From a virus: 64,000 nt of DNA. Both the position numbers and the translations under genes were made by a program. Positions 1-64,000 of the stretch are shown here, one piece after another; within the stretch, counting starts at the first letter, position 1; every line of letters starts with the position of its first letter. The notes beneath the pieces are model-generated. The model did no database searches. It was given only the letters and a program-made list of their open reading frames with translations, and was not told the origin of the DNA. Location of the stretch: the IMG/VR virus record IMGVR_UViG_3300037487_000323, positions 1 to 64,000 of that record, one strand, 5' to 3'.

Positions 1-365
1 GTTGCGCCAACAACAGTAGTACCAGAACATACAACAGCTTTAAAAACTGCATCTGGATCATCACTAACGATAGCAACAGCGTCACCAGCGAGAGTTCCAC
101 CGGGCCAGTACTGAGCATTCAATTTTTGCTTAGTAGTTGGGTTAGTATATGAACAACCTAAAAATACACCGATAACTGCACCAGTAGTATTAACAGTAGC
201 ACGGACAATAGAGCCTCTAGCTAAAGTAACAGCATCACCATAAAAGATGTTAGTAGCATAGCTGTATTGAATAGGGTATTCACGAGTAGAGCCAGAAAAA
301 ACCTGGCCTCCGATCAAACTTACGGGTTTTAGACCGTATGGTGCACTTACAACAGGGTAAGCCAT
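1..365 (-). CDS. Virion-associated protein, N-terminal part (truncated by window edge)
   Basis: The ATG lies at 365-363 and the frame is open to position 1, giving 121 residues. The protein begins MAYPVVSAPYGLKPV and is rich in Gly, Thr and Val. It resembles a family often found next to capsid genes in uncultured aquatic phages; I recall this family only from memory. It lies downstream of the scaffold gene, where head or decoration proteins are expected. Its 3' end is missing. If the genome is circular it continues beyond the other end of the window, upstream of the coat protein that ends at 63753. A decoration or minor head protein is an inference; it could also be the start of the coat gene. 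Confidence 0.7.
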   Translation of the reverse strand, partial: MAYPVVSAPYGLKPVSLIGGQVFSGSTREYPIQYSYATNIFYGDAVTLARGSIVRATVNTTGAVIGVFLGCSYTNPTTKQKLNAQYWPGGTLAGDAVAIVSDDPDAVFKAVVCSGTTVVGA

Positions 366-392
366 ATTAAACCTCCAAAATTAAAATTAAAA

Positions 393-842
393 TTAACTAT
401 TTCTGCCAAAAGATGTTGAGGATTTACGCTCATTAAAGAGGGGCATCCTTGGGTCGCTTTGGCGCATTAAATTATTATCTACTGCTTCTGTTTGAGCCTG
501 TGTTTGGTTATTGAAATGCTGTGTGCGTTGTTCAATAAACTCTACAGGGGTCTTACATAACAATAAACCACCGATCTCTATGTTGTCTCTAAAACGACTA
601 GTAGGATCGATTAGCAGTTGCATTCTTGGTTGCTCAGATACATCAACAGGCTCCCAACCTTCTCTCAGCTTTGATGAAAGATTGCGTGGATCACGCGAAC
701 TTAATGTTGATGTTCTAATCCATCTATACGCATAGCCCGGCTGTTTATCCGGTTCGGGTAAAAGCTCAGCTGGTGCCCAATGTTTAGGGCGGGCTGAAGT
801 ATCGCGTGTAGTTGCTTCTCTAGGTAATCTGTTCTCAGCCAT
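393..842 (-). CDS. Conserved phage head-region protein, unknown function
   Basis: This encodes 149 residues, hydrophilic, with no membrane segment or signal peptide. The middle part (about residues 25-95, with WAPAELLPEPDKQPGYAYRW and a downstream RFRDNIEIGGLLL) looks globular, and the C-terminal third is Gln/Asn-rich and probably flexible. It lies one base after the scaffold gene and just before the truncated head protein, so it is probably a minor head or assembly component. I know proteins of this type from aquatic phages but no assigned role. Confidence 0.75.
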   Translation of the reverse strand: MAENRLPREATTRDTSARPKHWAPAELLPEPDKQPGYAYRWIRTSTLSSRDPRNLSSKLREGWEPVDVSEQPRMQLLIDPTSRFRDNIEIGGLLLCKTPVEFIEQRTQHFNNQTQAQTEAVDNNLMRQSDPRMPLFNERKSSTSFGRNS

Positions 843-843
843 C

Positions 844-1779
844 TTAGGCCTCCAATTTTGTTAGTTCACGGGCGTATTGTTCGTTGGTCAATCCAAATTT
901 TTTGGCTAACGCAACCTGTGTTTTACTTAGCGTCACCTTTTTAGGGGCTGTGCTTCGCTTTACAGACGCTACTACCGTGCTAAGTTTTGATGTGCGTTGA
1001 ACCTGTGGCTCATCGCTTTGATCCTCAAATTCTTCTGGGAATCTGCGGCTTACTTCTCTGTTAATATGCTTATAGTATTCATCTGTTCCGATGAACTTTT
1101 CCCCGTATGTTTCAAATAGGTCTTCATGTACGCCTTTGGCGTATCGAGCCATACTCTTCTTATCAGGGTCTACAAACCACGGATTTTCGGCTACCCATTC
1201 CGCTACCTTCGGGTCTAACTGTGCAGCTTGTTGCTGCTTTCGGGGCAAAACTTGTGCATCGTTACCGATGTTTTGTGCAGTAGGCCTGAAATTATTAGCT
1301 TTGTCAAGTTTATTTGACGCTTTCATCAATTCTTCTTGTGCTTCGATGATTGCATCAGTATTGCCGTAGTCATAAGCTTCCTTATAATTACGTTTAGCTT
1401 TCTCTACTTCTAGCTCCGCAGAAGACTGATACGTGTTAATCAGTTCTTTTTCCCCAGACTCAAGTAAGCTTTTTAAATGCTTGTTTTCATCTAGTAACTT
1501 CTGCGCTATAGATAGTGCTTCGTCTTGTTCTCTATAGGCTTCTTCTTTAGACCTACGTTCATCGTGCCAAGCTTTCTTATACTGTTTAAACTTAGTCTGC
1601 ACCTTGCCAGAATAATCATCTGACTCGTCTGCATCTTCTAGTTCTTCAACTACGGTTTTTGGTAGCGGCGTTTTACCACGGTCTGCCGCTGGTGCATCGT
1701 CTTCAATATCAATTTCAAACTCGTTATCAATATCTTCTGATACTTCATCTGGAAATTCAAAGTCTTTATCGTATGCCAT
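844..1779 (-). CDS. Putative capsid scaffolding protein
   Basis: This encodes 311 residues with a very acidic N-terminus (DEVSEDIDNEFEIDIEDD), a long charged helical/coiled-coil middle (about 60-170), a globular patch around 185-240 (VAEWVAENPWFVDPDKKSMARYAKG) and a basic C-terminal tail with many Lys. An acidic, helical protein with a basic C-terminus between portal and coat genes is the usual profile of P22-type scaffolds, whose C-terminal helices bind coat protein. The role rests on this profile and on position; there is no catalytic motif. A protease fused to a scaffold is not seen. Confidence 0.7.
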   Translation of the reverse strand: MAYDKDFEFPDEVSEDIDNEFEIDIEDDAPAADRGKTPLPKTVVEELEDADESDDYSGKVQTKFKQYKKAWHDERRSKEEAYREQDEALSIAQKLLDENKHLKSLLESGEKELINTYQSSAELEVEKAKRNYKEAYDYGNTDAIIEAQEELMKASNKLDKANNFRPTAQNIGNDAQVLPRKQQQAAQLDPKVAEWVAENPWFVDPDKKSMARYAKGVHEDLFETYGEKFIGTDEYYKHINREVSRRFPEEFEDQSDEPQVQRTSKLSTVVASVKRSTAPKKVTLSKTQVALAKKFGLTNEQYARELTKLEA

Positions 1780-1791
1780 GTCTATTCTCCA

Positions 1792-2208
1792 TTATGCTCG
1801 TGAGATACCGCGCGGGTCTAAAACAATACCCTCAACAGAATCGTCATTAATCATGCGCATTTCTGTGCCATGAATCTTCATGCGTGTACCTGCGTTAGGG
1901 CGTACTAATACAAAATCCCCAACCTTACACCAAGCCCCAGAAGGGTAACGCTCTTTGTCAGTATAACAATCAGGGCCCATAGCCACAACAAACAACACAG
2001 TAGCCAATAAGCCTTCATAGCGTAATGTCTCATCCGCTTTGATAATCCCACTTTCATACTCCTTATCTACTTCGGGCAGTGCACATAAAATGCGAAAGCC
2101 AGAAGGAATAGGCAACTGTGTTGCTTTCTCTTCATTAGTAGCTGTTAGGTCTATTGAGCCAACAACCGTAGGGTTCTTCGCATTAGTGCCTATTAAGATT
2201 TTACTCAT
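1792..2208 (-). CDS. GroES-like co-chaperonin (Cpn10 fold)
   Basis: This encodes 138 residues. About residues 35-130 read as a Cpn10 beta-barrel: PSGFRILCALPEVDKEYESG resembles the GroES opening strand and mobile loop, and WCKVGDFVLV resembles the GroES VKVGDIVIF segment. GroES proteins cap the host GroEL chamber; phage versions such as T4 gp31 and some pelagiphage proteins help fold the coat protein. The gene lies between portal and scaffold, which fits that job. Its ATG overlaps the preceding stop (TAATG). An N-terminal extension of about 30 residues precedes the barrel. A true GroEL partner role is inferred. Confidence 0.75.
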   Translation of the reverse strand: MSKILIGTNAKNPTVVGSIDLTATNEEKATQLPIPSGFRILCALPEVDKEYESGIIKADETLRYEGLLATVLFVVAMGPDCYTDKERYPSGAWCKVGDFVLVRPNAGTRMKIHGTEMRMINDDSVEGIVLDPRGISRA

Positions 2209-2396
2209 TAGTCTTCAAACTCCAGTTTCTTGGTTAGTGTTTCTATAGCCGTTCGTGCTTGGATTAACCCGTTGATTTGCCCACACGCATATTTGTATTG
2301 AGCGTAGTCTTCAGGTCGTCCAGCAGTTATTGCTTGTGTTAATAACGATACTCGGTCATCAATTTGTTTAAACAGAATCTCTGCTTCTTTATCCAT
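2208..2396 (-). CDS. Small helical phage protein, unknown function
   Basis: This encodes 62 residues, charged and predicted to be mostly helical (MDKEAEILFKQIDDRVSLLT), with no motif I recognise. It sits between portal and the GroES-like gene and shares a TAATG overlap with the latter, so it is co-translated with morphogenesis genes. It may be a minor assembly factor, but nothing in the sequence shows a function. Confidence 0.65.
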   Translation of the reverse strand: MDKEAEILFKQIDDRVSLLTQAITAGRPEDYAQYKYACGQINGLIQARTAIETLTKKLEFED

Positions 2397-2402
2397 TACT
2401 TT

Positions 2403-4964
2403 TTACCGCCTTTGCTGTGCTTGTCTTTCGGCTTGCGCAGCTTGCATTGCTGCTAGCCCACGTTGATGGTCATGTTGTTGGCCTGTTTGGTGTTTTTGGT
2501 GTGTACGTTCACCTTCTTTAAGAGCGACATCTACACCTAGCTTTGCAGCTAACTCGTTTTGTTTTGCGGTTAGTTGTTTATCAACATTTTGCATACTAGC
2601 TGCTACGTGTGCACCCACTGACTCTTGACTTGCGCCAATACGTTCACGGTCAACTTGTATCTTAAGCATTTCAATTTGAGCATCGGATTGATCTTTAGCA
2701 GCTTTACGCTGTAAGTCTTGAGCCTTAATCTGAATCTCTTGTTGTTGCATTTGAATCAGAGGGTCTTGAGCCTTCTTTTGCGCGTCTTGTTGTGCCGCTT
2801 GCTGTTGACCTTGTTGCAATAACTTTTGTGATGCTTGAGCAGCCATTTTAGATATTTGTAATTCCATTTCTTCTGGAATAGTTATTTGATTATCTTCGTC
2901 ATCGTCACCATAACTAGGGATATCTTGACCCATCATCTGCTCAATCTGTTTGCGATACTCGTAGCCAAGATGCTCATTAATATGTGCAGACATAGCCGCT
3001 TGTAATGCTTGTAGTGCTTGTGGGTTTTGGCCCATTGATTGCTGTAGTACTTGTAGTACTTCAGGTGATTGCATAGCAGACATATGTACCGTAATATGCG
3101 CTTGATGATCTTGATAAAGAAACGCTTTTACAGGCTTGCTCTTAAGAATGTTTTGATTTTCCGTAATAGGATCACGAGGTTTCATATCATCATTCATCGG
3201 TACTAACTTTTGGTAATTAGGGATACCTAATACTTCAAGCATTTGTCTGTGTAACACAGGCATGTTGTATAGCTGTGGAGATTGTTGAGCTAGTGCCAGT
3301 GCCGCTTGGTACTGGACAACCCGCTGTGCCATTGTTGAGGCGTTGGGATCAGATACAGGAAGTACGTATACCAAATCATAGTCAGCTTGTTTAGCGTGGC
3401 GACCACCTTCAGTAGGTTCATAGGAGTATTCATCTGGTGTGTAGTCCCTAATAATATCCCTAAGCAGGATAAATTCTTGTTTCATAGAGTAGTGAACACG
3501 CGCTTGAACCGCACTCATTACTTTAAGAGTTCTTTCTAAAATAGCTAGTGTTGTACCTACAGGCGCATTAGCAGACATATCCGAAGCAGATAAATCAGCT
3601 GAACCTGCAAACTTACGACCTTCATCAACAATATTACCCAGCAAGACAAGTAGTGTTTGGCTTGGCTCTTTATACGGTAAACCATAGAAGTTATCTCTAA
3701 TCACACCAGATGGTACGTCTACATCACGCCATTCGCCCGGAGCAATCGGTGTATCGTCACCCTTAACTCTTAATCCTCTAGTTTTAAAGCCCCCCGGAAG
3801 ATTACTAAGAGTACCTGCATCAACAAGTTGACGCAAAATAGAAGTACTCGACTTGGCAAAACCACCAATAAGATGAATAAGACCAAGGCAATAAAAGCCA
3901 AAGCCCGGAACGTACCCATAGTGAACGAAGTGATTACGCTTTTTACATGATTCATCATCTGGATTCCAGTTTCTACGAATAGATAAGATGCTATTAGTGC
4001 CCTTCTCAATGGTCACTATATAAGGTAGGGCAATGTCTGTTTGCTCACCATCATGATCCTCATGCTCAAACCCTTCAAGGTTTATTTCAACATGCATCTC
4101 AAGTAGTTTAAAACGATCATCAGTAGACGCTCTAAAGCCTAACTTGTCAGCTATCTTCTTTTCTATGTCATCCATAGTGTTAGAAGGTTCGCCCAAATCA
4201 ATATCTCTGTAGAACCCTTCGTACTGAAGTCTACGTATCTCATTATCGGTCTTACGCATTACGTGTGTTACACGTTCCGCACTTTGTAAGTCAGCCGCAC
4301 CGTAAGGTACAACCATATCTTCTGCAGGTACGTACATAGATACTTGACGACCCAAGTAAGGATCGTAGTAAACTTTCTTAAAGGCATTACCCGCCAAACC
4401 AAGGCCCCATAACATCCGCTCATGCTCAGGCCTATACTCAGTCATCACATCAGTAAGCTGGTAGTTCATGTCGTCTTGAACACGTTGTGCAGCTTCTTTC
4501 TTTTCTTGTGTTTCTTTACCAATGATCTGTGTTTTAACAGGGCCAGAAGCGGGGAATGTTGCAGTTATAGTCTCTGCTTGAAACTTAATAACAGCTTCAG
4601 TTAATAGTGGGTGATATACACCACACGCACCTTCCCAAGGCTCAGAGCGATCTTCCATATTAAGACCTAGTAACTCTAGCCCGTCAACATAGGTTTGAAC
4701 CCAATCTTTTCTGGCGCTTATATCAGACTCGAAATCATTAATAAGATCAGAAGCCAAAGACTCCAATACACTGTCTGAAATTTCCTCTGCAAGGTTAACA
4801 TTAAATTTCTCCTCATCTACTTCTTTCTGTATTTTAAGTATTATGTCTTCGCCATGCTTTATGGTTACAGCTTCTGGGTCTTCTATCTCAATTTCCAAAG
4901 GCTCTTCATTCTCACTTGCTGCTGCTATGCCTTGTGGGGCTGGGTTTAAACTTTTCTCTATCAT
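2403..4964 (-). CDS. Portal protein, P22-like (dodecameric DNA channel at the head vertex)
   Basis: This encodes 853 residues, long like P22 gp1 and its relatives. The N-terminal 70 residues are acidic. The portal core (about 80-600) includes a patch DWVQTYVDGLELLG and GNAFKKVYYDPYLGRQVSMY, typical of this portal family. From about 640 the chain is Gln-rich and strongly helical (repeated QQ, KAQDLQRKAAK), matching the coiled-coil barrel that extends into the capsid in P22-like portals. Portals form the ring through which terminase packages DNA and to which tail adaptors bind. The order terS-terL-two small genes-portal supports the call. Confidence 0.93.
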   Translation of the reverse strand: MIEKSLNPAPQGIAAASENEEPLEIEIEDPEAVTIKHGEDIILKIQKEVDEEKFNVNLAEEISDSVLESLASDLINDFESDISARKDWVQTYVDGLELLGLNMEDRSEPWEGACGVYHPLLTEAVIKFQAETITATFPASGPVKTQIIGKETQEKKEAAQRVQDDMNYQLTDVMTEYRPEHERMLWGLGLAGNAFKKVYYDPYLGRQVSMYVPAEDMVVPYGAADLQSAERVTHVMRKTDNEIRRLQYEGFYRDIDLGEPSNTMDDIEKKIADKLGFRASTDDRFKLLEMHVEINLEGFEHEDHDGEQTDIALPYIVTIEKGTNSILSIRRNWNPDDESCKKRNHFVHYGYVPGFGFYCLGLIHLIGGFAKSSTSILRQLVDAGTLSNLPGGFKTRGLRVKGDDTPIAPGEWRDVDVPSGVIRDNFYGLPYKEPSQTLLVLLGNIVDEGRKFAGSADLSASDMSANAPVGTTLAILERTLKVMSAVQARVHYSMKQEFILLRDIIRDYTPDEYSYEPTEGGRHAKQADYDLVYVLPVSDPNASTMAQRVVQYQAALALAQQSPQLYNMPVLHRQMLEVLGIPNYQKLVPMNDDMKPRDPITENQNILKSKPVKAFLYQDHQAHITVHMSAMQSPEVLQVLQQSMGQNPQALQALQAAMSAHINEHLGYEYRKQIEQMMGQDIPSYGDDDEDNQITIPEEMELQISKMAAQASQKLLQQGQQQAAQQDAQKKAQDPLIQMQQQEIQIKAQDLQRKAAKDQSDAQIEMLKIQVDRERIGASQESVGAHVAASMQNVDKQLTAKQNELAAKLGVDVALKEGERTHQKHQTGQQHDHQRGLAAMQAAQAERQAQQRR

Positions 4965-4973
4965 CTATGTTCC

Positions 4974-5237
4974 TTAACCGTATTTTGAATATTCATCGCC
5001 TAACGCTACATTATGTATAAAGTAAAAATTTATTACATGTTTGCTAGACCCTTTATTTAAAACCACCCCTACCTCTTTTACTTGGTTATACATTGCTATT
5101 GCTTGTTCATTTGTAGGGTGTTCTGCCATTGGTAAATTTTTTACACGCTCTATTTCTTTTTCAATGTAAACACGTAACTGTTTTAACCGCCTACGTGTTC
5201 GAAAATAGAATGTTATTTTTTTAATTAACCATTTCAT
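4974..5237 (-). CDS. Small basic protein between terL and portal, unknown function
   Basis: This encodes 87 residues. The N-terminus is amphipathic and very basic (MKWLIKKITFYFRTRRRLKQ), then about 40 residues of mixed helix follow. It has no cleavable signal or clear membrane span. The C-terminus NVALGDEYSKYG is polar. It is separated by 9 bases from the 38-residue membrane peptide gene upstream and precedes portal. No family recognised. Confidence 0.55.
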   Translation of the reverse strand: MKWLIKKITFYFRTRRRLKQLRVYIEKEIERVKNLPMAEHPTNEQAIAMYNQVKEVGVVLNKGSSKHVINFYFIHNVALGDEYSKYG

Positions 5238-5246
5238 TTCTTACCC

Positions 5247-5363
5247 CTAACCGTATAAATATTGCCAATACTCATCTAATGATATGAGCACCAAACCTAA
5301 AAATAAAAAACTAAATGCTGCTATAGCGAGTGTATCTATAACCTTATGTAAAACTTTTCTCAT
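5247..5363 (-). CDS. 38-residue single-pass membrane peptide
   Basis: The ATG (5363-5361) overlaps the terL stop as TAATG, and the reading frame ends with TAG at 5249-5247. The product starts MRKVLHKVIDTL, followed by one hydrophobic helix (about residues 11-28, IAAFSFLFLGLVLISL) and a short aromatic tail. The basic N-terminus followed by one span suggests an N-in membrane peptide. The function is unknown. Support is the stop-start overlap with terL and the exact fit into an otherwise empty gap. Confidence 0.5.
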   Translation of the reverse strand: MRKVLHKVIDTLAIAAFSFLFLGLVLISLDEYWQYLYG

Positions 5364-6889
5364 TAATAATATGCCGACCTGCCGTATGATCGTCCTCTAA
5401 ATTCTTCTGGCTCATCAGGTTTATCTAGGTTAGTTGTTAGGAACCCACCCTTACGAAATCTTGCCATTGCCATTGCAACAGTATCTACATAGTCATCGTG
5501 TTGACCTGCAGGGAATGCAGCTACTTCTTCTACTACCTCATCAGCCCACCGTGTGTTGGGCATCCATACTCTACCAGATGCAAATATATCTGCAATAGAG
5601 TTAAGCCTTGATATTTTATCGTTGCCGCGTGTGGGCGTAAACTCCCCAACAGGAATACCCATAGCCCTAAGCTCATATATTAGTGGAGCACCAGATGCCT
5701 TCTTCTCTATAATAATGCTATCAGGTTCCCAGTACTTGTACTCATCTAGCACGATCTGTTTTAACTCAGGAAACTCGTAACGCCCACGTTTAGCATCAAG
5801 CATTATAATGTTTGCTTGTGAGAGTCCAGTCTCATCAGGTTTGTAAAATACCCCCCACGTAGTACACGCTGAGTAATCCGCTCGCTGACTCTTCTCGAAG
5901 GCAGTATCCCAAGTCTGTAGTACAAAATCTGTTTGTGGCGGTGTCTCACTAGGCCATTTCTGCCACCACTCTCTCTTTATTATGGCTCCCTCTTCAGATG
6001 TGGGGTTCTGTTGATACTGAGCCTGCCACTTGGACACATCAATAGCATCTCGTGTAGCTTCTAACTCCTCAATACTCCAGAACTCAGGCCATAGTGGTTT
6101 TCCGTTGGGTAATACTGCAGGTAACTCAACAACCCTCCAGTTCTCATTCCCTCTTTGAGTCGCAGCTTCAACCACTTGCCCCGTTAAGTCTCTTTTTGAC
6201 CATCGGGTTTGGACTATAATAATGGCTCCGCCCGGCTGTAGTCGCTGTCTAGGCCCTGATGTATACCACTCATAGACCTTATCGTACACTTCTGGGTTAC
6301 TTGCAGCCATAGCTGCTTCTTGTTCTGAGTGAGGGTCGTCAATAATGAGTATGTCTGCACCTTTTCCGGTTACAGCACCCCCTACCCCAATCGCAAAGTA
6401 ATCACCCCCTGCACTTGTGTTCCATCTACCTGCAGCTTTAGAGTCAGTTTGTAAACCTACGCCCGGAAAAATCTCTTGGTATGCAGGAGAACCTACTAAG
6501 TTACGTACCTTACGCCCAAACCCCACTGCAAGTTCTGCAGTATGCGAGCACTGGATAATCTTCTTGTCTGGGTAACGCCCTAAAAACCATGCAGGTAGCA
6601 GGTATGAAGCGAACTCACTCTTGGTGTGTCGAGGGCCAAGGTTTATAATGAGTCGCTTACATTCCCCACTAACTACTTTTTCAAATTCCTGTGCAATACG
6701 TGCATGATGCCTACCATATATAAAGCCGGGCCATACTGATTGCACAAAAGCTAAAAACTTTACTTGCGATAGCTCTCGGTTCTTGCGTCTAGTCAACTCG
6801 TTTATAAGCTGCCCTAGCTGTTCTTTCTCTGCATGGGACAGTAAAGCTAATTTGCCTTCCATGCCCCTAGTATCTTTTGCATTCTTCAT
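5363..6889 (-). CDS. terL: Terminase large subunit (ATPase-nuclease that packages DNA)
   Basis: This encodes 508 residues. The N-terminal ATPase has a Walker-A-like loop GPRHTKS (85-91) and Walker B LIIDDP (181-186). The C-terminal RNase-H-fold nuclease shows WD at 327-328 (D328), IIIEKKASG with E395, and HDDYVDT with D465/D466, a plausible acidic metal-binding set. The enzyme cuts concatemers and pumps DNA through the portal. It overlaps terS by four bases (ATGA). The short GxxHxKS loop instead of the usual GxxxxGKS is common in this terminase group. Confidence 0.96.
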   Translation of the reverse strand: MKNAKDTRGMEGKLALLSHAEKEQLGQLINELTRRKNRELSQVKFLAFVQSVWPGFIYGRHHARIAQEFEKVVSGECKRLIINLGPRHTKSEFASYLLPAWFLGRYPDKKIIQCSHTAELAVGFGRKVRNLVGSPAYQEIFPGVGLQTDSKAAGRWNTSAGGDYFAIGVGGAVTGKGADILIIDDPHSEQEAAMAASNPEVYDKVYEWYTSGPRQRLQPGGAIIIVQTRWSKRDLTGQVVEAATQRGNENWRVVELPAVLPNGKPLWPEFWSIEELEATRDAIDVSKWQAQYQQNPTSEEGAIIKREWWQKWPSETPPQTDFVLQTWDTAFEKSQRADYSACTTWGVFYKPDETGLSQANIIMLDAKRGRYEFPELKQIVLDEYKYWEPDSIIIEKKASGAPLIYELRAMGIPVGEFTPTRGNDKISRLNSIADIFASGRVWMPNTRWADEVVEEVAAFPAGQHDDYVDTVAMAMARFRKGGFLTTNLDKPDEPEEFRGRSYGRSAYY

Positions 6890-7464
6890 GCTTCGTCAAA
6901 CTCTATGTCACCACGGAGTTCTTCATCTGTTATCTCTTCGTATATTGCATCTTCAACAAGGTTGCTACTTAACTCACCTAGCGAATAAGTTTTTAAAAGG
7001 GTACTGAGTTCTCCCTCTAGTTCTTTAGTGGGTTTGTCGACATTAGCTATCTCAATCCTAGTAGTGAACAACCCGATCTCTGAAACCTTACCTAACATCT
7101 CAAGGGCTTTAATAGCTAACTTAGGGTCTTCGTTTTCCGCAAGCTCAAACATCTTGAAGATAAGATACTGCCGCATTTTATTAGTGGCGTTGGGAAGATT
7201 GTAGTCAAAACGTTTTAAGAGTTTTTCAAGGGCTCTCGCGGCACCTGATGTAGTAGGTGCAAGGGGGGCATCAGGCTGTTCTAAGAAAATACTTAGGGCT
7301 TCTGTCTTCTCTTTGTGGGTATATTCGGGAATGTCTGCACCGTTCTCTCGTAGAAAGTCAGGGTTAGAAAAGGCATTTAATGCACAAGCACGGGCTTGCG
7401 TAACTTCGTTGGGGGTTCTATCAAGGGAAAAGGGTAGTGTTTCTTCTTCTTCTTCTGGTTGCAT
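6886..7464 (-). CDS. terS: Probable terminase small subunit
   Basis: This encodes 192 residues. The N-terminus is acidic; residues about 75-135 (LEKLLKRFDYNLPNATNKMR and following) are helical and could form the oligomerisation core; the C-terminus is acidic (ITDEELRGDIEFDEA). It is the first gene of the leftward arm and overlaps terL by ATGA, which is where terS lies in nearly all tailed phages. I see no clear helix-turn-helix, so the identity rests mainly on position. No good ribosome-binding site precedes the ATG at 7464-7462, so another start is possible. Confidence 0.65.
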   Translation of the reverse strand: MQPEEEEETLPFSLDRTPNEVTQARACALNAFSNPDFLRENGADIPEYTHKEKTEALSIFLEQPDAPLAPTTSGAARALEKLLKRFDYNLPNATNKMRQYLIFKMFELAENEDPKLAIKALEMLGKVSEIGLFTTRIEIANVDKPTKELEGELSTLLKTYSLGELSSNLVEDAIYEEITDEELRGDIEFDEA

Positions 7465-7847
7465 GTGCTTTGTTTGCTGTGGGAGGCAATAGGTTTGGAG
7501 CTTAGCACGTTTTTAATTTTTTACAAAAATAATTTTTTAGGCTGGGTAAATATTTTTGGGGTGGGGGTGTTCTGAGGTGGAAATTGATAAGCTGTGCACA
7601 GCTTATCAAAAAAAGATTTGGGTGTCAAATATTATTTTATTTCCGTAGTGTTTTTGTGGGTATTAGGAGGTGTTTTGAAAAAATATAGGATTGTTTGAGC
7701 GAACTACTATGTAAGAGAAAGGGACTCCTTGTTTGAAAAAGGGGGTGTATGGGGTCAAATATCCGCTAACTCACTGATTTATATCGCTTTTTCACCTACA
7801 ACGCGCGCGTCCGCTTCATTAAATACACCGATTCACTCCGACAATAC
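7465..7847. other. Divergent intergenic control region, left part
   Basis: About 380 bases separate terS (leftward) from the first rightward promoter, with no ORF of convincing quality. The terS-proximal part is A/T-rich, with runs of T near 7513-7540. It contains a 26-base perfect palindrome (7584-7609, listed separately), two related strings GTCAAATAT (near 7623 and 7754) and a CG-rich spot ACGCGCGCGT (7801-7810). I found no convincing sigma70 promoter pointing left towards terS. The region probably holds the late-arm control and perhaps a packaging start site, but this is inference. Confidence 0.5.
7584..7609. promoter_or_regulatory. 26-base perfect palindrome, operator candidate
   Basis: The two 13-base arms are exact inverse complements: TTGATAAGCTGTG followed by CACAGCTTATCAA. 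It is followed by As, not Ts, on the + strand and has no T-run after it on the - strand, so it does not look like a terminator. A dimeric regulator site in the divergent control region is the simplest reading. The HTH protein at 27492-27704 is one possible binder. Confidence 0.55.
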
Positions 7848-7876
7848 TTGACAAGCTCCGGCAAGATGTGTAAAAT
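7848..7876 (+). promoter_or_regulatory. Strong sigma70-type promoter of the first rightward gene
   Basis: TTGACA (7848-7853) is followed after exactly 17 bases by TAAAAT (7871-7876). Transcription would start near 7883 and give a leader of about 80 bases carrying the GTAGGAC palindrome before the ATG at 7965. This is the first promoter of the early arm. Confidence 0.8.
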
Positions 7877-7897
7877 GTATACCAGTTGATTGGCAAC

Positions 7898-7933
7898 CAG
7901 CTGAATAAAACAACGTAGGACACCGTCCTACAC
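7898..7933 (+). repeat. Direct repeat, left copy (pairs with 8701-8736)
   Basis: The 36 bases from CAGCTGAATAAAAC onward match 8701-8736 with three differences, two of them just before the palindrome and one in its loop. The copies flank the gene at 7965-8711. In the right copy the first bases encode the gene's last codons and stop; in the left copy they lie in the leader. Confidence 0.8.
7915..7931. repeat. Dispersed palindrome GTAGGAC-ACC-GTCCTAC, copy 1
   Basis: Perfect 7-base arms flank a 3-base loop, in the 5' leader of the gene at 7965. The 45 or so bases from here to GGAATA are identical to the leader at 11072-11117. This is one of eight copies in the early arm. Confidence 0.9.
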
Positions 7934-7964
7934 CACTAATTAAATAAATAAATAGGAATACAAC

Positions 7965-8711
7965 ATGAAATCAACTAACATCGAATCAACAACCGTAAAA
8001 GCTATCGCTTTGTTAAATGTTGCGCTTACTACGCTTGCAAGAATCAACAATAACAACGACGCAGAAACACTCAGAAGAGAATGTATTGCTTTTCGCAATA
8101 CTTTAGATATAACACCGTGCAAACTGGGTAACTACACAATGCCTAAAGGCTATCAAGATTTCATTGATAGTCAAACAACGGGAGCGACTTCTGATATCAG
8201 AAGTCGTAGGCAAGCAACAACTAATTCAATAATAGCATGTTTTGCACTTGACAAAAAAGGTTCAAGAACAGCTGCTTATTTAAAAGAAGCTTTAAAGGGC
8301 AAAACAGCCCTTGAAGCAATTAGCCCGCTCGAGTGGGCGGTGCTTAAGACAAAAGTAAACTTAGCAGAAAAGAAAGCTAAAGAAGCGCGTGACACAATAA
8401 AAGCTAAAGAAGCACAAGCTAAACTTGACGCTTTAACACCAGCAGCAGCAGCAGCAGCAGCACCAGCAGCACCAGCAGCAGCACCAGCACCAGCACCAGC
8501 AGCACCAGCAGCACCAGCACCAGCACCAGCAGCACCAGCACCAGCAGCACCAGCACCAGCAGCAAATAAAATAAGTTTTAAGGCCCGGTTTACTCCCGAA
8601 ATTATGGCAGAAGCAAAAACAGCTATTATTACCGTAGTCGATACTTATGGTATTCCCACGGCTGTGGCTATTGCTAGAATGATATTGGCTCAATACGAAT
8701 CAGCTGAATAA
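7965..8711 (+). CDS. First early gene: Ala/Pro-linker protein, unknown function
   Basis: This encodes 248 residues. An N-terminal domain (1-155) is helical and ends in a Lys/Ala-rich helix (EKKAKEARDTIKAKEAQAKL). A low-complexity linker of about 45 residues (about 158-202) made only of Ala and Pro follows, then a compact C-terminal segment (about 203-248, SFKARFTPEIMAEAKTAIIT). The two domains look tethered by the rigid linker. It has its own strong promoter and terminator, so it is a monocistronic, probably abundantly made early product. It may bind nucleic acid or host proteins, but no motif shows this. The linker DNA is a GCA/CCA microsatellite and may vary in length. Confidence 0.8.
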   Translation: MKSTNIESTTVKAIALLNVALTTLARINNNNDAETLRRECIAFRNTLDITPCKLGNYTMPKGYQDFIDSQTTGATSDIRSRRQATTNSIIACFALDKKGSRTAAYLKEALKGKTALEAISPLEWAVLKTKVNLAEKKAKEARDTIKAKEAQAKLDALTPAAAAAAAPAAPAAAPAPAPAAPAAPAPAPAAPAPAAPAPAANKISFKARFTPEIMAEAKTAIITVVDTYGIPTAVAIARMILAQYESAE

Positions 8712-8736
8712 AACCCCGTAGGACAACGTCCTACAC
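8701..8736 (+). repeat. Direct repeat, right copy, with dispersed palindrome copy 2 (8718-8734)
   Basis: This matches 7898-7933. It includes GTAGGAC-AAC-GTCCTAC at 8718-8734, just after the stop of the preceding gene and upstream of its terminator, so here the palindrome is in a 3' UTR. Confidence 0.85.
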
Positions 8737-8776
8737 TACCAACTAATAGCCGTGAATAGGCTATAATAAACCTACT

Positions 8777-8804
8777 AAGCCCCGTTAATTCGGGGCTTTT
8801 TTTT
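8777..8804 (+). terminator. Rho-independent terminator after the first early gene
   Basis: The stem AAGCCCCG / CGGGGCTT (8777-8784 and 8791-8798) has a 6-base loop and is followed by T8 (8797-8804). It ends the monocistronic transcript from the 7848 promoter. Confidence 0.93.
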
Positions 8805-8833
8805 GCCTAAAATTCCTTATACCACGCCTTGCG

Positions 8834-8866
8834 TTATGACTGCTCCCTTTGTGACGGTGAGCATGG
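8834..8866 (+). repeat. 33-base direct repeat, copy A
   Basis: It begins TTATGACTGCTCCC and ends GTGAGCATGG, and is identical to 8994-9026. Confidence 0.95.
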
Positions 8867-8993
8867 CTTTTCTAGCGAGGTAGCATGCTCTTTATAAGGC
8901 GTTTTAAGGCGAGTTAATACATTGGGCAGGGTTTGAAATTATCGGGGCTTAAAGGGCATGCTAGTTAAAATCACCCTAACATAAAAAATTCGC

Positions 8994-9026
8994 TTATGAC
9001 TGCTCCCTTTGTGACGGTGAGCATGG
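8994..9026 (+). repeat. 33-base direct repeat, copy B
   Basis: Identical to 8834-8866, 160 bases downstream of it. Confidence 0.95.
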
Positions 9027-9096
9027 ATGCAGGGCGGAGTCGGTGTTAGATATCCTGTATCTGCCAACAATTTACGGCATCAAGTTGCATCTAAAT

Positions 9097-9362
9097 AGAC
9101 TTTGGAGCAACGGGAAGGCACGGACGGTAAGGGATAAAAAAAATAGGTCTTATTATTATTATTATTATAAATATATATATATAAAGGAAAAAGATTTTCA
9201 TTTTTAGTCGAAAATAACGTCTTTTATCAGCGGCTTTTGTCTTTTTTAGTTTTTTGTCTTTCTTTCTTCGCTCATTTCCCCCAAACATTTATAACTGCAT
9301 TTAATTACCCACCTAATACCTACACACTGCGTCTTTAGTGACCTCCCCTTGCTCCAAAGTCT
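9097..9362. repeat. 14-base inverted repeat bounding an A/T-rich segment
   Basis: AGACTTTGGAGCAA at 9097-9110 is the exact inverse complement of 9349-9362. The 238 bases between hold the TTA and TA microsatellites. The arms could form a long-range stem or mark element ends. Confidence 0.85.
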
Positions 9363-9400
9363 TCGGAGGTATATTTTCCAACCCGTAATTGTTGACAGAT

Positions 9401-9430
9401 TTGCCTATTTAGCCCCAAAAAGGTTATAAT
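9401..9430 (+). promoter_or_regulatory. Probable promoter for the 9495 gene
   Basis: A consensus TATAAT lies at 9425-9430, with TTGCCT (9401-9406) 18 bases upstream as a moderate -35. A better TTGACA at 9392-9397 is 27 bases away, which is too far. The start would be near 9437 with a leader of about 60 bases. Confidence 0.5.
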
Positions 9431-9494
9431 ATGCCCTCAAAACGCAATGAGATTTTCCACTCACACAGAAGTCCCAAAAGACACCTAAATAGGT

Positions 9495-10829
9495 ATGAAT
9501 ATGTTAGATAAGAAAACACCCTCCAGCCCAGAGTACATGCACCCTGCGGTCTATAAAAGGCACTACAAAGAAGCACTAAGGCTAAACAGGCTATATGCGA
9601 ATGAGTATCAATGCTACAGAAGAAAAGTAAGGAAACATCAGTCCCCTGCCTACATAAAAACCCAAAAAGCTCAGCTGCAAACAATTGCAAAGCAAGTCCA
9701 ATATCAAGATAAGAAGAATGCAATCATAGATGAGCTAACAGATATGGTGTGGTATACGTACATAAGCCCGACAGCGACCACACTGACTATTAAAAAGGTA
9801 TACGTAAACAAGTTAGTGCGCGATGCGTTAAAAGAGGTAGGACAACGTCCTACGCAAACGAGGGTATTAACTCAAGAAATGCTACATGACACTTTATATT
9901 ATGATGCAGAGCTAGGTACGTTTGAGTGGCAAGAAGGTAATAAGGCGGGCAAACAGGTAAACCTCTCTAAACCCAAAACACCACCTAAAAAGCTACGCAA
10001 GCAGCACGAGTACACACTACCCTTAAAATCACGCTCTTATATGCCATCACATGCAGGGTATAAGATAATAACAGAGCGAGAATACGTAGATACCCTAGCA
10101 GGCATAAAGAACAAGCAAACGACATGGATTGATGTAAAGGGCATGTATAAAAAGACAGATACATCAATGGAACACGTGCATAAGCGGCAATACTTGGTAC
10201 GTACAAGGAAGGAGCGAGGCAAGCCAGCACCACTAGAAGCCACTGAACGGGTGACATATTATATAAAGAGTATTGCTGCTACTAATTCAAATCCCAATCT
10301 CAAGATAACGCTATGGGGGAAATCATACCCCGTTGTATGGCTCGCAACACTGTACATGGGAGCAGGTGGCGACTGGGACTATTCCAGTGGACTGGATAAT
10401 ATAAAAAAGAACTCTGACCACGTCATGACTGCTCCTCATGGACTACGCCAATACAATCACAAAACCAACAAGCCTATGCAAACTAAGCCGCGTGATGGGG
10501 ACTGGTATAACCTCAAATGGGACAACATCAAGCCTGCTGAGTTTAGTACTGCATCAATAATAAAAGCACCAAGCGACACAAAGCCCAAACCCAAGCTATC
10601 GACTAACACATACTCACCCAAGCGTAACATAAAAAAAACCTACATAGCTCATGACCCGATGAATCCGAGATGGGCAGTAAATGTAGCAGGTAGAGTAAGT
10701 TATGAGTGGAGTGAGGCAGATGCAATGAGAGTCTATGAGGATAATATAAAGGCACTACGCGGCACTAAGCGTATGCTAAAGAACAAAACACTTATGGTGA
10801 CACGAGTGGGCGGGAGTAAGTTTTACTAG
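9495..10829 (+). CDS. Unknown 444-residue basic protein, weakly HNH-endonuclease-like
   Basis: The protein is strongly basic, with many Lys and Tyr. The segment LHDTLYYDAELGTFEWQEGN (about 130-149) resembles the opening of phage HNH homing nucleases (LLSYDPETGxFTW). GKSYPVVWLATLYMG (about 275-289) resembles their HRLAWLYMTG segment. The catalytic DH and N that should follow are not clear, so it may be a degenerate nuclease or a DNA-binding derivative. It carries palindrome copy 3 inside the frame, read as VGQRPT. A second ATG at 9501 has better spacing from the AGGT at 9491 and may be the true start. Confidence 0.7.
   Translation: MNMLDKKTPSSPEYMHPAVYKRHYKEALRLNRLYANEYQCYRRKVRKHQSPAYIKTQKAQLQTIAKQVQYQDKKNAIIDELTDMVWYTYISPTATTLTIKKVYVNKLVRDALKEVGQRPTQTRVLTQEMLHDTLYYDAELGTFEWQEGNKAGKQVNLSKPKTPPKKLRKQHEYTLPLKSRSYMPSHAGYKIITEREYVDTLAGIKNKQTTWIDVKGMYKKTDTSMEHVHKRQYLVRTRKERGKPAPLEATERVTYYIKSIAATNSNPNLKITLWGKSYPVVWLATLYMGAGGDWDYSSGLDNIKKNSDHVMTAPHGLRQYNHKTNKPMQTKPRDGDWYNLKWDNIKPAEFSTASIIKAPSDTKPKPKLSTNTYSPKRNIKKTYIAHDPMNPRWAVNVAGRVSYEWSEADAMRVYEDNIKALRGTKRMLKNKTLMVTRVGGSKFY
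9837..9853. repeat. Dispersed palindrome, copy 3 (inside a gene)
   Basis: GTAGGAC-AAC-GTCCTAC has perfect arms and lies within the coding frame of the 9495 gene. Confidence 0.9.
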
Positions 10830-10838
10830 GAGATGGTA

Positions 10839-11021
10839 ATGACACAAGAAGAGCGAGATAAGGTAATAGAGATGCTGGTATCTAATTGGAAGCACAGCAC
10901 ATCTACAACAGCAACTAAAGCATTTTGGGTAAATTTTTATAATAGCTATACAGATGAGGACTTATTAGAAGAACTACTAAACCCATACAACAGAAGACGC
11001 TTGACAACACCCGACAACTAG
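10839..11021 (+). CDS. Small protein, MTxEER family, unknown function
   Basis: This encodes 60 residues starting MTQEERDKVIEMLVSNW. I chose the ATG at 10839 because AGGAG (10829-10833) is then correctly spaced; the ATG at 10833 overlaps it. It resembles the product at 12992 (MTPEERERAIQIM) and more weakly that at 13638 (MNSLTQEQRRVMVKTI), including a (T/S)DE(D/A)LL segment and an Asn-Pro near the end, so these are paralogues. Its 3' end overlaps the promoter at 11001. Confidence 0.65.
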   Translation: MTQEERDKVIEMLVSNWKHSTSTTATKAFWVNFYNSYTDEDLLEELLNPYNRRRLTTPDN

Positions 11022-11029
11022 CGTATAAT
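11001..11029 (+). promoter_or_regulatory. Consensus sigma70 promoter (class with ATATGTCCTGTAGTTT)
   Basis: TTGACA (11001-11006), a 17-base spacer and TATAAT (11024-11029) are all consensus. ATGTCCTGTAGTTTGA follows directly; nearly the same downstream string follows the promoters at 13235 and 14928. The promoter lies inside the 3' end of the preceding gene. Confidence 0.92.
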
Positions 11030-11071
11030 ATGTCCTGTAGTTTGAAGAAAGAGAAGAAACACCCACCCGCT

Positions 11072-11088
11072 GTAGGACACCGTCCTAC
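11072..11088. repeat. Dispersed palindrome, copy 4 (5' leader)
   Basis: GTAGGAC-ACC-GTCCTAC lies about 40 bases downstream of the transcription start of the 11001 promoter. The following leader to GGAATA is identical to that of the 7965 gene, including the TAAATAAATAAATAGGAATA tract. Confidence 0.9.
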
Positions 11089-11123
11089 ACCACTAATTAA
11101 ATAAATAAATAGGAATAAAGACA

Positions 11124-11477
11124 ATGACAAAAAGAACATTTAAAGTATCACACATTACCACATGTGGTACACAATATTTCAGGGGACAACACCTCCCCAC
11201 CTTTCAGATAAGCGTCACAGGCAACACTACTTATAAAGAAATGCTAGGCATGTGCCTAGAGTGGCAGAACACTGACCACCTTCGGTGGTTATTCCGTAAC
11301 AACGAAGATTACAATGCCTTTAGAGATGCAATAACTGAAATGTTCTCTACTGTTGAGGACATGGACACTGCATTCCAACCAGACCTAGACAGCCCAGATA
11401 CAGAAGAAGAGTGGGAGTACTGGGACGTGTGCGCATTCTTTGTAGTAGAGATATTAGGAGAAGATGATGAACTATAA
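11124..11477 (+). CDS. Hypothetical acidic protein
   Basis: This encodes 117 residues, acidic in the second half (DSPDTEEEWEYWD), with no membrane segment and no motif I recognise. It is the first gene after the 11001 promoter and uses a leader duplicated from the 7965 gene, so the two may be expressed alike. It overlaps the next gene by about ten bases. Confidence 0.7.
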   Translation: MTKRTFKVSHITTCGTQYFRGQHLPTFQISVTGNTTYKEMLGMCLEWQNTDHLRWLFRNNEDYNAFRDAITEMFSTVEDMDTAFQPDLDSPDTEEEWEYWDVCAFFVVEILGEDDEL

Positions 11478-12069
11478 AGACTTAACAGACAGCGCAAAGG
11501 AGTGCGCTTATAAGAACTTTCAGGAGTATAACAGTGGAGAAGGGTTTGGCTTTCAGGTAGAGAGCATCCTAGAAGATTGCCGTGACATGATAGAGACTAA
11601 GGGCATCTATGAGCCTGTATTTAGTTACTCAGGCTTTCACTCTCAAGGGGAGGGCGCATGTTTTACGGGGAATATAGACTTAAAAGATTTCCTTGATGCA
11701 CACCCTGAAGTGCGTAATAACCACCGAGAGCTGTACATAGCAGTCATACCTTTTGGGGGTAAAGAACCTGCGTGTCGTTACTTCGACATAAACCTAACCC
11801 GTAGGACGATGTCCTACAACCACGAGAACACCGTACACTTAGTGGCATGGGACTTTGAGGTAACAGGTGCAGGGTGGGATGATGCTAACAACGGGTACTA
11901 CGAGAAGCTCTTTGTAGATGCAGAAAAAGATATAGAAGAAACATGCAGAGACTATATGCGGCAACTGTACCGCACACTGGAGGAAGCTTACGAGTACTCA
12001 ACAAGCTTAGATGCATTTCTTGAGCAGGCAGAGTTTCAAGACTTTAATGAGAGTGGAGAGTTATCATGA
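11467..12069 (+). CDS. Conserved phage protein with SGFxSQGxGA motif, unknown function
   Basis: This encodes 200 residues from the second ATG, chosen because AGGAG at 11456-11460 is then six bases away. The start NYKDLTDSAKECAYKNFQEY and the later YSGFHSQGEGACFTGNI match a family widespread in phages, sometimes annotated as an antitoxin-like protein without experimental support. The function is unknown. It contains palindrome copy 5 in frame (read as RRTMSY). The C-terminal part (about 130-200) is helical and acidic. Confidence 0.75.
   Translation: MNYKDLTDSAKECAYKNFQEYNSGEGFGFQVESILEDCRDMIETKGIYEPVFSYSGFHSQGEGACFTGNIDLKDFLDAHPEVRNNHRELYIAVIPFGGKEPACRYFDINLTRRTMSYNHENTVHLVAWDFEVTGAGWDDANNGYYEKLFVDAEKDIEETCRDYMRQLYRTLEEAYEYSTSLDAFLEQAEFQDFNESGELS
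11801..11817. repeat. Dispersed palindrome, copy 5 (inside a gene)
   Basis: GTAGGAC-GAT-GTCCTAC has perfect arms and lies within the frame of the 11467 gene. Confidence 0.9.
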
Positions 12070-12299
12070 AGGACGTAACGGGAGTTCGCATAATGGTGTT
12101 AGTATACCCAGTTGATATATATGATAGAGAAGATGCCGAGAATATAGAGAATAATATATACAGTATTGAAGAACTAGAATCAGTTATACCTGACGATGTG
12201 CAAATGTTTACCCTTACAGACTTTATGGACGCTTGCAATAATGAGGATATTTCTCTTGAAACCTCTTGGATAGGCTATATTCGGGAGTACATGGCATGA
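12066..12299 (+). CDS. Hypothetical acidic protein
   Basis: This encodes 77 residues, strongly acidic and Asn-rich (IYDREDAENIENNIYSIEEL). It overlaps the preceding stop (ATGA) and the next gene (ATGA), so it is translated as part of the 11124-12517 operon. No recognised domain. Confidence 0.65.
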   Translation: MKDVTGVRIMVLVYPVDIYDREDAENIENNIYSIEELESVIPDDVQMFTLTDFMDACNNEDISLETSWIGYIREYMA

Positions 12300-12517
12300 T
12301 AGGTATAGCATTTGCAAGGACAAGTATGGAAGGTGTCTATGGAATAACACCTAATAAGATGTATATGAGCACGAAGTGGGACGCAGAACATGAATGGTCT
12401 ATGACCATTCTAAATGACGACGGGTTCGAGATGTTTATACTAGAAAAAGAATGTACCTTTTTAAAAGGCGGGAACTGGGAGTTTATAAGACCCAGCGAAC
12501 TTGGAGAATTAATTTAA
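12296..12517 (+). CDS. Hypothetical small protein
   Basis: This encodes 73 residues starting MIGIAFARTSMEGVYGITP. The ATG at 12296 overlaps the previous stop as ATGA, which favours it over the in-frame TTG at 12266. The rest reads as a small beta-rich domain (WSMTILNDDGFEMFILEKEC). It is the last gene of this operon. No recognised family. Confidence 0.65.
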   Translation: MIGIAFARTSMEGVYGITPNKMYMSTKWDAEHEWSMTILNDDGFEMFILEKECTFLKGGNWEFIRPSELGELI

Positions 12518-12707
12518 AAAACAAAAACCTGAGCTGAGCAGGTGGGGCAACCTTTTCCTCAGACAGCCGTAAATTAACGAGTGGGCTGTGTCAATAACCG
12601 TTAAGCTTAAGGGAGTGATATACCTATTATGTACAAAACCCGTTGCTTGCCTTAAGATCCCAACCATTACGGGATATACCGTATAACCTAACACACAGGA
12701 TAAAACA
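12518..12707 (+). ncRNA. Candidate structured leader or small RNA (four ordered hairpins)
   Basis: This 190-base gap has no ORF but shows four successive inverted repeats: ACCTG/CAGGT (12527-12531, 12539-12543), ACAGCC/GGCTGT (12563-12568, 12584-12589), CTTAAGG/CCTTAAG (12606-12612, 12650-12656) and TACGG/CCGTA (12668-12672, 12679-12683). The gap ends at the ATG at 12708, so it could be a 5' leader or a free RNA. No tRNA cloverleaf and no T-run are seen. The folding is by eye only. Confidence 0.35.
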
Positions 12708-12995
12708 ATGAGCGCACAATCAGATATAAGAAGTACAGGTGAGACTAAAGAAAGATCAGATGCGATTAATCGCATTATGCAAACATACGCACAAGCAATA
12801 GTAGACCGTAACGCACATGTGGCTAAGTTACAGGGACTTACTTGTATTTTAGTATTAGCTTTAGTATGCACAGTAGGTGTAAGCAGGTGGGTAATATATA
12901 AATCAGGAGCTAATACTGTATGTGAACAGCAGTCATATACCCAAGCCCAACCAGCGCACAAAAAGAGTGGGTTAGACTATACCATAAAGCCATGA
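12708..12995 (+). CDS. Single-pass membrane protein, unknown function
   Basis: This encodes 95 residues. A charged N-terminal 40 residues precede one hydrophobic helix (about 43-64, LTCILVLALVCTVGVSRWVIY), then a polar tail. The arrangement suggests an inner-membrane anchor with the N-terminus in the cytoplasm. It follows the structured non-coding segment and overlaps the next gene by ATGA. No family recognised. Confidence 0.65.
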   Translation: MSAQSDIRSTGETKERSDAINRIMQTYAQAIVDRNAHVAKLQGLTCILVLALVCTVGVSRWVIYKSGANTVCEQQSYTQAQPAHKKSGLDYTIKP

Positions 12996-13177
12996 CCCCC
13001 GAAGAACGGGAGAGAGCCATTCAGATAATGGCAGATAGGTACACAATCAGATATGAGAAGTACCATGTGGATAAAAGAAGGGCGTTAGAATATGCAACGT
13101 TTCACTACAACTTATACTCGGATGAAGCACTACTGAGCCTTATCATTAACCCTAAAGACCACAAACTTATACTCTGA
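12992..13177 (+). CDS. MTxEER-family small protein, C-terminus altered by a tandem duplication
   Basis: This encodes 61 residues beginning MTPEERERAIQIMADRY, a paralogue of the product at 10839. A 55-base tandem duplication (13111-13220) lies across its 3' end. Because 55 is not a multiple of three, the frame enters copy two shifted and ends early (DHKLIL, stop). The frame in copy two would have given an ending NHKDHNVYPTT with a stop inside the TTGACA of the next promoter. The present product is therefore probably a recently altered form. Confidence 0.65.
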   Translation: MTPEERERAIQIMADRYTIRYEKYHVDKRRALEYATFHYNLYSDEALLSLIINPKDHKLIL

Positions 13178-13220
13178 TGAAGCACTACTGAGCCTTATCA
13201 TTAACCATAAAGACCACAAC
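13111..13220 (+). repeat. 55-base tandem duplication
   Basis: Copies lie at 13111-13165 and 13166-13220, beginning CTTATACTC and differing at three positions. The event shifts the frame of the 12992 gene. Confidence 0.95.
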
Positions 13221-13234
13221 GTATACCCTACCAC

Positions 13235-13263
13235 TTGACAAGTAAAGACAACTACTGTATAAT
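13235..13263 (+). promoter_or_regulatory. Consensus sigma70 promoter (same class as 11001)
   Basis: TTGACA (13235-13240), a 17-base spacer and TATAAT (13258-13263) are all consensus, followed by ATGTACTGTAGTTTGA. It drives the 13347-14918 genes. Confidence 0.92.
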
Positions 13264-13318
13264 ATGTACTGTAGTTTGAAGTAACGCCTCACCCTCTTAA
13301 GGGGTTGCATAACATAAC

Positions 13319-13335
13319 GTAGGACGATGTCCTAC
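13319..13335. repeat. Dispersed palindrome, copy 6 (5' leader)
   Basis: GTAGGAC-GAT-GTCCTAC lies between the 13235 promoter and the ATG at 13347, ending just before the AGGAG of that gene. It could influence translation start. Confidence 0.9.
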
Positions 13336-13346
13336 AGGAGACTGAC

Positions 13347-13625
13347 ATGATAACAATAAAAACAAATAAACAATACAGATCTATTCTTACATGGGAGGAC
13401 TTAACCCCAAAAGAACAAAAAGAATATGACTTTAGGGGCAAAGAGTACAGCTCGTATTTTAGGTATAGGAACTGGGTGTACACCCTTGAGGATTTTATGC
13501 GGACTAACGGGAACGATACCTTAAACAAATGGGACGGGTATCTCGGAGATAGTTTTTTTAGTGGCATCCTTGTGAAATACAGTAACTGCGGTGATGCAGT
13601 TATGGTTGGAACTTATTATAGTTAA
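13347..13625 (+). CDS. Conserved small phage protein, unknown function
   Basis: This encodes 92 residues. The segments LTPKEQKEYDFR and SYFRYRNWVYTLEDFM match a small family I have seen in many phages with no assigned role. It is first in the operon from the 13235 promoter, with a clear AGGAG ribosome-binding site 3' of palindrome copy 6. It is probably soluble. Confidence 0.75.
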   Translation: MITIKTNKQYRSILTWEDLTPKEQKEYDFRGKEYSSYFRYRNWVYTLEDFMRTNGNDTLNKWDGYLGDSFFSGILVKYSNCGDAVMVGTYYS

Positions 13626-13637
13626 TTGGAGAATGAA

Positions 13638-13823
13638 ATGAACAGCTTAACACAAGAACAAAGACGTGTAATGGTAAAAACAATTGCTCGTGATAGAGCA
13701 GAAAGAGCCTCAAGCGAGGAGCTAATGGCACTGTATACCCAAACTCAAATAGATGAGATATGGGACGACTACGAAGGCGATAAACAACTAATGCAACTAC
13801 TAGAGGAATGCAACAATGACTAA
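13638..13823 (+). CDS. Small helical protein, unknown function
   Basis: This encodes 61 residues, helical and acidic (MNSLTQEQRRVMVKTIARDR). The ATG at 13638 is chosen because GGAGA lies just upstream; the longer frame would need a TTG. It overlaps the DUF3150-like gene by eight bases. The N-terminus is weakly like the MTxEER paralogues at 10839 and 12992. Confidence 0.65.
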   Translation: MNSLTQEQRRVMVKTIARDRAERASSEELMALYTQTQIDEIWDDYEGDKQLMQLLEECNND

Positions 13824-14679
13824 CATAAAATCACTATCATCATCAGCCATGCTGGTGGAACTTAACATCAGCCTATGGACAGCTCGCAAGCTGGACAAAA
13901 AGGTATCTAATGACGTAGATATCAGTAACAGCACACGTACTAAGGCGGGGAATTACCACAAGAACCTGTTAGCAGGTGACGAGTCGCTGTCAGCTATACA
14001 GAAATTAGCTGGGTTTATCAGAACTTACCATATGTCGGTAACAAGCCCTTGGAATGATGCAGGGCAACGGCTGCTAAGTACAGGTATGTTTATCACATAC
14101 CGCCAAGAAATGTCACGCTTAGAGAACGAGTACTGGGGGCTAGTCAATCAGTTCTTACCTGAGTATGGGGTAAAGATTAGCGCAGCAGCGTTCCAGTTAG
14201 GCGCATTGTTTAATAGGGATGAGTACCCTGACGTAGATCAGGTACAGCATAAGTTTGGCATGTCAGTGCGATATACCCCAGTGCCTGAGTCTGGGGACTT
14301 TAGGGTAGATGTAACCAACGAGGCTATGAATGACCTAAAAGACCAGTACGACATGGTATACAAGTCTAACCTAGACAAGGTAACTAAGGATGCGTGGGAC
14401 AGGTTACACAAGGTCTTAACACAGCTTTCATTCGGGCTACGTACTGATGAGGACGGCAAGCAGGGCAAAATCTACAGCTCAGTAGTAGAGAACGCTCAAG
14501 AACTATGCAATATGCTGACTTATTTTAATGTATCAGGGGACACACAGTTAGAGGCTATGCGTATTAAATTAGAAGATACTATGATGGGGCTTGATGTTAA
14601 GGACATTAAGGACTCAGATTATATCAGGGGCACAGTTAAGCATACTGTAGATGCAATGTTAGACAAATTTAATTTTTAA
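13816..14679 (+). CDS. DUF3150-like protein, partner of the AAA+/VWA pair
   Basis: This encodes 287 residues. The start AMLVELNISLWTARKLDKKV, then LFNRDEYPDVDQVQHKF and VPESGDFRVD, match my memory of the DUF3150 family, which in phages regularly precedes a MoxR/CobS-type AAA+ ATPase and a VWA protein. The same order is seen here at 15376 and 16546. It is largely helical and probably a substrate or adaptor for that complex; no catalytic residues are evident. It is co-transcribed from 13235 through 14918. Confidence 0.7.
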   Translation: MTNIKSLSSSAMLVELNISLWTARKLDKKVSNDVDISNSTRTKAGNYHKNLLAGDESLSAIQKLAGFIRTYHMSVTSPWNDAGQRLLSTGMFITYRQEMSRLENEYWGLVNQFLPEYGVKISAAAFQLGALFNRDEYPDVDQVQHKFGMSVRYTPVPESGDFRVDVTNEAMNDLKDQYDMVYKSNLDKVTKDAWDRLHKVLTQLSFGLRTDEDGKQGKIYSSVVENAQELCNMLTYFNVSGDTQLEAMRIKLEDTMMGLDVKDIKDSDYIRGTVKHTVDAMLDKFNF

Positions 14680-14690
14680 GGAGAGCAGTT

Positions 14691-14918
14691 ATGAGAGCAT
14701 TAGTAAGTTTTTTTGTAGTAGTTATAGCGTTAGGGTTAATATGCGGATCAGTGTCAGCAGCTAAGGTAAGTGATGCAGAACGCCATGAGATATACAACAA
14801 ACAGTTTGCTAAAGAGGAGACTGAGTTAGATAAGCTGATGAACGACCACTTCGGGAGTTGGAAATGCTACGATATACCCCCATGTAACCAGCTTGTAGAT
14901 GCAAATGGGGAGGAGTAA
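14691..14918 (+). CDS. Small exported protein with signal peptide
   Basis: This encodes 75 residues. A typical signal peptide occupies residues 1-24 (MRALVSFFVVVIALGLICGS then VSAA), with likely cleavage after Ala23 or Ala24. The mature part is about 51 residues, charged, with two cysteines in WKCYDIPPCN that could form a disulfide. It would act in the periplasm or envelope, for example in superinfection exclusion, but that is a guess. It is the last gene before the 14928 promoter. Confidence 0.7.
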   Translation: MRALVSFFVVVIALGLICGSVSAAKVSDAERHEIYNKQFAKEETELDKLMNDHFGSWKCYDIPPCNQLVDANGEE

Positions 14919-14927
14919 GAGCAGGGG

Positions 14928-14956
14928 TTGACAACTACCCTATAACCCTGTATAAT
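14928..14956 (+). promoter_or_regulatory. Consensus sigma70 promoter (same class as 11001)
   Basis: TTGACA (14928-14933), a 17-base spacer and TATAAT (14951-14956), then ATGTACTGTAGTTTAG. It drives the 15044 gene and probably the AAA+/VWA module. Confidence 0.92.
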
Positions 14957-15009
14957 ATGTACTGTAGTTTAGATAAAGTCTCATCCACTTAAAGGATTGA
15001 ACCCAACCC

Positions 15010-15026
15010 GTAGGACGATGTCCTAC
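15010..15026. repeat. Dispersed palindrome, copy 7 (5' leader)
   Basis: GTAGGAC-GAT-GTCCTAC lies between the 14928 promoter and the ATG at 15044. Confidence 0.9.
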
Positions 15027-15047
15027 ACAACTAGGAAATTGACATGA
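15025..15047 (+). repeat. Duplicated translation-start leader (second copy 15358-15380)
   Basis: The 23 bases around CTAGGAAATTGACATGAA, including the ribosome-binding site and ATG, recur exactly at 15358-15380 in front of the AAA+ gene. The two start regions share one origin. Confidence 0.9.
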
Positions 15048-15310
15048 ACAACAACAAATTAGTAGGCGCAGTAATTTCATCAATGGTAGAAAAATTTCAA
15101 GTTATTGAAATTAAGGTTTTAAATGTAGAGGAGGGTCGCTTAGCAACGAGTGACTATAAAATAACTATTTTGCTCGGTCAAGGTCAGCAGATAAGTTTAG
15201 TAATAAACTACCACGCTCGAATCAAAGAGCTGACAGTAAAAAACAATAGTATTACAGCGATGAGTATTAATGCGCTGTCGTACATTGAATCAATTACAGC
15301 GGGCTTTTAA
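15044..15310 (+). CDS. Hypothetical small protein
   Basis: This encodes 88 residues with alternating hydrophobic residues that suggest a beta-rich fold (YKITILLGQGQQISLVINYH). No signal, membrane segment or known motif is seen. It shares its start leader with the following AAA+ gene and the same promoter, so a link to that complex is possible but not shown. Confidence 0.65.
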   Translation: MNNNKLVGAVISSMVEKFQVIEIKVLNVEEGRLATSDYKITILLGQGQQISLVINYHARIKELTVKNNSITAMSINALSYIESITAGF

Positions 15311-15375
15311 GATTAAACCCCAACCCAAGGCCGTTATGAGCGGCCTATACCAACCACCACAACTAGGAAATTGAC

Positions 15376-16449
15376 ATGAAAAAACCATACAGCAGTATAT
15401 CCATGCAAGAAACCATCAGCCTTATTAGTAAGATAGGCGACACACTAACAGTTCTAGTACAAGGAGAGATGGGTATTGGTAAGAGCAGCATACTTAAGTC
15501 TCTAGTAGAGATTTACCCCAACCATATACCCTGCTACATAGATATCACAACTAAAGATGTAGGTGACTTCCTTGTACCACAGATACGTACCCTTGATGGT
15601 ACACCTGTATGCTCCTTTATACCCAACGAGGAGTTTGGCTTTCACTTAAACAAACCGCTTATACTTATGTTAGATGAGATAGGTAAAGCAGGTAAAGCAG
15701 TCATGAATGCCTGCTTGCGTTTAATGTTAGAGCGTAAGTTAGGTATTCACTCACTACCAGAAGGCTCAATTGTATTCGCTACAACTAACTTAGCGGCAGA
15801 GGGTATTGGGGATAACTTACCGCCCCATGCTAGAAACAGAGTGTGTGTAGTCAAGATGCGTAAGCCTACGGCGGAGCAGTGGAGATGGGACTATGCTCAG
15901 AACGCTGGTGTTGACCCTGTAGTAATAGCAACAGCTATTGAGTACCCGTCTATGTTTGGTAGCTTCGAGGACTATGAACGCCCTGATATGAACGAGTATA
16001 TCAATGACCCACGTGTACCTAGAGCTGCATTTGTTACACCACGTTCAATGGAGAGAGCATCCGACATACTCAAGAGATGCCGCGATATGCCTGAAGATGT
16101 ACTAACACATGCCTTGTTCGGTGTAATAGGTGAGAGGGCTACTATGGATATGATAAATATTCTTAAGCTGGATAATCAAATGCCCGCGTGGTCAGAGATC
16201 ATAAACAAACCATCTACTACTATTATCCCGCCTAACGGTGCGGCTGTGTGTCTTGTAGTTAGTAAGGCATTAAGTAATGTAGTAGCTGAAACATTCGATG
16301 TATGGATGACGTATTTAGCTAGGATGCCACGAGAAGCCCAAGCCTTGTTCGCTATGGGTGTGATGTCAAACAAGAGCCCTAAACGTACCATAGCAGTGAC
16401 TAACAAGATGTTCACTGCATATGCTGTATCTCAAGGTTATTTATTCTAG
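15376..16449 (+). CDS. MoxR/CobS-type AAA+ ATPase
   Basis: This encodes 357 residues. Walker A is GEMGIGKSS (30-38), Walker B LILMLDE (95-101), and a sensor-1-like FATTN follows near 135. The order and spacing match MoxR/CobS ATPases, which act as chaperone-like remodelers with a VWA partner. The next gene supplies that partner (HExxH plus MIDAS). CobS-like genes are known in other phages, where their function is unsettled. The ATG is supported by a leader duplicated from the 15044 gene. Confidence 0.88.
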   Translation: MKKPYSSISMQETISLISKIGDTLTVLVQGEMGIGKSSILKSLVEIYPNHIPCYIDITTKDVGDFLVPQIRTLDGTPVCSFIPNEEFGFHLNKPLILMLDEIGKAGKAVMNACLRLMLERKLGIHSLPEGSIVFATTNLAAEGIGDNLPPHARNRVCVVKMRKPTAEQWRWDYAQNAGVDPVVIATAIEYPSMFGSFEDYERPDMNEYINDPRVPRAAFVTPRSMERASDILKRCRDMPEDVLTHALFGVIGERATMDMINILKLDNQMPAWSEIINKPSTTIIPPNGAAVCLVVSKALSNVVAETFDVWMTYLARMPREAQALFAMGVMSNKSPKRTIAVTNKMFTAYAVSQGYLF

Positions 16450-16459
16450 GGGGTGTGTA

Positions 16460-16549
16460 ATGGCAATGACAAAAGAAGAAAGAAGAAAGAAGAAAGAAGA
16501 ATGTATGAGGCTAAATACAGAGCCGCAAATCCAAAGGAGAATACCATGA
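16460..16549 (+). CDS. Possible 29-residue basic peptide
   Basis: The ATG at 16460 follows a GGGGG string and the frame ends at 16549, overlapping the next ATG as ATGA. The product begins MAMTKEERRKKKEECMRLNT and is very basic. Support is only its position between two coupled genes and the stop-start overlap; it could be a leader peptide or chance. Confidence 0.35.
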   Translation: MAMTKEERRKKKEECMRLNTEPQIQRRIP

Positions 16550-17706
16550 GTTTATCAGCAGAAGATAAAATCACTAAAGCCCATATAGCACTAATGCAAC
16601 ACAAGACTACCCTAGCGTACTCAGGGCTGTTAATGGTAGGTAAGGCAGAGATTAAAGATGGTTGTCCTACCGCCTGTACTAATGGGCGAGATGTTATCTA
16701 TGGTAGGGCATTTGTTGAGGGTCTTACTGACCAAGAAGTACGGGGGCTAGTCTTACATGAAACAAAGCATAAGATATACCAACACCTATTTACATGGCGC
16801 AAACTGTATGACGAGGATGCACAGTTAGCCAATCAAGCGTGTGATTATGTGATTAACCTAGAGATCAAAGACCTTAACCCTTACGAGGATTTCATCAAAT
16901 TACCAGCAGGTGCATTAATAGACGAGTGCTATAGGGGCTTAGATAGCGGCGAGGTATTTGCACGGTTGAAGCAGGATAAGAAAGACGGTAAGGGTAAAGG
17001 AGGTAAGGGTGAACCACTAGATGAGCATGACTGGGAGGGAGCACAAGCATTAGGTGAGGAAGAACAGAAAGAGTTAGCCAAAGAGATAGATGCCGCTATT
17101 AGAACAGGTGCACTACTAGCGGGTAAACAGGGGGGCGATGTTGATAGGAGCTTTGATAGCCTCATGCAGTCTAAAGTTGACTGGGCTGAGCAGCTAAGAG
17201 AGTTCGTATCATCGACCTGTGTAGGTAAGGGTGACAGTACATGGGCTAAGCCTAATAGACGTTGGTTACAGCACGATATGTACTTACCTAGTCAGATCAG
17301 TGAGAGTATTGGTAGCATCTGCGTAGCAGTAGATACATCGGGCAGTATATCAGGGGAGGATATAACAAAGGCATTGTCAGAGATCGTAGCTATATGCGAT
17401 AATTGTACCCCTGAAAAGATTGACCTGTTGTACTGGGATACTCAGGTTGCCTCTCATGAGCAATATCATGAAGGTAGTTATAGTGGGCTAATGACCTCTA
17501 CAAAACCTAAAGGTGGGGGTGGGTCATCGTCACTGTGTGTATTTGGCTATGTGCTAGAGAACAAGCTAGAGCCTCAATGCCTTATCTTAATTACTGATGG
17601 GTATATTGAGTACCCAACACAAGCTCCTACGTACCCAGTTATATGGGTAATGGTAGGCAATAAAAATACTGTACCTGCATTTGGGGTAGTGATACAGGTG
17701 GATTAA
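16546..17706 (+). CDS. VWA protein with N-terminal metallopeptidase-like domain (CobT/DUF2201 type)
   Basis: This encodes 386 residues from the ATG at 16546, chosen for the AAGGAGA site just upstream; a longer frame from GTG 16453 is less likely. An HExxH motif (HETKH, about 71-75) lies in the N-terminal domain. A Lys/Gly-rich linker follows (about 145-157), then a von Willebrand A domain with MIDAS DTSGSIS (about 263-269) and a later ITDGYIE. This is the partner usually encoded after MoxR-type ATPases. Whether it is an active protease is unknown. Confidence 0.85.
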   Translation: MSLSAEDKITKAHIALMQHKTTLAYSGLLMVGKAEIKDGCPTACTNGRDVIYGRAFVEGLTDQEVRGLVLHETKHKIYQHLFTWRKLYDEDAQLANQACDYVINLEIKDLNPYEDFIKLPAGALIDECYRGLDSGEVFARLKQDKKDGKGKGGKGEPLDEHDWEGAQALGEEEQKELAKEIDAAIRTGALLAGKQGGDVDRSFDSLMQSKVDWAEQLREFVSSTCVGKGDSTWAKPNRRWLQHDMYLPSQISESIGSICVAVDTSGSISGEDITKALSEIVAICDNCTPEKIDLLYWDTQVASHEQYHEGSYSGLMTSTKPKGGGGSSSLCVFGYVLENKLEPQCLILITDGYIEYPTQAPTYPVIWVMVGNKNTVPAFGVVIQVD

Positions 17707-17921
17707 TGACAGTACGCATAGACTTAAAACTTAAGCAGATGACTTCCCTAGATGATGTTGTTACTAAGCTAGGGGATATAGTACATTTTGAGGATTTATC
17801 CGACCTTGACCCACCTATACCAGAGAGAATGGCTTTGCTTAAGATTAGTGTAGCTAAAGATATTATCCCTAATATAGGTACAAGATTAGATGACACCACA
17901 TATATAGTCCACGAATTATAG
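17706..17921 (+). CDS. Hypothetical small acidic protein
   Basis: This encodes 71 residues, with an ATG that overlaps the preceding stop (TAATG). It is acidic (VHFEDLSDLDPPIPER) and has no recognised motif. Tight coupling to the VWA gene suggests a link to the AAA+/VWA module. Confidence 0.6.
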   Translation: MTVRIDLKLKQMTSLDDVVTKLGDIVHFEDLSDLDPPIPERMALLKISVAKDIIPNIGTRLDDTTYIVHEL

Positions 17922-17934
17922 AGAGCAGTCATGA

Positions 17935-17956
17935 GCGTAGGGCGATTGTCCTACGC
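17935..17956. repeat. Dispersed palindrome, variant copy 8
   Basis: GCGTAGG and CCTACGC form perfect arms around GCGATTGT. It is a diverged version of the GTAGGAC element, in the leader of the 17976 gene. Confidence 0.75.
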
Positions 17957-17975
17957 AAATTAATCAGGAGTTAAA

Positions 17976-18638
17976 ATGAGAATAAAACTAACACCAGAAC
18001 AACTTAAAGAAAACCGTAAAGTTGCAAGTAAGATATACAGGGACAATATGCCTCTTGAAATGCGAGCAAAGATCGCCGATAGCAAACGCAAGGGCGCAGA
18101 GAAACGTAAAGTGCAAGCCAAAGAAGAACGCGCAGCGTACTACCAAGTAAACAAAGAACACATGAATGCCAAGTCTAAAGAGTATCACAGGAAGGCGCGA
18201 GAAAAGATCGCAGCTGAGAAAGCAGCGGGCATAAATGTACCACCAACAGCACATGCACCCAGAGTACGCAAGGTTATGAACCAACCTGCAGGCATGACTA
18301 CGCTCAAGGATGAGGCGAAGAAAATGGGTATAGCGACAGCGCACTTAAGAACTATACAGAAAGATGCTAGGTTTAACATGCCTAAGTCTAAGATGTTACG
18401 TATAGATGGTATGGAGTTGTTTGATATCTATGAGATGGCAGCTTGGCAACAGCAGTATAGAGAAGTTCTGGCACAAGAAACAATATCAGGAGCATCAAAG
18501 AACAAGAAAGGCATAACTCTAAGTAAAGACGTAATACTAATCATCAACTGGCTACAAGCATCAAAACACATAACTAAATACTGCAACACCCAGCGCGTTG
18601 CAATTAATTCAAACCAATTTTGGGCGAGGTGGGCGTGA
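17976..18638 (+). CDS. Basic, probably DNA-binding protein, unknown function
   Basis: This encodes 220 residues. The first 80 are extremely basic and helical (SKRKGAEKRKVQAKEERAAY). About 105-150 (TTLKDEAKKMGIATAHLRTI onwards) could hold a helix-turn-helix. A basic nucleic-acid binder is likely from composition, but no family was recognised. It has its own leader with palindrome copy 8 and overlaps the next gene by TGATG. Confidence 0.7.
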   Translation: MRIKLTPEQLKENRKVASKIYRDNMPLEMRAKIADSKRKGAEKRKVQAKEERAAYYQVNKEHMNAKSKEYHRKAREKIAAEKAAGINVPPTAHAPRVRKVMNQPAGMTTLKDEAKKMGIATAHLRTIQKDARFNMPKSKMLRIDGMELFDIYEMAAWQQQYREVLAQETISGASKNKKGITLSKDVILIINWLQASKHITKYCNTQRVAINSNQFWARWA

Positions 18639-18901
18639 TGAGTCCTGAAAGAGAGTTATTGAAAAAGATTTTAGCAACGGGGTGGCTAAATAACGAGTTT
18701 AGCTGTGGAGTAGACGCACTACTCGTCCAACCTGAGCAAGAGCCTGTGGCTTGGTTGTGGACTAGAAACTATGAGGGGGGAGGATATACAAATATGGTAT
18801 TCCAAATGAAGTGCGCAGCTGACGAATACGCAAAGGATAGTGAAAACTTAAAATATCCTGATCTTGTGCGTCCACTTTACTTGGGGGTAGATGATGAGTA
18901 A
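18638..18901 (+). CDS. Small QPEQEPVAW-motif protein (paralogue 1)
   Basis: This encodes 87 residues starting MSPERELLKKILATGWL. It has the motif QPEQEPVAWLW near the middle, found in many small phage proteins of unknown role. The next gene has the same motif and N-terminal layout (SKERELL). The DNA around the motif is identical over 29 bases in both, so they arose by duplication. Confidence 0.7.
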   Translation: MSPERELLKKILATGWLNNEFSCGVDALLVQPEQEPVAWLWTRNYEGGGYTNMVFQMKCAADEYAKDSENLKYPDLVRPLYLGVDDE

Positions 18902-19136
18902 AGAAAGAGAGTTGCTATATAGATGGTACAAAGGAGCGCAAGATCAAGTAGATTTTAATGAGTTATACGATAAAACCGAAGAACTCCTCGCCCAACCTGA
19001 GCAAGAGCCTGTGGCTTGGTGTCAATTGATTGACGGAAAGGTACAAGATTTATTAACTAGCTTTGAAATGAAAGATTGGATTAATGATGACACATGGACG
19101 CCACTCTATGCAACACCACCCAAGCCGAGCCCTTGA
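18894..19136 (+). CDS. Small QPEQEPVAW-motif protein (paralogue 2)
   Basis: This encodes 80 residues with QPEQEPVAWCQL and a C-terminal TPLYATPPKPSP, the classic ending of this small family. The start at 18894 is preferred to 18891 because the GGGGG upstream is then better spaced. It overlaps the previous gene. Confidence 0.7.
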   Translation: MSKERELLYRWYKGAQDQVDFNELYDKTEELLAQPEQEPVAWCQLIDGKVQDLLTSFEMKDWINDDTWTPLYATPPKPSP

Positions 19137-19246
19137 GTGATGATAAAATAACAGGCTTATGGGCTAACAAATCACCTGTTAATGAATTTGAGTGTGTTAG
19201 GTTAGTAGAAAAAGCACACGGTATTGGAGTAGGTAATGAGACTTAA
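19133..19246 (+). CDS. 37-residue EKAHGIG-family phage peptide (TTG start)
   Basis: A TTG at 19133 overlaps the preceding TGA (TTGA). The product reads SDDKITGLWANKSPVNEF then ECVRLVEKAHGIGVGNET. The pattern KI..LW...EF.R.VE.AHGIG is common to small proteins in many phages, which supports translation despite the rare start. The function is unknown. Confidence 0.6.
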   Translation: MSDDKITGLWANKSPVNEFECVRLVEKAHGIGVGNET

Positions 19247-19250
19247 TGGC

Positions 19251-19373
19251 ATGACAAGAATAGGTAGTTTTTTAGAAAGCACCCGAACACTCCCTGCAAA
19301 ACAGATTAACTTTAAACAACTAATATGGCTTAAGCCTTTTTCAAGTATGTATTTAAGGAGCAAAAAGAAATGA
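19251..19373 (+). CDS. Possible 40-residue basic peptide
   Basis: The frame runs from ATG 19251 to TGA 19371-19373 and overlaps the next ATG as ATGA. The product is basic (MTRIGSFLESTRTLPAKQIN onward). The support is gap-filling and overlap only. Confidence 0.4.
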   Translation: MTRIGSFLESTRTLPAKQINFKQLIWLKPFSSMYLRSKKK

Positions 19374-19534
19374 AACTCTATGAATTAGGCAATGACAAAC
19401 GATTTACGCTAGTAGACGACAGCTCAGGCACGGTTTTTTTATTAGACCATATAGACGGTGCATATTCTGTGTGCTATATAGGTAATGTAATTGTACATAT
19501 TTCAGCAAGTGCTGAAATTGAGGGGGTAGAATAA
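19370..19534 (+). CDS. 54-residue small phage protein (MKLYEL family)
   Basis: The start is ATG 19370 with AAGGAGC upstream, and the stop overlaps the next ATG as TAATG. The sequence MKLYELGNDKRFTLVDD and VFLLDHIDGAYSVC, ending HISASAEIE, matches a small beta-strand protein found in many phages next to DNA-metabolism genes. No role is known. Confidence 0.7.
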   Translation: MKLYELGNDKRFTLVDDSSGTVFLLDHIDGAYSVCYIGNVIVHISASAEIEGVE

Positions 19535-19728
19535 TGGCTATTAGTAGAAAGGATGTTTTTAAAGATATGTTTTCGAGTGAATCGGCAGATAGGGTGTTTG
19601 CTACAACGGAGGATGCTGAAGACTATATACTAAAGTGCAAAGAACAAACGCACTTTAGTAGCTCATGGGACGCAATGACGTTTAGACTTGCGCAAGTAAA
19701 ATGTGGAATACCTCTGGAGGTAGAATGA
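19534..19728 (+). CDS. Hypothetical small protein
   Basis: This encodes 64 residues, helical (VFATTEDAEDYILKCKEQTH), coupled to both neighbours by TAATG and ATGA overlaps. No recognised motif. Confidence 0.65.
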   Translation: MAISRKDVFKDMFSSESADRVFATTEDAEDYILKCKEQTHFSSSWDAMTFRLAQVKCGIPLEVE

Positions 19729-20072
19729 AAAACTTAAGAATCGGCGGCACAGATGTTGGCGAATATATCAAAGAACAAGTAGCAATAGCAATAGCCGAAC
19801 ATTTCAAACAGCCTGAACCCAAATGGTACGAAAATATCCCTGAGCAAGGTGTGTTGTGTTGGTGTGAAGGGGAGCATGAAGGGAAAGGGTTTTTGGCTGA
19901 CATACCCCGCAAAAGAATACTTGCGCGTATTGATAGTTACACGCCTAAACCAACCGCACCACGTAAAGATAGTTTTACTGCTAACTGGGGATTTTTAAAT
20001 AGGGAGCACTGGGTATGGTATGAAAATGTACAACCACTAACCAACGAAGAAATTGAGGGGTTTAAAAGATGA
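19725..20072 (+). CDS. Small phage protein with EPKWYENIPEQGVLCW motif
   Basis: This encodes 115 residues from ATG 19725, which overlaps the previous stop (ATGA). The central segment EPKWYENIPEQGVLCW followed later by WVWYENVQPLT is typical of small early-region proteins in many phages, of unknown role. The N-terminus (VGEYIKEQVAIAIAEHF) is helical. Confidence 0.7.
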   Translation: MKNLRIGGTDVGEYIKEQVAIAIAEHFKQPEPKWYENIPEQGVLCWCEGEHEGKGFLADIPRKRILARIDSYTPKPTAPRKDSFTANWGFLNREHWVWYENVQPLTNEEIEGFKR

Positions 20073-20308
20073 GCGAGATAACAATAAGTTTAGAACAAGT
20101 AGAAACCTATATAAAAACCTTAAGTGGTGAGTACGATGAGTGGTGGATGGCTGAATATGGCTTATATACAACAGGTATTATAAGGTTCTTTGAAACGGTA
20201 GATGAGGGTTTTGCCAGTAAGATAAAAATTGCAGTGCAAGATCATAGTGTTATAGCAGATAGGCTAGAAGCAGAAAGACAAGATGAGTGGCAAAGGCGGC
20301 GCAGGTAA
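20069..20308 (+). CDS. Hypothetical small protein
   Basis: This encodes 79 residues, with an ATGA overlap at its start. It is acidic in front, with an Arg-rich tail (EAERQDEWQRRRR). No recognised domain. Confidence 0.65.
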   Translation: MSEITISLEQVETYIKTLSGEYDEWWMAEYGLYTTGIIRFFETVDEGFASKIKIAVQDHSVIADRLEAERQDEWQRRRR

Positions 20309-20390
20309 GTTCTTAAGGGGGTTGACACCTGTAGTATATGAGCGAGAAGAGGAAGATAAGCAGTACGATAGTTATTGGAGGAACAGGTGA
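20283..20390 (+). CDS. 35-residue MSGKG-type phage peptide
   Basis: The ATG at 20283 lies inside the end of the previous gene in another frame. The product begins MSGKGGAGKFLRGLTPVVYE and ends YDSYWRNR. Small peptides starting MSGKG and ending with an aromatic cluster are common in phages. Its stop overlaps the GTG start of the nuclease gene. Confidence 0.5.
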   Translation: MSGKGGAGKFLRGLTPVVYEREEEDKQYDSYWRNR

Positions 20391-20680
20391 GTATAACTAA
20401 AGAGGGGGTAGTTAAAAAAGATATTAAAGCTATCCTAGATACATTAGGGGTTTATTACTTTATGCCCTCTGGTAATGGGTATGGACGGTCAGCTATCCCT
20501 GACTTTGTAGGCTGTTACAAGGGGCACTTCATTGCAATAGAAGCTAAGGCAGACAACCTGCAAGCTACGGCGATACAACAACGCGAGCTTACTAGGATCA
20601 ACAGTCATAAGGGGCTGGGGCTTTGCATCAATGCTGAAAATATTAGAACGCTTAAGGCTCTACTGGAGTTATTACCATGA
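20387..20680 (+). CDS. VRR-NUC family nuclease
   Basis: This encodes 97 residues from a GTG at 20387, chosen because GGAGG (20377-20381) is ideally placed. It shows the VRR-NUC core: PSGNGYGRSAIPDFVGCYKG with D39, then IEAKADN with E52 and K54, a PD-(D/E)xK-type site. VRR-NUC proteins act on branched or damaged DNA and, in phages, usually sit beside DNA polymerase, as here. It overlaps the polymerase gene by ATGA. Confidence 0.87.
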   Translation: MSITKEGVVKKDIKAILDTLGVYYFMPSGNGYGRSAIPDFVGCYKGHFIAIEAKADNLQATAIQQRELTRINSHKGLGLCINAENIRTLKALLELLP

Positions 20681-22503
20681 GATTGATGACGCTGGATTTT
20701 GAAAGCTTCTACAGCAGGACTTACAGCTTAACTAAACTAACAACAGAAGCCTATGTAAATGGCGATGAGTTTGAAGTTATTGGGCTATCTATTAAGTTTA
20801 ATGATACAGAGACTACATGGTACACAGGTAACAGAGGGTACATACAAGATGTATTAGATTCTTTTGATTGGAAGAACATCACCATAGTAGCCCATAATTG
20901 TTTCTTCGATGCTAGTATTCTTTCATTAGTGTTTGGCATATTTCCCGCAAGGTATATTGATACTCTTTCTATGGCACGTGCTATACACGGTATCTCTGTA
21001 GGGGGGAGTCTAGCTAAACTAGCGGCGTACTATAATCTAGGGGAGAAAGGCACTGAAGTTGTTAATGCATTAGGTAAGCACCTTAAAGACTTTAACCAAG
21101 AAGAGTTAGATGAGTATGGGGATTATTGCATTAATGATACAGAACTGACCTATAAATTACTCCAATGCCTAATGCCTCAATTTAATGCCACTGAGTTAGC
21201 GTTAGTAGACATAACTATTAAGATGGGTGTAGTGCCTAGATTAGAAGTGGACTTAGCACTACTAGAGAGCCACCTCTATGCAGTAAAAGCAGCGAAGCAA
21301 GATTTACTAGACAAAATAATAGTAGATAAGTCCGAAATTATGAGTAACCCTAAGTTTGCTAAGTTGTTAGAAGATTGCGGCGCAGAAGTGCCGATGAAGG
21401 TATCTCCTACTACTGGCAAGATGACGTATGCGTTTGCTAAAACAGATGACGGGCTTAAGGACTTACTAGAACACCCTAATGTAATGGTGCAGACTTTAGT
21501 AGGGGTAAGGCTAGGTGTTAAAAGCACTATCGAAGAAACACGCACAGAACGCTTTATAGACATCGCAAAGCGTATGGGCAGGCTACCTATCCCCTTAAAC
21601 TATTACGGAGCAGCAACAGGCAGGTGGTCAGCAGGTGGTGGGCAAAAGGTAAACTTTCAGAATATTCCTAGAGGCTCTACACTTAAAGAAGCTATTGTTG
21701 CACCAGAAGGGTATCTAATAGTAGGAGCTGACTTATCAAACATTGAATTGCGTGTAGGTATGTGGGTTGCAGGAGAGATGGATGCACTTAAGTTATTAGG
21801 TGACGGTGGAGATTTGTACAAAGACTTTGCTAGTAAAGTATTTAATGTACCATATGATGAGGTAAACAAAGAACAGAGGTTTATTGGTAAGACTTCACAA
21901 CTATCACTAATCTTTGGGGTAGGTGCGGCTAAGTTACGCAGTGCAATTAAAGCTGGGTCTGGGCTAGACTTAGGTGAGGTAGAGTCTAAACGTATTGTTG
22001 ATTTGTATAGGAATACTTATACAGGAGTGACAGCACTATGGAAAACATGCGGCAAAGCTATAGAGAGCATAGCAACTGATGGAGAGTTTACATTTGGTAC
22101 TAACAGCCTATATACAGCTAATAGTTTGGGGGTACGGTTTCCATCAGGGCTATATATGCAATACCCACAACTTGCTAATGTAGTAGACTCCAAGACAGGG
22201 GAACAAGGATATAAGTATAAGTTACGTAACGGGTATGATAGACTATACGGCGGTAAACTAATGAATAATCTAGTGCAGGGTACAGCCCGTTGCATTATGT
22301 CTGAGGCGATGGTCAGGGTAAATAAAAGATACCCTATCGTATTAACTATTCATGATGCCCTGTATATCCTAGCTCCAGAACATGAGGCACAAGAAGCATT
22401 AGAGTTTTTAATGTTAGAGATGACAAAAGTTCCTTTGTGGATGCCCGACTTACCGTTGGCAGCAGAAGGGGGGTTTGGTAAAACTTTAAAAGATGCGGGC
22501 TAA
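20677..22503 (+). CDS. DNA polymerase, family A (replicative)
   Basis: This encodes 608 residues. The N-terminal 3'-5' exonuclease is indicated by TLDFES (D7, E9) and a later YCINDTELTYKL. The polymerase domain has motif A GADLSNIELR (about 350), the motif B region RFIGKTSQLSLIFGVG (about 408-423) and motif C TIHDAL (about 557-562). This is a T7/Pol I-type enzyme without a 5' nuclease domain. It would replicate the phage genome together with the primase-helicase at 28646. Confidence 0.95.
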   Translation: MRLMTLDFESFYSRTYSLTKLTTEAYVNGDEFEVIGLSIKFNDTETTWYTGNRGYIQDVLDSFDWKNITIVAHNCFFDASILSLVFGIFPARYIDTLSMARAIHGISVGGSLAKLAAYYNLGEKGTEVVNALGKHLKDFNQEELDEYGDYCINDTELTYKLLQCLMPQFNATELALVDITIKMGVVPRLEVDLALLESHLYAVKAAKQDLLDKIIVDKSEIMSNPKFAKLLEDCGAEVPMKVSPTTGKMTYAFAKTDDGLKDLLEHPNVMVQTLVGVRLGVKSTIEETRTERFIDIAKRMGRLPIPLNYYGAATGRWSAGGGQKVNFQNIPRGSTLKEAIVAPEGYLIVGADLSNIELRVGMWVAGEMDALKLLGDGGDLYKDFASKVFNVPYDEVNKEQRFIGKTSQLSLIFGVGAAKLRSAIKAGSGLDLGEVESKRIVDLYRNTYTGVTALWKTCGKAIESIATDGEFTFGTNSLYTANSLGVRFPSGLYMQYPQLANVVDSKTGEQGYKYKLRNGYDRLYGGKLMNNLVQGTARCIMSEAMVRVNKRYPIVLTIHDALYILAPEHEAQEALEFLMLEMTKVPLWMPDLPLAAEGGFGKTLKDAG

Positions 22504-22601
22504 TGGCTAACAAAAAAACAAACAAAGATAGAAAGAAAAAGATTAACCCTTTTAAAGCACACGAGGAATGGCAATGCCTAAAACAAGTAAAACAAAACTA
22601 G
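22503..22601 (+). CDS. Possible 32-residue basic peptide
   Basis: The ATG overlaps the polymerase stop (TAATG) and the frame ends at 22601, overlapping the HNH gene in another frame. The product is very basic (MANKKTNKDRKKKINPFKAH). The call is supported by coupling only. Confidence 0.4.
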   Translation: MANKKTNKDRKKKINPFKAHEEWQCLKQVKQN

Positions 22602-22855
22602 CTTATCAAGCAGGCCGTCAAAAAACACCTGCCGAAGTAGAGAAACGGGTAGCCCGCAACAAAGCTAGGAGACACGCTATAGCTGACGGCAAAGCTTCTG
22701 TCGGAGATAATACCCAAGTAGATCATATAAAACCCTTAAGTAAAGGGGGCAGCACTAAAGACAGCAACACACGAGTAGTTAGTACTGCAAAGAACGAGGG
22801 GTGGCGTAAGGAGTACCCTGAGATGTATGGTAAGACTAAGAGCAAGAAAAAATGA
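22574..22855 (+). CDS. Small HNH endonuclease
   Basis: This encodes 93 residues from ATG 22574, six bases after GAGGA (the ATG at 22568 abuts it). The HNH core is QVDHIKPLSKGGSTKDSNTR, giving the DH pair and the downstream Asn, followed by a second Asn in STAKNEGW. A basic Arg/Lys-rich N-terminus would bind DNA. It could nick DNA during replication, recombination or packaging. It lies right after the polymerase, with an ATGA overlap to the next gene. Confidence 0.87.
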   Translation: MPKTSKTKLAYQAGRQKTPAEVEKRVARNKARRHAIADGKASVGDNTQVDHIKPLSKGGSTKDSNTRVVSTAKNEGWRKEYPEMYGKTKSKKK

Positions 22856-23040
22856 GTGATGTAATTGATAGTGCTAATGACCAAGTGCAACTTATACTAG
22901 AGAAACAAATTGCGATAGCTAGAGGCCGACCCCTAAATGTATTTCAAAATGAGTCAGGCCTTTGTTGGGAGTGTGATGCAACAGTTAGTGATGGTAGGCG
23001 TTGGTGTTCAAAAGAATGTGCTGACAGGAGCGAGAGATGA
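22852..23040 (+). CDS. Short DksA/TraR-type zinc-finger protein
   Basis: This encodes 62 residues. The cysteines in CWECDATVSDGRRWCSKECA form a C4 zinc-finger pattern (CxxC-x9-CxxxC) like that of short TraR/DksA phage proteins, after a helix with DSANDQVQLILEKQIAIARG. TraR-like proteins bind the secondary channel of host RNA polymerase. This one lacks the long coiled-coil tip, so the function is uncertain. Confidence 0.7.
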   Translation: MSDVIDSANDQVQLILEKQIAIARGRPLNVFQNESGLCWECDATVSDGRRWCSKECADRSER

Positions 23041-23183
23041 GAACTGAATTTGAAGAGTTAGATGTTGTACCTGTAGAACAAGAGAAAGAAGTTGAAGGGT
23101 ATTATGGAAAGAAAGCGGTTATAATCTGGAGTCTGGTTGTGGTAATCAGCTTGCTCGGCATACTTAGGTGGCATGTATTATGA
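23037..23183 (+). CDS. 48-residue single-pass membrane protein
   Basis: ATG 23037 overlaps the preceding TGA (ATGA). An acidic N-terminus (MRTEFEELDVVPVEQEKEVE) precedes one hydrophobic helix (about 27-43, AVIIWSLVVVISLLGIL). The stop overlaps the next ATG. Overlaps on both sides support translation. The function is unknown. Confidence 0.6.
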   Translation: MRTEFEELDVVPVEQEKEVEGYYGKKAVIIWSLVVVISLLGILRWHVL

Positions 23184-23362
23184 AAAATAAAGCGGATTAT
23201 ATAGAAGAAAGCATTAGGTTTAGGTGGCTTCAAATTAACGCAGCGCTAAACAACATAGATTTTAACACCACAATGATCTTACGAGCAGAAGAATTACTTG
23301 AAGGGTTGTATGAAGAAGCACGAATAGCCAGCATTATAAAGCTATGCTTAACAGGTAAATGA
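23180..23362 (+). CDS. Hypothetical small helical protein
   Basis: This encodes 60 residues from ATG 23180 (ATGA overlap with the membrane peptide gene). It is all helical by eye (YIEESIRFRWLQINAALNN). No family recognised. Confidence 0.6.
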   Translation: MKNKADYIEESIRFRWLQINAALNNIDFNTTMILRAEELLEGLYEEARIASIIKLCLTGK

Positions 23363-23712
23363 GTGTCTGGCCTGATTTCTTTTTTCAACCTGTTAACCTA
23401 TGGAATTACCCAAAACAATATCGAGATTATCAAATGAGTATCAACGAAGAAACAACAGTACGTCCTCAGTGGGTACTAAAAGACCTAAAAGCAAACGACA
23501 CTCAAGTAGATGGTACACACTACAAAGATATGGCTATAGAACCTTGGGAAGTTATGGGGGTTGTCTTAACCCACGAAGAATTTGTGGGGTATCTCAAAGG
23601 CAACGTTATTAAATACGCTATGCGTGAAGGTAAGAAAGATGGAGCTACTAAAGATGCAGCGAAAGCAAGGCACTATGCAGCTAAGTTAAAAGAAGTAGAA
23701 ACAGAATGGTAA
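23359..23712 (+). CDS. DUF3310 protein (SaV-like nucleotide kinase family)
   Basis: This encodes 117 residues. The C-terminal half QVDGTHYKDMAIEPWEVM, then GYLKGNVIKYAMR and AAKARHYAAKL, is the DUF3310 signature, sometimes annotated as nucleotide-kinase related without good evidence. The first ATG (23359) overlaps the previous stop (ATGA), favouring the long form; an internal ATG at 23434 would drop 25 residues. Confidence 0.8.
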   Translation: MSVWPDFFFQPVNLWNYPKQYRDYQMSINEETTVRPQWVLKDLKANDTQVDGTHYKDMAIEPWEVMGVVLTHEEFVGYLKGNVIKYAMREGKKDGATKDAAKARHYAAKLKEVETEW

Positions 23713-23852
23713 AACGAATTAAAGAGTGGTTTCACCCTCCGCACGTGTGTAAGATATTTAAACACTTTTATGGTATGAATATTAAGCAGTGCGTACACTG
23801 CAACAAAGAGTCTCCTATTGGAGAAGACCATTTTATAAAACACCAGAGGTAG
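23706..23852 (+). CDS. 48-residue zinc-finger-like peptide
   Basis: The start is ATG 23706 in the overlap with the DUF3310 stop; the stop is at 23850-23852. The product has HVCKIFKHFYGMNIKQCVHC, with a His/Cys set (C15, C29, C32 and nearby His) that could bind zinc. It ends just before the exonuclease gene. The function is unknown. Confidence 0.55.
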   Translation: MVKRIKEWFHPPHVCKIFKHFYGMNIKQCVHCNKESPIGEDHFIKHQR

Positions 23853-23854
23853 TA

Positions 23855-24544
23855 ATGAAAGTGCCTAGTTTCTCATACAGCTCACTAAGCCAGTTTATCA
23901 CCTGCCCTAAACAGTATGAGGCGCATAAGGTTTTAAAGTACATTCCGTTTACCGACACAACAGCTACACTCTACGGTAAAGATGTCCATACAGCAGCAGA
24001 GCACTATATAGGGTCAGGCACCGTGTTGCCTGAGAAGTACAACTATATTAAAAGCTACCTTGATACACTAAATAGCATCAGTGGCGATAAGTTCTGTGAG
24101 CTTGAATTGGGGATTGCTTTAAAGGATGGGGACTATACGCTGTGTGATTTCAATGCAGATGACAGGTATTGGAGGGGTATAGCAGATTTAGTTATTGTTG
24201 ATGAAGCGGCAAGCAAAGCGTATATTGTGGATTACAAGACAGGTAAATCTGCCAAGTATGCAGATACTAAGCAGCTTGCTCTTCTAGCTGCAGCAGTGTT
24301 TTTAAAATACCCAGCTCTTAAAGTTATTAAAGGGATGCTACTATTTGTAGTCTCAAAGGAAATAATAAAAGCTGAGTATACGTATGATAACCGATTTGAG
24401 ATATTTGACAAGTTAAAAGAAGTGCTTACTCAACGTGAAGTAGCATACGAGACAGGCATATTTAATACATCACCTAATGGTCTTTGCCGTCAATGGTGTC
24501 AGGCTACACGATGTATCCATAATGGGAGGTACAAACAAGAATGA
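23855..24544 (+). CDS. RecB/Cas4-like PD-(D/E)xK exonuclease
   Basis: This encodes 229 residues from ATG 23855, the site matching the family start (FSYSSLSQFITCPKQY). Core residues are H45/H50 in the helix, D111 in GIADLV, and D126 and K128 in AYIVDYKTGKS. A cysteine near the N-terminus (C17) plus a C-terminal cluster CRQWCQATRC suggest a Cas4/AddB-type Fe-S cluster. Such phage enzymes resect DNA ends for recombination-dependent replication. Confidence 0.85.
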   Translation: MKVPSFSYSSLSQFITCPKQYEAHKVLKYIPFTDTTATLYGKDVHTAAEHYIGSGTVLPEKYNYIKSYLDTLNSISGDKFCELELGIALKDGDYTLCDFNADDRYWRGIADLVIVDEAASKAYIVDYKTGKSAKYADTKQLALLAAAVFLKYPALKVIKGMLLFVVSKEIIKAEYTYDNRFEIFDKLKEVLTQREVAYETGIFNTSPNGLCRQWCQATRCIHNGRYKQE

Positions 24545-24756
24545 AAGTAACAATAAAGTCAGTGCAGACTACAGCGGCTGATGCAGGACTACCAGAGAGC
24601 GTTATAGAGAGGCACATAGATGCCCTATGTGAGATGATACTACGTGCTAAAACACAAGAACGTAAATCCTGTAGCAACAACTTAAGAAACTGGTTTCACC
24701 AGAAGGGTAGTAAGCCGCCACTACATGATCTATTAGAGGCATTAGAGCACAACTAA
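24541..24756 (+). CDS. Hypothetical small helical protein
   Basis: This encodes 71 residues with an ATGA overlap to the exonuclease gene. It is helical, with SNNLRNWFHQKGSKPPLHDL in the C-terminal half. No known family. It could be a partner of the exonuclease. Confidence 0.6.
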   Translation: MKVTIKSVQTTAADAGLPESVIERHIDALCEMILRAKTQERKSCSNNLRNWFHQKGSKPPLHDLLEALEHN

Positions 24757-24789
24757 CTGAGTCGCTTCCATAAGAAGCTGGGTAGGAAA

Positions 24790-26331
24790 ATGATAACAGT
24801 ACTAAATAAAGACGTGGTGTCTGTACGTACAGATGACCCTGCTGCTATTACAGCAGTCATAGAAAGAAGTAAGCACGTAGCAGAAAATGAAGTTTGGGTT
24901 AAGTTTGGCTTAGGTGAGATGCACATATTAAACAATATGGGGTTTAAAGATGTACCCTCCCCTATAAGCACTCAGTACCAGTGGACGGGTATGTACAAGC
25001 CATTTGACCACCAACGAGTAACAGCAGAGTTTCTAACCCTAAACAAAAAGTGTTTCTGTTTATCAGAAATGGGCACAGGCAAAACAAATTCTGTTATTTG
25101 GGCTGCAGACTACTTAATGAAGCAAGGGGTAATTAAACGAGTACTAGTGATTTGCCCTCTATCCATTATGGATGCTGCATGGCGTAGAGACTTATTTAGG
25201 ACTGTAATGCACAGGTCTGTAGAGATAGCGCATGGCTCTAGGGAAAAGAGAGCCGCTATTATTAAAGGTGCTGCTGAGATAGTTATTATTAACTATGATG
25301 GTGTAGAGATAGTACAGAAAGAAATAGATGCGGGCGGGTTTGATTTAGTCGTAGTTGATGAATGTACGCACTTAAAGAACGTAGCAACAAAACGCTGGAA
25401 GGTGCTAAACAAGTTAATCAAAGGGGATATGTGGTTATGGATGCTTACAGGTACACCTGCGGCGCAGTCTCCAGTGGATGCATACGGCTTAGCTAAGATA
25501 GTAAACCCCAAGAGTGTACCAAAAGCATTTAACGCTTTTAGAGATATTGTACAAATAAGGCAGTCTGTATTTGTGTTTAAAAACCGCCCAGAAGCTGAAA
25601 CAATAGTACACAGCATCTTACAACCTGCTATACGGTTTACTAAAGAAGAGTGTTTAGATTTACCTGAGCTTTTGTATCAGACTAGAGATGTACCACTTTC
25701 AATACAACAAGATAAATACTATAAGCTCTTAAAGAAAGAGATGCTTATGCAAGCAGGAGGCGAAGAGATATCAGCGGCTAATGCAGCGGTAGCCTTGAAT
25801 AAGTTATTGCAGTTATCAGCAGGTTGTGTGTACTCAGATACAGGAGAAGTAATAGAGTTTGATGTTAAGGGTAGGACTAGTGAGCTACTAGATATAGTAG
25901 ATGAAGCATCACATAAAGTAATTGTATTTGTTATGTTTAGGCACACTATTGAGCTAGTGCAGAAAGCGTTATTAGCCGCAGGACATACAGTAGATGTAAT
26001 ACATGGTGGCGTGAGTGTTAGTAAGAGGGCAGAGATATTTAATCAGTTCCAGATTAGCCCAGACCCCCGTATACTGGTTATCCAGCCGCAAGCTGCAGCT
26101 CATGGCGTTACATTACATGCAGCTAATACAATCGTCTGGTGGGGCATAACACTATCACTAGAGACATACATGCAAGCTAATGCTCGCATACACAGAGCAG
26201 GACAGATTAATAGGTGTAATGTTGTGCACTTAATAGGAAGTCCAGTAGAAAAAAAGGTACTAAATGTACTGGAGAACAAAGGCGCTTCTCAAACGAAGCT
26301 GTTAGATTTATTTAAAGAGGTAGTGCAATGA
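24790..26331 (+). CDS. SNF2-type superfamily 2 helicase/ATPase
   Basis: This encodes 513 residues. Motif I is EMGTGKTN (about 93-100), motif II VVDECTHLKN (DECT instead of DEAH, about 188), and motif III MLTGTPAAQ. The C-terminal lobe has IHGGVSVSKRAEIF, HGVTLHAANTIVWW and QANARIHRAGQ, typical of motifs V-VI in SNF2 proteins. It probably translocates on double-stranded DNA during replication or recombination. It overlaps thyX by four bases. Confidence 0.92.
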   Translation: MITVLNKDVVSVRTDDPAAITAVIERSKHVAENEVWVKFGLGEMHILNNMGFKDVPSPISTQYQWTGMYKPFDHQRVTAEFLTLNKKCFCLSEMGTGKTNSVIWAADYLMKQGVIKRVLVICPLSIMDAAWRRDLFRTVMHRSVEIAHGSREKRAAIIKGAAEIVIINYDGVEIVQKEIDAGGFDLVVVDECTHLKNVATKRWKVLNKLIKGDMWLWMLTGTPAAQSPVDAYGLAKIVNPKSVPKAFNAFRDIVQIRQSVFVFKNRPEAETIVHSILQPAIRFTKEECLDLPELLYQTRDVPLSIQQDKYYKLLKKEMLMQAGGEEISAANAAVALNKLLQLSAGCVYSDTGEVIEFDVKGRTSELLDIVDEASHKVIVFVMFRHTIELVQKALLAAGHTVDVIHGGVSVSKRAEIFNQFQISPDPRILVIQPQAAAHGVTLHAANTIVWWGITLSLETYMQANARIHRAGQINRCNVVHLIGSPVEKKVLNVLENKGASQTKLLDLFKEVVQ

Positions 26332-26903
26332 AAGTAACACTTGAAGAACATACCAACCCCCTAAACTTAGGGAAATATGCTGGGATATGCTACGGGAGAG
26401 AAGGAAACGATGAGAAAAGATTGGCTCACATTATTGGGGTTGGGCATTTATCTGTCCTTAGATTCGGCGCTGCTGTATTTCGCATTCAGGGGATTAGTAG
26501 AGTATGCCTAGCACAGTTAACACGTAGTAAGCATTTAGAATATCTTGTAAGAAGTTCTAGGTATTGCGATGAGAGTGAGGCAGAGTTTCACATGCCTGAG
26601 AGCCTTAAAGAGTTGGACGCAGTGTCTCAAGATCGTATACTTTCGTGTTTACAGAAGGCTGAGGATTTATACAAAGAGTTACGCGACAAAGGCATATCAA
26701 AACAAGATGCGCGGTATATCCTACCCCAAGGGCAAGAGACAGAGTTATACGTAACAGGTAACTACCAAGCTTGGAAAGACTTTATTAAACTTAGATCATC
26801 TAAGTCAGCACAAGAAGAAGTACGTAAAGTTGCCTTAGAGATTGAACGACAATTACAAGAGATTGCCCCCATAATATTTGGTAATTTACTTGACGACAAT
26901 TAA
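26328..26903 (+). CDS. thyX: Flavin-dependent thymidylate synthase
   Basis: This encodes 191 residues. ThyX converts dUMP to dTMP using methylene-tetrahydrofolate and FAD. The signature RHRxxSxxExSxRY is present only in part, as RSKHLEYLVRSSRY (66-79): the first Arg, the second Ser and RY are kept, but His2, Arg3, the first Ser and the Glu are replaced. The C-terminal TELYVTGNYQAWKDFIKLR and AQEEVR fit the family. It may be active with an altered dUMP/FAD site. Confidence 0.85.
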   Translation: MKVTLEEHTNPLNLGKYAGICYGREGNDEKRLAHIIGVGHLSVLRFGAAVFRIQGISRVCLAQLTRSKHLEYLVRSSRYCDESEAEFHMPESLKELDAVSQDRILSCLQKAEDLYKELRDKGISKQDARYILPQGQETELYVTGNYQAWKDFIKLRSSKSAQEEVRKVALEIERQLQEIAPIIFGNLLDDN

Positions 26904-26918
26904 CAGATGTAGTACAAT
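26890..26918 (+). promoter_or_regulatory. Probable sigma70 promoter inside the thyX 3' end
   Basis: TTGACG (26890-26895), a 17-base spacer and TACAAT (26913-26918). Each hexamer differs from consensus by one base. It would drive the genes from 26937 to the 28599 terminator. Confidence 0.65.
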
Positions 26919-26936
26919 ATAGTCTCTTTTGGGGGA

Positions 26937-27098
26937 ATGATGCACAAGAAAGTAGTTTGGGTGTGTGGCATAGCCCACATAAAGACATGGCCTATATTTC
27001 CTTGGATACAGACAGATACTTACGGCTGGTATTTTAGCTGGTTATTTATACGTATTGGTAGGTACAGCAGGTATTGTGGTGAGATAGAAGAGGAGTAA
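26937..27098 (+). CDS. 53-residue aromatic small protein
   Basis: Tandem ATGs at 26937 and 26940 follow GGGGG. The product reads MMHKKVVWVCGIAHIKTWP, then a Trp/Tyr/Phe-rich segment TDTYGWYFSWLFIRIGRY that could associate with membrane. It is the first gene after the 26890 promoter. No known role. Confidence 0.55.
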   Translation: MMHKKVVWVCGIAHIKTWPIFPWIQTDTYGWYFSWLFIRIGRYSRYCGEIEEE

Positions 27099-27103
27099 AT
27101 AAA

Positions 27104-27490
27104 ATGAATGCAGAACAACTGGTCACTATCTATATAAAGATGCGTGATGCCAGACAGAAGTTACAGAAAGAGTTTGATGATGCAGATGGTAGGATTAAAG
27201 AACAGCAAGACCAAGTTACTCAGGCTCTACTAGAGCTTTGCAAAGAAACAGGCGCAGATGGTTTACGGACTGCCGCAGGTAATGTATTTAGAACAGTTAA
27301 AACTAGATACTGGACAAGTGACTGGGGCAGTATGAAGTCTTTTATTAAAGAGCATGATGCAATGGAGCTACTAGAACAACGTGTACATCAGACTAACATG
27401 AAGAACTTTTTAGATGAAAACCCAAACCTCATGCCTCCGGGCATGAATATTGATAGCAGATACAGTGTTACTGTAAGAAGAGGCAAGTAG
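27104..27490 (+). CDS. Conserved phage protein (possibly DUF7173), unknown function
   Basis: This encodes 128 residues. An N-terminal helical region (YIKMRDARQKLQKEFDDADG) is followed by KTRYWTSDWGSMKSFIKEH and a C-terminal NLMPPGMNIDSRYSVTVRR. I associate this pattern with a small conserved family near replication genes in aquatic phages; the DUF number is from memory. A DNA-metabolism accessory role is inferred from position. Confidence 0.7.
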   Translation: MNAEQLVTIYIKMRDARQKLQKEFDDADGRIKEQQDQVTQALLELCKETGADGLRTAAGNVFRTVKTRYWTSDWGSMKSFIKEHDAMELLEQRVHQTNMKNFLDENPNLMPPGMNIDSRYSVTVRRGK

Positions 27491-27491
27491 A

Positions 27492-27704
27492 ATGGAAAAA
27501 GACAATGAAGTAGTGTATTTGACAGGTGCAGAAGTTTCTAAGATACTAGGCCTCTCCCGTCAAACCCTACTAGCACTACGGAAGAAAGGAGCTCTTGAAG
27601 GGTATAAACAAGGGTCAACGTTACTGTACAGCTCAGACAATGTTAGAGCATTTCTAAGCAACAGAACAACAATTACTAAACTATCAACTGGAGTACAAAA
27701 ATGA
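27492..27704 (+). CDS. Small helix-turn-helix DNA-binding protein (MerR/excisionase type)
   Basis: This encodes 70 residues. VVYLTGAEVSKILGLSRQTL followed by LRKKGALEGYKQG and LYSSDNVRAFL is the usual HTH_17/MerR-like fold: helix-turn-helix then a wing. There is no effector domain. With no integrase in view it is more likely a transcription regulator than an excisionase. It could bind the palindromes described in the early arm, but this is untested. Confidence 0.75.
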   Translation: MEKDNEVVYLTGAEVSKILGLSRQTLLALRKKGALEGYKQGSTLLYSSDNVRAFLSNRTTITKLSTGVQK

Positions 27705-28582
27705 GCAATGACGTAAGTATTTTTAAAAATGGCGGCGCAGTTCCTTCTCACTTTAAAAACAGAGAATTAAGTGATACTACGAAAGCCCTAATGGGTGGCG
27801 GCACAAGCATACGCAGGATTTCTCTCAAAGGTAATATTTTCCGTATGAATGTAGGCGGTCAAGAAGTTGCTAAGAATGAAGACCGTGCAATGAACATTAT
27901 TATTGCGGCTGCAGCCCCTAAGACTTCAAGACAGTTTTATGCAGGCACATACCAAGAGGGTGTTGCTGCGATCCCTGCATGTTGGAGTAATAACGGCGAT
28001 CAACCTGACACTACATCGGAAGCCCCACAAGCGGTTAACTGTGCTAACTGCCCTCAAAACATAGCAGGGTCTGGTCAAGGTCAAAGTAGAGCATGTAGGT
28101 ACGTACACAGGTTAGCAGTCATGTTAGAAAATGACGTAGCTGACGGTGAAATTTATGAGCTGTCTTTAGCTGCTACATCTTTGTTCGGTAAAGGCGAAAA
28201 TAATAAGATGCCCCTGTTTCAGTACGGTAAACTGTTAGGTTCTAATGGTATGAATATCACAGACGTAGTAACTGAAATGCGTTTTGATACAGATTCGGCA
28301 ACACCTAAGATGACATTTAGAGCTGTACGTGCACTATCTGTTGATGAACTAGAGTCTATCACCGTACATGGCAACTCTATGGAGGCCAAGTCAGCAATCA
28401 AAGCATCGTACTCCCCTGTATCAAAAAAGGCAGATACTACTGAAGAGTTGACATTTGTGCAGCCCGCTGCTAAGGTAGCCTCCACTCCAGCTCAGACGGA
28501 TGAACCCGTAGTAAGAGAGAAAAAATCTTCTACTCCTGTACCTTCTAGCATGGATGCAGTGCTCGCTGAATGGGCCGAATAA
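27701..28582 (+). CDS. Putative single-stranded DNA-binding protein
   Basis: This encodes 293 residues. The core IRRISLKGNIFRMNVGG and the Cys positions CWSNN...CANCPQN...CRYVHR (about 106-146) suggest a zinc-containing OB-fold protein of the kind found beside the primase in aquatic phages. The tail is Pro/Ser/Lys-rich and ends acidic (DAVLAEWAE), as in T7 gp2.5-type SSBs. The role is inferred from this profile and the neighbouring primase-helicase and polymerase genes. Confidence 0.65.
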   Translation: MSNDVSIFKNGGAVPSHFKNRELSDTTKALMGGGTSIRRISLKGNIFRMNVGGQEVAKNEDRAMNIIIAAAAPKTSRQFYAGTYQEGVAAIPACWSNNGDQPDTTSEAPQAVNCANCPQNIAGSGQGQSRACRYVHRLAVMLENDVADGEIYELSLAATSLFGKGENNKMPLFQYGKLLGSNGMNITDVVTEMRFDTDSATPKMTFRAVRALSVDELESITVHGNSMEAKSAIKASYSPVSKKADTTEELTFVQPAAKVASTPAQTDEPVVREKKSSTPVPSSMDAVLAEWAE

Positions 28583-28598
28583 TTTAATTGCGCTCCTT

Positions 28599-28624
28599 GG
28601 GGTGGCTAGTCCACCCCTTTTTTT
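28599..28624 (+). terminator. Rho-independent terminator after the SSB-like gene
   Basis: The stem GGGGTGG / CCACCCC (28599-28605, 28611-28617) with loop CTAGT is followed by T7. It lies upstream of the primase gene, which must rely on read-through or a promoter I could not identify. Confidence 0.93.
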
Positions 28625-28645
28625 CCTGTAAAATTTGGTACCCTT

Positions 28646-31435
28646 ATGAATAGGCATGATTTCTTAACTACAGTATTAGCCCCAGAAGGAAAATACTGCG
28701 TAGTAGGGCTAATTGGTGGTAAACCTAGAACACATTTTTTCGATACGGTTCAAGAAATAGAAGAATGGGCAGATGCACAGCCCGCTAATGGAACAGATGC
28801 ATATTTTTCTCTTGCAACATATAAAGACCTTGTTCAGGGTAGGAACGTTAAGAACGCTAAGTTATTTAAATCCCTATGGGTAGACTTAGATATAGGCAAG
28901 GGCACAGAATTTGATACTCAGATGGCAGGATTTGCTGCCTTAAGAATATTTATTAACGCTTTAGGGTTACCAGAGCCTTCTATCGTATCTTCAGGGTACG
29001 GGTTACATGTGTACTGGACGTTTGATGAAGCCATTGACTACAATGCGTGGAAGCCTATAGCAACTGCATTAATAGCTAAACTAAACTCAGAGAACTTTAA
29101 AGTAAAAGACAAGGGGTTAACTGGCGATGCCGTAAGAATACTACGTATTCCTGAGACTACAAACTTTAAAGGCGGTTCACAAGTACCTGTAGAGTTATTA
29201 GTACTTAGCCCATCCGCTCCTGTTCAAGTTTATATAGATGCATTGGGCGCAAGTGGCTTATCTCCTTTAGCTTTGGTAGAACTGTCTAACTCTAGCGGTG
29301 CGGTTAATGATACGACTAAAGCCTTAATGGGTAACATAGTATACTCATTCGCTCGTATTATGAGAAAGTCTGCTAGGGGTGTAGGCTGTGCACAAATGAT
29401 GCATGTGTATATAAACCAGAATGATATTACTGAACCGCATTGGAGATCAGGGCTGTCTATAGCTCAGTTTTGTGAAGATAAAGAAACAGCTATACACAAA
29501 CTATCTAATCAGCATATTGAGTATGACCCTGCAGAGACAGAAATAAAAGCGTACAAGATAAAAGGCCCACACCTATGTACTACGTTTAGTACACATGCAC
29601 CAGAACTCTGTGCAAACTGCCCGCACTCAGGAAAGATAACAACCCCTTTGATGCTCGGTAAGGACATACTAGAAGCAACACCACTTGATAATATAATAAC
29701 AGCACATAGCCCAGACTTAGGGACTATAGACATTGAAATCCCTGCATACCCAGAAGCCTATACTAGAGGGCCTAAAGGCGGTATATACATTAAAAAACCG
29801 TTAGAAGATAGTGAGGACGGAGAGTCAGAGAAGGCTCTAATATACGAAAACGACTTTTATGTAGTGGGTAGACGTACTGATCCTGATTCAGGAGAGGTAC
29901 TACACATGCGGTTAATCAGACCTTTTGATGGCGTAAGTGATTTTACCGCGCCACTAGCTACTGTATCAGCAGCAGATAAGTGTAGAGATATGTTATCCCA
30001 TCATGGGATTGCCGCAGGTGCTACTCAAATGAAAGGGCTGCTAGGCTATTTAATTGCATGGACTAAACTACTGCAAAACGAATCAAAGGCAGAGCTAGTA
30101 AGAGTACAGTTTGGGTGGAATGATGGTATAGATGCATTTGTAATTGGAACACGGGAGCTATCTAAAAACGCACCCCCTAAATACAGCCCCCCATCAACAG
30201 CAACAGAAACAGTAGTGGGTATATATTCTAAGCAAGGCTCTTTAGAAGAATGGAAGAAAGTCGCAGATAACTATGCAGCACCGGGAAATGAAGTAAGAGC
30301 ATTCTCATTGTTCCTAAGTTTAGGCGCACCGATGTTTAAGTTCTTTTCTTTAGGAGGTGCGATACTGCATCTCACTAATGCATCTTCAGGTGTGGGTAAG
30401 TCTACTATTCAGATGGTAGCTAACAGCGTATGGGGTCATCCTATCCAATCAATGTTAGTTAAAGATGATACTACGTTGTCGAAGTATCACCGCATGGGTG
30501 TAGTGCAGAACATGATTATGTGTATTGACGAGTTAACAAACTTACCTTCTGAAGAGATAAGTAACTTAGCCTTTGGCGCTACTAATGGTCGTGGTAAGAA
30601 TCGTATGAGTGCATCAAGTAACTCTGAGCGAATTAACAATACTACGTGGGCACTGCCTTGTATTACCTCTGGAAACAATAGCCTGCATGAAGTTCTACAA
30701 GCACTAAAGGCAGACCCAGAAGGCGAGATATTACGTGTATTAGAGTTAGAAGTATTGAAGAGTGACACCCTAACAAAGCAACAATCAGATCAGATATTTT
30801 CTAGGGATATGGTAGATAATTATGGTCATGCGGGTGAAGCTATGATGCAGTTTGTACTTGATAACCATGACGACTGCCTTAACGAGTTGTATGCAATACA
30901 GCTAGAGTTTGATAAAGCGGCGAGCCTACAGCAGCGAGACAGATATTACTCAGCCTTGTGCGCTACTGCTATTTGGGGTGGGAGACTAGCTAATAAATTA
31001 GGCTTAGTTGATATTCCAGTAGAGCCTGTATTTAAGTACCTAGTAAGCAAAGTAGGCCGTACGCAAGAAGGAACATCAGGGCAGGAAGAAAAAGCAGCTG
31101 CACATCTAGGGCTTTTTATGTCAGAGAATATACAGAACCAGTTGATTATAAATAAAGCTCCCCCTGCAATAGAGGGTATGTTAAGTGTTCCTATAGAATC
31201 TCCTCGCGGTGCACTAGTGATACGCAGGGAACCTGATACTCAACGAGCCTTTATTATATCTAGTGTATTAAAATCTTGGTGTGCTAGGAAACAAATATCT
31301 TTCTCGTGTATGGTAGCCGACTTAAAATCTACAGGTATACTAATAGATGTGTACCGTGTTCGTATGTCAGCAGGTACAGTACAAGATAGTCCTGCAGTTT
31401 TAGCATTGGTATTAGATGCTACTAAAATGCATTAA
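28646..31435 (+). CDS. Primase-helicase (archaeo-eukaryotic primase-like N-terminus, DUF927 ATPase)
   Basis: This encodes 929 residues. The N-terminal part (1-190) has FKSLWVDLDIGKG, VSSGYGLHVYWTF and VRILRIPETTNFKGG, matching the AEP primase pattern (DxD, then sxH-like, then a C-terminal strand). A Cys pair CANCPHSG lies near 328. The C-terminal DUF927 helicase has Walker A ASSGVGKS (about 580) and Walker B MCIDEL (about 625). It would unwind DNA and lay primers for the family A polymerase. It ends at the bidirectional terminator. Confidence 0.87.
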   Translation: MNRHDFLTTVLAPEGKYCVVGLIGGKPRTHFFDTVQEIEEWADAQPANGTDAYFSLATYKDLVQGRNVKNAKLFKSLWVDLDIGKGTEFDTQMAGFAALRIFINALGLPEPSIVSSGYGLHVYWTFDEAIDYNAWKPIATALIAKLNSENFKVKDKGLTGDAVRILRIPETTNFKGGSQVPVELLVLSPSAPVQVYIDALGASGLSPLALVELSNSSGAVNDTTKALMGNIVYSFARIMRKSARGVGCAQMMHVYINQNDITEPHWRSGLSIAQFCEDKETAIHKLSNQHIEYDPAETEIKAYKIKGPHLCTTFSTHAPELCANCPHSGKITTPLMLGKDILEATPLDNIITAHSPDLGTIDIEIPAYPEAYTRGPKGGIYIKKPLEDSEDGESEKALIYENDFYVVGRRTDPDSGEVLHMRLIRPFDGVSDFTAPLATVSAADKCRDMLSHHGIAAGATQMKGLLGYLIAWTKLLQNESKAELVRVQFGWNDGIDAFVIGTRELSKNAPPKYSPPSTATETVVGIYSKQGSLEEWKKVADNYAAPGNEVRAFSLFLSLGAPMFKFFSLGGAILHLTNASSGVGKSTIQMVANSVWGHPIQSMLVKDDTTLSKYHRMGVVQNMIMCIDELTNLPSEEISNLAFGATNGRGKNRMSASSNSERINNTTWALPCITSGNNSLHEVLQALKADPEGEILRVLELEVLKSDTLTKQQSDQIFSRDMVDNYGHAGEAMMQFVLDNHDDCLNELYAIQLEFDKAASLQQRDRYYSALCATAIWGGRLANKLGLVDIPVEPVFKYLVSKVGRTQEGTSGQEEKAAAHLGLFMSENIQNQLIINKAPPAIEGMLSVPIESPRGALVIRREPDTQRAFIISSVLKSWCARKQISFSCMVADLKSTGILIDVYRVRMSAGTVQDSPAVLALVLDATKMH

Positions 31436-31441
31436 TAAAAG

Positions 31442-31466
31442 AGGGGGCTTTTACGCCCCCTTATGT
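31442..31466. terminator. Bidirectional terminator between the converging arms
   Basis: The stem GGGGGC / GCCCCC (31443-31448, 31455-31460) has T-rich sequence after it on both strands: TTATGTTT on + and TCTTTTATT on -. It ends both the primase transcript and the whole leftward late transcript. Confidence 0.9.
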
Positions 31467-34400
31467 TTACCTCGGATAAAACGTATCTCTGTTTAACCTG
31501 CGCACCTCAGATAAAATATTTTTTTCCTGTTGGTCTAAGCTCCTTAACCGCTCTGCTTTTCGTCTAGCACTAAGGGTTTCATCTGCATGTGTACGAGTTA
31601 CTTCTTTTCTAACTTTACCTAAAGATTTTTCTATAGAAGTTATAGCCCCTTGTGCCTGCATCATAGGTAAATGTTTAACCCTATAGTCTTCTGCATGTGC
31701 TGGGTCTGTAATTAGCATTCGTTTATAGGTTCCATATACGCCCTCAACGCCTTCCTTCCAGTTAGCTAATATCTCTCTTAAAGCACTTTGTTTTTTCTCA
31801 GATAAAAATTTACCTGCTCCGGGAACTAGCCGTACATTTTCTTTAGTAGTTCTTTCAGCATGTTGGTTCCCACCAAAGTATTTCTCTTTAGCAAGATCAG
31901 TTGTAGATAATATAAAAGTACCTAGAAACCCTGAATAGCCTTTAACTAGGTAGTCAAACCTAATACCTGAAAGTCCTAAGTGTTCTCCTACCCATTTTCC
32001 AAGGTTTGATGTTGTATCAGGATTATATTGTTGTGCAGCATCTAAGGGTAAAAGCTCAGAACCTAAAATAGGTTTTCCTGTAAGGGAGTTTTTATCAGTT
32101 ATTACATCATACAAAGGTTTAATAGCATTTATATTTAAAGGGTTAAAGTTACCTAATGAGGCAATAACAGCGGCTTGAATAGCTATCTTTGTATCTCTAG
32201 GAGTATTTGAATTTTCTTTTACTAGAGAGTCATATATGTACCTAGTAATTACTATAGGCAGAGTATTTATACTAGGACGAATAGGTAATGCTACATCTGA
32301 CTTAGTACCAAAGATATATAGTTTAGTATCTTTGTCTTTATTAGAGATATCATCATCGTCATCAGTACCTGCTAACATATTATATAGAAGACTAAAAGCA
32401 GCAAACTGAACCCCTGTACTAACTAAGGTAGCTAAAGCTCTTTTTCTTTCTATAGGTGCAATACCCGTTCCATTTAAAGTCCTCAGTGCAATATTAGTTA
32501 CTTGGAGGTATGCACCAAAAAAGGCCACACTCTGTCTAGCTGCAGTTATACCTGCACTAGCTCCCTTCCTTCTAAAGTTGATAATCTCAAAAGCTCTTTC
32601 TGAAGCAAGACGTTCATTCTTTGTCTCCGCCATAGTACGTGCATATACAGCTTGTCTAATAGCGTTATCCCCTATAGAAGAGAAATGTGCTAAGTTATAT
32701 CTAAGCCGACTCCACCACCCAGATTTAGTATCTGATATAGGTGCTTCCCAGTATGTAGCTTCTTTGTCCCCTGATTGAGATATAAACTCTTCCCCTGCTG
32801 CACCGATTGCTTTTAGGGCAGTTCTAGCTTTAGTTTCAGGAATGTACCTAGAAACCGCTTTAGGAGTAAAAAACCCTTCCCTAGCAAACGTCAACGCAAA
32901 CTCTTTAGTTACATAGGGGATCAGTGCCACTGGGTTTCTTAAGTTTGACGTTACCATAGCATCTATAGTGTCATCGTGTAATTGAGCTAGAGTAAACAAA
33001 GGATCGAGTACAATGGTAGCTCTTAAAAACTTAGACACAGGAGCAAAAACCATTTTTATAATAGCAGATTTAACGGTTTCGCCCCCTTTAAAAGCAGGGA
33101 TAAATAAAGGGTCTTTAAGGTTATAAAACTCTTTAATCCCTGAACGATATATAGGAATTACATTAAGGCCGTCTTTACCACTAGCTACTTGCTCTACTTC
33201 TCCGTTAGGTAAGAAAGCGCGAGCAGCATCAACCATCATTCTAGCTTTTTGAACTCGCATAGCCATAACACTAGTGTTAACCATAAAAGAATGGATGTTA
33301 CTTATAACATCAACTGCTCGCTCACTACCTTTAAATGCATGTAAAGCTGTACCAGTAACAACACCATGCCCTCCATTAAACATAGACTCAAAAGCTGCAT
33401 CAGGATCAACAGTCTCCATTATCCTGTTTAGAGGTACATAAGATACAAACCCCATGTAATTATTAGCTTGTGTTTTAGTAACCCTTCCTGAAGACACTAG
33501 TAAATCAACCATCTGTTTACGTATATGGTTCCATGTATCTATAGGGCCATTAGGAGCAAAGAACTCAGGAGTAGTAGTACGAGCATCACCTACAATAGCG
33601 TTTGCCTGAACTTCTGTAATACCTTGTGTTTTTGCTATTTCGGGCTTTAGCACATTATTTTTAAAGTATGATCGCGCCCGTTTCTCTGCAGGAGTTGTAT
33701 CAGGCATAGAGGCTAAATCAGCTTCATACCCCTTAACTATGTCAAATATTTCTAACATGCGTCTAGCTACCATAAGCTTATTAAAACGCTCCCGAACTTT
33801 ACCCTCTGTGTCCGTGTGTACTTTTGCTATGTCTACTAACGATTGTTTTAAAGAATCAATATTATGCTTAGAAGCTTCAATAGAGAACTTACCTATATCA
33901 TCTCTATACTTAATATACCCTATATGCGAAGCCTGTTCCGCTAAGAATAATTCATGGGCTGCTTGAGAGGACTCTACTTCTACAATAACTTTTTCAATGT
34001 CTTTCATAGAAATCCCTTGTGCTCGCATGTTCCTTCTTATCTGATTAACAAACCTAGCATTTTCCCGCATTACATAAGTCTCTATTAAATCTAAAGTCTT
34101 AGGTAAGACACTAGTCCCTTTTTCTGAAGTACCCCATATAGATTCTAATAAAGATTTCTTTGTAGGTGTTACTCTTTTAGCTTTCTCATCCTGAGTATAT
34201 TGGGCAGACTCAGCAGATTCTAAGGGTAAGGAGTAACGTATATCATCATTTTCAGCAGAAAACGCACCTGTGTTACCAGACTCAGGAGTAAATACAGTAC
34301 CTTCTAAAGAGTTCAACCAAGTATGCATAGTTTGCGTAGGTAAGAAATCTCTATTTTGTAAAAAGAATCTCTTTAATGCTTGACCTAATCTTTGGAAAAA

Positions 34401-37400
34401 CTTTTCTACTACTGACAAAGGTTTGTCTGATGTTGTAGCCCATCGAGCCACTTGATCTGCAAACCATTCTGACTTTGAACTCCAATAAGAGGTTAGTTTA
34501 TCAGAAAGCATACCTTCTGAAACTTTTGTGGCTTTTGCAGTACTACGAGCACGGAGACTATCTATGTGTTCCCTTGCAGTTTTGCCTTTAGTAGATGTTA
34601 ACCATGTTTTATAATCTGCATCAATAGCTGCTTTAACTTCAGGACTAGCAGACTCATACATAGTTTTTTCTAGCACATGCCCCATCTCGTGAGATAGTAT
34701 CTCTAAAGTATAAGAGAGTTTATTAGGGGTATAAGCTATAACATAGTCCCCGTTAGCTAGTTTTCTAGCAGACCCTTGTTCTAAATTCAACCCTTGATGT
34801 GAAGCGACAGTAGCAAAAGGGCCATGAAAGTCACTAGTTGCGGCATCCGCTAGAGTGGTAATGTATATACGTTCTGAAATCCCTAGCATCTTTTTCCATT
34901 CGTTTATTACCCCACGAATACTATCAGGTACTTGGTCAGAAAAAGCTGTAGTTTCCCCTGAGCTAAAGGGCCCATTAGGGTTAGCTTCATGTAAAGCAGT
35001 ATCTGCAGATAGCCATTCTTTTTTAGCTTTTACTAATTCCGCTTTTTCTTCTACTGAAAACAACTCCCCTGTATACCGCTCTATATCAAGACTAGTTATA
35101 GAGGTGTCAGTAGCCCCCATAAATACAGGAGCCCCACTAACCACACTACTCCCTTTTACTAAAGCCGTATTACCTTTAACATAAACTATTGTGCCCCCTT
35201 TCATCTTAGCTGCATTTTGTGCCCACTGAGGAGGGTTTTCTACTTTAGGTTTAACTATTTCTTTTTTAACTTTAACCTCTTTAACTGCAGCTGCTTTCTT
35301 AGCTTTAGCTTCAGCTCTCTTCTTAGCCGCTATTTCTCTTTTCTCTTTAGCTACCTGTTCTGCTGCTGCATGTTCTGCTGCTATTCGGTCTGCCTCTACT
35401 TTAGCTGCAGCTTTCTCTTCTTTCTTCCTAGCAGCATTTTCTTTAGCTTGAGCTTTAGCTAAATCTTTAGTTTTCTTTAAGAGTGTTTGTGCTTCTTTTT
35501 CAGCAAGTAGCTCATGTACCCTAACATCTTGTTCACCTTGTTCTGATATAATATCTTCTGGGTGGCTCTCTCTTACGCCTTTTAATTCGGCAGTGATAGC
35601 AGCATCAAGTTTACGGGCGGCTATTACCTTAGCATTTAAGTCTGCTAATGTAGGTGCTGCTTTACCTGTTATAGTAGGTTTGTTTTGTGCTTGTTCATTA
35701 AGCCTACGTATTTCTCTTGCAACGGCCCTCTTCTCCTCAGCAAGTCTTTCAATTTCAGCTTTCTTAGCTTCTATATTTGCACGTAATACATCTGCTGCTT
35801 GCTGTCTTCTCTCAACCCCAGTTAAGCCTTTCTCTTTTATAGGAGTAGCTTTAGTTGTCTTAGCACCAAACACTGTGTGAGGTATTAGCTTTGTAGGGGT
35901 TACTGGAGTAGTTAGTGTAGTCTCCCTACCTGTTTGTAAGTCTGTGTTGACCGCTTGCATAAGCTCTGTAAGAGGGGCATCATTATCGTACTTTTTAAGC
36001 TGTGCCGCAGATATTAGTCCTTGGGCAACTAAGCTCTTCATAAAAGGCCGAGCAGCCCCTTTACTACCCCCCTCTGCTAGTACACTTGCACGTTCTAGTG
36101 CGCTGTCATAAGCTGTTACTTTAGCCTCATCTATTTGTATAGGTTCGGAGGATTTTACTTCTTTTACTACTGGCGCTTTTACTTCTTCTACTGGTGCTTT
36201 TACTTCTTCTTCTACTGGCGCAACTTCAGCTTTAACCTTCTTAACTTTCGGTGCTTTTACTTCTTCTACTGGCGCAACTTCAGCTTTAACCTTCTTAACT
36301 CTTGGTGCTTTTGCCGCAGGCGTAGTAGTAGTAGTAGGCTCTACTATAGGTGCTTTTACTTCTTCTATTACTGGTGCTTTTACTGGGGGGTTAACCCTGT
36401 TCATTAAATTAGTGTGTGCTAAATCAAAATACTCATTATTAGTAAAATCCCCACTACCTAAATTACCCTCTTCAAACCAATGTTCGTATAAAGCCTTTTT
36501 TTCTTTAGCAGAAAGTAAACCACTAAACATTTTATTAAACTGTTTTTTTACTCTAGGCATAGTTTTACTCTGCCCATACATAGCGTCTTCTTCTTGTGCT
36601 TGGTGATACCCTTCTTGTAAATTAACAACAGCATTAAATAACTGGTTAGACACCTCAGCAGATTTTAGTTCTCTATCTCGTGCTTGAGCTACTACTGGCG
36701 CTTTTACTTCTTCTACTGGTGCTTTTACTTCTACTACTGGTGCTTTTACTTCTTCTACTGGTGCTTGTTCTTCAGTTGATTGCTCTTGTTCAGGAAGTCT
36801 AGCACGTAGCTCTGCTAAGTTTTTTTCAAACTGAGCAGTTTTTTTAGTATTAAGCCCTGCATACTTAGATTCATTATAGGCTTCTTCAATATTATCTAAC
36901 CCTTCTGCAGTATTGAAATCCTGATCTAGCATAGTCCTATGCAATTTACTTTCTTTACCTGACTTGCTATTAGTTCTTTTTACGCCCCATGAATCTATTA
37001 TGCCGCTCTTAGCAAGCTCTATATTTTCTAACTCTATTGCTTTTTGCTTAGCTAAAGACTCTTCACCTTTTTTAGTTAGAGTCTCACCACTCTGGTCACT
37101 TGGAGCTACTATTGCACTCCCCCCACCTACTAAAGAACCTAACATACCGCCTTTAATAGCATCATTAGGTACCCCATCAAGTAATCCTTTAGGGTTATCT
37201 GTAGCAACGTTATTCCATATTCTTTCTACTGCTGACTGGGAGGCTTCTTCAACACCTTCACCTAACATAGAAGTAAGAACCCTTCTAATAGCACCTATAT
37301 CTGCTTGTACAGGAGTCTCAAGCGCCCTTCTAAGACCTCCCACAAACAGTGTATCTGGGTCTATACCGCCTAACTTCTCAGTTAATATGCTACCGTACTT

Positions 37401-38597
37401 ACTTAATACACCTGTTGTAACACCTGCACCTATTGCAGATAGCCCTTGTTTTAAATGTAGTTTTCCTTCAGGGTCAGCATTTCTATAGTCTTCAGCTGTT
37501 TGAGCTGCAGTTAACCCACCCTCAGCAGCACCCAATGCAGTTGATGCTCCTACGCCTAAACCTTTAAGCCCTGAAGCTACTGCACCTATACCCATCATAG
37601 CAGGGAGGGTTTTTAATACTTCACCGCCAACTGCATTAGGAGCAGTCATAAGGGTTTTAAGGTGATCGGCTACCCCCTCGGCATCTTGCCATACTTTTTG
37701 TTCTGCTTTATATTCAGGTGAATACCCCTCCTCTACCTTCTTCTGCATGTTATTAACATTAAGCCCGTGCTCAGAAAGATATTTTCCAGACTCTCCTCCA
37801 GAAACTAGATCACTAAGCCCAATCGCTGCTTTTGGAATTTCTAAAACCCCCTGTCCTACAGCTTTACCTGTATCCCCAAACCCTAGTATAGATTCACCTA
37901 CACCTTGTATAAACTTACCGGGGCCATACTTAGCTTTGTAGTTTAGAGTATCTTGTTGTTCTTGAGTAAGAGCTTTATCCCCTTGCGGTTGTGTCTCTAC
38001 AGGCTGGGCAGACTGCACCTTTACAGGTTCAGGCGTAAGCCCATCTTTTGCCATTCTGTCTTCATACTCTGCTCTAAACATACTAGCTTCTTCTGGAGTA
38101 TAGCTAAGTTCAGATTTAGCACTAGAGGCTGAAGCTTCTTGAGGTTGTGGCTCTACTCCTTTAGCTTTCATCTTACCTTCATACTCAGCCCTGAACATAC
38201 GAGCTTCTTCTGGGGTATAGCCTACGTCTTCTTGTTCGTTCTTAATACCTAACTGCTTATTAAACTTTTCTATGTAGTGTTCAGTTTCTTTATAAGGAGG
38301 GATACCATTGTGTTTATCTACCGCACCCGCACCTGCATTATAAGCAGCAGCAGTTAAATCTAAGTCCCCTGAGTATTTATTAAATAAGGCTTGTAGTAAA
38401 TCTACCCCTACGCGGTCAAACTCTGCTACAGAGTTATTTTTTGCAGGTGTAATCCCATACCCCGGCTTATAGGCTGTAGCAGGCATGACCTGCATTGAAC
38501 CCCTAGCTCCTTTACTAGAGACTGCATTTTGTTTACCTGCTGACTCAATATACCTAATAGCGTCAACTGCTTCTGGGGGAATAGTATACTTAGCCAC
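31467..38597 (-). CDS. Giant polyvalent internal virion protein (transglycosylase + metallopeptidase + LPD)
   Basis: This encodes 2376 residues with a GTG start inside the upstream stop (TAGTG). Residues 1-115 are a lytic transglycosylase: AIRYIESAGKQNAVS with catalytic Glu18, then GSMQVMPATA and AAAYNAGAGAV. About 600-640 and 745-825 are (V)EEVKAP repeats, then Lys/Ala coiled coils. A zinc-peptidase motif HEMGH lies near 1303 (LEILSHEMGHVLEKTMY). The last 500 residues resemble large polyvalent protein domains (LPD38-like). It is probably packaged in the head and ejected, opening the cell wall, as T7 gp16 does. The metallopeptidase role is inferred. Confidence 0.85.
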   Translation of the reverse strand: MAKYTIPPEAVDAIRYIESAGKQNAVSSKGARGSMQVMPATAYKPGYGITPAKNNSVAEFDRVGVDLLQALFNKYSGDLDLTAAAYNAGAGAVDKHNGIPPYKETEHYIEKFNKQLGIKNEQEDVGYTPEEARMFRAEYEGKMKAKGVEPQPQEASASSAKSELSYTPEEASMFRAEYEDRMAKDGLTPEPVKVQSAQPVETQPQGDKALTQEQQDTLNYKAKYGPGKFIQGVGESILGFGDTGKAVGQGVLEIPKAAIGLSDLVSGGESGKYLSEHGLNVNNMQKKVEEGYSPEYKAEQKVWQDAEGVADHLKTLMTAPNAVGGEVLKTLPAMMGIGAVASGLKGLGVGASTALGAAEGGLTAAQTAEDYRNADPEGKLHLKQGLSAIGAGVTTGVLSKYGSILTEKLGGIDPDTLFVGGLRRALETPVQADIGAIRRVLTSMLGEGVEEASQSAVERIWNNVATDNPKGLLDGVPNDAIKGGMLGSLVGGGSAIVAPSDQSGETLTKKGEESLAKQKAIELENIELAKSGIIDSWGVKRTNSKSGKESKLHRTMLDQDFNTAEGLDNIEEAYNESKYAGLNTKKTAQFEKNLAELRARLPEQEQSTEEQAPVEEVKAPVVEVKAPVEEVKAPVVAQARDRELKSAEVSNQLFNAVVNLQEGYHQAQEEDAMYGQSKTMPRVKKQFNKMFSGLLSAKEKKALYEHWFEEGNLGSGDFTNNEYFDLAHTNLMNRVNPPVKAPVIEEVKAPIVEPTTTTTPAAKAPRVKKVKAEVAPVEEVKAPKVKKVKAEVAPVEEEVKAPVEEVKAPVVKEVKSSEPIQIDEAKVTAYDSALERASVLAEGGSKGAARPFMKSLVAQGLISAAQLKKYDNDAPLTELMQAVNTDLQTGRETTLTTPVTPTKLIPHTVFGAKTTKATPIKEKGLTGVERRQQAADVLRANIEAKKAEIERLAEEKRAVAREIRRLNEQAQNKPTITGKAAPTLADLNAKVIAARKLDAAITAELKGVRESHPEDIISEQGEQDVRVHELLAEKEAQTLLKKTKDLAKAQAKENAARKKEEKAAAKVEADRIAAEHAAAEQVAKEKREIAAKKRAEAKAKKAAAVKEVKVKKEIVKPKVENPPQWAQNAAKMKGGTIVYVKGNTALVKGSSVVSGAPVFMGATDTSITSLDIERYTGELFSVEEKAELVKAKKEWLSADTALHEANPNGPFSSGETTAFSDQVPDSIRGVINEWKKMLGISERIYITTLADAATSDFHGPFATVASHQGLNLEQGSARKLANGDYVIAYTPNKLSYTLEILSHEMGHVLEKTMYESASPEVKAAIDADYKTWLTSTKGKTAREHIDSLRARSTAKATKVSEGMLSDKLTSYWSSKSEWFADQVARWATTSDKPLSVVEKFFQRLGQALKRFFLQNRDFLPTQTMHTWLNSLEGTVFTPESGNTGAFSAENDDIRYSLPLESAESAQYTQDEKAKRVTPTKKSLLESIWGTSEKGTSVLPKTLDLIETYVMRENARFVNQIRRNMRAQGISMKDIEKVIVEVESSQAAHELFLAEQASHIGYIKYRDDIGKFSIEASKHNIDSLKQSLVDIAKVHTDTEGKVRERFNKLMVARRMLEIFDIVKGYEADLASMPDTTPAEKRARSYFKNNVLKPEIAKTQGITEVQANAIVGDARTTTPEFFAPNGPIDTWNHIRKQMVDLLVSSGRVTKTQANNYMGFVSYVPLNRIMETVDPDAAFESMFNGGHGVVTGTALHAFKGSERAVDVISNIHSFMVNTSVMAMRVQKARMMVDAARAFLPNGEVEQVASGKDGLNVIPIYRSGIKEFYNLKDPLFIPAFKGGETVKSAIIKMVFAPVSKFLRATIVLDPLFTLAQLHDDTIDAMVTSNLRNPVALIPYVTKEFALTFAREGFFTPKAVSRYIPETKARTALKAIGAAGEEFISQSGDKEATYWEAPISDTKSGWWSRLRYNLAHFSSIGDNAIRQAVYARTMAETKNERLASERAFEIINFRRKGASAGITAARQSVAFFGAYLQVTNIALRTLNGTGIAPIERKRALATLVSTGVQFAAFSLLYNMLAGTDDDDDISNKDKDTKLYIFGTKSDVALPIRPSINTLPIVITRYIYDSLVKENSNTPRDTKIAIQAAVIASLGNFNPLNINAIKPLYDVITDKNSLTGKPILGSELLPLDAAQQYNPDTTSNLGKWVGEHLGLSGIRFDYLVKGYSGFLGTFILSTTDLAKEKYFGGNQHAERTTKENVRLVPGAGKFLSEKKQSALREILANWKEGVEGVYGTYKRMLITDPAHAEDYRVKHLPMMQAQGAITSIEKSLGKVRKEVTRTHADETLSARRKAERLRSLDQQEKNILSEVRRLNRDTFYPR

Positions 38598-41500
38598 TAT
38601 TGAACCCTCCCAGTAACTTCTTCCTCTTCCTCTTCCTCTTCAGGGGGGGTAAGCCCGTGATCCTTATAATATTGCAGCCGCTTGCTATTTAATATTTGTT
38701 GGGGTGTTTGTGTTGCAGCAGGTTTAGCAGGTTTAGCAGGTTTAGCTGCTGACTCCTCAGCTGTTTCATAAGCAAACCCCTCTTTATCTGCCATGCGCTT
38801 TACCGCCTGTATCGCTACGTTATACGCCTTACTATATTGTAGTTTTTGTTCGGGAGTACCTTCATTGGGAAAGGGAGTACTCAACAATTTCTGTGCGTCT
38901 GCTAGTGTCTTACGCTCTGCCTCAGACCTCTTAGCATTACTATTTGATAAAGTTGTAGCTAGATCAGAAGCAGATGCAATCTGAGCTTTTGTGATCTCTG
39001 TAAGATTACCTTGGGTTGCAATTCTTTCTTTTGATTGGGTGTCAGTATCTTGTAAATTTTGTTTAGCCCCAATATCCTGAGCTTGCATAGATGCACCCAT
39101 ACCATACTTAATAAACATATCGGTGTTATGTTGCGCAATATCTGCAGCTCGTTCTCTTCGGCGAGTACCTTCTTTAGTGTCCCCTTTCTGCTCAGCTAAC
39201 TCAGACAACCGAAGTTCTGCTATGGACTGATTGACCGTTTTCATCATAGCCTTTTGGTCTTTTTTGTCTGCCTCTAAAGAAGGAATAATATCCTTCATAG
39301 CTTTCATACCTGCTACTAGAGGTTCCCCCGCTGTTGTACCCCAGTTAGAAAAGAACTCTGCTGCACGGAACCCAAACTGCCGTCTTTTTTCATCAGGAGC
39401 ATTAGCCCTTTCATCCATTAACTCTTTCATTCGTGTTGCTCTAATTTCAGCAGCTTCGGCATCAGTACCTTTATTTTCTTCTTTATTTTGCGCAGCATAG
39501 TCTACAGGAGCTGTTTTTTGCCCTGCAGTGACATCTGTTAAAAACTTAAGGGGGGTAACATCTGCATCTGTGTTAATGGGCCCTATACCTGCTTCTTTAG
39601 AAGGCAGCGGTTGAAAAGTCCCTGCTGGAGGCACTGGTAGCGGAGCAATAACTGGCACAGTTTCAGCACTCGCAATACCTCCTTGAGAACCTGCTTTACT
39701 AACTGCTAATTTTTGTTCCGCTACCGCATCTGCAGCAGCTTGCTTCCTCTCCTCTTTTTCTTTCTGTTTAGGGCTGTAAGACACATGGCTACCGTTTTCT
39801 CCAGAAAAAGCAACAATCCCACCCTTAGCGTAATTAGACCGCATAACCTCTTTAGCAATCTTGGTCATTTCAGGGCTTTCGTTTGCCTTGATAATTGATA
39901 TTAAGCGGGGGTTGTCTAAGTCTTCTAACTTATTACGCATACTCTCTTCAACATCACCGCCAACCTTGTAGCCAACGACACCACCATTAGCGTAACCACG
40001 ATCTTCAATCACACCACCATTAGCCTTTAATGCTCCGTATAGGGAACCAACTGTACCAAGTGCGCCTATTGCTTGATTTACCCCACTTGCTTGCGCATTT
40101 CGAGTTTCTTGCGCCCGTCCGCCTGTACTTACACCATGTAATATATCGGACATGATACCCAACTTGTTTAACTCATTAGACTCTCTATTTGCATAATCAA
40201 GCATACCTTGATCCAATATTGATTGCTCTCTGGAACGTGCTTGACCGCCTATATCGGCTTGTGTGTTAATAATACTTTGTTGTGCGGCTAGCTCTTGAGC
40301 ACCAAGATTACCCAGTGCAGTACCTGCACTGACACCACCCATGTAGCCAGCTTGAGCGCCTTGGACACCTTGAAGTGCTGTGTTAATACCTGCAAGGTTT
40401 TGTTGGTTACCTTGAAGAGCTTGAGCATTACCCGCAAGTGCTTGTTGATTACCTTGTAACACCATGTTAGAAGCAGCGGTTTGTGCACCAACACCCTGAA
40501 TAGCAGCTTGTTGTCCTTGAATACCTGTTTGAGCACCTTGTAACACCATGTTAGAAGCTGCGGTTTGTGCGCCAACACCCTGAATACCTGCTTGTGCGCC
40601 TTGAATACCCGCTTGAGATGCATTAACACCTGCGCCAAGACCTTGTATGCCCAAGTTAGCACCAAATTGTTGTTGGCCTCGACCTTCAGTAAAAGCGTCT
40701 TGTAACCCTTTTGCTTGAATACCGCTTATTTCTGTGTTTCTATTGCGCTCATTCTCAGCAGCCATAAGAGCTTCACGGCTTCCACCAAACGCATTGGCTT
40801 TAGTGGCCTGACCCATTTGTTGAGCACCAGTAATATCGTACTGCCTGTTAGTCGCACCGATTTGTTGGTTAACTACGTTTTGCATATAAGGGGACATATA
40901 CGCAGCACTTGTTCCGGGATCAGTTATTTGCTTAGCAAAATTGGCTTGAGCATTATAGCCTTGTCCAGCCATACCTGCAGCCGATGAGCCAAATCTTGCT
41001 CCTTGTGCGCCATACTGCCCAGCTTGATTTATTTGGGCACCACCTTGAGTAGCAGCATTAGCAGCCCCCTGCGCCCCAATATTAGATGCGTTTGAACCAT
41101 ACTGCCCAGCTTGATCTATTTGGGCACCACCTTGAGTAGCAGCATTAGCAGCCCCCTGCGCCCCAATATTAGCACCTTGCGCGCCAATAGCTTGTCCTTG
41201 CGCGCCAATAGCGGCACCTTGCGCGCCATACCCTAGCGCTGTTTCCCCGGTCCGAAATAGGTTTTGACCCGAATCAGTAGTTAATACTTGTGCGTTATGA
41301 AAATCTTCATTGGTAGTTAAGTTTTGTGCTGAGTTATATGCTTGTACTTGCATGGGACTCCACCCAGCAACACCTTTAGAGGGATCGTAGCTTCCCGCTA
41401 TTTCTTTACCATTAGCATCGTACTTTGAACCGTAGGGGTTATACGCCTTTACACCCGTAACTTCGTTTGTAGGTTCTCCTGTTTCAGGGTCTATCGCATA

Positions 41501-41674
41501 GTCGTATAAGGATTTTTCAATTCCTTTTAACATCGTATCGTAGTATGGCTTTAACTCTTCAGGTATGGTTGCTTGAGTTACTGTGGATGTTGATTGCCCA
41601 CTGTCTTTATAAAACTTAGGGCCTTGTATAAGGTATAAAAATGTTTTGCGAAGACTACTTACTTTAAAGATCAT
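38597..41674 (-). CDS. Large Gln/Gly/Ala-rich internal virion (ejection) protein
   Basis: This encodes 1025 residues from ATG 41674, which overlaps the previous stop (ATGA); a longer frame from 41728 is disfavoured. Residues about 140-480 are low-complexity repeats of the type IGAQGAxxAATQGGAQI and AGIQGVGAQTAASNM, likely helical bundles. The middle (about 540-620) has Gly-rich turns (NGGVIEDRGYANGGVVGYKV). The C-terminus is charged and coiled. It is probably an ejected channel or core protein like T7 gp15 or P22 gp16/gp20. No enzymatic motif. Confidence 0.7.
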   Translation of the reverse strand: MIFKVSSLRKTFLYLIQGPKFYKDSGQSTSTVTQATIPEELKPYYDTMLKGIEKSLYDYAIDPETGEPTNEVTGVKAYNPYGSKYDANGKEIAGSYDPSKGVAGWSPMQVQAYNSAQNLTTNEDFHNAQVLTTDSGQNLFRTGETALGYGAQGAAIGAQGQAIGAQGANIGAQGAANAATQGGAQIDQAGQYGSNASNIGAQGAANAATQGGAQINQAGQYGAQGARFGSSAAGMAGQGYNAQANFAKQITDPGTSAAYMSPYMQNVVNQQIGATNRQYDITGAQQMGQATKANAFGGSREALMAAENERNRNTEISGIQAKGLQDAFTEGRGQQQFGANLGIQGLGAGVNASQAGIQGAQAGIQGVGAQTAASNMVLQGAQTGIQGQQAAIQGVGAQTAASNMVLQGNQQALAGNAQALQGNQQNLAGINTALQGVQGAQAGYMGGVSAGTALGNLGAQELAAQQSIINTQADIGGQARSREQSILDQGMLDYANRESNELNKLGIMSDILHGVSTGGRAQETRNAQASGVNQAIGALGTVGSLYGALKANGGVIEDRGYANGGVVGYKVGGDVEESMRNKLEDLDNPRLISIIKANESPEMTKIAKEVMRSNYAKGGIVAFSGENGSHVSYSPKQKEKEERKQAAADAVAEQKLAVSKAGSQGGIASAETVPVIAPLPVPPAGTFQPLPSKEAGIGPINTDADVTPLKFLTDVTAGQKTAPVDYAAQNKEENKGTDAEAAEIRATRMKELMDERANAPDEKRRQFGFRAAEFFSNWGTTAGEPLVAGMKAMKDIIPSLEADKKDQKAMMKTVNQSIAELRLSELAEQKGDTKEGTRRRERAADIAQHNTDMFIKYGMGASMQAQDIGAKQNLQDTDTQSKERIATQGNLTEITKAQIASASDLATTLSNSNAKRSEAERKTLADAQKLLSTPFPNEGTPEQKLQYSKAYNVAIQAVKRMADKEGFAYETAEESAAKPAKPAKPAATQTPQQILNSKRLQYYKDHGLTPPEEEEEEEEVTGRVQ

Positions 41675-42093
41675 ACATTTAACTCCATAACAATATGTGC
41701 GGGGGTGTACCCTAATTTTTGTTTCCATAGCCTAGCTACAGATTCTTTAGCGTACCCTTGAATTTTTGTACCACCCATTGCGCGAACCCAGTTCACAAAC
41801 TCTTGGTGGGCTTCTTTTGAAGAAATAAGTTTCCCCCCTATTGCAACCACAAGTGCTATCCTTGAGTGCGGAGAATTTATCCAGCGTAAACTTATAGCCC
41901 CGTGAATTACACCCTCATCGTCACTAACTACAACAAGGGTATATTCGCCCCTAATAATATAGTCTTTTATGTTGTCAATAGAATACTGCTCACCTAAAGA
42001 GCTATTTTCAAACACAGCTTCAAACCAAGGTTTAACCAACGGCCAAACATGGTGTATGTGTTTAGGGTCTACGTGCTGGACTTTCAGTTTCAT
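41671..42093 (-). CDS. GNAT-fold-like small virion protein
   Basis: This encodes 140 residues. IHHVWPLVKPWFEAVFENSS, a central YTLVVVSDDEGVIHGAISLR and the C-terminal SVARLWKQKLGYTP resemble a degenerate acetyltransferase fold, seen in phages next to internal virion genes (compare T7 gp13). The acetyl-CoA loop (Q/RxxGxG/A) is not evident, so catalysis is doubtful. It overlaps both neighbours by ATGA. Confidence 0.6.
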   Translation of the reverse strand: MKLKVQHVDPKHIHHVWPLVKPWFEAVFENSSLGEQYSIDNIKDYIIRGEYTLVVVSDDEGVIHGAISLRWINSPHSRIALVVAIGGKLISSKEAHQEFVNWVRAMGGTKIQGYAKESVARLWKQKLGYTPAHIVMELNV

Positions 42094-43715
42094 GCTGGAA
42101 GGTTTTTAGTAGCTTTAGAATCTACCGCAATCTTACCTTTACCTGTGGTTTTACTTCTACGTGCTTGAACCCTATCTACCATTACTTGCAGTGCTTTCGC
42201 CCCTGCTTCAGTAGAGCCATTACCTAACTCAGAAACAATACGGCTAGGGATAACAAATTCCCCATCCGCTAGTCTTGCGGGTTGCTTACCACTATCGCCT
42301 ATCTGAGCTGGAATATCATCAGATACACCGTCACCCGGCCCTCTAGTTAAACCTGCAATACCCCCATGTGAATAGCCACCCAAGTTATCTTGCATGATCC
42401 CGCCATTAGCCGCTGCTTGTACAGGTTGAGCAGGTGCACTTACAGCTTGAGCAGGGCTTTGTGGCATTTGACCTTGTGGCATTTGTGAGGCTAACTGTTG
42501 AGCTTGTTGAGCATAATACTCTTGAACTTTTTGTGAAGCTAACGCTCTAACTTGATCCGCAAACGAAGCTTGCCCACCTACATTAATAGCACCGCCATCG
42601 GCATAAAACTTGGGTTGTTGCATTTGCGGTTGTTGCATTTGCGGCTGTGGCATGGGTGTAGGAGGAACAATACCTTGCTGCACTTGTGGCTGTTGGGCTT
42701 GCTGCACTTGAGCTTGTTGCTGGTCATAAGTTTGTTGCCCAATTTGAGCAGCCTGTACCCCCATACTAGCAAAAGGGTTCATCTTAACATCTTGTGCTGG
42801 AACCGCTTGTTGTGAGACTATATCTCCACCTTCAGCATAGTATCTTGTAGGCGCAGGATAGTATCTTGTAGGCGCAGGGTGATAAGGCTTATAGTCTTTG
42901 GACATTGTTGCCCCCCGACGCATCTTGAATTTGGGCTTTTCCTCGGGTTCAATGTAATCACCAGCGTCCGCACCTTCTATAAGACCGCCAATTAGACCTG
43001 AAGCTGCTCGCATTGGCTCGGCCTTAACCGCACTCATACCGCCTTTAAAAGCATCACTAGCTAAGTCCAGTCTGTCAGACATTGCGACAGGGGCGGCTGG
43101 AGGTGCAACATTTGCTACAGTACCTGTACCCGGTGCCATAGGGCTATACTTTATTTCTGGGGGTGTAAATTCTATATTATTTCCAATAGGAATATCTGGA
43201 GACAGTTTAGTTGTTGTTGCCGATGCACTATCAATTTTAGGATTAGTAGTTCCCTCTGTAGAAACTGCAACATCAGCTTTACCCATACCACCTAGACCTC
43301 CAGCAACAGCACCTATACCACCACCCATTAAAGCAGCTTCACCAGCGTCCCGACCTGTGGCACCAGCACCAGCAGCAGAACCAGCAGCGCCAGCTACCCC
43401 CCCGGTAACTATACCACTACCAACAGGCCCAAGGCCTGCGGTTGCGCCACTTAAACCGGGAGCAATACCTCCAGAAACAGCGCCAGAAACAGCGCCAGAT
43501 AATGCACCTTCACCAGCATCACCGCCCGTTATACCTGCGCCCGCAGCACCTATTCCCGCGCCTAACGCAGCGCCAGTGGCGGCACCAGCAGCAACGCCCC
43601 CGACAGCCGCGCCAACACTCCCAGCCGCAATAGCCCCTGTGACACCTGTTGTAATCGCCCCTGCCGATATTGCAGACACCGCTGCTGTTGATGCTGCTGC
43701 TACGATAAAACTCAT
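42090..43715 (-). CDS. Gly/Ala-zipper internal virion protein
   Basis: This encodes 541 residues. The first 150 are nearly all Gly, Ala, Val and Ser (repeats GAAxGAGIGAAGAGIT), a pattern suited to membrane-spanning or pore-forming helices on ejection. Residues about 330-385 are Gln/Pro-rich. The C-terminus GGIAGLTRGPGDGVSDDIPA, then LADGEFVIPSRIVSELGNGS, is a widely conserved phage virion domain. It is probably ejected with its neighbours and helps form the channel through the envelope. Confidence 0.75.
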   Translation of the reverse strand: MSFIVAAASTAAVSAISAGAITTGVTGAIAAGSVGAAVGGVAAGAATGAALGAGIGAAGAGITGGDAGEGALSGAVSGAVSGGIAPGLSGATAGLGPVGSGIVTGGVAGAAGSAAGAGATGRDAGEAALMGGGIGAVAGGLGGMGKADVAVSTEGTTNPKIDSASATTTKLSPDIPIGNNIEFTPPEIKYSPMAPGTGTVANVAPPAAPVAMSDRLDLASDAFKGGMSAVKAEPMRAASGLIGGLIEGADAGDYIEPEEKPKFKMRRGATMSKDYKPYHPAPTRYYPAPTRYYAEGGDIVSQQAVPAQDVKMNPFASMGVQAAQIGQQTYDQQQAQVQQAQQPQVQQGIVPPTPMPQPQMQQPQMQQPKFYADGGAINVGGQASFADQVRALASQKVQEYYAQQAQQLASQMPQGQMPQSPAQAVSAPAQPVQAAANGGIMQDNLGGYSHGGIAGLTRGPGDGVSDDIPAQIGDSGKQPARLADGEFVIPSRIVSELGNGSTEAGAKALQVMVDRVQARRSKTTGKGKIAVDSKATKNLPA

Positions 43716-44134
43716 AATATTTCTCCTAACAGCAGTTGCTGTTCATATTCTTCAAAGGTTGCAGAGACTAGCTCATCTTCTATGGCTTCAATCTCTGTAT
43801 TGTCTGTTCTGTGTACGGTAATAAACACTACGTCTGTTTCTGCATAACCAAGGCGTTTAACGCCCGGTTGGTCTACCATTATGTGACCTTCAGATATAAC
43901 GTAAGATTCAGTGCCGTTAGTAATTCGGATAGTGCCTTTGGCTATGATAGCGATACTTTCAAAGTTGTGTATCTTCCCTGTTAATAGAGTACCTGCAGGT
44001 ATAAACATGCTACGCGCGTAAACACCGTTAATATGATAATGCTGAACAGGGCACTCGACTTGCACCTCTTTAATAATCAGGTCTTCTATGCGCAGTATCT
44101 CAGGCATACACCCTATGGATGCTAAGTTACTCAT
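43712..44134 (-). CDS. Cupin-like phage protein, unknown function
   Basis: This encodes 140 residues. The core reads HYHINGVYARSMFIPAGTLL, KIHNFESIAIIAKGTIRITN and DQPGVKRLGYAETDVVFITVHR, a cupin double-strand pattern. Only a partial metal set (His) is visible, so it may be structural. It is coupled by ATGA to the SET-domain gene upstream and the Gly/Ala-zipper gene downstream. Confidence 0.7.
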   Translation of the reverse strand: MSNLASIGCMPEILRIEDLIIKEVQVECPVQHYHINGVYARSMFIPAGTLLTGKIHNFESIAIIAKGTIRITNGTESYVISEGHIMVDQPGVKRLGYAETDVVFITVHRTDNTEIEAIEDELVSATFEEYEQQLLLGEIL

Positions 44135-44526
44135 CTTTTAGTGCCATTAACTTCACCTGCTTGACGATAATTAATTGTAACTTCTTCACCAGAGGTGATA
44201 TTGTGTAACGCTTCCATACGTAAGTCCCCAATCTTATCAAGGACAAATAATGCATTGGGTGTAGGGGAGTGGTTAGTGTATCGACCGGCTAAGACCCTAT
44301 CTCCGTCTATCCTTACCATCGCTAAGTAGCCACCAGCTTCAACATCTTGTATAGCAAACATCCCTTTACCTTCAATAGCAGACTCTTTAAGTTCTACTTT
44401 ACACATATTATCTTCGTTATCTAGTGTCCTCAAAGCAAGGAGAGTATCTACAAATTCTTGGGTAAAATTATATTCATCTAGAAAGTCAACATAGTCTGCG
44501 CGTATTGATTTTATTGAGTATATCAC
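44131..44526 (-). CDS. SET-domain protein (putative methyltransferase)
   Basis: This encodes 131 residues. The SET signature is complete: KESAIEGKGMFAIQDVEAGG (GxG at 53-55), RYTNHSPTPNA (NHSxxPN, 85-91) and GEEVTINYR (113-121). SET domains transfer methyl from SAM to lysine or rarely other side chains. It has no pre- or post-SET cysteines, so it is a minimal domain after a 40-residue helical N-terminus. The substrate could be a virion protein made from the same operon, but that is unproven. Confidence 0.85.
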   Translation of the reverse strand: MIYSIKSIRADYVDFLDEYNFTQEFVDTLLALRTLDNEDNMCKVELKESAIEGKGMFAIQDVEAGGYLAMVRIDGDRVLAGRYTNHSPTPNALFVLDKIGDLRMEALHNITSGEEVTINYRQAGEVNGTKR

Positions 44527-45176
44527 GAGGGTAGGGCAGAGACAAACGTAACTGTTATAATGACAGCGGGTGCGCGCGGATGAATAGGTGCAACTACTGA
44601 CGCAGGTACTGTGGATAGAGAAACGGCGGCATCATCAGATAGCCATATAAGTTCAATATAGTCCCCAGCCTCTACATGTAAAAGATAGTTGATAGCCAAA
44701 ATAGTTTCAGAATTAACCGATCCCCGCTTAACTGGCAACTGAGCGGCAGAGTTAGAATCAGGCACGTCCACCCCATTCTGTCTTATCCACACTTCTAGGG
44801 GATGAATCTGAGCTGCGCTATTAGTAACTTGAACACTAAACTGATAGTTATACACCCCTGCATTTGTTATATAAACCCTAGAGGTTGGTGTACCGATATA
44901 CACTTCGCTTGAGTTAGTATTTACACCGTTAAGTAGTACCGTTGTTGGTACATTGGGCACTGCCGCTACGGTAGATGTATCTATAAAAGAACCATAAGGC
45001 GCACTAAAACTAGTAAGCCCTACCACCCCAACTAACGCTGAAGTAAAGTTATCTAGCTGATTAAAGTACAGCCGTAAGATATTGTTTAAGTAATCTTGGT
45101 AGCCCTTACCATAACCTGCTGGGGCAATAGTAAGGTTGGGTGCTTTAGGCGGTAGCAGCTTATTTATGTTAGCCAT
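44523..45176 (-). CDS. Tail protein with C1q/TNF-like C-terminal domain (fibre-like)
   Basis: This encodes 217 residues. The N-terminal 55 residues (NKLLPPKAPNLTIAPAGYGK, then YFNQLDNFTSALV) are an attachment segment I recognise in aquatic-phage tail proteins. The rest (about 60-215) is a beta sandwich with YNYQFSVQVTNSAAQ and VEAGDYIELIWLSDDA, similar to trimeric C1q/TNF modules at fibre tips. It is likely a short tail fibre or receptor-interacting protein. Confidence 0.65.
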   Translation of the reverse strand: MANINKLLPPKAPNLTIAPAGYGKGYQDYLNNILRLYFNQLDNFTSALVGVVGLTSFSAPYGSFIDTSTVAAVPNVPTTVLLNGVNTNSSEVYIGTPTSRVYITNAGVYNYQFSVQVTNSAAQIHPLEVWIRQNGVDVPDSNSAAQLPVKRGSVNSETILAINYLLHVEAGDYIELIWLSDDAAVSLSTVPASVVAPIHPRAPAVIITVTFVSALPS

Positions 45177-45178
45177 AT

Positions 45179-47095
45179 CTAGCGTTTTCCGTCAGATTTG
45201 AGGTCAATTCTAGGTTTACCTAACTGCCAAGCAACACCCAATGCATCAGACTCTATTCTAAAGCTCATCTGTCTACCACGTAGTCTAGTGTAAACCTGCC
45301 CTGTAAATGTCTGGACAATATACACACTTGAGTTGGGTGGGTAAGGTAGAGCATAGTTATCAGCACTAGTTACTATTGGAGCATCTGCACTACCATAGGG
45401 CGCACCTGCGTTTTCTCTAGGCACAACAGTCATAGTTACGTATGGGTTATTGACATCAGAGCCATTAAAGTTTATATCAGGCAATATGCGCCACACAAAA
45501 CCAAAGTTCTGCCCGTCTTCAATATCAAAGTCAGATGATTGCACGTAAGCTGCAATAGGTACGGGGGTTAAACCAGACACATCATCTACAGATGCCTCAT
45601 GATATAACAACCTATGATCGTAATTAGCAGCAATAGGGTATTGACGTATACCTGAGTCTAACCACGCAGTTCTGCTCATATTGCCCGAATACCAGACTTG
45701 ATCTAAGTAGTTAAAGATAACATAGCGGTCAATTACAGACGTATCTTCAGAGCAGTAAAACCACCATATTTCATTGTACCCACTGTTAGAACCTGAGAAT
45801 ACTTGAAAGGATTGGTCGACATTTAAATCTTCAAACACGTACTGCCATAAGGTGCAGGGTAACGTGTGCACACTACCGTCATAGTAGTAAAACTTATCTA
45901 TACCCATCCAGTAAGTAGCATTGTTTACTGTAGTAACCGCATTAGGCGAAATTATGGATATGTTATCCATTAACACCTGAAAACTAAATACGTAGGGTGG
46001 GCCTAAATACTGCATGGAGTATAGAGCTGCATCAGTCCATATTAAATTTTCTTGCCGTGTTACTTGGGAGGCCACAATGTAAGAGCCGTGTGTAAGCCTA
46101 AACTCACCTGACTGATTTGTTATAGAGGGTACCCATTGATACTGATTATTTTGATCTGACCAACGCACAAGCATAGGGTCAAATGTACTGGCAGGTGTTC
46201 CAGAAATATAAGGGTTAGCACCAAAAGCAATTACAAACCTTTGTATAGAAGATGCCATAATTTGATTGGTTGTCGTAGGCACATACGTTCCGTCATACCC
46301 AGCAGCTGTTGCTAAAGAAGCAAGGGTTTGTGCCCTAGTAGTTACACCACCAGAATCAGGCCAGTAATAAATACCTCCACCACGAGGCGCTATTATAAGG
46401 TCTTGCCCGTAGTTGTCATTACTCCATAGGCGTAACTGTGTTCCAACAGTATTAATAACACCTGTTCCCCAGCCTCCACGACCCCAGCCTCCAGCACCCC
46501 AACCTACGCCAGAACTGTAAACATCAAGCCCTGTGGTAATTTGAAACGCTGCGGATATTGCAACGCCACCCCCAGCAGCCACTGTTGATGTTGCTAGGGT
46601 AGGGACGGTTATTGTAAATGTATTGGCTGTTAAATATGTTATTTGATATTCGGCATTTAAAGTAGGGGCAGTAATACCACCAACAGCCACAGCACCTGAG
46701 AAGGTGACAAAGTCATTTTGTATTGCACCATGCGCAACGATAGTTACCGTGACTACATTTGAGTTTATTAAAGTTGCAAAGCAGTTATTAGTGGCGGGGG
46801 CTACGAGTGTGGTTCTGATAGGGGTAATGTCATAATAAAGGCCACCCTTTTCAATATAGTATTTTAACTCAGTGCCTAAACTTACATAGTTAGTCCCGTC
46901 TAAATCTATCCAGTTCCACATGGCTCTAACTAAACCTAAGAAAGTACTGTTAGATAACCGCACCCAACCCCCTATCTTTTCAGGGTTTCCTGATCGAAAG
47001 CGTATCTTATCCCCATCGTAATACCCGCCTTCATTACCATAATTGGTACTTTCGCGGTTAATCCCCGGTGTTAGTATTAACTTCTTTAAAGCCAT
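45179..47095 (-). CDS. Tail nozzle/hub-like structural protein
   Basis: This encodes 638 residues from ATG 47095 (MALKKLILTPGINRESTNY), rather than the longer frame from 47197, whose extra part overlaps the zinc-ribbon gene. The start plus EGGYYDGDKIRFRSGNPEKI and GGLYYDITPIR match a widespread podovirus tail family; I would place it as the P22 gp10 / T7 gp12-like nozzle. It is beta-rich, with many aromatic residues. It binds the adaptor and carries the fibres. Confidence 0.75.
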   Translation of the reverse strand: MALKKLILTPGINRESTNYGNEGGYYDGDKIRFRSGNPEKIGGWVRLSNSTFLGLVRAMWNWIDLDGTNYVSLGTELKYYIEKGGLYYDITPIRTTLVAPATNNCFATLINSNVVTVTIVAHGAIQNDFVTFSGAVAVGGITAPTLNAEYQITYLTANTFTITVPTLATSTVAAGGGVAISAAFQITTGLDVYSSGVGWGAGGWGRGGWGTGVINTVGTQLRLWSNDNYGQDLIIAPRGGGIYYWPDSGGVTTRAQTLASLATAAGYDGTYVPTTTNQIMASSIQRFVIAFGANPYISGTPASTFDPMLVRWSDQNNQYQWVPSITNQSGEFRLTHGSYIVASQVTRQENLIWTDAALYSMQYLGPPYVFSFQVLMDNISIISPNAVTTVNNATYWMGIDKFYYYDGSVHTLPCTLWQYVFEDLNVDQSFQVFSGSNSGYNEIWWFYCSEDTSVIDRYVIFNYLDQVWYSGNMSRTAWLDSGIRQYPIAANYDHRLLYHEASVDDVSGLTPVPIAAYVQSSDFDIEDGQNFGFVWRILPDINFNGSDVNNPYVTMTVVPRENAGAPYGSADAPIVTSADNYALPYPPNSSVYIVQTFTGQVYTRLRGRQMSFRIESDALGVAWQLGKPRIDLKSDGKR

Positions 47096-47106
47096 ACAAT
47101 GTACTC

Positions 47107-47286
47107 CTACCCTAAGTCGCCAGTCAATGTGAATGGGTTGGCATATATTGTTACATTCTGTGTAGGCGCAAGCATAGGTGCTCCACATGACCCACACACA
47201 TCAGAGCTAACATCTTCATCTGACAAACTAACATCACATATACTGCAGAACAACTCAATTAAGTGTGTATTATCTATTGCGCTCAT
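47107..47286 (-). CDS. 59-residue zinc-ribbon protein
   Basis: ATG 47286 overlaps the stop of the collar-fibre gene (ATGA); the stop TAG is at 47109-47107. The product begins MSAIDNTHLIELFCSICDVS and has two CxxC knuckles (C14/C17 and C31/C34, the latter CGSCGAPM). It is a zinc ribbon of unknown role, possibly a small virion or assembly factor given its place between tail genes. Confidence 0.65.
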   Translation of the reverse strand: MSAIDNTHLIELFCSICDVSLSDEDVSSDVCGSCGAPMLAPTQNVTIYANPFTLTGDLG

Positions 47287-48275
47287 GATTTTTGAATGTA
47301 GGCTAATGCAAAGTAAGGGGGTAGGTTAGCGCCTGTACCAGAAGAACCTGCAGAGTTAACCGTAATACCTGTTGTAACTGATCCTGTTGTAGCGGACGTT
47401 TGTGTTGCTAAGGCAGTGTCTCCACCAGCCGTTACCGTTGTTGTGGTCGATGCCGTGTTATAAGAATGAACATGCCCTCCATCAACAAGCGTATGGGTGT
47501 GATCTACAACAATAGCGTTGGCTGTCCCACCTATAGCCTCAAAAGCATACGTACTACCAGCACCTATAACAAAACGGTCTTGTAAATTTGGTGTCCCGTT
47601 AAGCCCATTGCATAAGAGCCACCCTGCGGGAATAGTAGCAATAGAACCGGACCACATGATAATGCCGCCTGATGGAAAAAACGTGCCTATGATAAAACCA
47701 GAAGCCCCATTAACAGTTAAAACACCTGCGTTACTAACACTAACATCGCCAGTTCCACCTGAAAGAGTAATGCCTGACCCACCCGCAATAGTCCTAACAC
47801 CTGCGTTAGTGACGGTAGCGACAGTACCAACTGTGTTTACAGAGATACCTGAACCAGCAGCTACGCTTATTTCATTAAGCACTACAGTAAAGTTAGTTCC
47901 GTCACAGTATACAATTTGGTTAGTACCAAAGGCTACACTTGCAGAAGTACCTGAAGCAGCTCTGATATTAATAGCGTAGCCCCCGATAGTATTATTCTCT
48001 ACGATATATATTTTTTTAACTAGGGGGGCGATAATGTCTCTAATAGCCCCATTGGTGCCAGTAACAACTAAAACAGCTTGTCTGGCCTCATCTGTTGCGC
48101 CATTAAGATTAGTTAGTGTGTAGTTAGCATTGGTCATAACTATTGAAACAGTACCAACAATAGACTGTTCTAACAGCGTACCTAAGTTTGAGTTAGTCGT
48201 TGTGTTCCATGATCCGATCTGTTCACCAGCGCCTATAAGTTCTAAGCGTAGTGAGGGGGAAAAAGTACTAGGCAT
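47283..48275 (-). CDS. Tail fibre protein with phage tail-collar domain
   Basis: This encodes 330 residues. The N-terminus (FSPSLRLELIGAGEQIGSWN) is a known attachment motif of aquatic-phage fibres. The middle is Gly/Thr/Val-rich. About 205-245 is the collar domain: GGIIMWSGSIATIPAGWLLC then NGTPNLQDRFVIGAG. The C-terminus has His-rich HTHTLVDGGHVHSY and LPPYFALAYI, seen in T4 gp12-like short fibres where His bind metal. It probably binds a surface receptor. Confidence 0.8.
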   Translation of the reverse strand: MPSTFSPSLRLELIGAGEQIGSWNTTTNSNLGTLLEQSIVGTVSIVMTNANYTLTNLNGATDEARQAVLVVTGTNGAIRDIIAPLVKKIYIVENNTIGGYAINIRAASGTSASVAFGTNQIVYCDGTNFTVVLNEISVAAGSGISVNTVGTVATVTNAGVRTIAGGSGITLSGGTGDVSVSNAGVLTVNGASGFIIGTFFPSGGIIMWSGSIATIPAGWLLCNGLNGTPNLQDRFVIGAGSTYAFEAIGGTANAIVVDHTHTLVDGGHVHSYNTASTTTTVTAGGDTALATQTSATTGSVTTGITVNSAGSSGTGANLPPYFALAYIQKS

Positions 48276-48294
48276 AAGAGTCCTTGTTTAAAGT

Positions 48295-48738
48295 TTATAC
48301 GTACCAGTTAGGGAGTTGCGCTACATCAACATCAACCCATGTGTTTGGTGTTAGTACGCTGTGTGTTGATTGGGTAATGCTAGAGAGGGGTATTCCAGAA
48401 AAAGATGCCCCACCAAACATGGGGCCTTCGTCAACTACAAAAACGCCTGAAGTAGTTGTGATAATATCAATCCAAGCATTAACCTGAGTGGTATTACCGT
48501 TAACAATACCCAAATAAAGCGTTGCAGATAGCCCTGTTGGAGAAAAACTTGCGCCTGCATTTACTGTTTCGCTACCCAAGTAAGTTTGAGCGCCCGTACC
48601 TACAACTGGAGCATCTACATCACCAATTACAGATACCGACCCAAGATACCCTGTTGCGGAGATGCCACTAACACCAACAAGCGTAACGCCTGTGATTGAC
48701 GCTAGTGGAAATTCTGAGAACGGATCAAAACCAAGCAT
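48295..48738 (-). CDS. Virion-associated beta-repeat protein, unknown function
   Basis: This encodes 147 residues starting MLGFDPFSEFPLASI. Two degenerate repeats with GVSGISATGYLGSVSVIGDV and TGLSATLYLGIVNG suggest a beta structure, and the C-terminus ends LPNWYV. Such proteins accompany tail fibre genes in aquatic phages. It lies between the fibre and the endolysin. No catalytic motif. Confidence 0.6.
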   Translation of the reverse strand: MLGFDPFSEFPLASITGVTLVGVSGISATGYLGSVSVIGDVDAPVVGTGAQTYLGSETVNAGASFSPTGLSATLYLGIVNGNTTQVNAWIDIITTTSGVFVVDEGPMFGGASFSGIPLSSITQSTHSVLTPNTWVDVDVAQLPNWYV

Positions 48739-48750
48739 GTGTGTGCCCTT

Positions 48751-49197
48751 TTAACTTAGGTATAGTTTTTGTTCGGCCTTGCGTCTACGTGATAATCCTG
48801 CAGAGACAGTACCCATAGCTTTGTTCCATCTTAAGAATTGTGCGCTAGTTTCTTCATTGGGCGCGCCCTTATTTATTTCTTTAACCAAGGTAGATGATGC
48901 AAAGTTTCCTTGACCTATGTTATAACACAAACAGACGCAAGCATCAAATTGATTCTGTGTCAAGGGAACATTAATTGCTTTATCCACAGTCTGTTCGTAT
49001 TTATGCAGGGTATCATGGAATAGTTCTAAGGCTGTTGCTTCAGATATGGACACATCACACAGCTTTACTTTCCTACCATCAGCATATAATGTAGAGCCAA
49101 ACCCTATGGTTGGGACCCCCGCACTGCAAAGATAAGGGGCTTTTCTAAACCCTTCAAACTCTTTAATTAACGCAATACCCGCATCACCTATTTTCAT
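48751..49197 (-). CDS. Endolysin, GH24 lysozyme (muramidase)
   Basis: This encodes 148 residues. It cuts the MurNAc-GlcNAc bond of peptidoglycan. FEGFRKAPYLCSAGVPTIGF gives a catalytic triad Glu15-Cys24-Thr30, aligned with Glu11-Asp20-Thr26 of T4 lysozyme; Cys in the middle position is known from P1 Lyz. No signal or SAR segment is present, so release needs a holin, and a candidate lies at 49631-49798. It overlaps Rz by ATGA. Confidence 0.93.
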   Translation of the reverse strand: MKIGDAGIALIKEFEGFRKAPYLCSAGVPTIGFGSTLYADGRKVKLCDVSISEATALELFHDTLHKYEQTVDKAINVPLTQNQFDACVCLCYNIGQGNFASSTLVKEINKGAPNEETSAQFLRWNKAMGTVSAGLSRRRKAEQKLYLS

Positions 49198-49631
49198 TTA
49201 ATCATAGCCTTTATAAATTGGCTGCACAACACAGCATACGCACTTATTTCATCGGCTCTGTAGGCTTCTGACTTGAGAAATTCTGTAAGTTCTGCTGAAA
49301 GCGCCCCATCTGTTTCGGAGGTGTTAATAGTGGCGCTGGTATTGCTATTGGTGCAATTACTACTTTTCCGATGGGTGTCGTACATGCGCTTAGACTTAAA
49401 AGCATTGCGCTGGTCAGTAATAGTTTTAAGAGCTGTAGCATTTGCATCTTCCAGTTGTGTATTAACTTTGTTAGCTTGTTCTGCTAAGTTAGCATATTGT
49501 ATTTCTGCTTCTCTATTTTGAGCAGCTATGCCGTCTGACATACGTTGAATTTTATTATGGCTTATGGCAGTAGCTACGCCAAACCCAGTAGTAAAACCAA
49601 CTAAGAGTAACCCGACCCATATATAAGGCAT
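49194..49631 (-). CDS. Rz: Inner-membrane spanin (Rz-like)
   Basis: This encodes 145 residues from ATG 49631, which overlaps the holin-candidate stop; the longer frame reads through the holin gene. An N-terminal membrane span (about 4-22, IWVGLLLVGFTTGFGVATAI) is followed by a coiled-coil periplasmic part (REAEIQYANLAEQANKVNTQ). Together with the embedded Rz1 it would fuse inner and outer membranes at the last step of lysis. Confidence 0.85.
   Translation of the reverse strand: MPYIWVGLLLVGFTTGFGVATAISHNKIQRMSDGIAAQNREAEIQYANLAEQANKVNTQLEDANATALKTITDQRNAFKSKRMYDTHRKSSNCTNSNTSATINTSETDGALSAELTEFLKSEAYRADEISAYAVLCSQFIKAMIK
49244..49447 (-). CDS. Rz1: Outer-membrane spanin lipoprotein (Rz1-like), embedded in Rz
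   Basis: This encodes 67 residues in a different frame, wholly inside Rz. A lipoprotein signal (MQMLQLLKLLLTSAMLLSLS then ACTT) has lipobox L19-S-A-C22. The mature part is short and Pro-rich (IAPIAIPAPLLTPPKQ), as in lambda Rz1. It would anchor in the outer membrane and pair with Rz. The nested layout is the classic spanin arrangement. Confidence 0.87.
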   Translation of the reverse strand: MQMLQLLKLLLTSAMLLSLSACTTPIGKVVIAPIAIPAPLLTPPKQMGRFQQNLQNFSSQKPTEPMK

Positions 49632-49798
49632 TAGTCTTTCACCATTAAACCTAAGCCACCAGCAACACCGCCAGCAAGCAGTAATAGTTGATCTATAGAT
49701 TTGTCTTGGTAGAGTAAAACAGCACCCACAAGAGCCGTAACTACCCAAATTAAACCACGTTGTGTAGATGCTTGACCCCAGTGGATGCCTAGTTTCAT
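49631..49798 (-). CDS. Candidate holin (two membrane spans, 55 residues)
   Basis: ATG 49798 overlaps the methyltransferase stop (ATGA) and the TAA at 49633-49631 overlaps the Rz ATG (TAATG). Two hydrophobic helices, about 14-30 (RGLIWVVTALVGAVLLY) and 37-52 (QLLLLAGGVAGGLGLM), are joined by a charged loop QDKSID. The size, topology and position directly before Rz/Rz1 and the endolysin suggest a holin. The gene at 62199 is a second candidate. Confidence 0.65.
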   Translation of the reverse strand: MKLGIHWGQASTQRGLIWVVTALVGAVLLYQDKSIDQLLLLAGGVAGGLGLMVKD

Positions 49799-50376
49799 TC
49801 TTTTATAACCTTCATTTTCATCATAGTGTGGACGGCTACGTTATTTGCTTCACGCATTAAACGTCTGAATATAAAGTCTTCATCTTGGGTAATCGTACCA
49901 TCAGCCATCTTGGCTTTCATTCTAGCAACCATCTCTGCATAAAAGGCATCGTATTCAAAGTCATACCATTCCATCTCAAAGTTTACATTATACTTTAAGC
50001 CCATACCTGAGCTAGAGCCGTAAGCTTCGATATGCTCTTTGTTAGTTTTTTGGCAGAACATAAACATACCACCCACAGTGATAGGTCTTTTATGCGTAGG
50101 GTCTGAATAGTAGTTATCATGAAAGTGGTGCGGTACAACAATATCTAAAATAGCACCGTGTTTACATACGCGGTAAATCTCTTGCATCAAAGGAATAAAC
50201 CCTTGACCAATGTGTTCTAAGATATGATGCGCTCTAACTTCACTTACTGAGTTATCTTCAAAAGGAAGTATTGCAGCTTCAATATCTACAAGGTAATCTG
50301 GTTCTACAAGTACATCGTCATCAACATTTACAAAGCCTTCAATTCGCTTATAACCCGATCCGAGATTGACTTTCAT
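49795..50376 (-). CDS. SAM-dependent methyltransferase (class I)
   Basis: This encodes 193 residues. MKVNLGSGYKRIEGFVNVDD supplies the SAM-binding GxG loop and acidic strand end. FEDNSVSEVRAHHILEHIGQ matches the motif IV region of class I methyltransferases common in surface-polysaccharide loci. It overlaps the APS-kinase-like gene by ATGA and precedes the lysis genes. With its neighbours it may add methyl groups to a glycan; the substrate is not visible. Confidence 0.82.
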   Translation of the reverse strand: MKVNLGSGYKRIEGFVNVDDDVLVEPDYLVDIEAAILPFEDNSVSEVRAHHILEHIGQGFIPLMQEIYRVCKHGAILDIVVPHHFHDNYYSDPTHKRPITVGGMFMFCQKTNKEHIEAYGSSSGMGLKYNVNFEMEWYDFEYDAFYAEMVARMKAKMADGTITQDEDFIFRRLMREANNVAVHTMMKMKVIKE

Positions 50377-50783
50377 TTAAGTATTTCCATTATTATGTTT
50401 AGCTCCTCTTGGAGCGTTAGGCCTGTTGGGATAATAATATCCGCATTCTTTGGAGCAACAAATACTCTGTTAGTATCTGCGTATCTGCTTTCTTTTATTC
50501 TATCCACCCAAATGATGAACGCACTACCAAACGCAGCTCTTGTTTCATCAGTCGGGCATATAAAATCTGCAATCACGTTGTGACCAGCAGCAACCACTGT
50601 ATCACATAAATACCCCATGCGGGTCGCTTGCTCTAACCGATCTTCGGCACTAAAGCCTAAATCCTTATTAACGTGCTGCCTTATCGCGTCTGCATTAAAG
50701 TGTACAGCATTGAGCTTACGGGCTAACGCCTTAGCAAGAGTTGTTTTACCAGACCCCGCAAGCCCCATAATAAGGATTTTCAT
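50373..50783 (-). CDS. APS-kinase-like P-loop enzyme (PAPS synthesis candidate)
   Basis: This encodes 136 residues. Walker A is GLAGSGKTT (7-15). HFNADAIRQHVNKDLGFSAE followed by DRLEQATR corresponds to the APS kinase DGDxxR...LGFSxxDR segment, and ADFICPTDETR to its ISPYxxxR. APS kinase phosphorylates adenylylsulfate to PAPS. It is shorter than cellular CysC (about 180-200). Phage relatives are usually annotated as adenylylsulfate kinases but few are tested. A sulfotransferase that would use PAPS is encoded nearby, which supports the call. Confidence 0.75.
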   Translation of the reverse strand: MKILIMGLAGSGKTTLAKALARKLNAVHFNADAIRQHVNKDLGFSAEDRLEQATRMGYLCDTVVAAGHNVIADFICPTDETRAAFGSAFIIWVDRIKESRYADTNRVFVAPKNADIIIPTGLTLQEELNIIMEILK

Positions 50784-50784
50784 A

Positions 50785-51171
50785 TTACATTAAAACGTCT
50801 AATTCGTCATGCGTAGTTGCCGCTTCAATCAATGCTACTCTAGGAGCAACAGCAGCTTGGGCATCAGCAACAGCTTGTGGATCATACTTTAAAGGATCAC
50901 GAGCTTGTTCTTGAATAACTTGTTGGAAAGCAAATGAGGCATTAGAGATCATACCTGACTTACGTTCTTCTACGGTAATATCAAAAGTATCGTACACGAT
51001 TTCTACTGGTGTTTTAGTAATATCAAAAACGTGTGCTGTGTAACCTTGACGGTGTGGGATAATGGTAGGTCTTACTTCAATAGCATCTTTCCAGCCATCT
51101 TCATTAGCGGGTGGTAGAGTGTCCCAGACATCTGTGACTTCGTTGTTTTGTATTCTTACATGTAATGACAT
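50785..51171 (-). CDS. Probable tail fibre assembly/chaperone-like protein
   Basis: This encodes 128 residues. The N-terminus MSLHVRIQNNEVTDVWDTLP, then GYTAHVFDITKTPVEIVYDT, and the C-terminal helical, Ala-rich ending AAVAPRVALIEAATTHDELD resemble small proteins placed after fibre genes in many phages (DUF4376-like). It is the first gene after the third RCC1 propeller, where a fibre chaperone is expected. The role is inferred from position. Confidence 0.6.
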   Translation of the reverse strand: MSLHVRIQNNEVTDVWDTLPPANEDGWKDAIEVRPTIIPHRQGYTAHVFDITKTPVEIVYDTFDITVEERKSGMISNASFAFQQVIQEQARDPLKYDPQAVADAQAAVAPRVALIEAATTHDELDVLM

Positions 51172-51197
51172 TTTGTTTCCTTTTGTTTGTGTGTGAA

Positions 51198-52409
51198 TTA
51201 TGCTGATATGGCTAATGTGCTTTGACGGCCTCCAGCTACCTTAGACCAAGTGGTTAATGAACCTACTTGTTTAGGGCTTGAGTAGTTAGTTATATTACCT
51301 AGACCTAACTGACCTTGAGCATTATATCCCCAAGACCAAAGTATATTATCGGTTTTAGTGGCTATGGTGTGGTAGGACCCTGCAGTGATGTTAAGCCAAG
51401 TGGTTAAACTACCCACTTGTTTAGGGCTTGAGTATCTGGTTGTAACACCTAGTCCTAACTGACCTTGAGCATTATATCCCCAAGACCATAATGTACCATC
51501 AGTTTTAGTGGCTAAGTTGTGGTAAACCCCTGCAGTGATCTTAAGCCATGTGGTTAATGAACCTACTTGTTTAGGGCTTGAGTAGTAAGTGGTATTACCT
51601 AAACCTAACTGACCATAATAATTATATCCCCAAGACCATAGCGTACCATCGGTTTTAGTGGCTATGGTGTGCGCTTGTCCTCCAGATACAATATACCAAG
51701 TAGTCAATGAACCAACTTGTTTAGGGCTTGAGTAGCCAGTTATATTACCTAAACCTAACTGACCTTGAGCATTTCTTCCCCAAGACCATAGCGTACCATC
51801 TGTTTTAGTGGCTATGGTGTGGAAGGACCCTGCAGTGATGTTAAGCCAAGTAGTTAGTGAACCTACTTGTTTAGGGCTTGAGTAGTTGGTAATATTACCT
51901 AGACCTAATTGACCATAAGGATTATATCCCCAAGACCATAGCGTACCATCGGTTTTAGTGGCTATGGTGTGGTAGAACCCTGCAGTGATGTTAGACCAAG
52001 TGGTTAAACTACCCACTTGTTTAGGGCTTGAGTAGTAAGTTCTATTACCTAAACCTAACTGACCATAATAATTATTTCCCCAAGACCATAGCGTACCATC
52101 GGTTTTAGTGGCTAAGGTGTGGTAGCCCCCTGCAGTGATTTTAAGCCATGTGGTTAAACTGCCAACTTGTTTAGGGCTTGAGTAGTTGGTAATATTACCT
52201 AGACCTAACTGACCATTAGTGTTTAGTCCCCAACTGTATAATCCACCAAAAGGAGCTAAATTACCAGCAGTAGGCCACTGACCTTGTTTGATCCAATACC
52301 CTGCTTGCTCCATTGTCCATATACCCGAAGCTGTACTTGATTGGTATGGGCCACTTGGTGTTACTGGGTTTACAGCAGTTATTACGCCCGCAGGGTATTT
52401 CGTTGACAT
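51198..52409 (-). CDS. RCC1-repeat seven-bladed propeller, tail-fibre/receptor-binding candidate (C)
   Basis: This encodes 403 residues. An N-terminal 60-residue anchor has the tail-protein motif ASGIWTMEQAGYWIKQGQWP. Seven RCC1 blades of 50 residues follow, each built as xNxxGQLGLG, NxTxYSSPKQVGSLTTW, xxITAGxxHTIATKTDG and TLWSWG, the last shortened. Seven blades close a propeller. Blades are near-identical except at fixed variable positions. One blade lacks the conserved Asn (VTTRY), and one has KTDN. It is paralogous to the genes at 54232 and 55387. It is likely displayed on the tail, with the variable loops binding host surface. Confidence 0.85.
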   Translation of the reverse strand: MSTKYPAGVITAVNPVTPSGPYQSSTASGIWTMEQAGYWIKQGQWPTAGNLAPFGGLYSWGLNTNGQLGLGNITNYSSPKQVGSLTTWLKITAGGYHTLATKTDGTLWSWGNNYYGQLGLGNRTYYSSPKQVGSLTTWSNITAGFYHTIATKTDGTLWSWGYNPYGQLGLGNITNYSSPKQVGSLTTWLNITAGSFHTIATKTDGTLWSWGRNAQGQLGLGNITGYSSPKQVGSLTTWYIVSGGQAHTIATKTDGTLWSWGYNYYGQLGLGNTTYYSSPKQVGSLTTWLKITAGVYHNLATKTDGTLWSWGYNAQGQLGLGVTTRYSSPKQVGSLTTWLNITAGSYHTIATKTDNILWSWGYNAQGQLGLGNITNYSSPKQVGSLTTWSKVAGGRQSTLAISA

Positions 52410-52411
52410 AT

Positions 52412-54163
52412 TTAGCCTTCTAGTCGTTCTTTGATCTTGTTAAATGGGGTTTCCCATGACCCAAACTCGGTCTGGCGAAATAAAGTCATACTATCATAAT
52501 AAGGTGTTTTCTCACCATCAAGTGCGTACAGGTAATAGCCCATAATAGGCAGGATAACCCAAGTAGGAATCCCCATAGCCGCTGATAAATGGCTTACCGA
52601 AGTACAACTACTTATTACTAAATCACAGCTCGCGATTGCTCTTTGAGTGTCTGTCCAACTATCTAATGGAACATTCTTAACCCATAGCGGAGCATCGCCA
52701 GCACCTTCGTCTTTTTGTAAGCTGATAAACTCATACTCTACAGAGGCATCTTTTACAGCCATAAACATCAGCTCGTAAGGAAACTTCTTGTTGTGATCTT
52801 CTTCGTACTTAGAGCTACCCTGCCACCTTAAGCCAATACGTTTCTTGTTACCTGCAATTACAGTAGGTCTATCTATATAGGGCTTACCTGAGATGTCATC
52901 CATTGTATACCCAAGTGGATAAGGCACTACCATAGCGTAAGTCCAGAAATCATGAAAGATGCCAAACTCTGCACCATGCTGAATAACAGCAGACACGCCC
53001 TCTATAGTAGAGAACAACTGAGCAAGCATACCTGTACAGGCTACAACCACTTTATTACCACGAGCCACTAAGTCTTTAGCATATCTTACTTGGTGTATCT
53101 GATCGCCTAGACCATGATCGCAGTATAATAAAATAGTACCCTTAGCTTTGCCGTCCCACTCTGGCATCGGTGTGTCAGGTCTTTTAGAGCCTATAATACC
53201 ACAGTACCGACCCCTATCCATTTGAGCGTAACCGTTTGCAATATCACCCTGTTTTAGTAAGTACCAGCTACGATTGTACGCAGCTCTGTGATCTGTAGGG
53301 CGTTCTTCGTTAAGCTTTTCTGATAATCTCCAGCCCTCTACAAAGTCACCAATCTTACCTGATGCAACCTGTAAATCTAAATCATCCAATTCAGGCATGG
53401 TGCGAGCATTGTCATTCCAGAACTCAGGCTGACAAAACTGATTATAGTGGTGTTTTAATACGTCTTTAGCATCATCGTTGTGTTGCTTTTCTAACTTAGT
53501 TTTAACATCGTGCATACCTGCATAACCATGCAAGTTTTCATCATCTTCCGATACAGTAGAACCGTCTATTGCATTGAAGTCATAAGCGAATGGAGCAAGA
53601 CCTAAGAACTCATGCACTCTTTCTAGTTGACCTTTAGGATCAGCAAGAAGATTATCGTACTCAACGAACAGCATAGATTCAGGATCGTACTCAAACCCAG
53701 ACTGTAACGATTGGTATGCGGCTTTTAAATGATCGGCTAATTGACCTGAGTAAATAAACTCATCAAGGTTTTCTGGTTTAGCAACTCTAACAAAAGAAGC
53801 CATACAATCAGGCACTGAACGAACTGTCGCAATCACTTTACAAGGACGATCTAAAACCTGAGTCATAGCCGCCATGATTTGTGGTATAGGCCAACCGCGT
53901 GATTTATCTATGATGACAGGCTTATCAGTGTCTTCGTAAAAGGCATCAATCATGCCACGCATAGTTTGTGCTAACTTGGTTCTCTTAGGATCATTCTCAT
54001 TTAAAAGACCAGCCGAATGCCAAGTATTTGCCAAACCATCAAGTGCATGAACTAACCCTGATGTAGTAGAAACATGAGTCTCTGGGTTTTGATTAAGAAT
54101 AGCTGCTAATACTGTACTTCCGCTACGAGGTATGCCTGATAAAAAATGTAAAGTCTTGTTCAT
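52412..54163 (-). CDS. Sulfotransferase-TPR-GT9-like glycosyltransferase fusion
   Basis: This encodes 583 residues. The N-terminal domain (1-190) is a PAPS-dependent sulfotransferase: 5'-phosphosulfate loop IPRSGSTVL (11-19), 3'-phosphate site TVRSVPDCMASF (113-124) and VEYDNLLADP (167-176). About 270-325 is TPR-like (YNRSWYLLKQGDIANGYAQM). The C-terminus (about 340-583) resembles GT9/heptosyltransferases: LLYCDHGLGDQIHQVRY and SCDLVISSCTSVSHLSAAMG. It could transfer both sugar and sulfate to a surface glycan or virion protein. It sits between two propeller genes; an APS-kinase-like gene lies about 1.6 kb further along the same transcript. Confidence 0.85.
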   Translation of the reverse strand: MNKTLHFLSGIPRSGSTVLAAILNQNPETHVSTTSGLVHALDGLANTWHSAGLLNENDPKRTKLAQTMRGMIDAFYEDTDKPVIIDKSRGWPIPQIMAAMTQVLDRPCKVIATVRSVPDCMASFVRVAKPENLDEFIYSGQLADHLKAAYQSLQSGFEYDPESMLFVEYDNLLADPKGQLERVHEFLGLAPFAYDFNAIDGSTVSEDDENLHGYAGMHDVKTKLEKQHNDDAKDVLKHHYNQFCQPEFWNDNARTMPELDDLDLQVASGKIGDFVEGWRLSEKLNEERPTDHRAAYNRSWYLLKQGDIANGYAQMDRGRYCGIIGSKRPDTPMPEWDGKAKGTILLYCDHGLGDQIHQVRYAKDLVARGNKVVVACTGMLAQLFSTIEGVSAVIQHGAEFGIFHDFWTYAMVVPYPLGYTMDDISGKPYIDRPTVIAGNKKRIGLRWQGSSKYEEDHNKKFPYELMFMAVKDASVEYEFISLQKDEGAGDAPLWVKNVPLDSWTDTQRAIASCDLVISSCTSVSHLSAAMGIPTWVILPIMGYYLYALDGEKTPYYDSMTLFRQTEFGSWETPFNKIKERLEG

Positions 54164-54175
54164 AAGTTTTATAAG

Positions 54176-54236
54176 TTTAGGGTTTGGGTTTTATGGGTGC
54201 AGTATATATCATAGCTTTTAGGGTTTGGGTTTTATG
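54176..54236. repeat. 20-base direct repeat between propeller B and the sulfotransferase gene
   Basis: TTTAGGGTTTGGGTTTTATG occurs at 54176-54195 and 54217-54236 (41-base period). The second copy covers the stop of the propeller gene. This is the only gap of note in the fibre locus and may mark a past insertion or rearrangement. Confidence 0.85.
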
Positions 54237-55374
54237 AGATTGCTATAGCTATGGTGTTGTAGCCCATTGCAGCGATTTTAAGCCATGTGGTTAATGAACC
54301 TACTTGTTTAGGGCTTGAGTAGAAAGTTGTATTACCTAGCCCTAACTGACCTTGAGGATTATATCCCCAAGACCATAACGTACCATCAGTCTTGGTGGCT
54401 ATGGTGTGGGTGTTTCCAGCCCCCAAAGCGTTCCAAGTAGTTAATGAACCTACTTGTTTAGGGCTTGAGTAGTTGGTAATATTACCTAGACCTAATTGAC
54501 CATTAGTGTTTAGTCCCCAAGACCATAATGTACCATCAGTCTTGGTGGCTATGGTGTGGTAGAACCCTGCAGTGATCTTAGACCAAGTAGTTAGTGAACC
54601 AACTTGTTTAGGGCTTGAGTAGTTGGTAATATTACCTAGACCTAATTGACCCTTATCGTTAGCACCCCAAGACCATAATGTACCATCAGTCTTGGTGGCT
54701 ATGGTGTGGTAAACCCCTGCAGTGATCTTAGACCAAGTGGTTAGTGAACCTACTTGTTTAGGGCTTGAGTATTTGGTTATATTACCTAGACCTAATTGAC
54801 CATAAGGATTATATCCCCAAGACCATAATGTACCATCGGTTTTAGTGGCTATGGTTTGGTAGAACCCTGCAGTGATGTTAAGCCAAGTGGTTAAACTGCC
54901 AACTTGTTTAGGGCTTGAGTAGTTGGTAATATTACCTAGACCTAACTGACCTTGAGTATTTTGCCCCCAAGACCATAATGTACCATCTGTTTTAGTGGCT
55001 ATGGTGTGGAAGAACCCTGCAGTGGTGTTAGACCAAGTGGTTAATGAACCTACTTGTTTAGGGCTTGAGTAGAAAGTTATATTACCTAGACCTAATTGAC
55101 CAAAGGGATTATATCCCCAAGACCATAATGTACCATCGGTTTTAGTGGCTATGGTTTGGTAATATCCTGCAGTGATCTTAGACCAAGTGGTTAAACTACC
55201 CACTTGTTTAGGGCTTGAGTAGTACGTTCTATTACCTAGACCTAACTGACCCTGAGAGTTACTCCCCCACGCATAAAGAAAAGGTAACCCTGTCCAAGTC
55301 CCCGCTGCGACTGCTTGCATTTGTGCTTGTTTTGTCCACATCCCTGAGTATTGGACGTATGGATATGTTGCCAT
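54232..55374 (-). CDS. RCC1-repeat seven-bladed propeller, tail-fibre/receptor-binding candidate (B)
   Basis: This encodes 380 residues. A short anchor (MATYPYVQYSGMWTKQAQMQ, then AVAAGTWTGLP) carries the GxW-Q-G-W tail motif; seven RCC1 blades follow with the same framework as propellers A and C. Variable positions take values such as SNSQ, YNPF, QNTQ, ANDK, LNTN at the blade start. Blade 6 shares its opening LNTNGQLGLGNITNY with blade 1 of propeller C, which suggests exchange of modules. Confidence 0.85.
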   Translation of the reverse strand: MATYPYVQYSGMWTKQAQMQAVAAGTWTGLPFLYAWGSNSQGQLGLGNRTYYSSPKQVGSLTTWSKITAGYYQTIATKTDGTLWSWGYNPFGQLGLGNITFYSSPKQVGSLTTWSNTTAGFFHTIATKTDGTLWSWGQNTQGQLGLGNITNYSSPKQVGSLTTWLNITAGFYQTIATKTDGTLWSWGYNPYGQLGLGNITKYSSPKQVGSLTTWSKITAGVYHTIATKTDGTLWSWGANDKGQLGLGNITNYSSPKQVGSLTTWSKITAGFYHTIATKTDGTLWSWGLNTNGQLGLGNITNYSSPKQVGSLTTWNALGAGNTHTIATKTDGTLWSWGYNPQGQLGLGNTTFYSSPKQVGSLTTWLKIAAMGYNTIAIAIS

Positions 55375-55386
55375 TGTATTTCTCCT

Positions 55387-56505
55387 TTATCCTAGGGCTA
55401 TTGTAAATTCATTACCTGTCGCAACAGTAAGCCAAGTAGTTAAACTACCTACCTGTTTAGGGCTTGAGTAGTGGGTAATATTACCTAGACCTAATTGACC
55501 AGAGTTATTTTGACCCCAAGACCATAGCGTACCATCGGTTTTAGTGGCTAGGGTGTGGTAGACCCCTGCAGTGATGTTAAGCCAAGTGGTTAAACTGCCA
55601 ACTTGTTTAGGACTTGAGTAGTTAGTTATATTACCTAGACCTAACTGACCGAAATTATTATTCCCCCAAGACCATAGCGTACCATCGGTTTTAGTGGCTA
55701 TGGTGTGGTAGCCCCCTGCAGTGATTTTAAGCCAAGTTGTTAAACTGCCAACTTGTTTAGGGCTTGAGTATTTGGTTATATTACCTAGACCTAATTGACC
55801 ATAATTATTATATCCCCAAGACCAAAGTGTACCATCTGTTTTAGTGGCTATGGTGTGGCCAATCCCACCTGCAATATTAAGCCAAGTGGTTAAACTACCC
55901 ACTTGTTTAGGGCTTGAGTAGTGAGTCCTATTGTTTAGTCCTAACTGACCTTGAGTATTATATCCCCAAGACCAAAGTGTACCATCTGTTTTAGTGGCTA
56001 AGGTGTGGACTTGTCCTCCAGATACATTATACCAAGTAGTCAATGAACCTACTTGTTTAGGGCTAGAGTAGTAAGTTGTATTACCTAGACCTAATTGACC
56101 ATAATAATTATTTCCCCAAGACCATAGCGTACCATCAGTCTTGGTTGCTGTGGTGTGTTGGCCCCCTGCAGTGATGTTAAGCCAAGTTGTTAAACTGCCA
56201 ACTTGCTTAGGGCTTGAGTACCAAGTTGTATTGCCTAGACCTAATTGACCGTTGTTATTATATCCCCAAGACCATAATGTACCATCTGTTTTAGTGGCTA
56301 AGGTGTGGCCAAACCCTGCAGTTATTTTAGACCAAGTAGTTAATGATCCAACTTGTTTAGGGCTTGAGTATGTAGTTCTATTATTTAGACCTAATTGACC
56401 ATAGGGATTATTTCCCCAAGATAACAAATTATATTGGATTGTAGGCGCAACCAAAGGATTAAAGAGTCCGGCTTGGACGGACCCTGCTAAATATCTTCTT
56501 GACAT
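55387..56505 (-). CDS. RCC1-repeat seven-bladed propeller, tail-fibre/receptor-binding candidate (A)
   Basis: This encodes 372 residues. The N-terminal anchor (MSRRYLAGSVQAGLFNPLVA) differs from those of B and C, so the three propellers may dock at different sites or compete. Seven blades share the common framework; two have NNR/T (LGLNNRT) where the others have LGLGN. The blade-start residues include NNPY, YNNN, NNYY, YNTQ, QNNS. Blade 3 shares NNYYGQLGLGN with blade 2 of propeller C. Confidence 0.85.
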   Translation of the reverse strand: MSRRYLAGSVQAGLFNPLVAPTIQYNLLSWGNNPYGQLGLNNRTTYSSPKQVGSLTTWSKITAGFGHTLATKTDGTLWSWGYNNNGQLGLGNTTWYSSPKQVGSLTTWLNITAGGQHTTATKTDGTLWSWGNNYYGQLGLGNTTYYSSPKQVGSLTTWYNVSGGQVHTLATKTDGTLWSWGYNTQGQLGLNNRTHYSSPKQVGSLTTWLNIAGGIGHTIATKTDGTLWSWGYNNYGQLGLGNITKYSSPKQVGSLTTWLKITAGGYHTIATKTDGTLWSWGNNNFGQLGLGNITNYSSPKQVGSLTTWLNITAGVYHTLATKTDGTLWSWGQNNSGQLGLGNITHYSSPKQVGSLTTWLTVATGNEFTIALG

Positions 56506-56515
56506 TTTAGCCTCC

Positions 56516-56887
56516 TTAAGAGAGTTGTTCCCAACTTGAAGTTACCACTAAGGCAGTAGATGTACCCGCAGTAGCACCAATAGATTGGTTCTCAAGCAAA
56601 TAAAATGTTGTTGTCTTGTCAACAATGATAAGCGAGGCGTTAGCAGGCACTGAGATAGTAGACGCAATAGGAAATGCTGTACCACCAAGAGCCGCTGCGC
56701 TATAGATGTTAATAGTGATGTTAGCCGCAGATGCTGAGGTGTTAGCCACTACGATTGAGTTCACTTTGAATGCAATACCGCTTGATGCTGCATTAGATGC
56801 TAATGAAGTAGCTGAAGTAGTTGTTAAGGAAACTGAAGACATGTTCCCATTAATTGTTGTTACGTTGACCAAATTTGGGTTTGCCAT
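56516..56887 (-). CDS. Small Ser/Thr-rich virion protein, unknown function
   Basis: This encodes 123 residues. The sequence is beta-rich (VNSIVVANTSASAANITINI, then PANASLIIVDKTTTFYLLEN) and resembles small phage surface or fibre-associated proteins with an immunoglobulin-like strand pattern. It lies just upstream of the three propeller genes on the same strand. No enzymatic motif. Confidence 0.6.
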   Translation of the reverse strand: MANPNLVNVTTINGNMSSVSLTTTSATSLASNAASSGIAFKVNSIVVANTSASAANITINIYSAAALGGTAFPIASTISVPANASLIIVDKTTTFYLLENQSIGATAGTSTALVVTSSWEQLS

Positions 56888-56896
56888 TAGTGTTCC

Positions 56897-57457
56897 TTAA
56901 GAGCCAAAGATAAGAGAGTATGCAATAGATTGTCCTTTAGAGACTCCACTAGCTGCTGGGGTAGAAGATACCCATGTTGTGCCGTTTGATGTAAGTATGT
57001 TACCTGAAGCACCAACAGCTGATAAATTTGTACCACCGTTTGCAACTGGCAAGATACCAGATACACCTGTAGTTAATGGTAGACCTGTTACATTAGTTGC
57101 AACAAAAGCTGCAGGTGTACCCAGACCGATAACATTACCCGACACATCTAAGTTAACAGACTTACCTGCAGGGTAGGTACAAAACACATCTTTAGTGCCT
57201 GTTGTAAACGCAACAGCTGCGCCACCATTACTGGAGGTTAATACTGTAGTTCTAGTTAAAAGCCCGGCACTAACTGTACCTATACCCACTTCCCATTCGG
57301 CTGTACCTGAGTTAGTTACACCGTAGTAAGTTGTATTAGTGTTACCTATTGCTGCTGAAAACCCTTGATACCCGCTTACTGCGCCTGTAAGTACAAGTGC
57401 GCCAGTACCTATAGATGTACTTACTTCCCGAACTCTATCTGCTAATACTAATGCCAT
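56897..57457 (-). CDS. Tail fibre-like structural protein
   Basis: This encodes 186 residues. The start LADRVREVSTSIGTGALVLT followed by GAVSGYQGFSAAIGN is a recurrent phage structural motif, and the C-terminal TTGVSGILPVANGGTNLSAV matches the repeat that links domains in many tail fibres. It is probably a fibre or baseplate-proximal component acting with the propellers. Confidence 0.7.
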   Translation of the reverse strand: MALVLADRVREVSTSIGTGALVLTGAVSGYQGFSAAIGNTNTTYYGVTNSGTAEWEVGIGTVSAGLLTRTTVLTSSNGGAAVAFTTGTKDVFCTYPAGKSVNLDVSGNVIGLGTPAAFVATNVTGLPLTTGVSGILPVANGGTNLSAVGASGNILTSNGTTWVSSTPAASGVSKGQSIAYSLIFGS

Positions 57458-57470
57458 TACGCTCTCCCGA

Positions 57471-57920
57471 CTATGCTAAACGCAGGATAGCACTTGTGCT
57501 GTCCGCTGTAGGGAATATTATTGAAAAAGTCCCTGTTGTAGATGTTTTATCTGAACCAAAGTCTAAGACAGCTACAGCAATATTACCTTGAGAGCTATTA
57601 TATATTAAAGCCCCCCGCGCTGTTATAGTAGCAGAAGGCCACGAGGCGTTAGTAAAAGATAAGAACGCTGTTGTGCCTGTAGAAGTAGGTGGGGTAGATA
57701 CTGTTAATGAAATGCCCCCAGCAGTATATCCCGCCCCCACTACTTCATCATATGTTGTATACGCCGCTGTAGTTGCATCTAGTGTTGCGATTGAACTGTA
57801 CAGCGCAATTTTAAACACATCTTGCGCTGTTGATGCGCGTATGACACCTACACCAAAGTTATGTACCCCATCGAATAGACCTACTTTAAATACAGTTGCC
57901 AAACCTTGTGTTATAGCCAT
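57471..57920 (-). CDS. Small virion structural protein, unknown function
   Basis: This encodes 149 residues, Thr/Ala/Gly-rich and beta-rich. DVFKIALYSSIATLDATTAA, then YTTYDEVVGAGYTAGGI, is a pattern seen in aquatic-phage tail-region proteins. It lies between the adaptor genes and the fibres, so a tail or fibre-base component is likely. Confidence 0.65.
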   Translation of the reverse strand: MAITQGLATVFKVGLFDGVHNFGVGVIRASTAQDVFKIALYSSIATLDATTAAYTTYDEVVGAGYTAGGISLTVSTPPTSTGTTAFLSFTNASWPSATITARGALIYNSSQGNIAVAVLDFGSDKTSTTGTFSIIFPTADSTSAILRLA

Positions 57921-57948
57921 TGTGGTACCTTATAGTAATATGTTTGTA

Positions 57949-58584
57949 TTAGGCAACAGGCAATCTAACTTGCCCATCACGATATGCTGTTCTGCGTTCT
58001 TTTCCATCACCCATTAACTTAAGCAACATCAAAGATTCTTGATACTTTTGTTCATAGTTAGCAATAATATCTGCTTCACCTTTTTGGTATACAGCGGCTT
58101 CTCGCAAAGAACCATACAGCAATACCGACTCAAAGTTATCCCCGACCCATGATGTACCAGCAGTCACAATAGACTCAGGGTAGTAATACTCGTGTAACTC
58201 AACTTGATATACTTGATCTGGTGTAGGGCCAAAGATTATCGTATCTGGATCAAACTGACCAAAGTATTTAGGTATCCCCTGACTATTAGGGTTAGGGTAA
58301 GCTTCTCGGATAAAGTTAACATCCTTATCTATTAAAAACTGCTGAGCACCTGTATTGTCAACAACAGCTAACGAGAAGGTTGCTAGGTAGTCATCAGGAA
58401 GCTGTAAATACTTTAACCCAGCGATAGTATTACTTAAGACGTTTCTACGTATAGCGGGTAGCTGAACAGTATTATAAATACGTTCTTCTGCAATATTAAC
58501 AAAGTTAGGTATGTTAGCTACAAAAGACTGTTCTGTAGTTTCTGCGTAGTTACATATTGCTGTGACCAGAGCCGCGTAATTCAT
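57949..58584 (-). CDS. Head-tail adaptor-like protein (SU10 adaptor family)
   Basis: This encodes 211 residues. YAALVTAICNYAETTEQSFV, then IPNFVNIAEERIYNTVQLPA and LPDDYLATFSLAV, resemble the adaptor proteins that sit under the portal in SU10-like podoviruses. YVARSx-type motifs are absent; the later YGSLREAAVYQKGEADIIAN is typical of the C-terminal helices. It would connect portal and nozzle. Confidence 0.75.
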   Translation of the reverse strand: MNYAALVTAICNYAETTEQSFVANIPNFVNIAEERIYNTVQLPAIRRNVLSNTIAGLKYLQLPDDYLATFSLAVVDNTGAQQFLIDKDVNFIREAYPNPNSQGIPKYFGQFDPDTIIFGPTPDQVYQVELHEYYYPESIVTAGTSWVGDNFESVLLYGSLREAAVYQKGEADIIANYEQKYQESLMLLKLMGDGKERRTAYRDGQVRLPVA

Positions 58585-58587
58585 AGG

Positions 58588-58743
58588 TTACGCCATTGGG
58601 CCGCGAGCTGTTACGCCTTTTGTTGCAGCGCCATTTCCACGGGTTTTAACACCTGTAGTCTTAATATCTTTTTGAGGATAGCCTGATGTGTTAGCAGCGG
58701 GTGCTGGTTTAATTTGTGGGTACTTATCGGTTAAATGTGACAT
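58588..58743 (-). CDS. 51-residue small phage protein (GAATKGxTARGPMA family)
   Basis: ATG 58743 follows AGAGG; the stop is TAA 58590-58588. The product MSHLTDKYPQIKPAPAANTS, then GVKTRGNGAATKGVTARGPM and A, ends with a motif I recognise from small tail-region proteins of many phages. It is basic and Gly-rich, probably unstructured alone. It sits between the zinc-ribbon gene and the adaptor gene. The function is unknown. Confidence 0.7.
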   Translation of the reverse strand: MSHLTDKYPQIKPAPAANTSGYPQKDIKTTGVKTRGNGAATKGVTARGPMA

Positions 58744-58752
58744 GGTTGCCTC

Positions 58753-59142
58753 TTAATTTGTTGTAACTGTTACTATACCTAACTGCCCTTTAGCAACTAG
58801 ATCGTTGGGTGTTAATACACTATCAAACTGACTAGAACCACCAACAGGGTTCCACCCCCATTGTATTTGTCTACTGCCTTCGCCCGGATTGCCGTTAGCG
58901 TTTAGCCCTGATGCTACATAACTGGTATCTCTACGTGGGTTACGTAAGGCCTGTGGATCACTAATCGGATACATACCAAGCTGTAATTGCGGTTGATCTG
59001 GCTCCCAACACGAAGGGCAAACTAGGATGTTAGTTATCTTAGTTTTTATTGTTAAGGGCTTTAAAGCCTTTAACAGGTACTCCATTCCGCAACGATCGCA
59101 TTGGGATATTGCAATTTTACCACGGGCATACTTAGAACTCAT
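58753..59142 (-). CDS. Zinc-ribbon virion-region protein, unknown function
   Basis: This encodes 129 residues. Two knuckles, CDRCG (C15/C18) and CPSCW (C42/C45), form a zinc ribbon; EPDQPQLQLGMYPISDPQAL follows, a pattern shared with phage proteins next to tail adaptors. The C-terminal half is Gly/Asn-rich. It overlaps the neighbouring adaptor gene (TAATG). Confidence 0.75.
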   Translation of the reverse strand: MSSKYARGKIAISQCDRCGMEYLLKALKPLTIKTKITNILVCPSCWEPDQPQLQLGMYPISDPQALRNPRRDTSYVASGLNANGNPGEGSRQIQWGWNPVGGSSQFDSVLTPNDLVAKGQLGIVTVTTN

Positions 59143-59861
59143 TAGTTAAATGACATTCTAGGCACCATACGTACAGGCGCTTTTTCACGGTTTTCATCGG
59201 CTGCTAATTGAAACTGCTCGTCATATACCATCTTTAATCCAGCAATTCTTTGCACGTCTACATTAGGGAGCTTCATAGCCAAATAATAAGACAACCCTGC
59301 AATTAGTGCGGGTAAGAATAAATAGGGTATGTCTTGTGTATTAACACCGTCACCAGCATCTTGCATTCTCCTTAAGCGCCAGTAGACAAACGTGTACTGG
59401 TTGCCCGGAGACTGTGGCGTAGGCCATACATTAATTGTTGGGTAGGTTATGCCTGTGGGTGTTAACGCACCTGATTGTCTGTTTATCCAAACTTGGATAG
59501 GTTTACCTAACGCAGTCTTATTAGGGATTGTCGAATAAGTAGAACCTGAAATTCTTGATATTGTTATATCGGATTGATTCTGGCCTGTGCCTGTACGTAT
59601 TACTTGGTCTAGTAAATCAACAGTATCTATGGGTAGATTGTATACAGCTTGTCCTGTAACCATAGGGATTGCGCCCTCTTCCACAGTCCATAAATTTATA
59701 CCCCTATTGCCCCATTCTGCAAAAAGAAGATTAAGAGATCGTCTAGCTGTTTTAAAATCATAACCACTACGTAGTTCTGTACCATTCCCGCAGCGCTCAA
59801 AACTTTCTTCGATTATATCTGCCAAATCCATATTGAACAAAGCTGTACCTGTAGTGGTCAT
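59142..59861 (-). CDS. Head completion / tail adaptor protein (P22 gp4-like position)
   Basis: This encodes 239 residues. MDLADIIEESFERCGNGTEL, then TARRSLNLLFAEWGNRGINL and VYNLPIDTVDLLDQVIR, fit the adaptor proteins that plug the portal after packaging in P22-like and T7-like phages. The C-terminus PYLFLPALIAGLSYYLAMKL is helical. Its ATG overlaps the stop of the homing nuclease gene. Confidence 0.75.
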   Translation of the reverse strand: MTTTGTALFNMDLADIIEESFERCGNGTELRSGYDFKTARRSLNLLFAEWGNRGINLWTVEEGAIPMVTGQAVYNLPIDTVDLLDQVIRTGTGQNQSDITISRISGSTYSTIPNKTALGKPIQVWINRQSGALTPTGITYPTINVWPTPQSPGNQYTFVYWRLRRMQDAGDGVNTQDIPYLFLPALIAGLSYYLAMKLPNVDVQRIAGLKMVYDEQFQLAADENREKAPVRMVPRMSFN

Positions 59862-60715
59862 TTCTTTTCCTTACAGTTATCTAAATGCCAACGTTTCATA
59901 TTACTTAAAATACCTTGTTTGTTACAATGTGGACAATCTATTAGCGGTCTATTTTTATGCGCATTACGCATTTTTTCTAAAGCTTCTGCAGAATGTTTTT
60001 TACCATAATAGGGGTTATTTACACCCGTTGCTATTTCCGATAATTTTTGTTTTTCTTTATCTGATCTAAGTTTACCATACATTGGGTTTTTAACCCCTAG
60101 CATTCTTTTTGACAAAACACTAGAATTTAATTTTGCACGGTATGCTATTTTTTCATTCTTGGTTAAACCTTGCATAGGTTCTCGTAATTCTTCTGGAAGA
60201 TTCAATATGTATTTTATATCGTATCTGCTTTTACGTTCTTCTTTTGACATCCCCGTTTGCCTTTCAGGGTATGTTCTACCTATTTGGGCAATACTAATTT
60301 TTAACCGCGTTTCTTCAGATACTACACGCCCTATTTGTCTCGCGCTTTGATTTTCAGATTGTTCTTTGGTTATTTTTCTACCTTTAGAACTCTTAGAGAT
60401 TTTTTCTCTAACTTCAGCTGTTGGTGAGCCTAGCCCACCCCCTCCGGCACACATATTATATTGAGGGTTTAGATTAGAAATAAATAATATTTCTAATGCG
60501 TTTAATGCATCTTTATCTCCGGCTCCAGCAACTTCTTCTATCGTAAAACTATCTTTACCATACTTTCTAATTGCCGCACATATAACCCAAAGTTTATTAC
60601 ATTTAGCAGAACTTATATGTGATGCCCATCTTGATTTTAAAGATGTTATTGTTTGGCCAATGTAAATATTACCATTTGTTATGTTTGTTATTTTGTATAT
60701 TACTCCGTATTTCAT
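59858..60715 (-). CDS. GIY-YIG homing endonuclease (Seg-like, with NUMOD3 repeats)
   Basis: This encodes 285 residues. The GIY-YIG domain spans 1-95: VIYKITNITNGNIYIGQT, then Arg29 in SRWASHI and Glu in LEILFISNLNPQYN. About 100-250 are NUMOD3-type DNA-binding repeats (GRKITKEQSENQSARQIGR, NPMYGKLRSDKEKQKLS, NPYYGKKHSAEALEKM). The C-terminus has a possible zinc finger CPHCNKQ...HLDNC. It is free-standing within the late operon, between a 37-residue gene and an adaptor gene, and probably spreads itself by cutting related phage genomes. Confidence 0.92.
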   Translation of the reverse strand: MKYGVIYKITNITNGNIYIGQTITSLKSRWASHISSAKCNKLWVICAAIRKYGKDSFTIEEVAGAGDKDALNALEILFISNLNPQYNMCAGGGGLGSPTAEVREKISKSSKGRKITKEQSENQSARQIGRVVSEETRLKISIAQIGRTYPERQTGMSKEERKSRYDIKYILNLPEELREPMQGLTKNEKIAYRAKLNSSVLSKRMLGVKNPMYGKLRSDKEKQKLSEIATGVNNPYYGKKHSAEALEKMRNAHKNRPLIDCPHCNKQGILSNMKRWHLDNCKEKK

Positions 60716-60754
60716 ACCGACTCCAATTATGATGTGGGTATGATAACACTATTT

Positions 60755-60868
60755 TCATTTCTTAGCCCGTCTGTTTTTGGTAAGAGGAGGGAAGCTTTTT
60801 ACATCCCCCCCTTTCTTCTTAGAGATTTTCTTAGGGTTAATATCGCCCATACCTCTACTTGGACGCAT
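60755..60868 (-). CDS. 37-residue RGMGDI-type phage peptide
   Basis: ATG 60868 overlaps the upstream stop (TAATG); the stop TGA is at 60757-60755. The product MRPSRGMGDINPKKISKKKG, then GDVKSFPPLTKNRRAKK, is basic and starts with a motif known from longer small proteins of aquatic phages (RGMGDIxPxK), so this may be a short version. It ends 40 bases before the GIY-YIG ATG. Confidence 0.65.
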   Translation of the reverse strand: MRPSRGMGDINPKKISKKKGGDVKSFPPLTKNRRAKK

Positions 60869-61668
60869 TAGCAGTACTTACCTTTAGTTCTACCCCTAAT
60901 AGCACAGCCGTCACCACGAGAAGCACCTGACTTAACTGCACCACCTTTTTTGAACGGAGTAGCGTCAGGGTTATCTTGTGCAAACTGTAATGCTCTCATT
61001 CTATCAGGGGTAGCTTCATTTATCATTGCCTGAATATCCGCTTCACTTCTACCACCTCGGTACTTGCTAGTAGGTTTAGAGGTAGCTTCAGAGGTAGCGT
61101 TAGGCGATGAATATTCATCTATCATTGCCTGAATATCCGCTTCACTTCTACCACCTCGGTACTTGCTAGTAGGTTTAGAGGTAGCTTTAGAACCCGTACT
61201 TTTATAAGGCGTATTACTTTTTGCCGGTAGCTTTTTTTTAGTTAACCCAGAAGATTTAACTTTAGGGGCTTCTGTGGGTATTGGAGCCGCTACTTTATCA
61301 GGGGTAGATGCGTTTTTGTATTGAGGATCAGACTTAGCATCTGCAACTTGTTTGATAAATCTACCTTTGTCAGACTCTCTTTCTTTAGCTGCCTGCATAT
61401 CTTGTTTGGCCCTGCCAGAATCACTTGCAATGCGCTCATCCAGTGAAGGGGTAGATGCGTTTTTGTATTGATGATTACTACGTACTGAGAACTCAGACTT
61501 AGCATCTGCAACTTGTTTGATAAATCTACCTTTGTCAGACTCTCTTGCTTTAGCTGCCTGCATATCTTGTTTGGCCCTGCCAGAATCACTTGCAATGCGC
61601 TCATCCAGTGAAGGAGTTTTTTCTTTTTTATTTGGAACAACAAACCCTGCATTATTATTAATAGCCAT
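60868..61668 (-). CDS. Basic repeat protein with two internal duplications, unknown function
   Basis: This encodes 266 residues. One duplication repeats TPSLDERIASDSGRAKQDMQ and about 20 more residues (period 55); another repeats TSKPTSKYRGGRSEADIQAM (period 33). The C-terminus is GDGCAIRGRTKGKYC, similar to the GCATKGKTKGRFV of the next gene. It is lysine-rich and probably disordered. The position among head and tail genes suggests a virion or assembly protein. Confidence 0.7.
   Translation of the reverse strand: MAINNNAGFVVPNKKEKTPSLDERIASDSGRAKQDMQAAKARESDKGRFIKQVADAKSEFSVRSNHQYKNASTPSLDERIASDSGRAKQDMQAAKERESDKGRFIKQVADAKSDPQYKNASTPDKVAAPIPTEAPKVKSSGLTKKKLPAKSNTPYKSTGSKATSKPTSKYRGGRSEADIQAMIDEYSSPNATSEATSKPTSKYRGGRSEADIQAMINEATPDRMRALQFAQDNPDATPFKKGGAVKSGASRGDGCAIRGRTKGKYC
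61022..61195. repeat. 99-base-period in-gene duplication
   Basis: About 65 identical bases starting at 61022 recur at 61121, encoding the TSKPTSKYRGGRSEADIQAM unit twice. Confidence 0.85.
61315..61620. repeat. 165-base-period in-gene duplication
   Basis: A segment of about 120 bases recurs 165 bases later with very few changes, encoding the DERIASDSGRAKQDMQAAK unit twice. Confidence 0.85.
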
Positions 61669-61910
61669 TATACAAACCTACCTTTTGTTTTACCTTTAGT
61701 TGCACAACCATCGGCAGCCCTTACGAACCCGCCTTCTTTATAACAACTACCACCAGTTTTCATCTTTTTCATTGGTTCAGACTTCTCACCTTTAGCGTAT
61801 TGCATAGGAGTAATCTTACCAGACTTAATGGCTTTAGCTTCTTTAAGCTCTTCGTCTACAGACTCTTTACCTTTAAATAATTTCTTTGGATCAAACTTTT
61901 TAACAGCCAT
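61668..61910 (-). CDS. Small basic protein with GCATKGKTKGR C-terminus
   Basis: This encodes 80 residues, Lys-rich, with a Gly-rich stretch (TGGSCYKEGGFVRAADGCAT) and the ending KGKTKGRFV. This ending recurs in several small aquatic-phage proteins and in the neighbouring 266-residue protein. The function is unknown. It may bind DNA or a virion surface. Confidence 0.7.
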   Translation of the reverse strand: MAVKKFDPKKLFKGKESVDEELKEAKAIKSGKITPMQYAKGEKSEPMKKMKTGGSCYKEGGFVRAADGCATKGKTKGRFV

Positions 61911-61932
61911 TTCGCCACCTTGTTTAAATTAG

Positions 61933-62199
61933 TTATTTAGTACCACATTTCCATCTTTTTAATGCTGCTGCCTTACGTGTAGGCTTACCGCTTTCATCTT
62001 TCATAGGGCCGGGCACACCGCTCATCCGGGCGCAAAATGATTTCTTTCTTGGGCCGCCTTCAGGTTGTGGAGCTTTTAAGTTAGAGCCTGTAGCATTGTT
62101 ATACTTAGCGCGACCCTTTGCCGTTAGACCAGCGCCCTTAGATACAGGTAATTTTTCACCTCTACCGACCGATAAAACTGGAGCCTTTTTAGTAGCCAT
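61933..62199 (-). CDS. Small basic phage protein (DUF6321-like)
   Basis: This encodes 88 residues from ATG 62199, which overlaps the upstream stop (TAATG); the longer frame from 62226 is disfavoured. GRGEKLPVSKGAGLTAKGRA, then SNLKAPQPEGGPRKKSFCAR and MSGVPGPMKD, matches a family I recall as DUF6321. It is basic and Gly/Pro-rich, of unknown role. Confidence 0.75.
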   Translation of the reverse strand: MATKKAPVLSVGRGEKLPVSKGAGLTAKGRAKYNNATGSNLKAPQPEGGPRKKSFCARMSGVPGPMKDESGKPTRKAAALKRWKCGTK

Positions 62200-62456
62200 T
62201 AGTGTTTTAGAAAGTCTAGTATCCAAGCAACCACTGTTGCTACAGATGCGCCAATGCTACCAACCACCAATAGCAGCTTCCAACCGCCTTTAGCTTCAGA
62301 TAATGTAATGCTAATATCTCTAAGAGCATCTTTTATCTCTTCAATATCTTTAGCCATCTTATCCATGTCAGTTTGTATGTGTTTAATATCAGCGGTGTGG
62401 GTAGCCAACTCTCGTACTGTTTGTATTGCCGGATCATCTGATCTTTGATGTTCCAT
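62199..62456 (-). CDS. XhlA-like coiled-coil membrane protein (holin-associated candidate)
   Basis: This encodes 85 residues. A coiled coil (about 20-55, ADIKHIQTDMDKMAKDIEEI) is followed by one C-terminal membrane span (about 60-82, LLLVVGSIGASVATVVAWIL). This topology is that of XhlA-type proteins, which assist holins, or of small virion anchors. It is far from the endolysin in this genome, so a lysis role is uncertain. Confidence 0.65.
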   Translation of the reverse strand: MEHQRSDDPAIQTVRELATHTADIKHIQTDMDKMAKDIEEIKDALRDISITLSEAKGGWKLLLVVGSIGASVATVVAWILDFLKH

Positions 62457-62459
62457 ACC

Positions 62460-62741
62460 TTAGCCGTAGAACACAGAAGCGGTTGTTAACGCTGCGGTAG
62501 TAACGTATAACCCATTGTAAGCTAAAACACCTTCTCCGGGAATAAGTACATTTGTTGCACCAATCGCTGCGGGGGCTGTAAAAGAATATAAAGTTGCGCC
62601 ACCATTACCATCGGTAACAACAACAGTTCCACCAGAAGCAAAACTGATAGTTAAACCTTTTAATCTTGTTCGACCTGTAAATACCGTTGTGCTTGCACCT
62701 GCTCCACACGCTGCTGATTTTACGTCTGTTTGCATAGCCAT
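62460..62741 (-). CDS. Small virion surface protein, beta-rich
   Basis: This encodes 93 residues. MAMQTDVKSAACGAGASTTV, then TRLKGLTISFASGGTVVVTD and LIPGEGVLAYNGLYVTT, is a beta-strand pattern found in small proteins near capsid genes of aquatic phages, possibly head decoration or fibre proteins. No enzymatic motif. Confidence 0.65.
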   Translation of the reverse strand: MAMQTDVKSAACGAGASTTVFTGRTRLKGLTISFASGGTVVVTDGNGGATLYSFTAPAAIGATNVLIPGEGVLAYNGLYVTTAALTTASVFYG

Positions 62742-62837
62742 ATCTAATCTCCTATATGTAAAAAATCAAGGGCGGGTTTATGCGTTCTCGTTTAAGGCCA
62801 AGGTCGATCAACTCTGGCCCCCTAGACTAATTAATTA

Positions 62838-63323
62838 TTATGCGTCAAACGTAGTTGAACGATCGTCAGGCTGTGCGTAAATCAAAGTTACAACAACAGA
62901 ACCTGCAGTAGGTTGGCCTACAGAAGTAATAGTAGTAACAATAGCAGAACAAGCTGATTCACCAGTAATGGCGCTAGATACATCTAATGTAGTTGATTGC
63001 ATAGCAAGAAGCTGTGCGGCAGTGAAAGTAGGGGTAGTTCTCGCTAAGGTTTTAGCGTTAACACCAGAAGCGTATTCAGTACCAGCAGCAGTTTTACCTA
63101 CAGTTAATGTAGCAGAGGTGACTGAGTCAAAGGCAACTAAGACATCAACAGTAACGTTAAGTAACTGGCAACCAGAAGGTAAATAGTTAGTAACAGTTGA
63201 AGTTAAAGTAGTATTGAAAGTAACAGCTTGGATTTGTTTTAAAACAGTTGTACCAGTGTTTTTGTATTGGTTGTACTTAATAGTACCTGATTTTACTGGG
63301 CCTGAGAATGTAGTACGTGACAT
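62838..63323 (-). CDS. Head/decoration-type virion protein
   Basis: This encodes 161 residues from ATG 63323 (MSRTTFSGPVKSGTIKYNQY), chosen because AAGGA lies just upstream; the ATG at 63338 lies above that site. It is beta-rich with VTFNTTLTSTVTNYLPSGCQ and a later SSAITGESACSAIVTTITSV. Proteins starting FSGPVKSG follow coat genes in aquatic phages and may decorate the head or form fibres. Confidence 0.7.
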   Translation of the reverse strand: MSRTTFSGPVKSGTIKYNQYKNTGTTVLKQIQAVTFNTTLTSTVTNYLPSGCQLLNVTVDVLVAFDSVTSATLTVGKTAAGTEYASGVNAKTLARTTPTFTAAQLLAMQSTTLDVSSAITGESACSAIVTTITSVGQPTAGSVVVTLIYAQPDDRSTTFDA

Positions 63324-63417
63324 ATTAGTTTCCTTCATAGAAAGTATAAGCTTAGTGGTCTTCTATGCGTCAGCGGGGGCTGTCTACTAAGCCGAGATAA
63401 TCCCCGGTATGAAGGTA

Positions 63418-63446
63418 CTTATACTACGTATTTACTATTCGTGCAA
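63418..63446 (-). promoter_or_regulatory. Possible leftward promoter after the coat-protein terminator
   Basis: On the minus strand, TTGCAC (63446-63441), a 17-base spacer and TATAAG (63423-63418). It overlaps the end of the 63435 gene and would restart transcription for the structural genes downstream of the coat-protein terminator. Confidence 0.4.
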
Positions 63447-63668
63447 GTTTATTTTTAGTCGTTTGTCTTTCTTATAATCTTCCTTCATACATACCACACA
63501 TGTGCCTTTTGCTTTACGTGGAGAGATATGCCCCCGGTCGCAAGGTATGCCTGTAAAGTATAGCTTTGCACCTAACTCTTTAGCTTCTTGCCTTGTTCTT
63601 GGATACTCTAAATATTCTTCAGGTATCACAGGCGCTGCATTTGCTTCTTCACTAGCATACGATAACAC
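63435..63668 (-). CDS. Small zinc-binding protein (CDRGH...CVVC), unknown function
   Basis: This encodes 77 residues. LYFTGIPCDRGHISPRKAKG, then TCVVCMKE, forms a Cys/His set like the zinc-binding repeats that accompany phage homing nucleases (YFTGKPCxxGH). There is no nuclease domain in this ORF, so it is either a stand-alone DNA-binding remnant or a small regulator. It lies between the coat-protein terminator and the next virion gene. Confidence 0.65.
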   Translation of the reverse strand: MLSYASEEANAAPVIPEEYLEYPRTRQEAKELGAKLYFTGIPCDRGHISPRKAKGTCVVCMKEDYKKDKRLKINLHE

Positions 63669-63697
63669 ACGGTGTGTAAAGTTTTTATTTTTTGATA

Positions 63698-63722
63698 CAA
63701 AAAAACCCTCCGAAGAGGGTTT
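63698..63722 (-). terminator. Rho-independent terminator after the coat protein gene
   Basis: On the minus strand, AACCCTC-TTCG-GAGGGTT is a UUCG-loop hairpin, followed by a run of seven Ts. It lies just after the coat gene stop and probably tunes its level against the downstream genes. Confidence 0.93.
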
Positions 63723-63752
63723 AGTTGAAGCTAAGTGCTTGATTTACAAGGG

Positions 63753-64000
63753 CTAAGCGCCTGTCGAGCCGTACATAGAAAGTGGATCACTATAGCCGAA
63801 AGAATATCTCTCGCGACTGCGGTACCTTACATTTCCCGTATCAAAGTCACCGCTCATGTCATTCGTGATAGGAGCACGAACAAAATGCTTCATGCCGTTA
63901 GGCACATCAGTAGTTAAGAACCAACCATTAGAATCAGTCAAGAAATGGTTTATCGCGTAACCTTGTGGGATAGCGCCATTGCTCTTCAATGCGTTCAAGT
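63753..64000 (-). CDS. Major capsid (coat) protein, C-terminal end (truncated by window edge)
   Basis: Only the last 82 codons are present, open at position 64000. NGAIPQGYAINHFLTDSNGW, then FLTTDVPNGMKHFVRAPITN and DFDTGNVRYRSRERYSFGYS, is the conserved ending of P22-like coat proteins in this phage group (DxxTGNVRYxARERYSFGxxDP). The frame is followed by a strong terminator. The N-terminal part lies outside the window and, on a circular map, just beyond the gene truncated at position 1. Confidence 0.88.
   Translation of the reverse strand, partial: LNALKSNGAIPQGYAINHFLTDSNGWFLTTDVPNGMKHFVRAPITNDMSGDFDTGNVRYRSRERYSFGYSDPLSMYGSTGA

Follow-up and report, generated by a model that had tools for sequence, protein, structure and literature searches.

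The eight short palindromes found in the early arm of a freshwater virus infecting bacteria probably serve as double-stranded DNA operators. Their regulator would be a dimeric phage protein, most likely encoded by the first early gene (gene A), that blocks transcription shortly past the promoter. The window, by which we mean the whole 64-kb stretch of DNA that was analysed, belongs to a virus record of 65,386 bases, and the full set of palindromes is confined to a ~10-kb stretch at ~7.9-18 kb. The initial annotation had offered an operator, an RNA hairpin, and a mobile palindrome as possibilities; of these, the operator gains support from the positions of the sites, the replacement of the dyad in relatives, and its co-variation with gene A in one clade, all of which, like the sites themselves, are observed in the sequences.

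A scan of the window recovered seven exact copies of GTAGGAC-N3-GTCCTAC (Table 1) and, as the eighth site, the variant GCGTAGGGC-GATT-GTCCTACGC, which has a 4-nt centre and GC-extended arms, all at the positions given in the initial annotation. Its grouping of the centres was also correct, with ACC or AAC in 7.9-11.1 kb and GAT in 11.8-15 kb, as was its account of the placement: five sites lie upstream of genes (7915, 11072, 13319, 15010, and 17935), one follows a stop codon (8718), and two are intragenic (9837 and 11801). Outside these sites, no copy with two or fewer mismatches is present anywhere in the 64 kb, including the late arm, where the initial annotation had noticed none, and allowing three mismatches adds a single match, at 51442. 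In the 3-mismatch scan, dinucleotide-shuffled sequences gave a mean of 2.01 matches and a maximum of 6, with eight or more in 0 of 100 shuffles; the observed number was thus never reached.

Table 1. Positions of the palindromes (dyads) and neighbouring features in the window
Feature	Position	Strand	Remark
Sigma70-like promoter of gene A	7848..7876	+	11/12 consensus bases
Dyad, centre ACC	7915..7931		gene A leader; ~+33 from inferred start
Gene A	7965..8711	+	first early gene, 248 aa; candidate dyad-binding regulator
Dyad, centre AAC	8718..8734		7 nt past gene A stop
Terminator-like hairpin with T run	8777-8804		downstream of the 8718 dyad
Dyad, centre AAC	9837..9853		within ORF 9495-10829; retained in nearest relative
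Sigma70-like promoter	11001..11029	+	12/12 consensus bases
Dyad, centre ACC	11072..11088		leader of ORF 11124-11477
Dyad, centre GAT	11801..11817		within ORF 11464-12069
Sigma70-like promoter	13235..13263	+	12/12 consensus bases
Dyad, centre GAT	13319..13335		leader of ORF 13347-13625
Sigma70-like promoter	14928..14956	+	12/12 consensus bases
Dyad, centre GAT	15010..15026		leader of ORF 15044-15310
Variant dyad, centre GATT	17935..17956		precedes ORF 17976-18638

A scan of viral contigs found the motif in multiple copies in one other contig, a 21,176-base record with seven exact and two one-mismatch sites and a tenth site that has a 4-nt centre; 39 other viral stretches contain one exact copy each, which was taken as chance. 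The backbones of the window and this nearest relative are ~94-96% identical over long stretches, and each of the eight window sites is matched by one in the relative, which carries at least one extra site. The set is thus kept in the closest relative, whereas more distant relatives bear other dyads. All seven exact sites of the window and all seven of the relative have ACC, AAC, or GAT as the centre when read along early transcription, although these 14 sites are not independent because they are mostly orthologous. At two sites, the 60-base flanks have diverged (62% and 63% identity at 7915; 58% and 37% at 8718) and the dyad is identical, indicating selection on the site itself.

The position of the dyads relative to promoters is informative about how they could act. 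A classical operator is expected to overlap its promoter. At a threshold of 10 of 12 consensus bases, the window has exactly four plus-strand promoters with 11-12 matches, and each of them, unlike any other promoter above the threshold, has a downstream dyad, 39-56 nt past the -10 box, corresponding to ~+33 to +50. In a survey with a simple promoter score of 178 sites from 28 loci, some of which are mutually related, a -10 box ends within 90 nt upstream of 53 sites, compared to 8% of random positions, and the commonest distance between -10 box and dyad is 36-41 nt. Only 8 of the 178 sites overlap a promoter (control, 3.4%), and a recognised promoter within 90 nt upstream is missing at 125. In one group of loci (L061, L062, and L064), the order is reversed, and several dyads score as preceding a promoter-like match by 8-13 nt. 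In the cultured relative Pag-Yong1, a promoter match is within reach of none of 29 sites, which either speaks against linking the dyads to sigma70 promoters in general or stems from the high GC content of this genome. Where they trail strong sigma70 promoters, at ~37-55 nt and seldom with overlap, the dyads are placed to act on polymerase just after the start of transcription.

Under the proposed mechanism, a strong promoter of host type would drive gene A immediately. The protein, predicted to act as a dimer, would bind the dyad at ~+33 in the gene A transcript, the one directly past the gene A stop codon, and those at ~+37 to +50 behind the remaining strong early promoters. The bound protein would block or stall host RNA polymerase soon after initiation. 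Such a roadblock would make gene A self-limiting and shut off the early genes, so that autoregulation and early-gene shut-off could be achieved by a single protein. Binding, dimerisation, repression rather than activation, and the roadblock itself are all inferred, and the gene A protein may instead operate by activation, antitermination, or DNA organisation.

Related loci were gathered by means of the MoxR ATPase gene at 15376-16449, taking the best 80 of 93 relatives, and a locus was counted when a single dyad with arms of 6 bp recurred in it in three or more dispersed copies. Such a dyad is found in 42 of these best 80 loci, whereas the control with mirror repeats gave 0 of 80, and 2 unrelated loci out of 39 had one; the 42 include three loci with a GCACCA type that is not regarded as the same kind. 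Apart from the close relative, GTAGGAC is absent from these best 80 loci, and many of them bear a dyad of their own. There are ~16 sequence types, in which the lumping of near variants is a matter of judgement, including AGGATATAC-N-GTATATCCT (seven copies), TCGTTAC-NN-GTAACGA (eight copies with invariant arms and a free centre), TTTCCCAC-N-GTGGGAAA, GGGTAC-NN-GTACCC (11 copies), TTTCATAC, and GTAGTAT (L051). When whole records are viewed, the dyads of the relatives cluster in the early region. Of the 40 loci whose dyad type was assigned, 23 have a copy of their own dyad no more than 150 nt ahead of the MoxR start codon; since this position is kept and the sequence differs, the dyad set has been replaced in place. 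The site and its regulator thereby look like a lock and key that change jointly between viruses. One further relative (G002) has two exact copies of its own dyad type. A recurrent dyad of this kind is absent from G007, G008, KPP25, HTVC027P, 023Pt_psg01, and DSL-LC04, and no convincing one was found in G014, G015, G016, and HTVC023P, nor in Rollin, where N runs in the record filled the candidate list.

Planktothrix phage Pag-Yong1 (L196), a cultured relative whose terminase is 49.6% identical, carries GGTTCAG-N-CTGAACC at 15 exact sites within the 50 kb that were examined, compared to none in 20 mononucleotide shuffles, and at 29 sites with two or fewer mismatches. Many of them lie ~22 nt upstream of a start codon and 4 nt past a stop codon, and the first early gene is also flanked by dyads. 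Its sites separate many early genes, and further ones occur in the late part; the GC content of the stretch, 69%, is odd for a Planktothrix phage. Another cultured phage, Rhizobium phage RHph_TM3_14A (L133; record positions 12000-60889), has its own dispersed dyad, TTACCT-N4-AGGTAA, with 10 exact copies and ~31 with one or fewer mismatches across early and late genes.

Gene A, the likely regulator, was assigned in 30 of the 40 typed loci. Because the assignment rule begins at the first dyad, the leader dyad of gene A is partly built into it, unlike the position of the downstream dyad, which lies within 7 nt of the stop codon in 9 of the 30 loci and within 300 nt in 26. Co-variation was examined in a single clade, whose 12 loci carry three dyad types. 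In the N-terminal part of gene A, identity is 70% between loci sharing a dyad and 49% between loci with different dyads, whereas three backbone genes show 83-89% and 80-85%, respectively, a gap of 3-4 points. The excess for gene A persists after regression on backbone identity, with a permutation p of 0.0005, although permutation p values are optimistic and serve as a guide only because the sequences are related. Six families were compared, all found in 9 or more of the 12 loci; a strong dyad-tracking excess is seen for gene A only (0.150, the next being 0.023), and another fast-evolving family of the clade has none. In places, C-terminal parts of gene A are common to loci with different dyad types (L113 and L099), so that dyad specificity seems to reside in the N-terminal part. 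The window and its nearest relative have the same dyad, and residues 2-128 of their gene A proteins are mostly kept, but not the Ala/Pro-rich linker near the C-terminus and the C-terminus itself. A contig obtained later by protein search, and not used in forming the idea, has seven GGGTAC-type dyads, with those of gene A located 23 nt before the start and 3 nt after the stop.

The structural model of one gene A protein (L124; mean pLDDT 79) shows an N-terminal long helix and two helix-turn-helix-like helices; the model for the window protein is poor (pLDDT 59.9). Counting against the proposal, one same-dyad member (L089) has a rather different HTH-like segment. A Foldseek search of the L124 model against PDB and BFVD gave no match at E <= 0.001, and its best VIA-align hit, a chorismate-mutase-like helical domain with Z 6.2, is in the range common to helical proteins. 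No Pfam domain was detected in gene A and a PHROG search gave nothing convincing, except that the C-terminal part of the L118 protein has a marginal match to a late-transcription coactivator (E 0.016 and 0.0075). The L124 and window proteins had no tblastn match in cultured phages. Profile comparison between gene A groups also detected no homology, suggesting that one position may host several protein families. Three relatives come from contigs binned into environmental genomes, one of them labelled Methylophilaceae and one beta proteobacterium, which is a weak indication of the host; the contig with seven GGGTAC-type dyads is among the three.

The dyads could also be operators of another regulator, encoded by the phage or the host, which we consider unlikely. 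This possibility arises from gene A having no recognised DNA-binding family and from its binding being putative, but gene A is the only strong dyad tracker among the six families. The binder suggested by the initial annotation, the HTH_17 protein at 27492, fails to track the dyad, having a nearly identical recognition helix in phages with different dyads, and was rejected. Very unlikely, in turn, is the idea that the palindromes are mobile elements or recombination joints spreading for their own sake. It draws on two window leaders, at 13319 and 15010, where homology with the nearest relative covers the promoter, leader, and dyad, extends through the start codon, and ends there; in the relative, the 13319 leader precedes a different gene, and the 15010 leader directly adjoins the MoxR ATPase gene. 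A leader cassette is found at different genes in the two genomes, and a gene swap behind the leader is clear at two of the eight sites common to both. However, the homology breaks past the start codon rather than at the dyad, which implies that the dyad moves as part of a leader cassette; moreover, there are no scattered decayed copies elsewhere in the window, and the entire set is spelled differently in relatives. The proposal of a mobile palindrome in the initial annotation therefore survives only in part: self-mobility is unsupported, whereas cassettes of promoter, leader, and dyad have apparently been shuffled between genes. In addition, a 42-base stretch around the variant dyad (17918-17959) recurs at another gene of the nearest relative with 88% identity, as if the site had been copied.

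Hairpins in the RNA of early leaders and 3' ends, bound by protein or protecting the mRNA, might be expected from the facts that nearly all sites are transcribed, that many are located in 5' leaders, behind stop codons, or a short way ahead of start codons, and that the loops would be mainly 3 or 4 nt. Compensated pairing should then be visible at deviant sites, but in a scan allowing two or fewer mismatches, which takes in a few likely chance matches of short-armed types, 67 of 85 deviating arm positions are unpaired, 14 form G.U, and 4 are still paired; the G.U share of 14/81 equals the one-in-six expectation for random single changes. Pairing is thus kept no better than by chance, which disfavours the hairpin reading of the initial annotation. 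RNA is also unable to pair its innermost bases across a centre of 1 or 2 nt, and in the dyad types with such centres the innermost pair, C..G, T..A, or A..T, is always complementary, which fits a dimeric protein on double-stranded DNA. We therefore regard RNA hairpins as a distinctly unlikely explanation. Hairpin promoters for a virion RNA polymerase are known from the early region of phage N4, where they are described as dyads with a 3-nt loop (PMC4496689). The stems of ~7 bp and the 3-nt centre at seven window sites are similar, and a 2376-aa protein resembles the N-terminal part of the PHROG virion RNA polymerase family (E 8.5e-8; profile positions 192-595 of 3406). The polymerase part is, however, unmatched, with the caveat that the RNA_pol family search gave no match in controls either, and the giant protein fails to track the dyad. 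Unlike N4 promoters, the variant at 17935 has a 4-nt centre, other dyad types in relatives have 2- or 4-nt centres, separate consensus sigma70 promoters are present upstream of four sites, and the 8718 site has a stop codon on one side and a terminator-like hairpin on the other. By this comparison, we consider it very unlikely that the dyads are a set of N4-type promoters.

Repeated sites outside promoters have precedents. The repressors of cluster A mycobacteriophages such as L5 and Bxb1 are described as using many short stoperators outside promoters (PMC6550527, PMC9283540), with 20-30 asymmetric 13-bp sites genome-wide that are oriented with transcription; binding halts elongating polymerase, stoperators are found near the regulator gene, site and regulator diverge jointly, and the phages carry integrase or parABS prophage genes. 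The present system similarly has many sites outside promoters near a candidate regulator gene, and co-divergence of regulator and site, here in one 12-locus clade. It differs in that the window sites are symmetric 7-3-7 dyads, that there are ~7-10 sites mostly in the early arm (the eight of the window within ~10 kb), and that the gene A candidates match no known family. Genes for integrase, resolvase, and ParA (PF00589, PF00239, and PF13614) were found in none of 12 records, some of which may be incomplete, and the lack of the ParA partner (PF13614) also distinguishes the dyads from ParB-parS centromeres. The comparison suggests that the dyad system would work most like cluster A stoperators, without their asymmetry, number, and prophage genes.

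In PeSL cassettes, an early promoter is joined to a stem-loop terminator. They are repeated early-promoter cassettes of T4-type phages with genes swapped behind (PMC4503421, citing the original papers). The leader cassettes may resemble them in having exchanged genes behind early promoters, as is clear at two of eight shared sites, but the dyad lies in the leader downstream of the promoter, with no T run directly behind it. The SAS/ESAS repeats of cluster K mycobacteriophages occur before some non-structural genes and are partly inverted repeats; each SAS is an asymmetric 13-mer, 3-7 bp away from a start codon, and ESAS have imperfect arms of 17 bp (PMC3203893). Repeats ahead of a subset of genes are common to both, whereas the window sites are not asymmetric 13-bp repeats at the start codon. 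By these feature tests, the dyad system is neither PeSL nor SAS/ESAS. No account of such a system was found among the listed matches when open-licence PMC papers were searched for early palindromes of virulent phages, for the named relatives, and for Methylophilales phages.

A broader idea, which is possible but rather doubtful, is that a repressor-operator system operates in phages that lack lysogeny genes and radiates in specificity like immunity groups. A resident gene A protein would silence the early genes of newcomers with the same dyad, and escape would come from a changed gene A together with changes of all dyads in place. If true, uncultured phages without signs of lysogeny would provide many naturally matched pairs of regulator and operator specificity, with ~16 types, and it would become directly testable how a regulator and its whole operator set change together and whether repressor-like immunity lets lytic phages keep out related ones.

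Other features of the window are worth recording. Between gene A and the next gene, a 33-base direct repeat occurs at 8834-8866 and 8994-9026, followed by an AT-rich TTATTA/ATATAT tract near 9150-9200, which has a similar counterpart in two relatives (G002 and G005); together they are a possible replication origin. On the minus strand, 31467-38597 encodes the 2376-aa virion protein, which has an N-terminal transglycosylase domain, and the late genes at 51198-55474 are rich in repeats. A Pfam scan of 60 window proteins found three with RCC1 repeats and one sulfotransferase, and GGTAAT/ATTACC palindromes are recurrent at 51888-55474.

Follow-up and report, generated by a model that had tools for sequence, protein, structure and literature searches.

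Both the PHROG database and published papers label phage RCC1 proteins as DNA-condensation factors. The window analysed here, i.e., the first 64,000 nucleotides of an IMG/VR virus contig of 65,386 bp (IMGVR_UViG_3300037487_000323), carries three paralogous RCC1 genes, A, B and C, in a tail-fibre region. The comparative evidence presented below points to a different role for them, that of hypervariable propellers with which uncultured phages recognise their hosts. Mass spectrometry has detected RCC1 proteins in the virions of phages W70 and GAP32 (PMC11370258, PMC5259590), phAPEC6 encodes eleven of them (PMC7247149), and DNA condensation was suggested as their function by the authors (PMC11370258, PMC5259590, PMC7247149). 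A first-pass annotation of the window had called RCC1 proteins little studied as phage receptor-binding proteins. A literature search for RCC1 phage proteins as 'receptor binding protein' found nothing; as virion proteins, however, they were already known from the mass spectrometry of W70 and GAP32. An Ostreococcus virus paper retrieved as an RCC1 match was discarded because the 'RCC1' text there consists of strain codes.

Three RCC1 genes with a near-constant framework

Each of the three genes contains seven GQLGL anchors spaced exactly 50 aa apart and ends in a blade shortened to 46-48 aa, and the 150-bp arrays reported by Tandem Repeats Finder agree with this blade periodicity. All 21 blades exceed the Pfam RCC1 (PF00415) cut-off of 21.7 bits, the proteins score 274-307 bits against the RCC1-like domain PF25390 (WD40_RLD; cut-off, 150 bits), and they match phrog_4219 at 1e-44 to 1e-48. 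The initial reading of the locus as three seven-bladed RCC1 genes with 50-residue blades was thus confirmed. The features of the locus are listed in Table 1.

Table 1. RCC1 genes and neighbouring features (coordinates refer to the window)
Feature	Position	Strand	Remarks
186-aa protein, probable truncated fibre base	56897..57457	-	relatives: PHROG tail fiber
'MANPN' protein, 123 aa, just upstream of A	56516..56887	-	in 50/78 RCC1-retrieved loci, 0/78 relatives without RCC1
RCC1 gene A	55387..56505	-	372 aa; N-class anchor (MSRRYLAG..GLFNPL); blades 55390-56427
RCC1 gene B	54232..55374	-	380 aa; W-class anchor (YPYVQYSGMWT..AAGTW); blades 54235-55278
Sulfotransferase-domain protein, 583 aa, between B and C	52412..54163	-	Sulfotransfer_3 in residues 7-190
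RCC1 gene C	51198..52409	-	403 aa; N-like start plus W-class motif (MSTKYPAGVI..SGIWT..QGQWP); blades 51201-52241
128-aa cassette protein, downstream of C	50785..51171	-	conserved across RCC1 phages; no family match
136-aa kinase, partial APS kinase match	50373..50783	-	Pfam 1.2e-16, residues 3-84
SAM-methyltransferase-like protein of the cassette, 193 aa	49795..50376	-	recurs in cassette
Tail-collar fibre protein, flank of variable slot	47283..48275	-	PHROG 1800, 2.5e-21; Collar domain below cut-off

Within the blades, 25 of the first 44 positions are unvarying or nearly so. Columns 1, 4, 5, 7, 10-14, 18, 20-32 and 44 are invariant in the 21 blades, and variation is restricted to columns 6, 8, 9, 17, 19, 33-37 and 39-41, with the highest entropy at column 39 (2.95 bits), followed by 19, 8, 40, 6 and 9. 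The pN/pS ratio of the window blades is 0.15 in the framework versus 1.12 in the hotspot columns, which are rich in Y, N, Q and T and poor in K/R. These values bear out the earlier description of a near-constant framework with clustered changes, whose hotspots at 'residues 1, 3 and 4', in N-x-T-x-Y and around TAGxxHT correspond to columns 6, 8 and 9, 16-20 and 36-42, respectively. Unlike the remaining framework, a 20-base block, TACTCAAGCCCTAAACAAGT (columns 20-26), is identical in at least 20 of the 21 blades at every base, silent sites included. It should be noted that columns 6, 8, 9, 39 and 40 also have high entropy in a set of 2025 RCC1 blades, as a general pattern of the repeat, and given this pattern part of the hotspot entropy may reflect relaxed constraint.

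Related loci were compared in a set of about 210 from IMG/VR, 78 of which were retrieved in a scan using A. A blade HMM run over all scanned loci detected 364 RCC1 ORFs, 339 of them with exactly seven blades. Two main anchor classes precede the blades: 'MS.R[YQ]...GFNPL', to which A belongs, and 'YP..QYSGIWT.QQ..A.AAGTWP', to which B belongs; C and some other RCC1 ORFs contain elements of both. The three N-terminal anchors had been said to all differ; they are indeed not alike, but they do not represent three unrelated types. A scan of bacterial genome contigs for a host retrieved only distant RCC1 proteins (at most 51% identity) from many phyla.

The variable positions probably share one face of the propeller

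The AlphaFold2 model of A (mf34e6f017720), built with 44 related sequences, is a closed seven-bladed RCC1-like propeller with a mean pLDDT of 93.1 and a pTM of 0.88, the anchor being poorly ordered in this monomer model. Its best matches among solved structures are HERC2 RLD2 (Z 54), UVR8 (Z 51), human RCC1 (Z 49) and BLIP-II (Z 31). The modelled strands span blade positions 1-5, 20-25, 32-37 and 41-46. With an antiparallel blade topology, the loop between the first and second strands (6-19) and the hairpin between the third and fourth (38-41) open on the same face, bringing the main hotspots together, and the loops of the opposite face (26-31 and 46-50) are invariant or nearly so. In the structural alignment with UVR8, on which columns were assigned by manual counting, W94 falls at column 6, D96 at column 8, D107 at column 19, and W233 and W337 at column 39. 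The surface through which UVR8 dimerises includes W233, W285 and W337, whose cluster is joined by W94 of the other monomer, and the D96N/D107N protein is a monomer (PMC9546227). The hotspot columns thus coincide with the UVR8 dimer face, and the variable face corresponds to one that is proven to mediate interaction in proteins of this fold. The face assignment, derived from the topology of the strands together with the alignment to UVR8, supports the earlier suggestion of a scaffold displaying variable loops on one face.

The RCC1 genes occupy a slot held by fibre genes in relatives

The nearest relatives, as judged from a neighbouring gene of 211 aa (92% identity; L087-L089), are without RCC1 genes and have in the slot a 344-aa protein composed of 47-residue repeats with an almost constant framework and a few variable columns. 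This protein was modelled as a propeller (pLDDT 88) whose structural matches are WD40/YVTN-like phage proteins. Other relatives have in this slot tail-fibre-like proteins of 742-1714 aa, a 772-aa LamG-like/virion structural protein (LamG by our reading of the sequence; virion structural / tail fiber by PHROG), or other fibre-like proteins, so that tail-fibre-annotated genes are found where the window carries its RCC1 genes. Moreover, relatives of the 186-aa protein have a median length of 554 aa (up to 1714) in loci without RCC1 versus 265 aa in loci with RCC1 (p 0.0006). The presence of fibres, LamG-like proteins or a second propeller at the same place indicates that the RCC1 genes sit in a host-recognition slot whose content is exchangeable. 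RCC1 repeats are also present in an annotated tail protein, gp88 of Pseudomonas phage Littlefix, and in the Pseudomonas phage protein Ppr_SeaP3_12, where they follow a T7-fibre-like N-terminus (Phage_T7_tail match below the Pfam cut-off) and the gene follows a lytic transglycosylase gene.

The second repeat-propeller family is unrelated to RCC1; it is present at L088:2530-3561 and also in L087, L089 and L219-L296, varies at columns 20, 22 and 38, and is matched in IMG/VR by at least 331 stretches. ORFs resembling GIY-YIG homing endonucleases by eye lie in or near tail-fibre cassettes, at 59858-60715 of the window and at L048:12066-12620, L057:2725-3300 and L090:10611-11417.

The gene slot also bears on a possible role outside the virion, in which the propellers would act during infection by gripping a host or competitor protein in exclusion or counter-defence. 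BLIP-II, a known protein-binding propeller, belongs to the same superfamily and shares the fold. However, the RCC1 genes lie in a tail-fibre slot, their N-terminal anchors are conserved and have no recognised signal, and mass spectrometry has revealed RCC1 proteins in the virions of other phages (PMC11370258, PMC5259590); we therefore give this role only a slight chance.

RCC1 genes change fastest in the cassette

In 10 pairs of loci, representing few independent lineages, whose sulfotransferase genes are 95-98% identical, the flanking RCC1 genes are only about 71% identical, compared with 96.7% for the 128-aa gene and 89.5% for the MANPN gene. Hence, the RCC1 genes are the fastest-changing of the cassette. 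The change is concentrated behind a conserved N-terminal attachment region: in most pairs the anchors score 0.72-1.00 versus 0.55-0.75 for the blades, the exceptions being pairs in which the anchor type differs. In eight independent orthologous RCC1 pairs, the six core hotspot columns contain about 42 nonsynonymous versus 7 synonymous changed codons, and the framework about 20 versus 104. The paired genes are for the most part very close, and a few pairs probably contribute most of the signal; the excess at the hotspots is therefore suggestive of positive selection, not proof of it.

These data help to discriminate between alternative roles. The proteins might decorate the tail with no part in recognition, the hotspots being merely the unconstrained positions of a repeat homogenised by recombination. 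The fact that the same positions vary in RCC1 blades throughout the family would fit this, as would the framework homogenisation within the genome described below. Yet there are about six nonsynonymous changes per synonymous one at the core hotspots of recent orthologous pairs, where unconstrained codons would give roughly 3:1, the anchors and neighbouring genes are conserved, and RCC1 repeats have precedents in tail fibres; decoration is therefore unlikely in our opinion. We consider it very unlikely that the propellers reside inside the head and condense or organise the packaged DNA. That role is in line with the placement of these families under DNA/RNA metabolism by PHROG, with the ordered DNA structure proposed for phAPEC6 (PMC7247149) and the DNA encapsulation proposed for W70 (PMC11370258), and with the presence of the W70 RCC1 proteins in virions (PMC11370258). 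On the other hand, the published proposals are annotation by analogy with eukaryotic RCC1, tail fibres, LamG-like proteins or another propeller otherwise fill the slot, and both the fast change of these genes, unexpected for DNA packing, and the scarcity of K/R at the hotspots speak against it.

Probable exchange at the sub-blade scale

Blade similarity is essentially equal between A, B and C and within each of them (0.792 and 0.794), and blade order has no register (0.783 for blades of the same number versus 0.793 for different numbers). At identical residues the codon identity is 0.74, compared with 0.37 expected from codon usage, which is the third highest value among 106 loci. Recent concerted evolution by gene conversion would be the simplest cause of this pattern. 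The strings that had been noticed to recur in different genes were recovered: LNTNGQLGLGNITNY is common to B6 and C1, and NNYYGQLGLGN to A3 and C2. The diversification by exchange of 150-base modules that had been proposed did not hold up, as none of 1785 blades has a partner of at least 97% identity in a different register and the two halves of a blade appear to be of independent ancestry. In the window, a Mantel test of the first versus the second blade half gave r = -0.02 (p 0.54); the corresponding r was 0.59 for interleaved codons and averaged 0.43 for random splits, with a minimum of 0.23. The same tendency was observed in L039 and L043, with r of 0.17 and 0.15 for the halves versus 0.56 and 0.43 for interleaved codons. 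Individual blades illustrate this mosaic: B6 and C1 have the first half in common and differ in the second, and A3 matches C2 in its first half and C4 in its second. Because the halves are uncorrelated and near-identical blades are absent, exchange would operate at the sub-blade scale, and the comparisons suggest that sub-blade reassortment is a better reading than 150-base modules. Linkage disequilibrium decays with distance over all sites (p 0.0005) but not at synonymous sites alone (p 0.32), so this decay was not taken as proof. Firmer evidence comes from the Mantel test on blade halves, which has the interleaved codons as control; tests on segments of about 15 bases have little power. In L208, whose blades are the most uniform of all (between-gene codon identity, 0.82), the halves are correlated (r = 0.58), in line with whole-blade homogenisation, unlike the window.

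Could the mosaic be partly an assembly artefact, in which short reads were misjoined via the TACTCAAGCCCTAAACAAGT block common to all blades? The sequence is a metagenomic contig, and the near-identity of this block would facilitate such misjoining. However, the frames, seven-blade counts and anchors are all intact, blades share exact tracts of up to 65 bp with no whole-blade duplicates, and L039 and L043 tend the same way, so that a contribution of misjoining is very unlikely. A diversity-generating retroelement was rejected for this record, whose 65,386 bp, possibly incomplete, contain no RVT_1 match.

A sulfotransferase gene accompanies the RCC1 genes

The usual order of the cassette is MANPN - RCC1 - RCC1 - sulfotransferase - RCC1 (- RCC1) - 128-aa protein - methyltransferase/kinase. 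The sulfotransferase gene is present in 69 of the 78 RCC1-retrieved loci, all 52 loci retrieved with the sulfotransferase contain RCC1, and the gene occurs in none of the 78 relatives without RCC1 (25 of which have at least 6 kb downstream). This near-perfect co-occurrence makes a functional link between the two likely; that the enzyme modifies the propellers or a surface glycan is our guess. Its sequence gave no match against the PDB at 0.01, and the C-terminal half of the 583-aa protein carries no assigned domain. Assignment of the 136-aa kinase as an APS kinase was rejected, the match being partial and NCBIfam apsK below cut-off. The partial APS-kinase-like and methyltransferase-like proteins recur in the cassette and could supply or accompany sulfation.

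A possible role in host recognition

In our view, the three paralogues are probably receptor-binding proteins at the tip of the tail fibre and not the DNA-packing proteins that databases name them. The host-recognition role proposed earlier is supported by the position of the genes in the slot, the conservation of the anchors, the hypervariability of the propellers and the fusions to tail fibres. An argument against it is that the W70 RCC1 genes with products detected by mass spectrometry (237-239) lie away from the tail genes of that phage (106-137) (PMC11370258). The anchors would dock the propellers onto the tail, the variable face would bind a glycan or protein structure on the host surface, and the multiplicity of propellers may broaden or update the host range. 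Diversity would arise by point change in the loops and by sub-blade recombination among the 21 blades, with no reverse transcriptase involved. A more elaborate scheme, which we put forward tentatively and regard as doubtful, is an RT-free system for diversifying host recognition in which each blade holds two variable cassettes between conserved DNA blocks (one being the 20-base block) that reassort among all 21 blades of A, B and C through homologous recombination, the display face is modified by a dedicated sulfotransferase that strictly co-occurs with the propellers, and the second propeller found in the slot is built alike. A constant scaffold with one variable face, altered through recombination and point mutation and independently of a reverse transcriptase, would give phages another way to keep up with their hosts; it would also offer a natural template for libraries of binders. 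The tie with the sulfotransferase raises the question of whether phage tails or host surfaces carry sulfate.

Comparison with known systems

The closest known proteins are W70_237-239, GAP32 GAP_001 and those of phAPEC6 and 121Q (phrog_4219), which are likewise RCC1 propellers, often with several paralogues per phage. In contrast to these proteins, which were assigned to DNA condensation on account of their name, those described here have two anchor classes, one-face hotspots on a near-constant framework, and a sulfotransferase cassette in a tail-fibre slot. Littlefix gp88 and Ppr_SeaP3_12 are single long proteins with diverged repeats, whereas the window encodes separate paralogues with short anchors and near-identical blades. 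In the phi11 RBP, PRD1 P2 and phiKZ gp131C, a propeller is known or suspected to bind the receptor (PMC4901313), but these are five-bladed or unrelated seven-bladed propellers, not RCC1, and not hypervariable repeats. UVR8, HERC2 and BLIP-II have the fold in common with A, B and C, and in the case of UVR8 the dimer face matches the hotspot positions; they are, however, cellular proteins whose blades have diverged in sequence. The Ran-GEF activity or chromatin binding of eukaryotic RCC1 does not define the wider RLD family. Finally, diversity-generating retroelements resemble the present system in combining a fixed scaffold with variable surface residues in phage receptor-binding proteins, and differ in that here the record has no reverse transcriptase and the variation is spread over 21 repeats.
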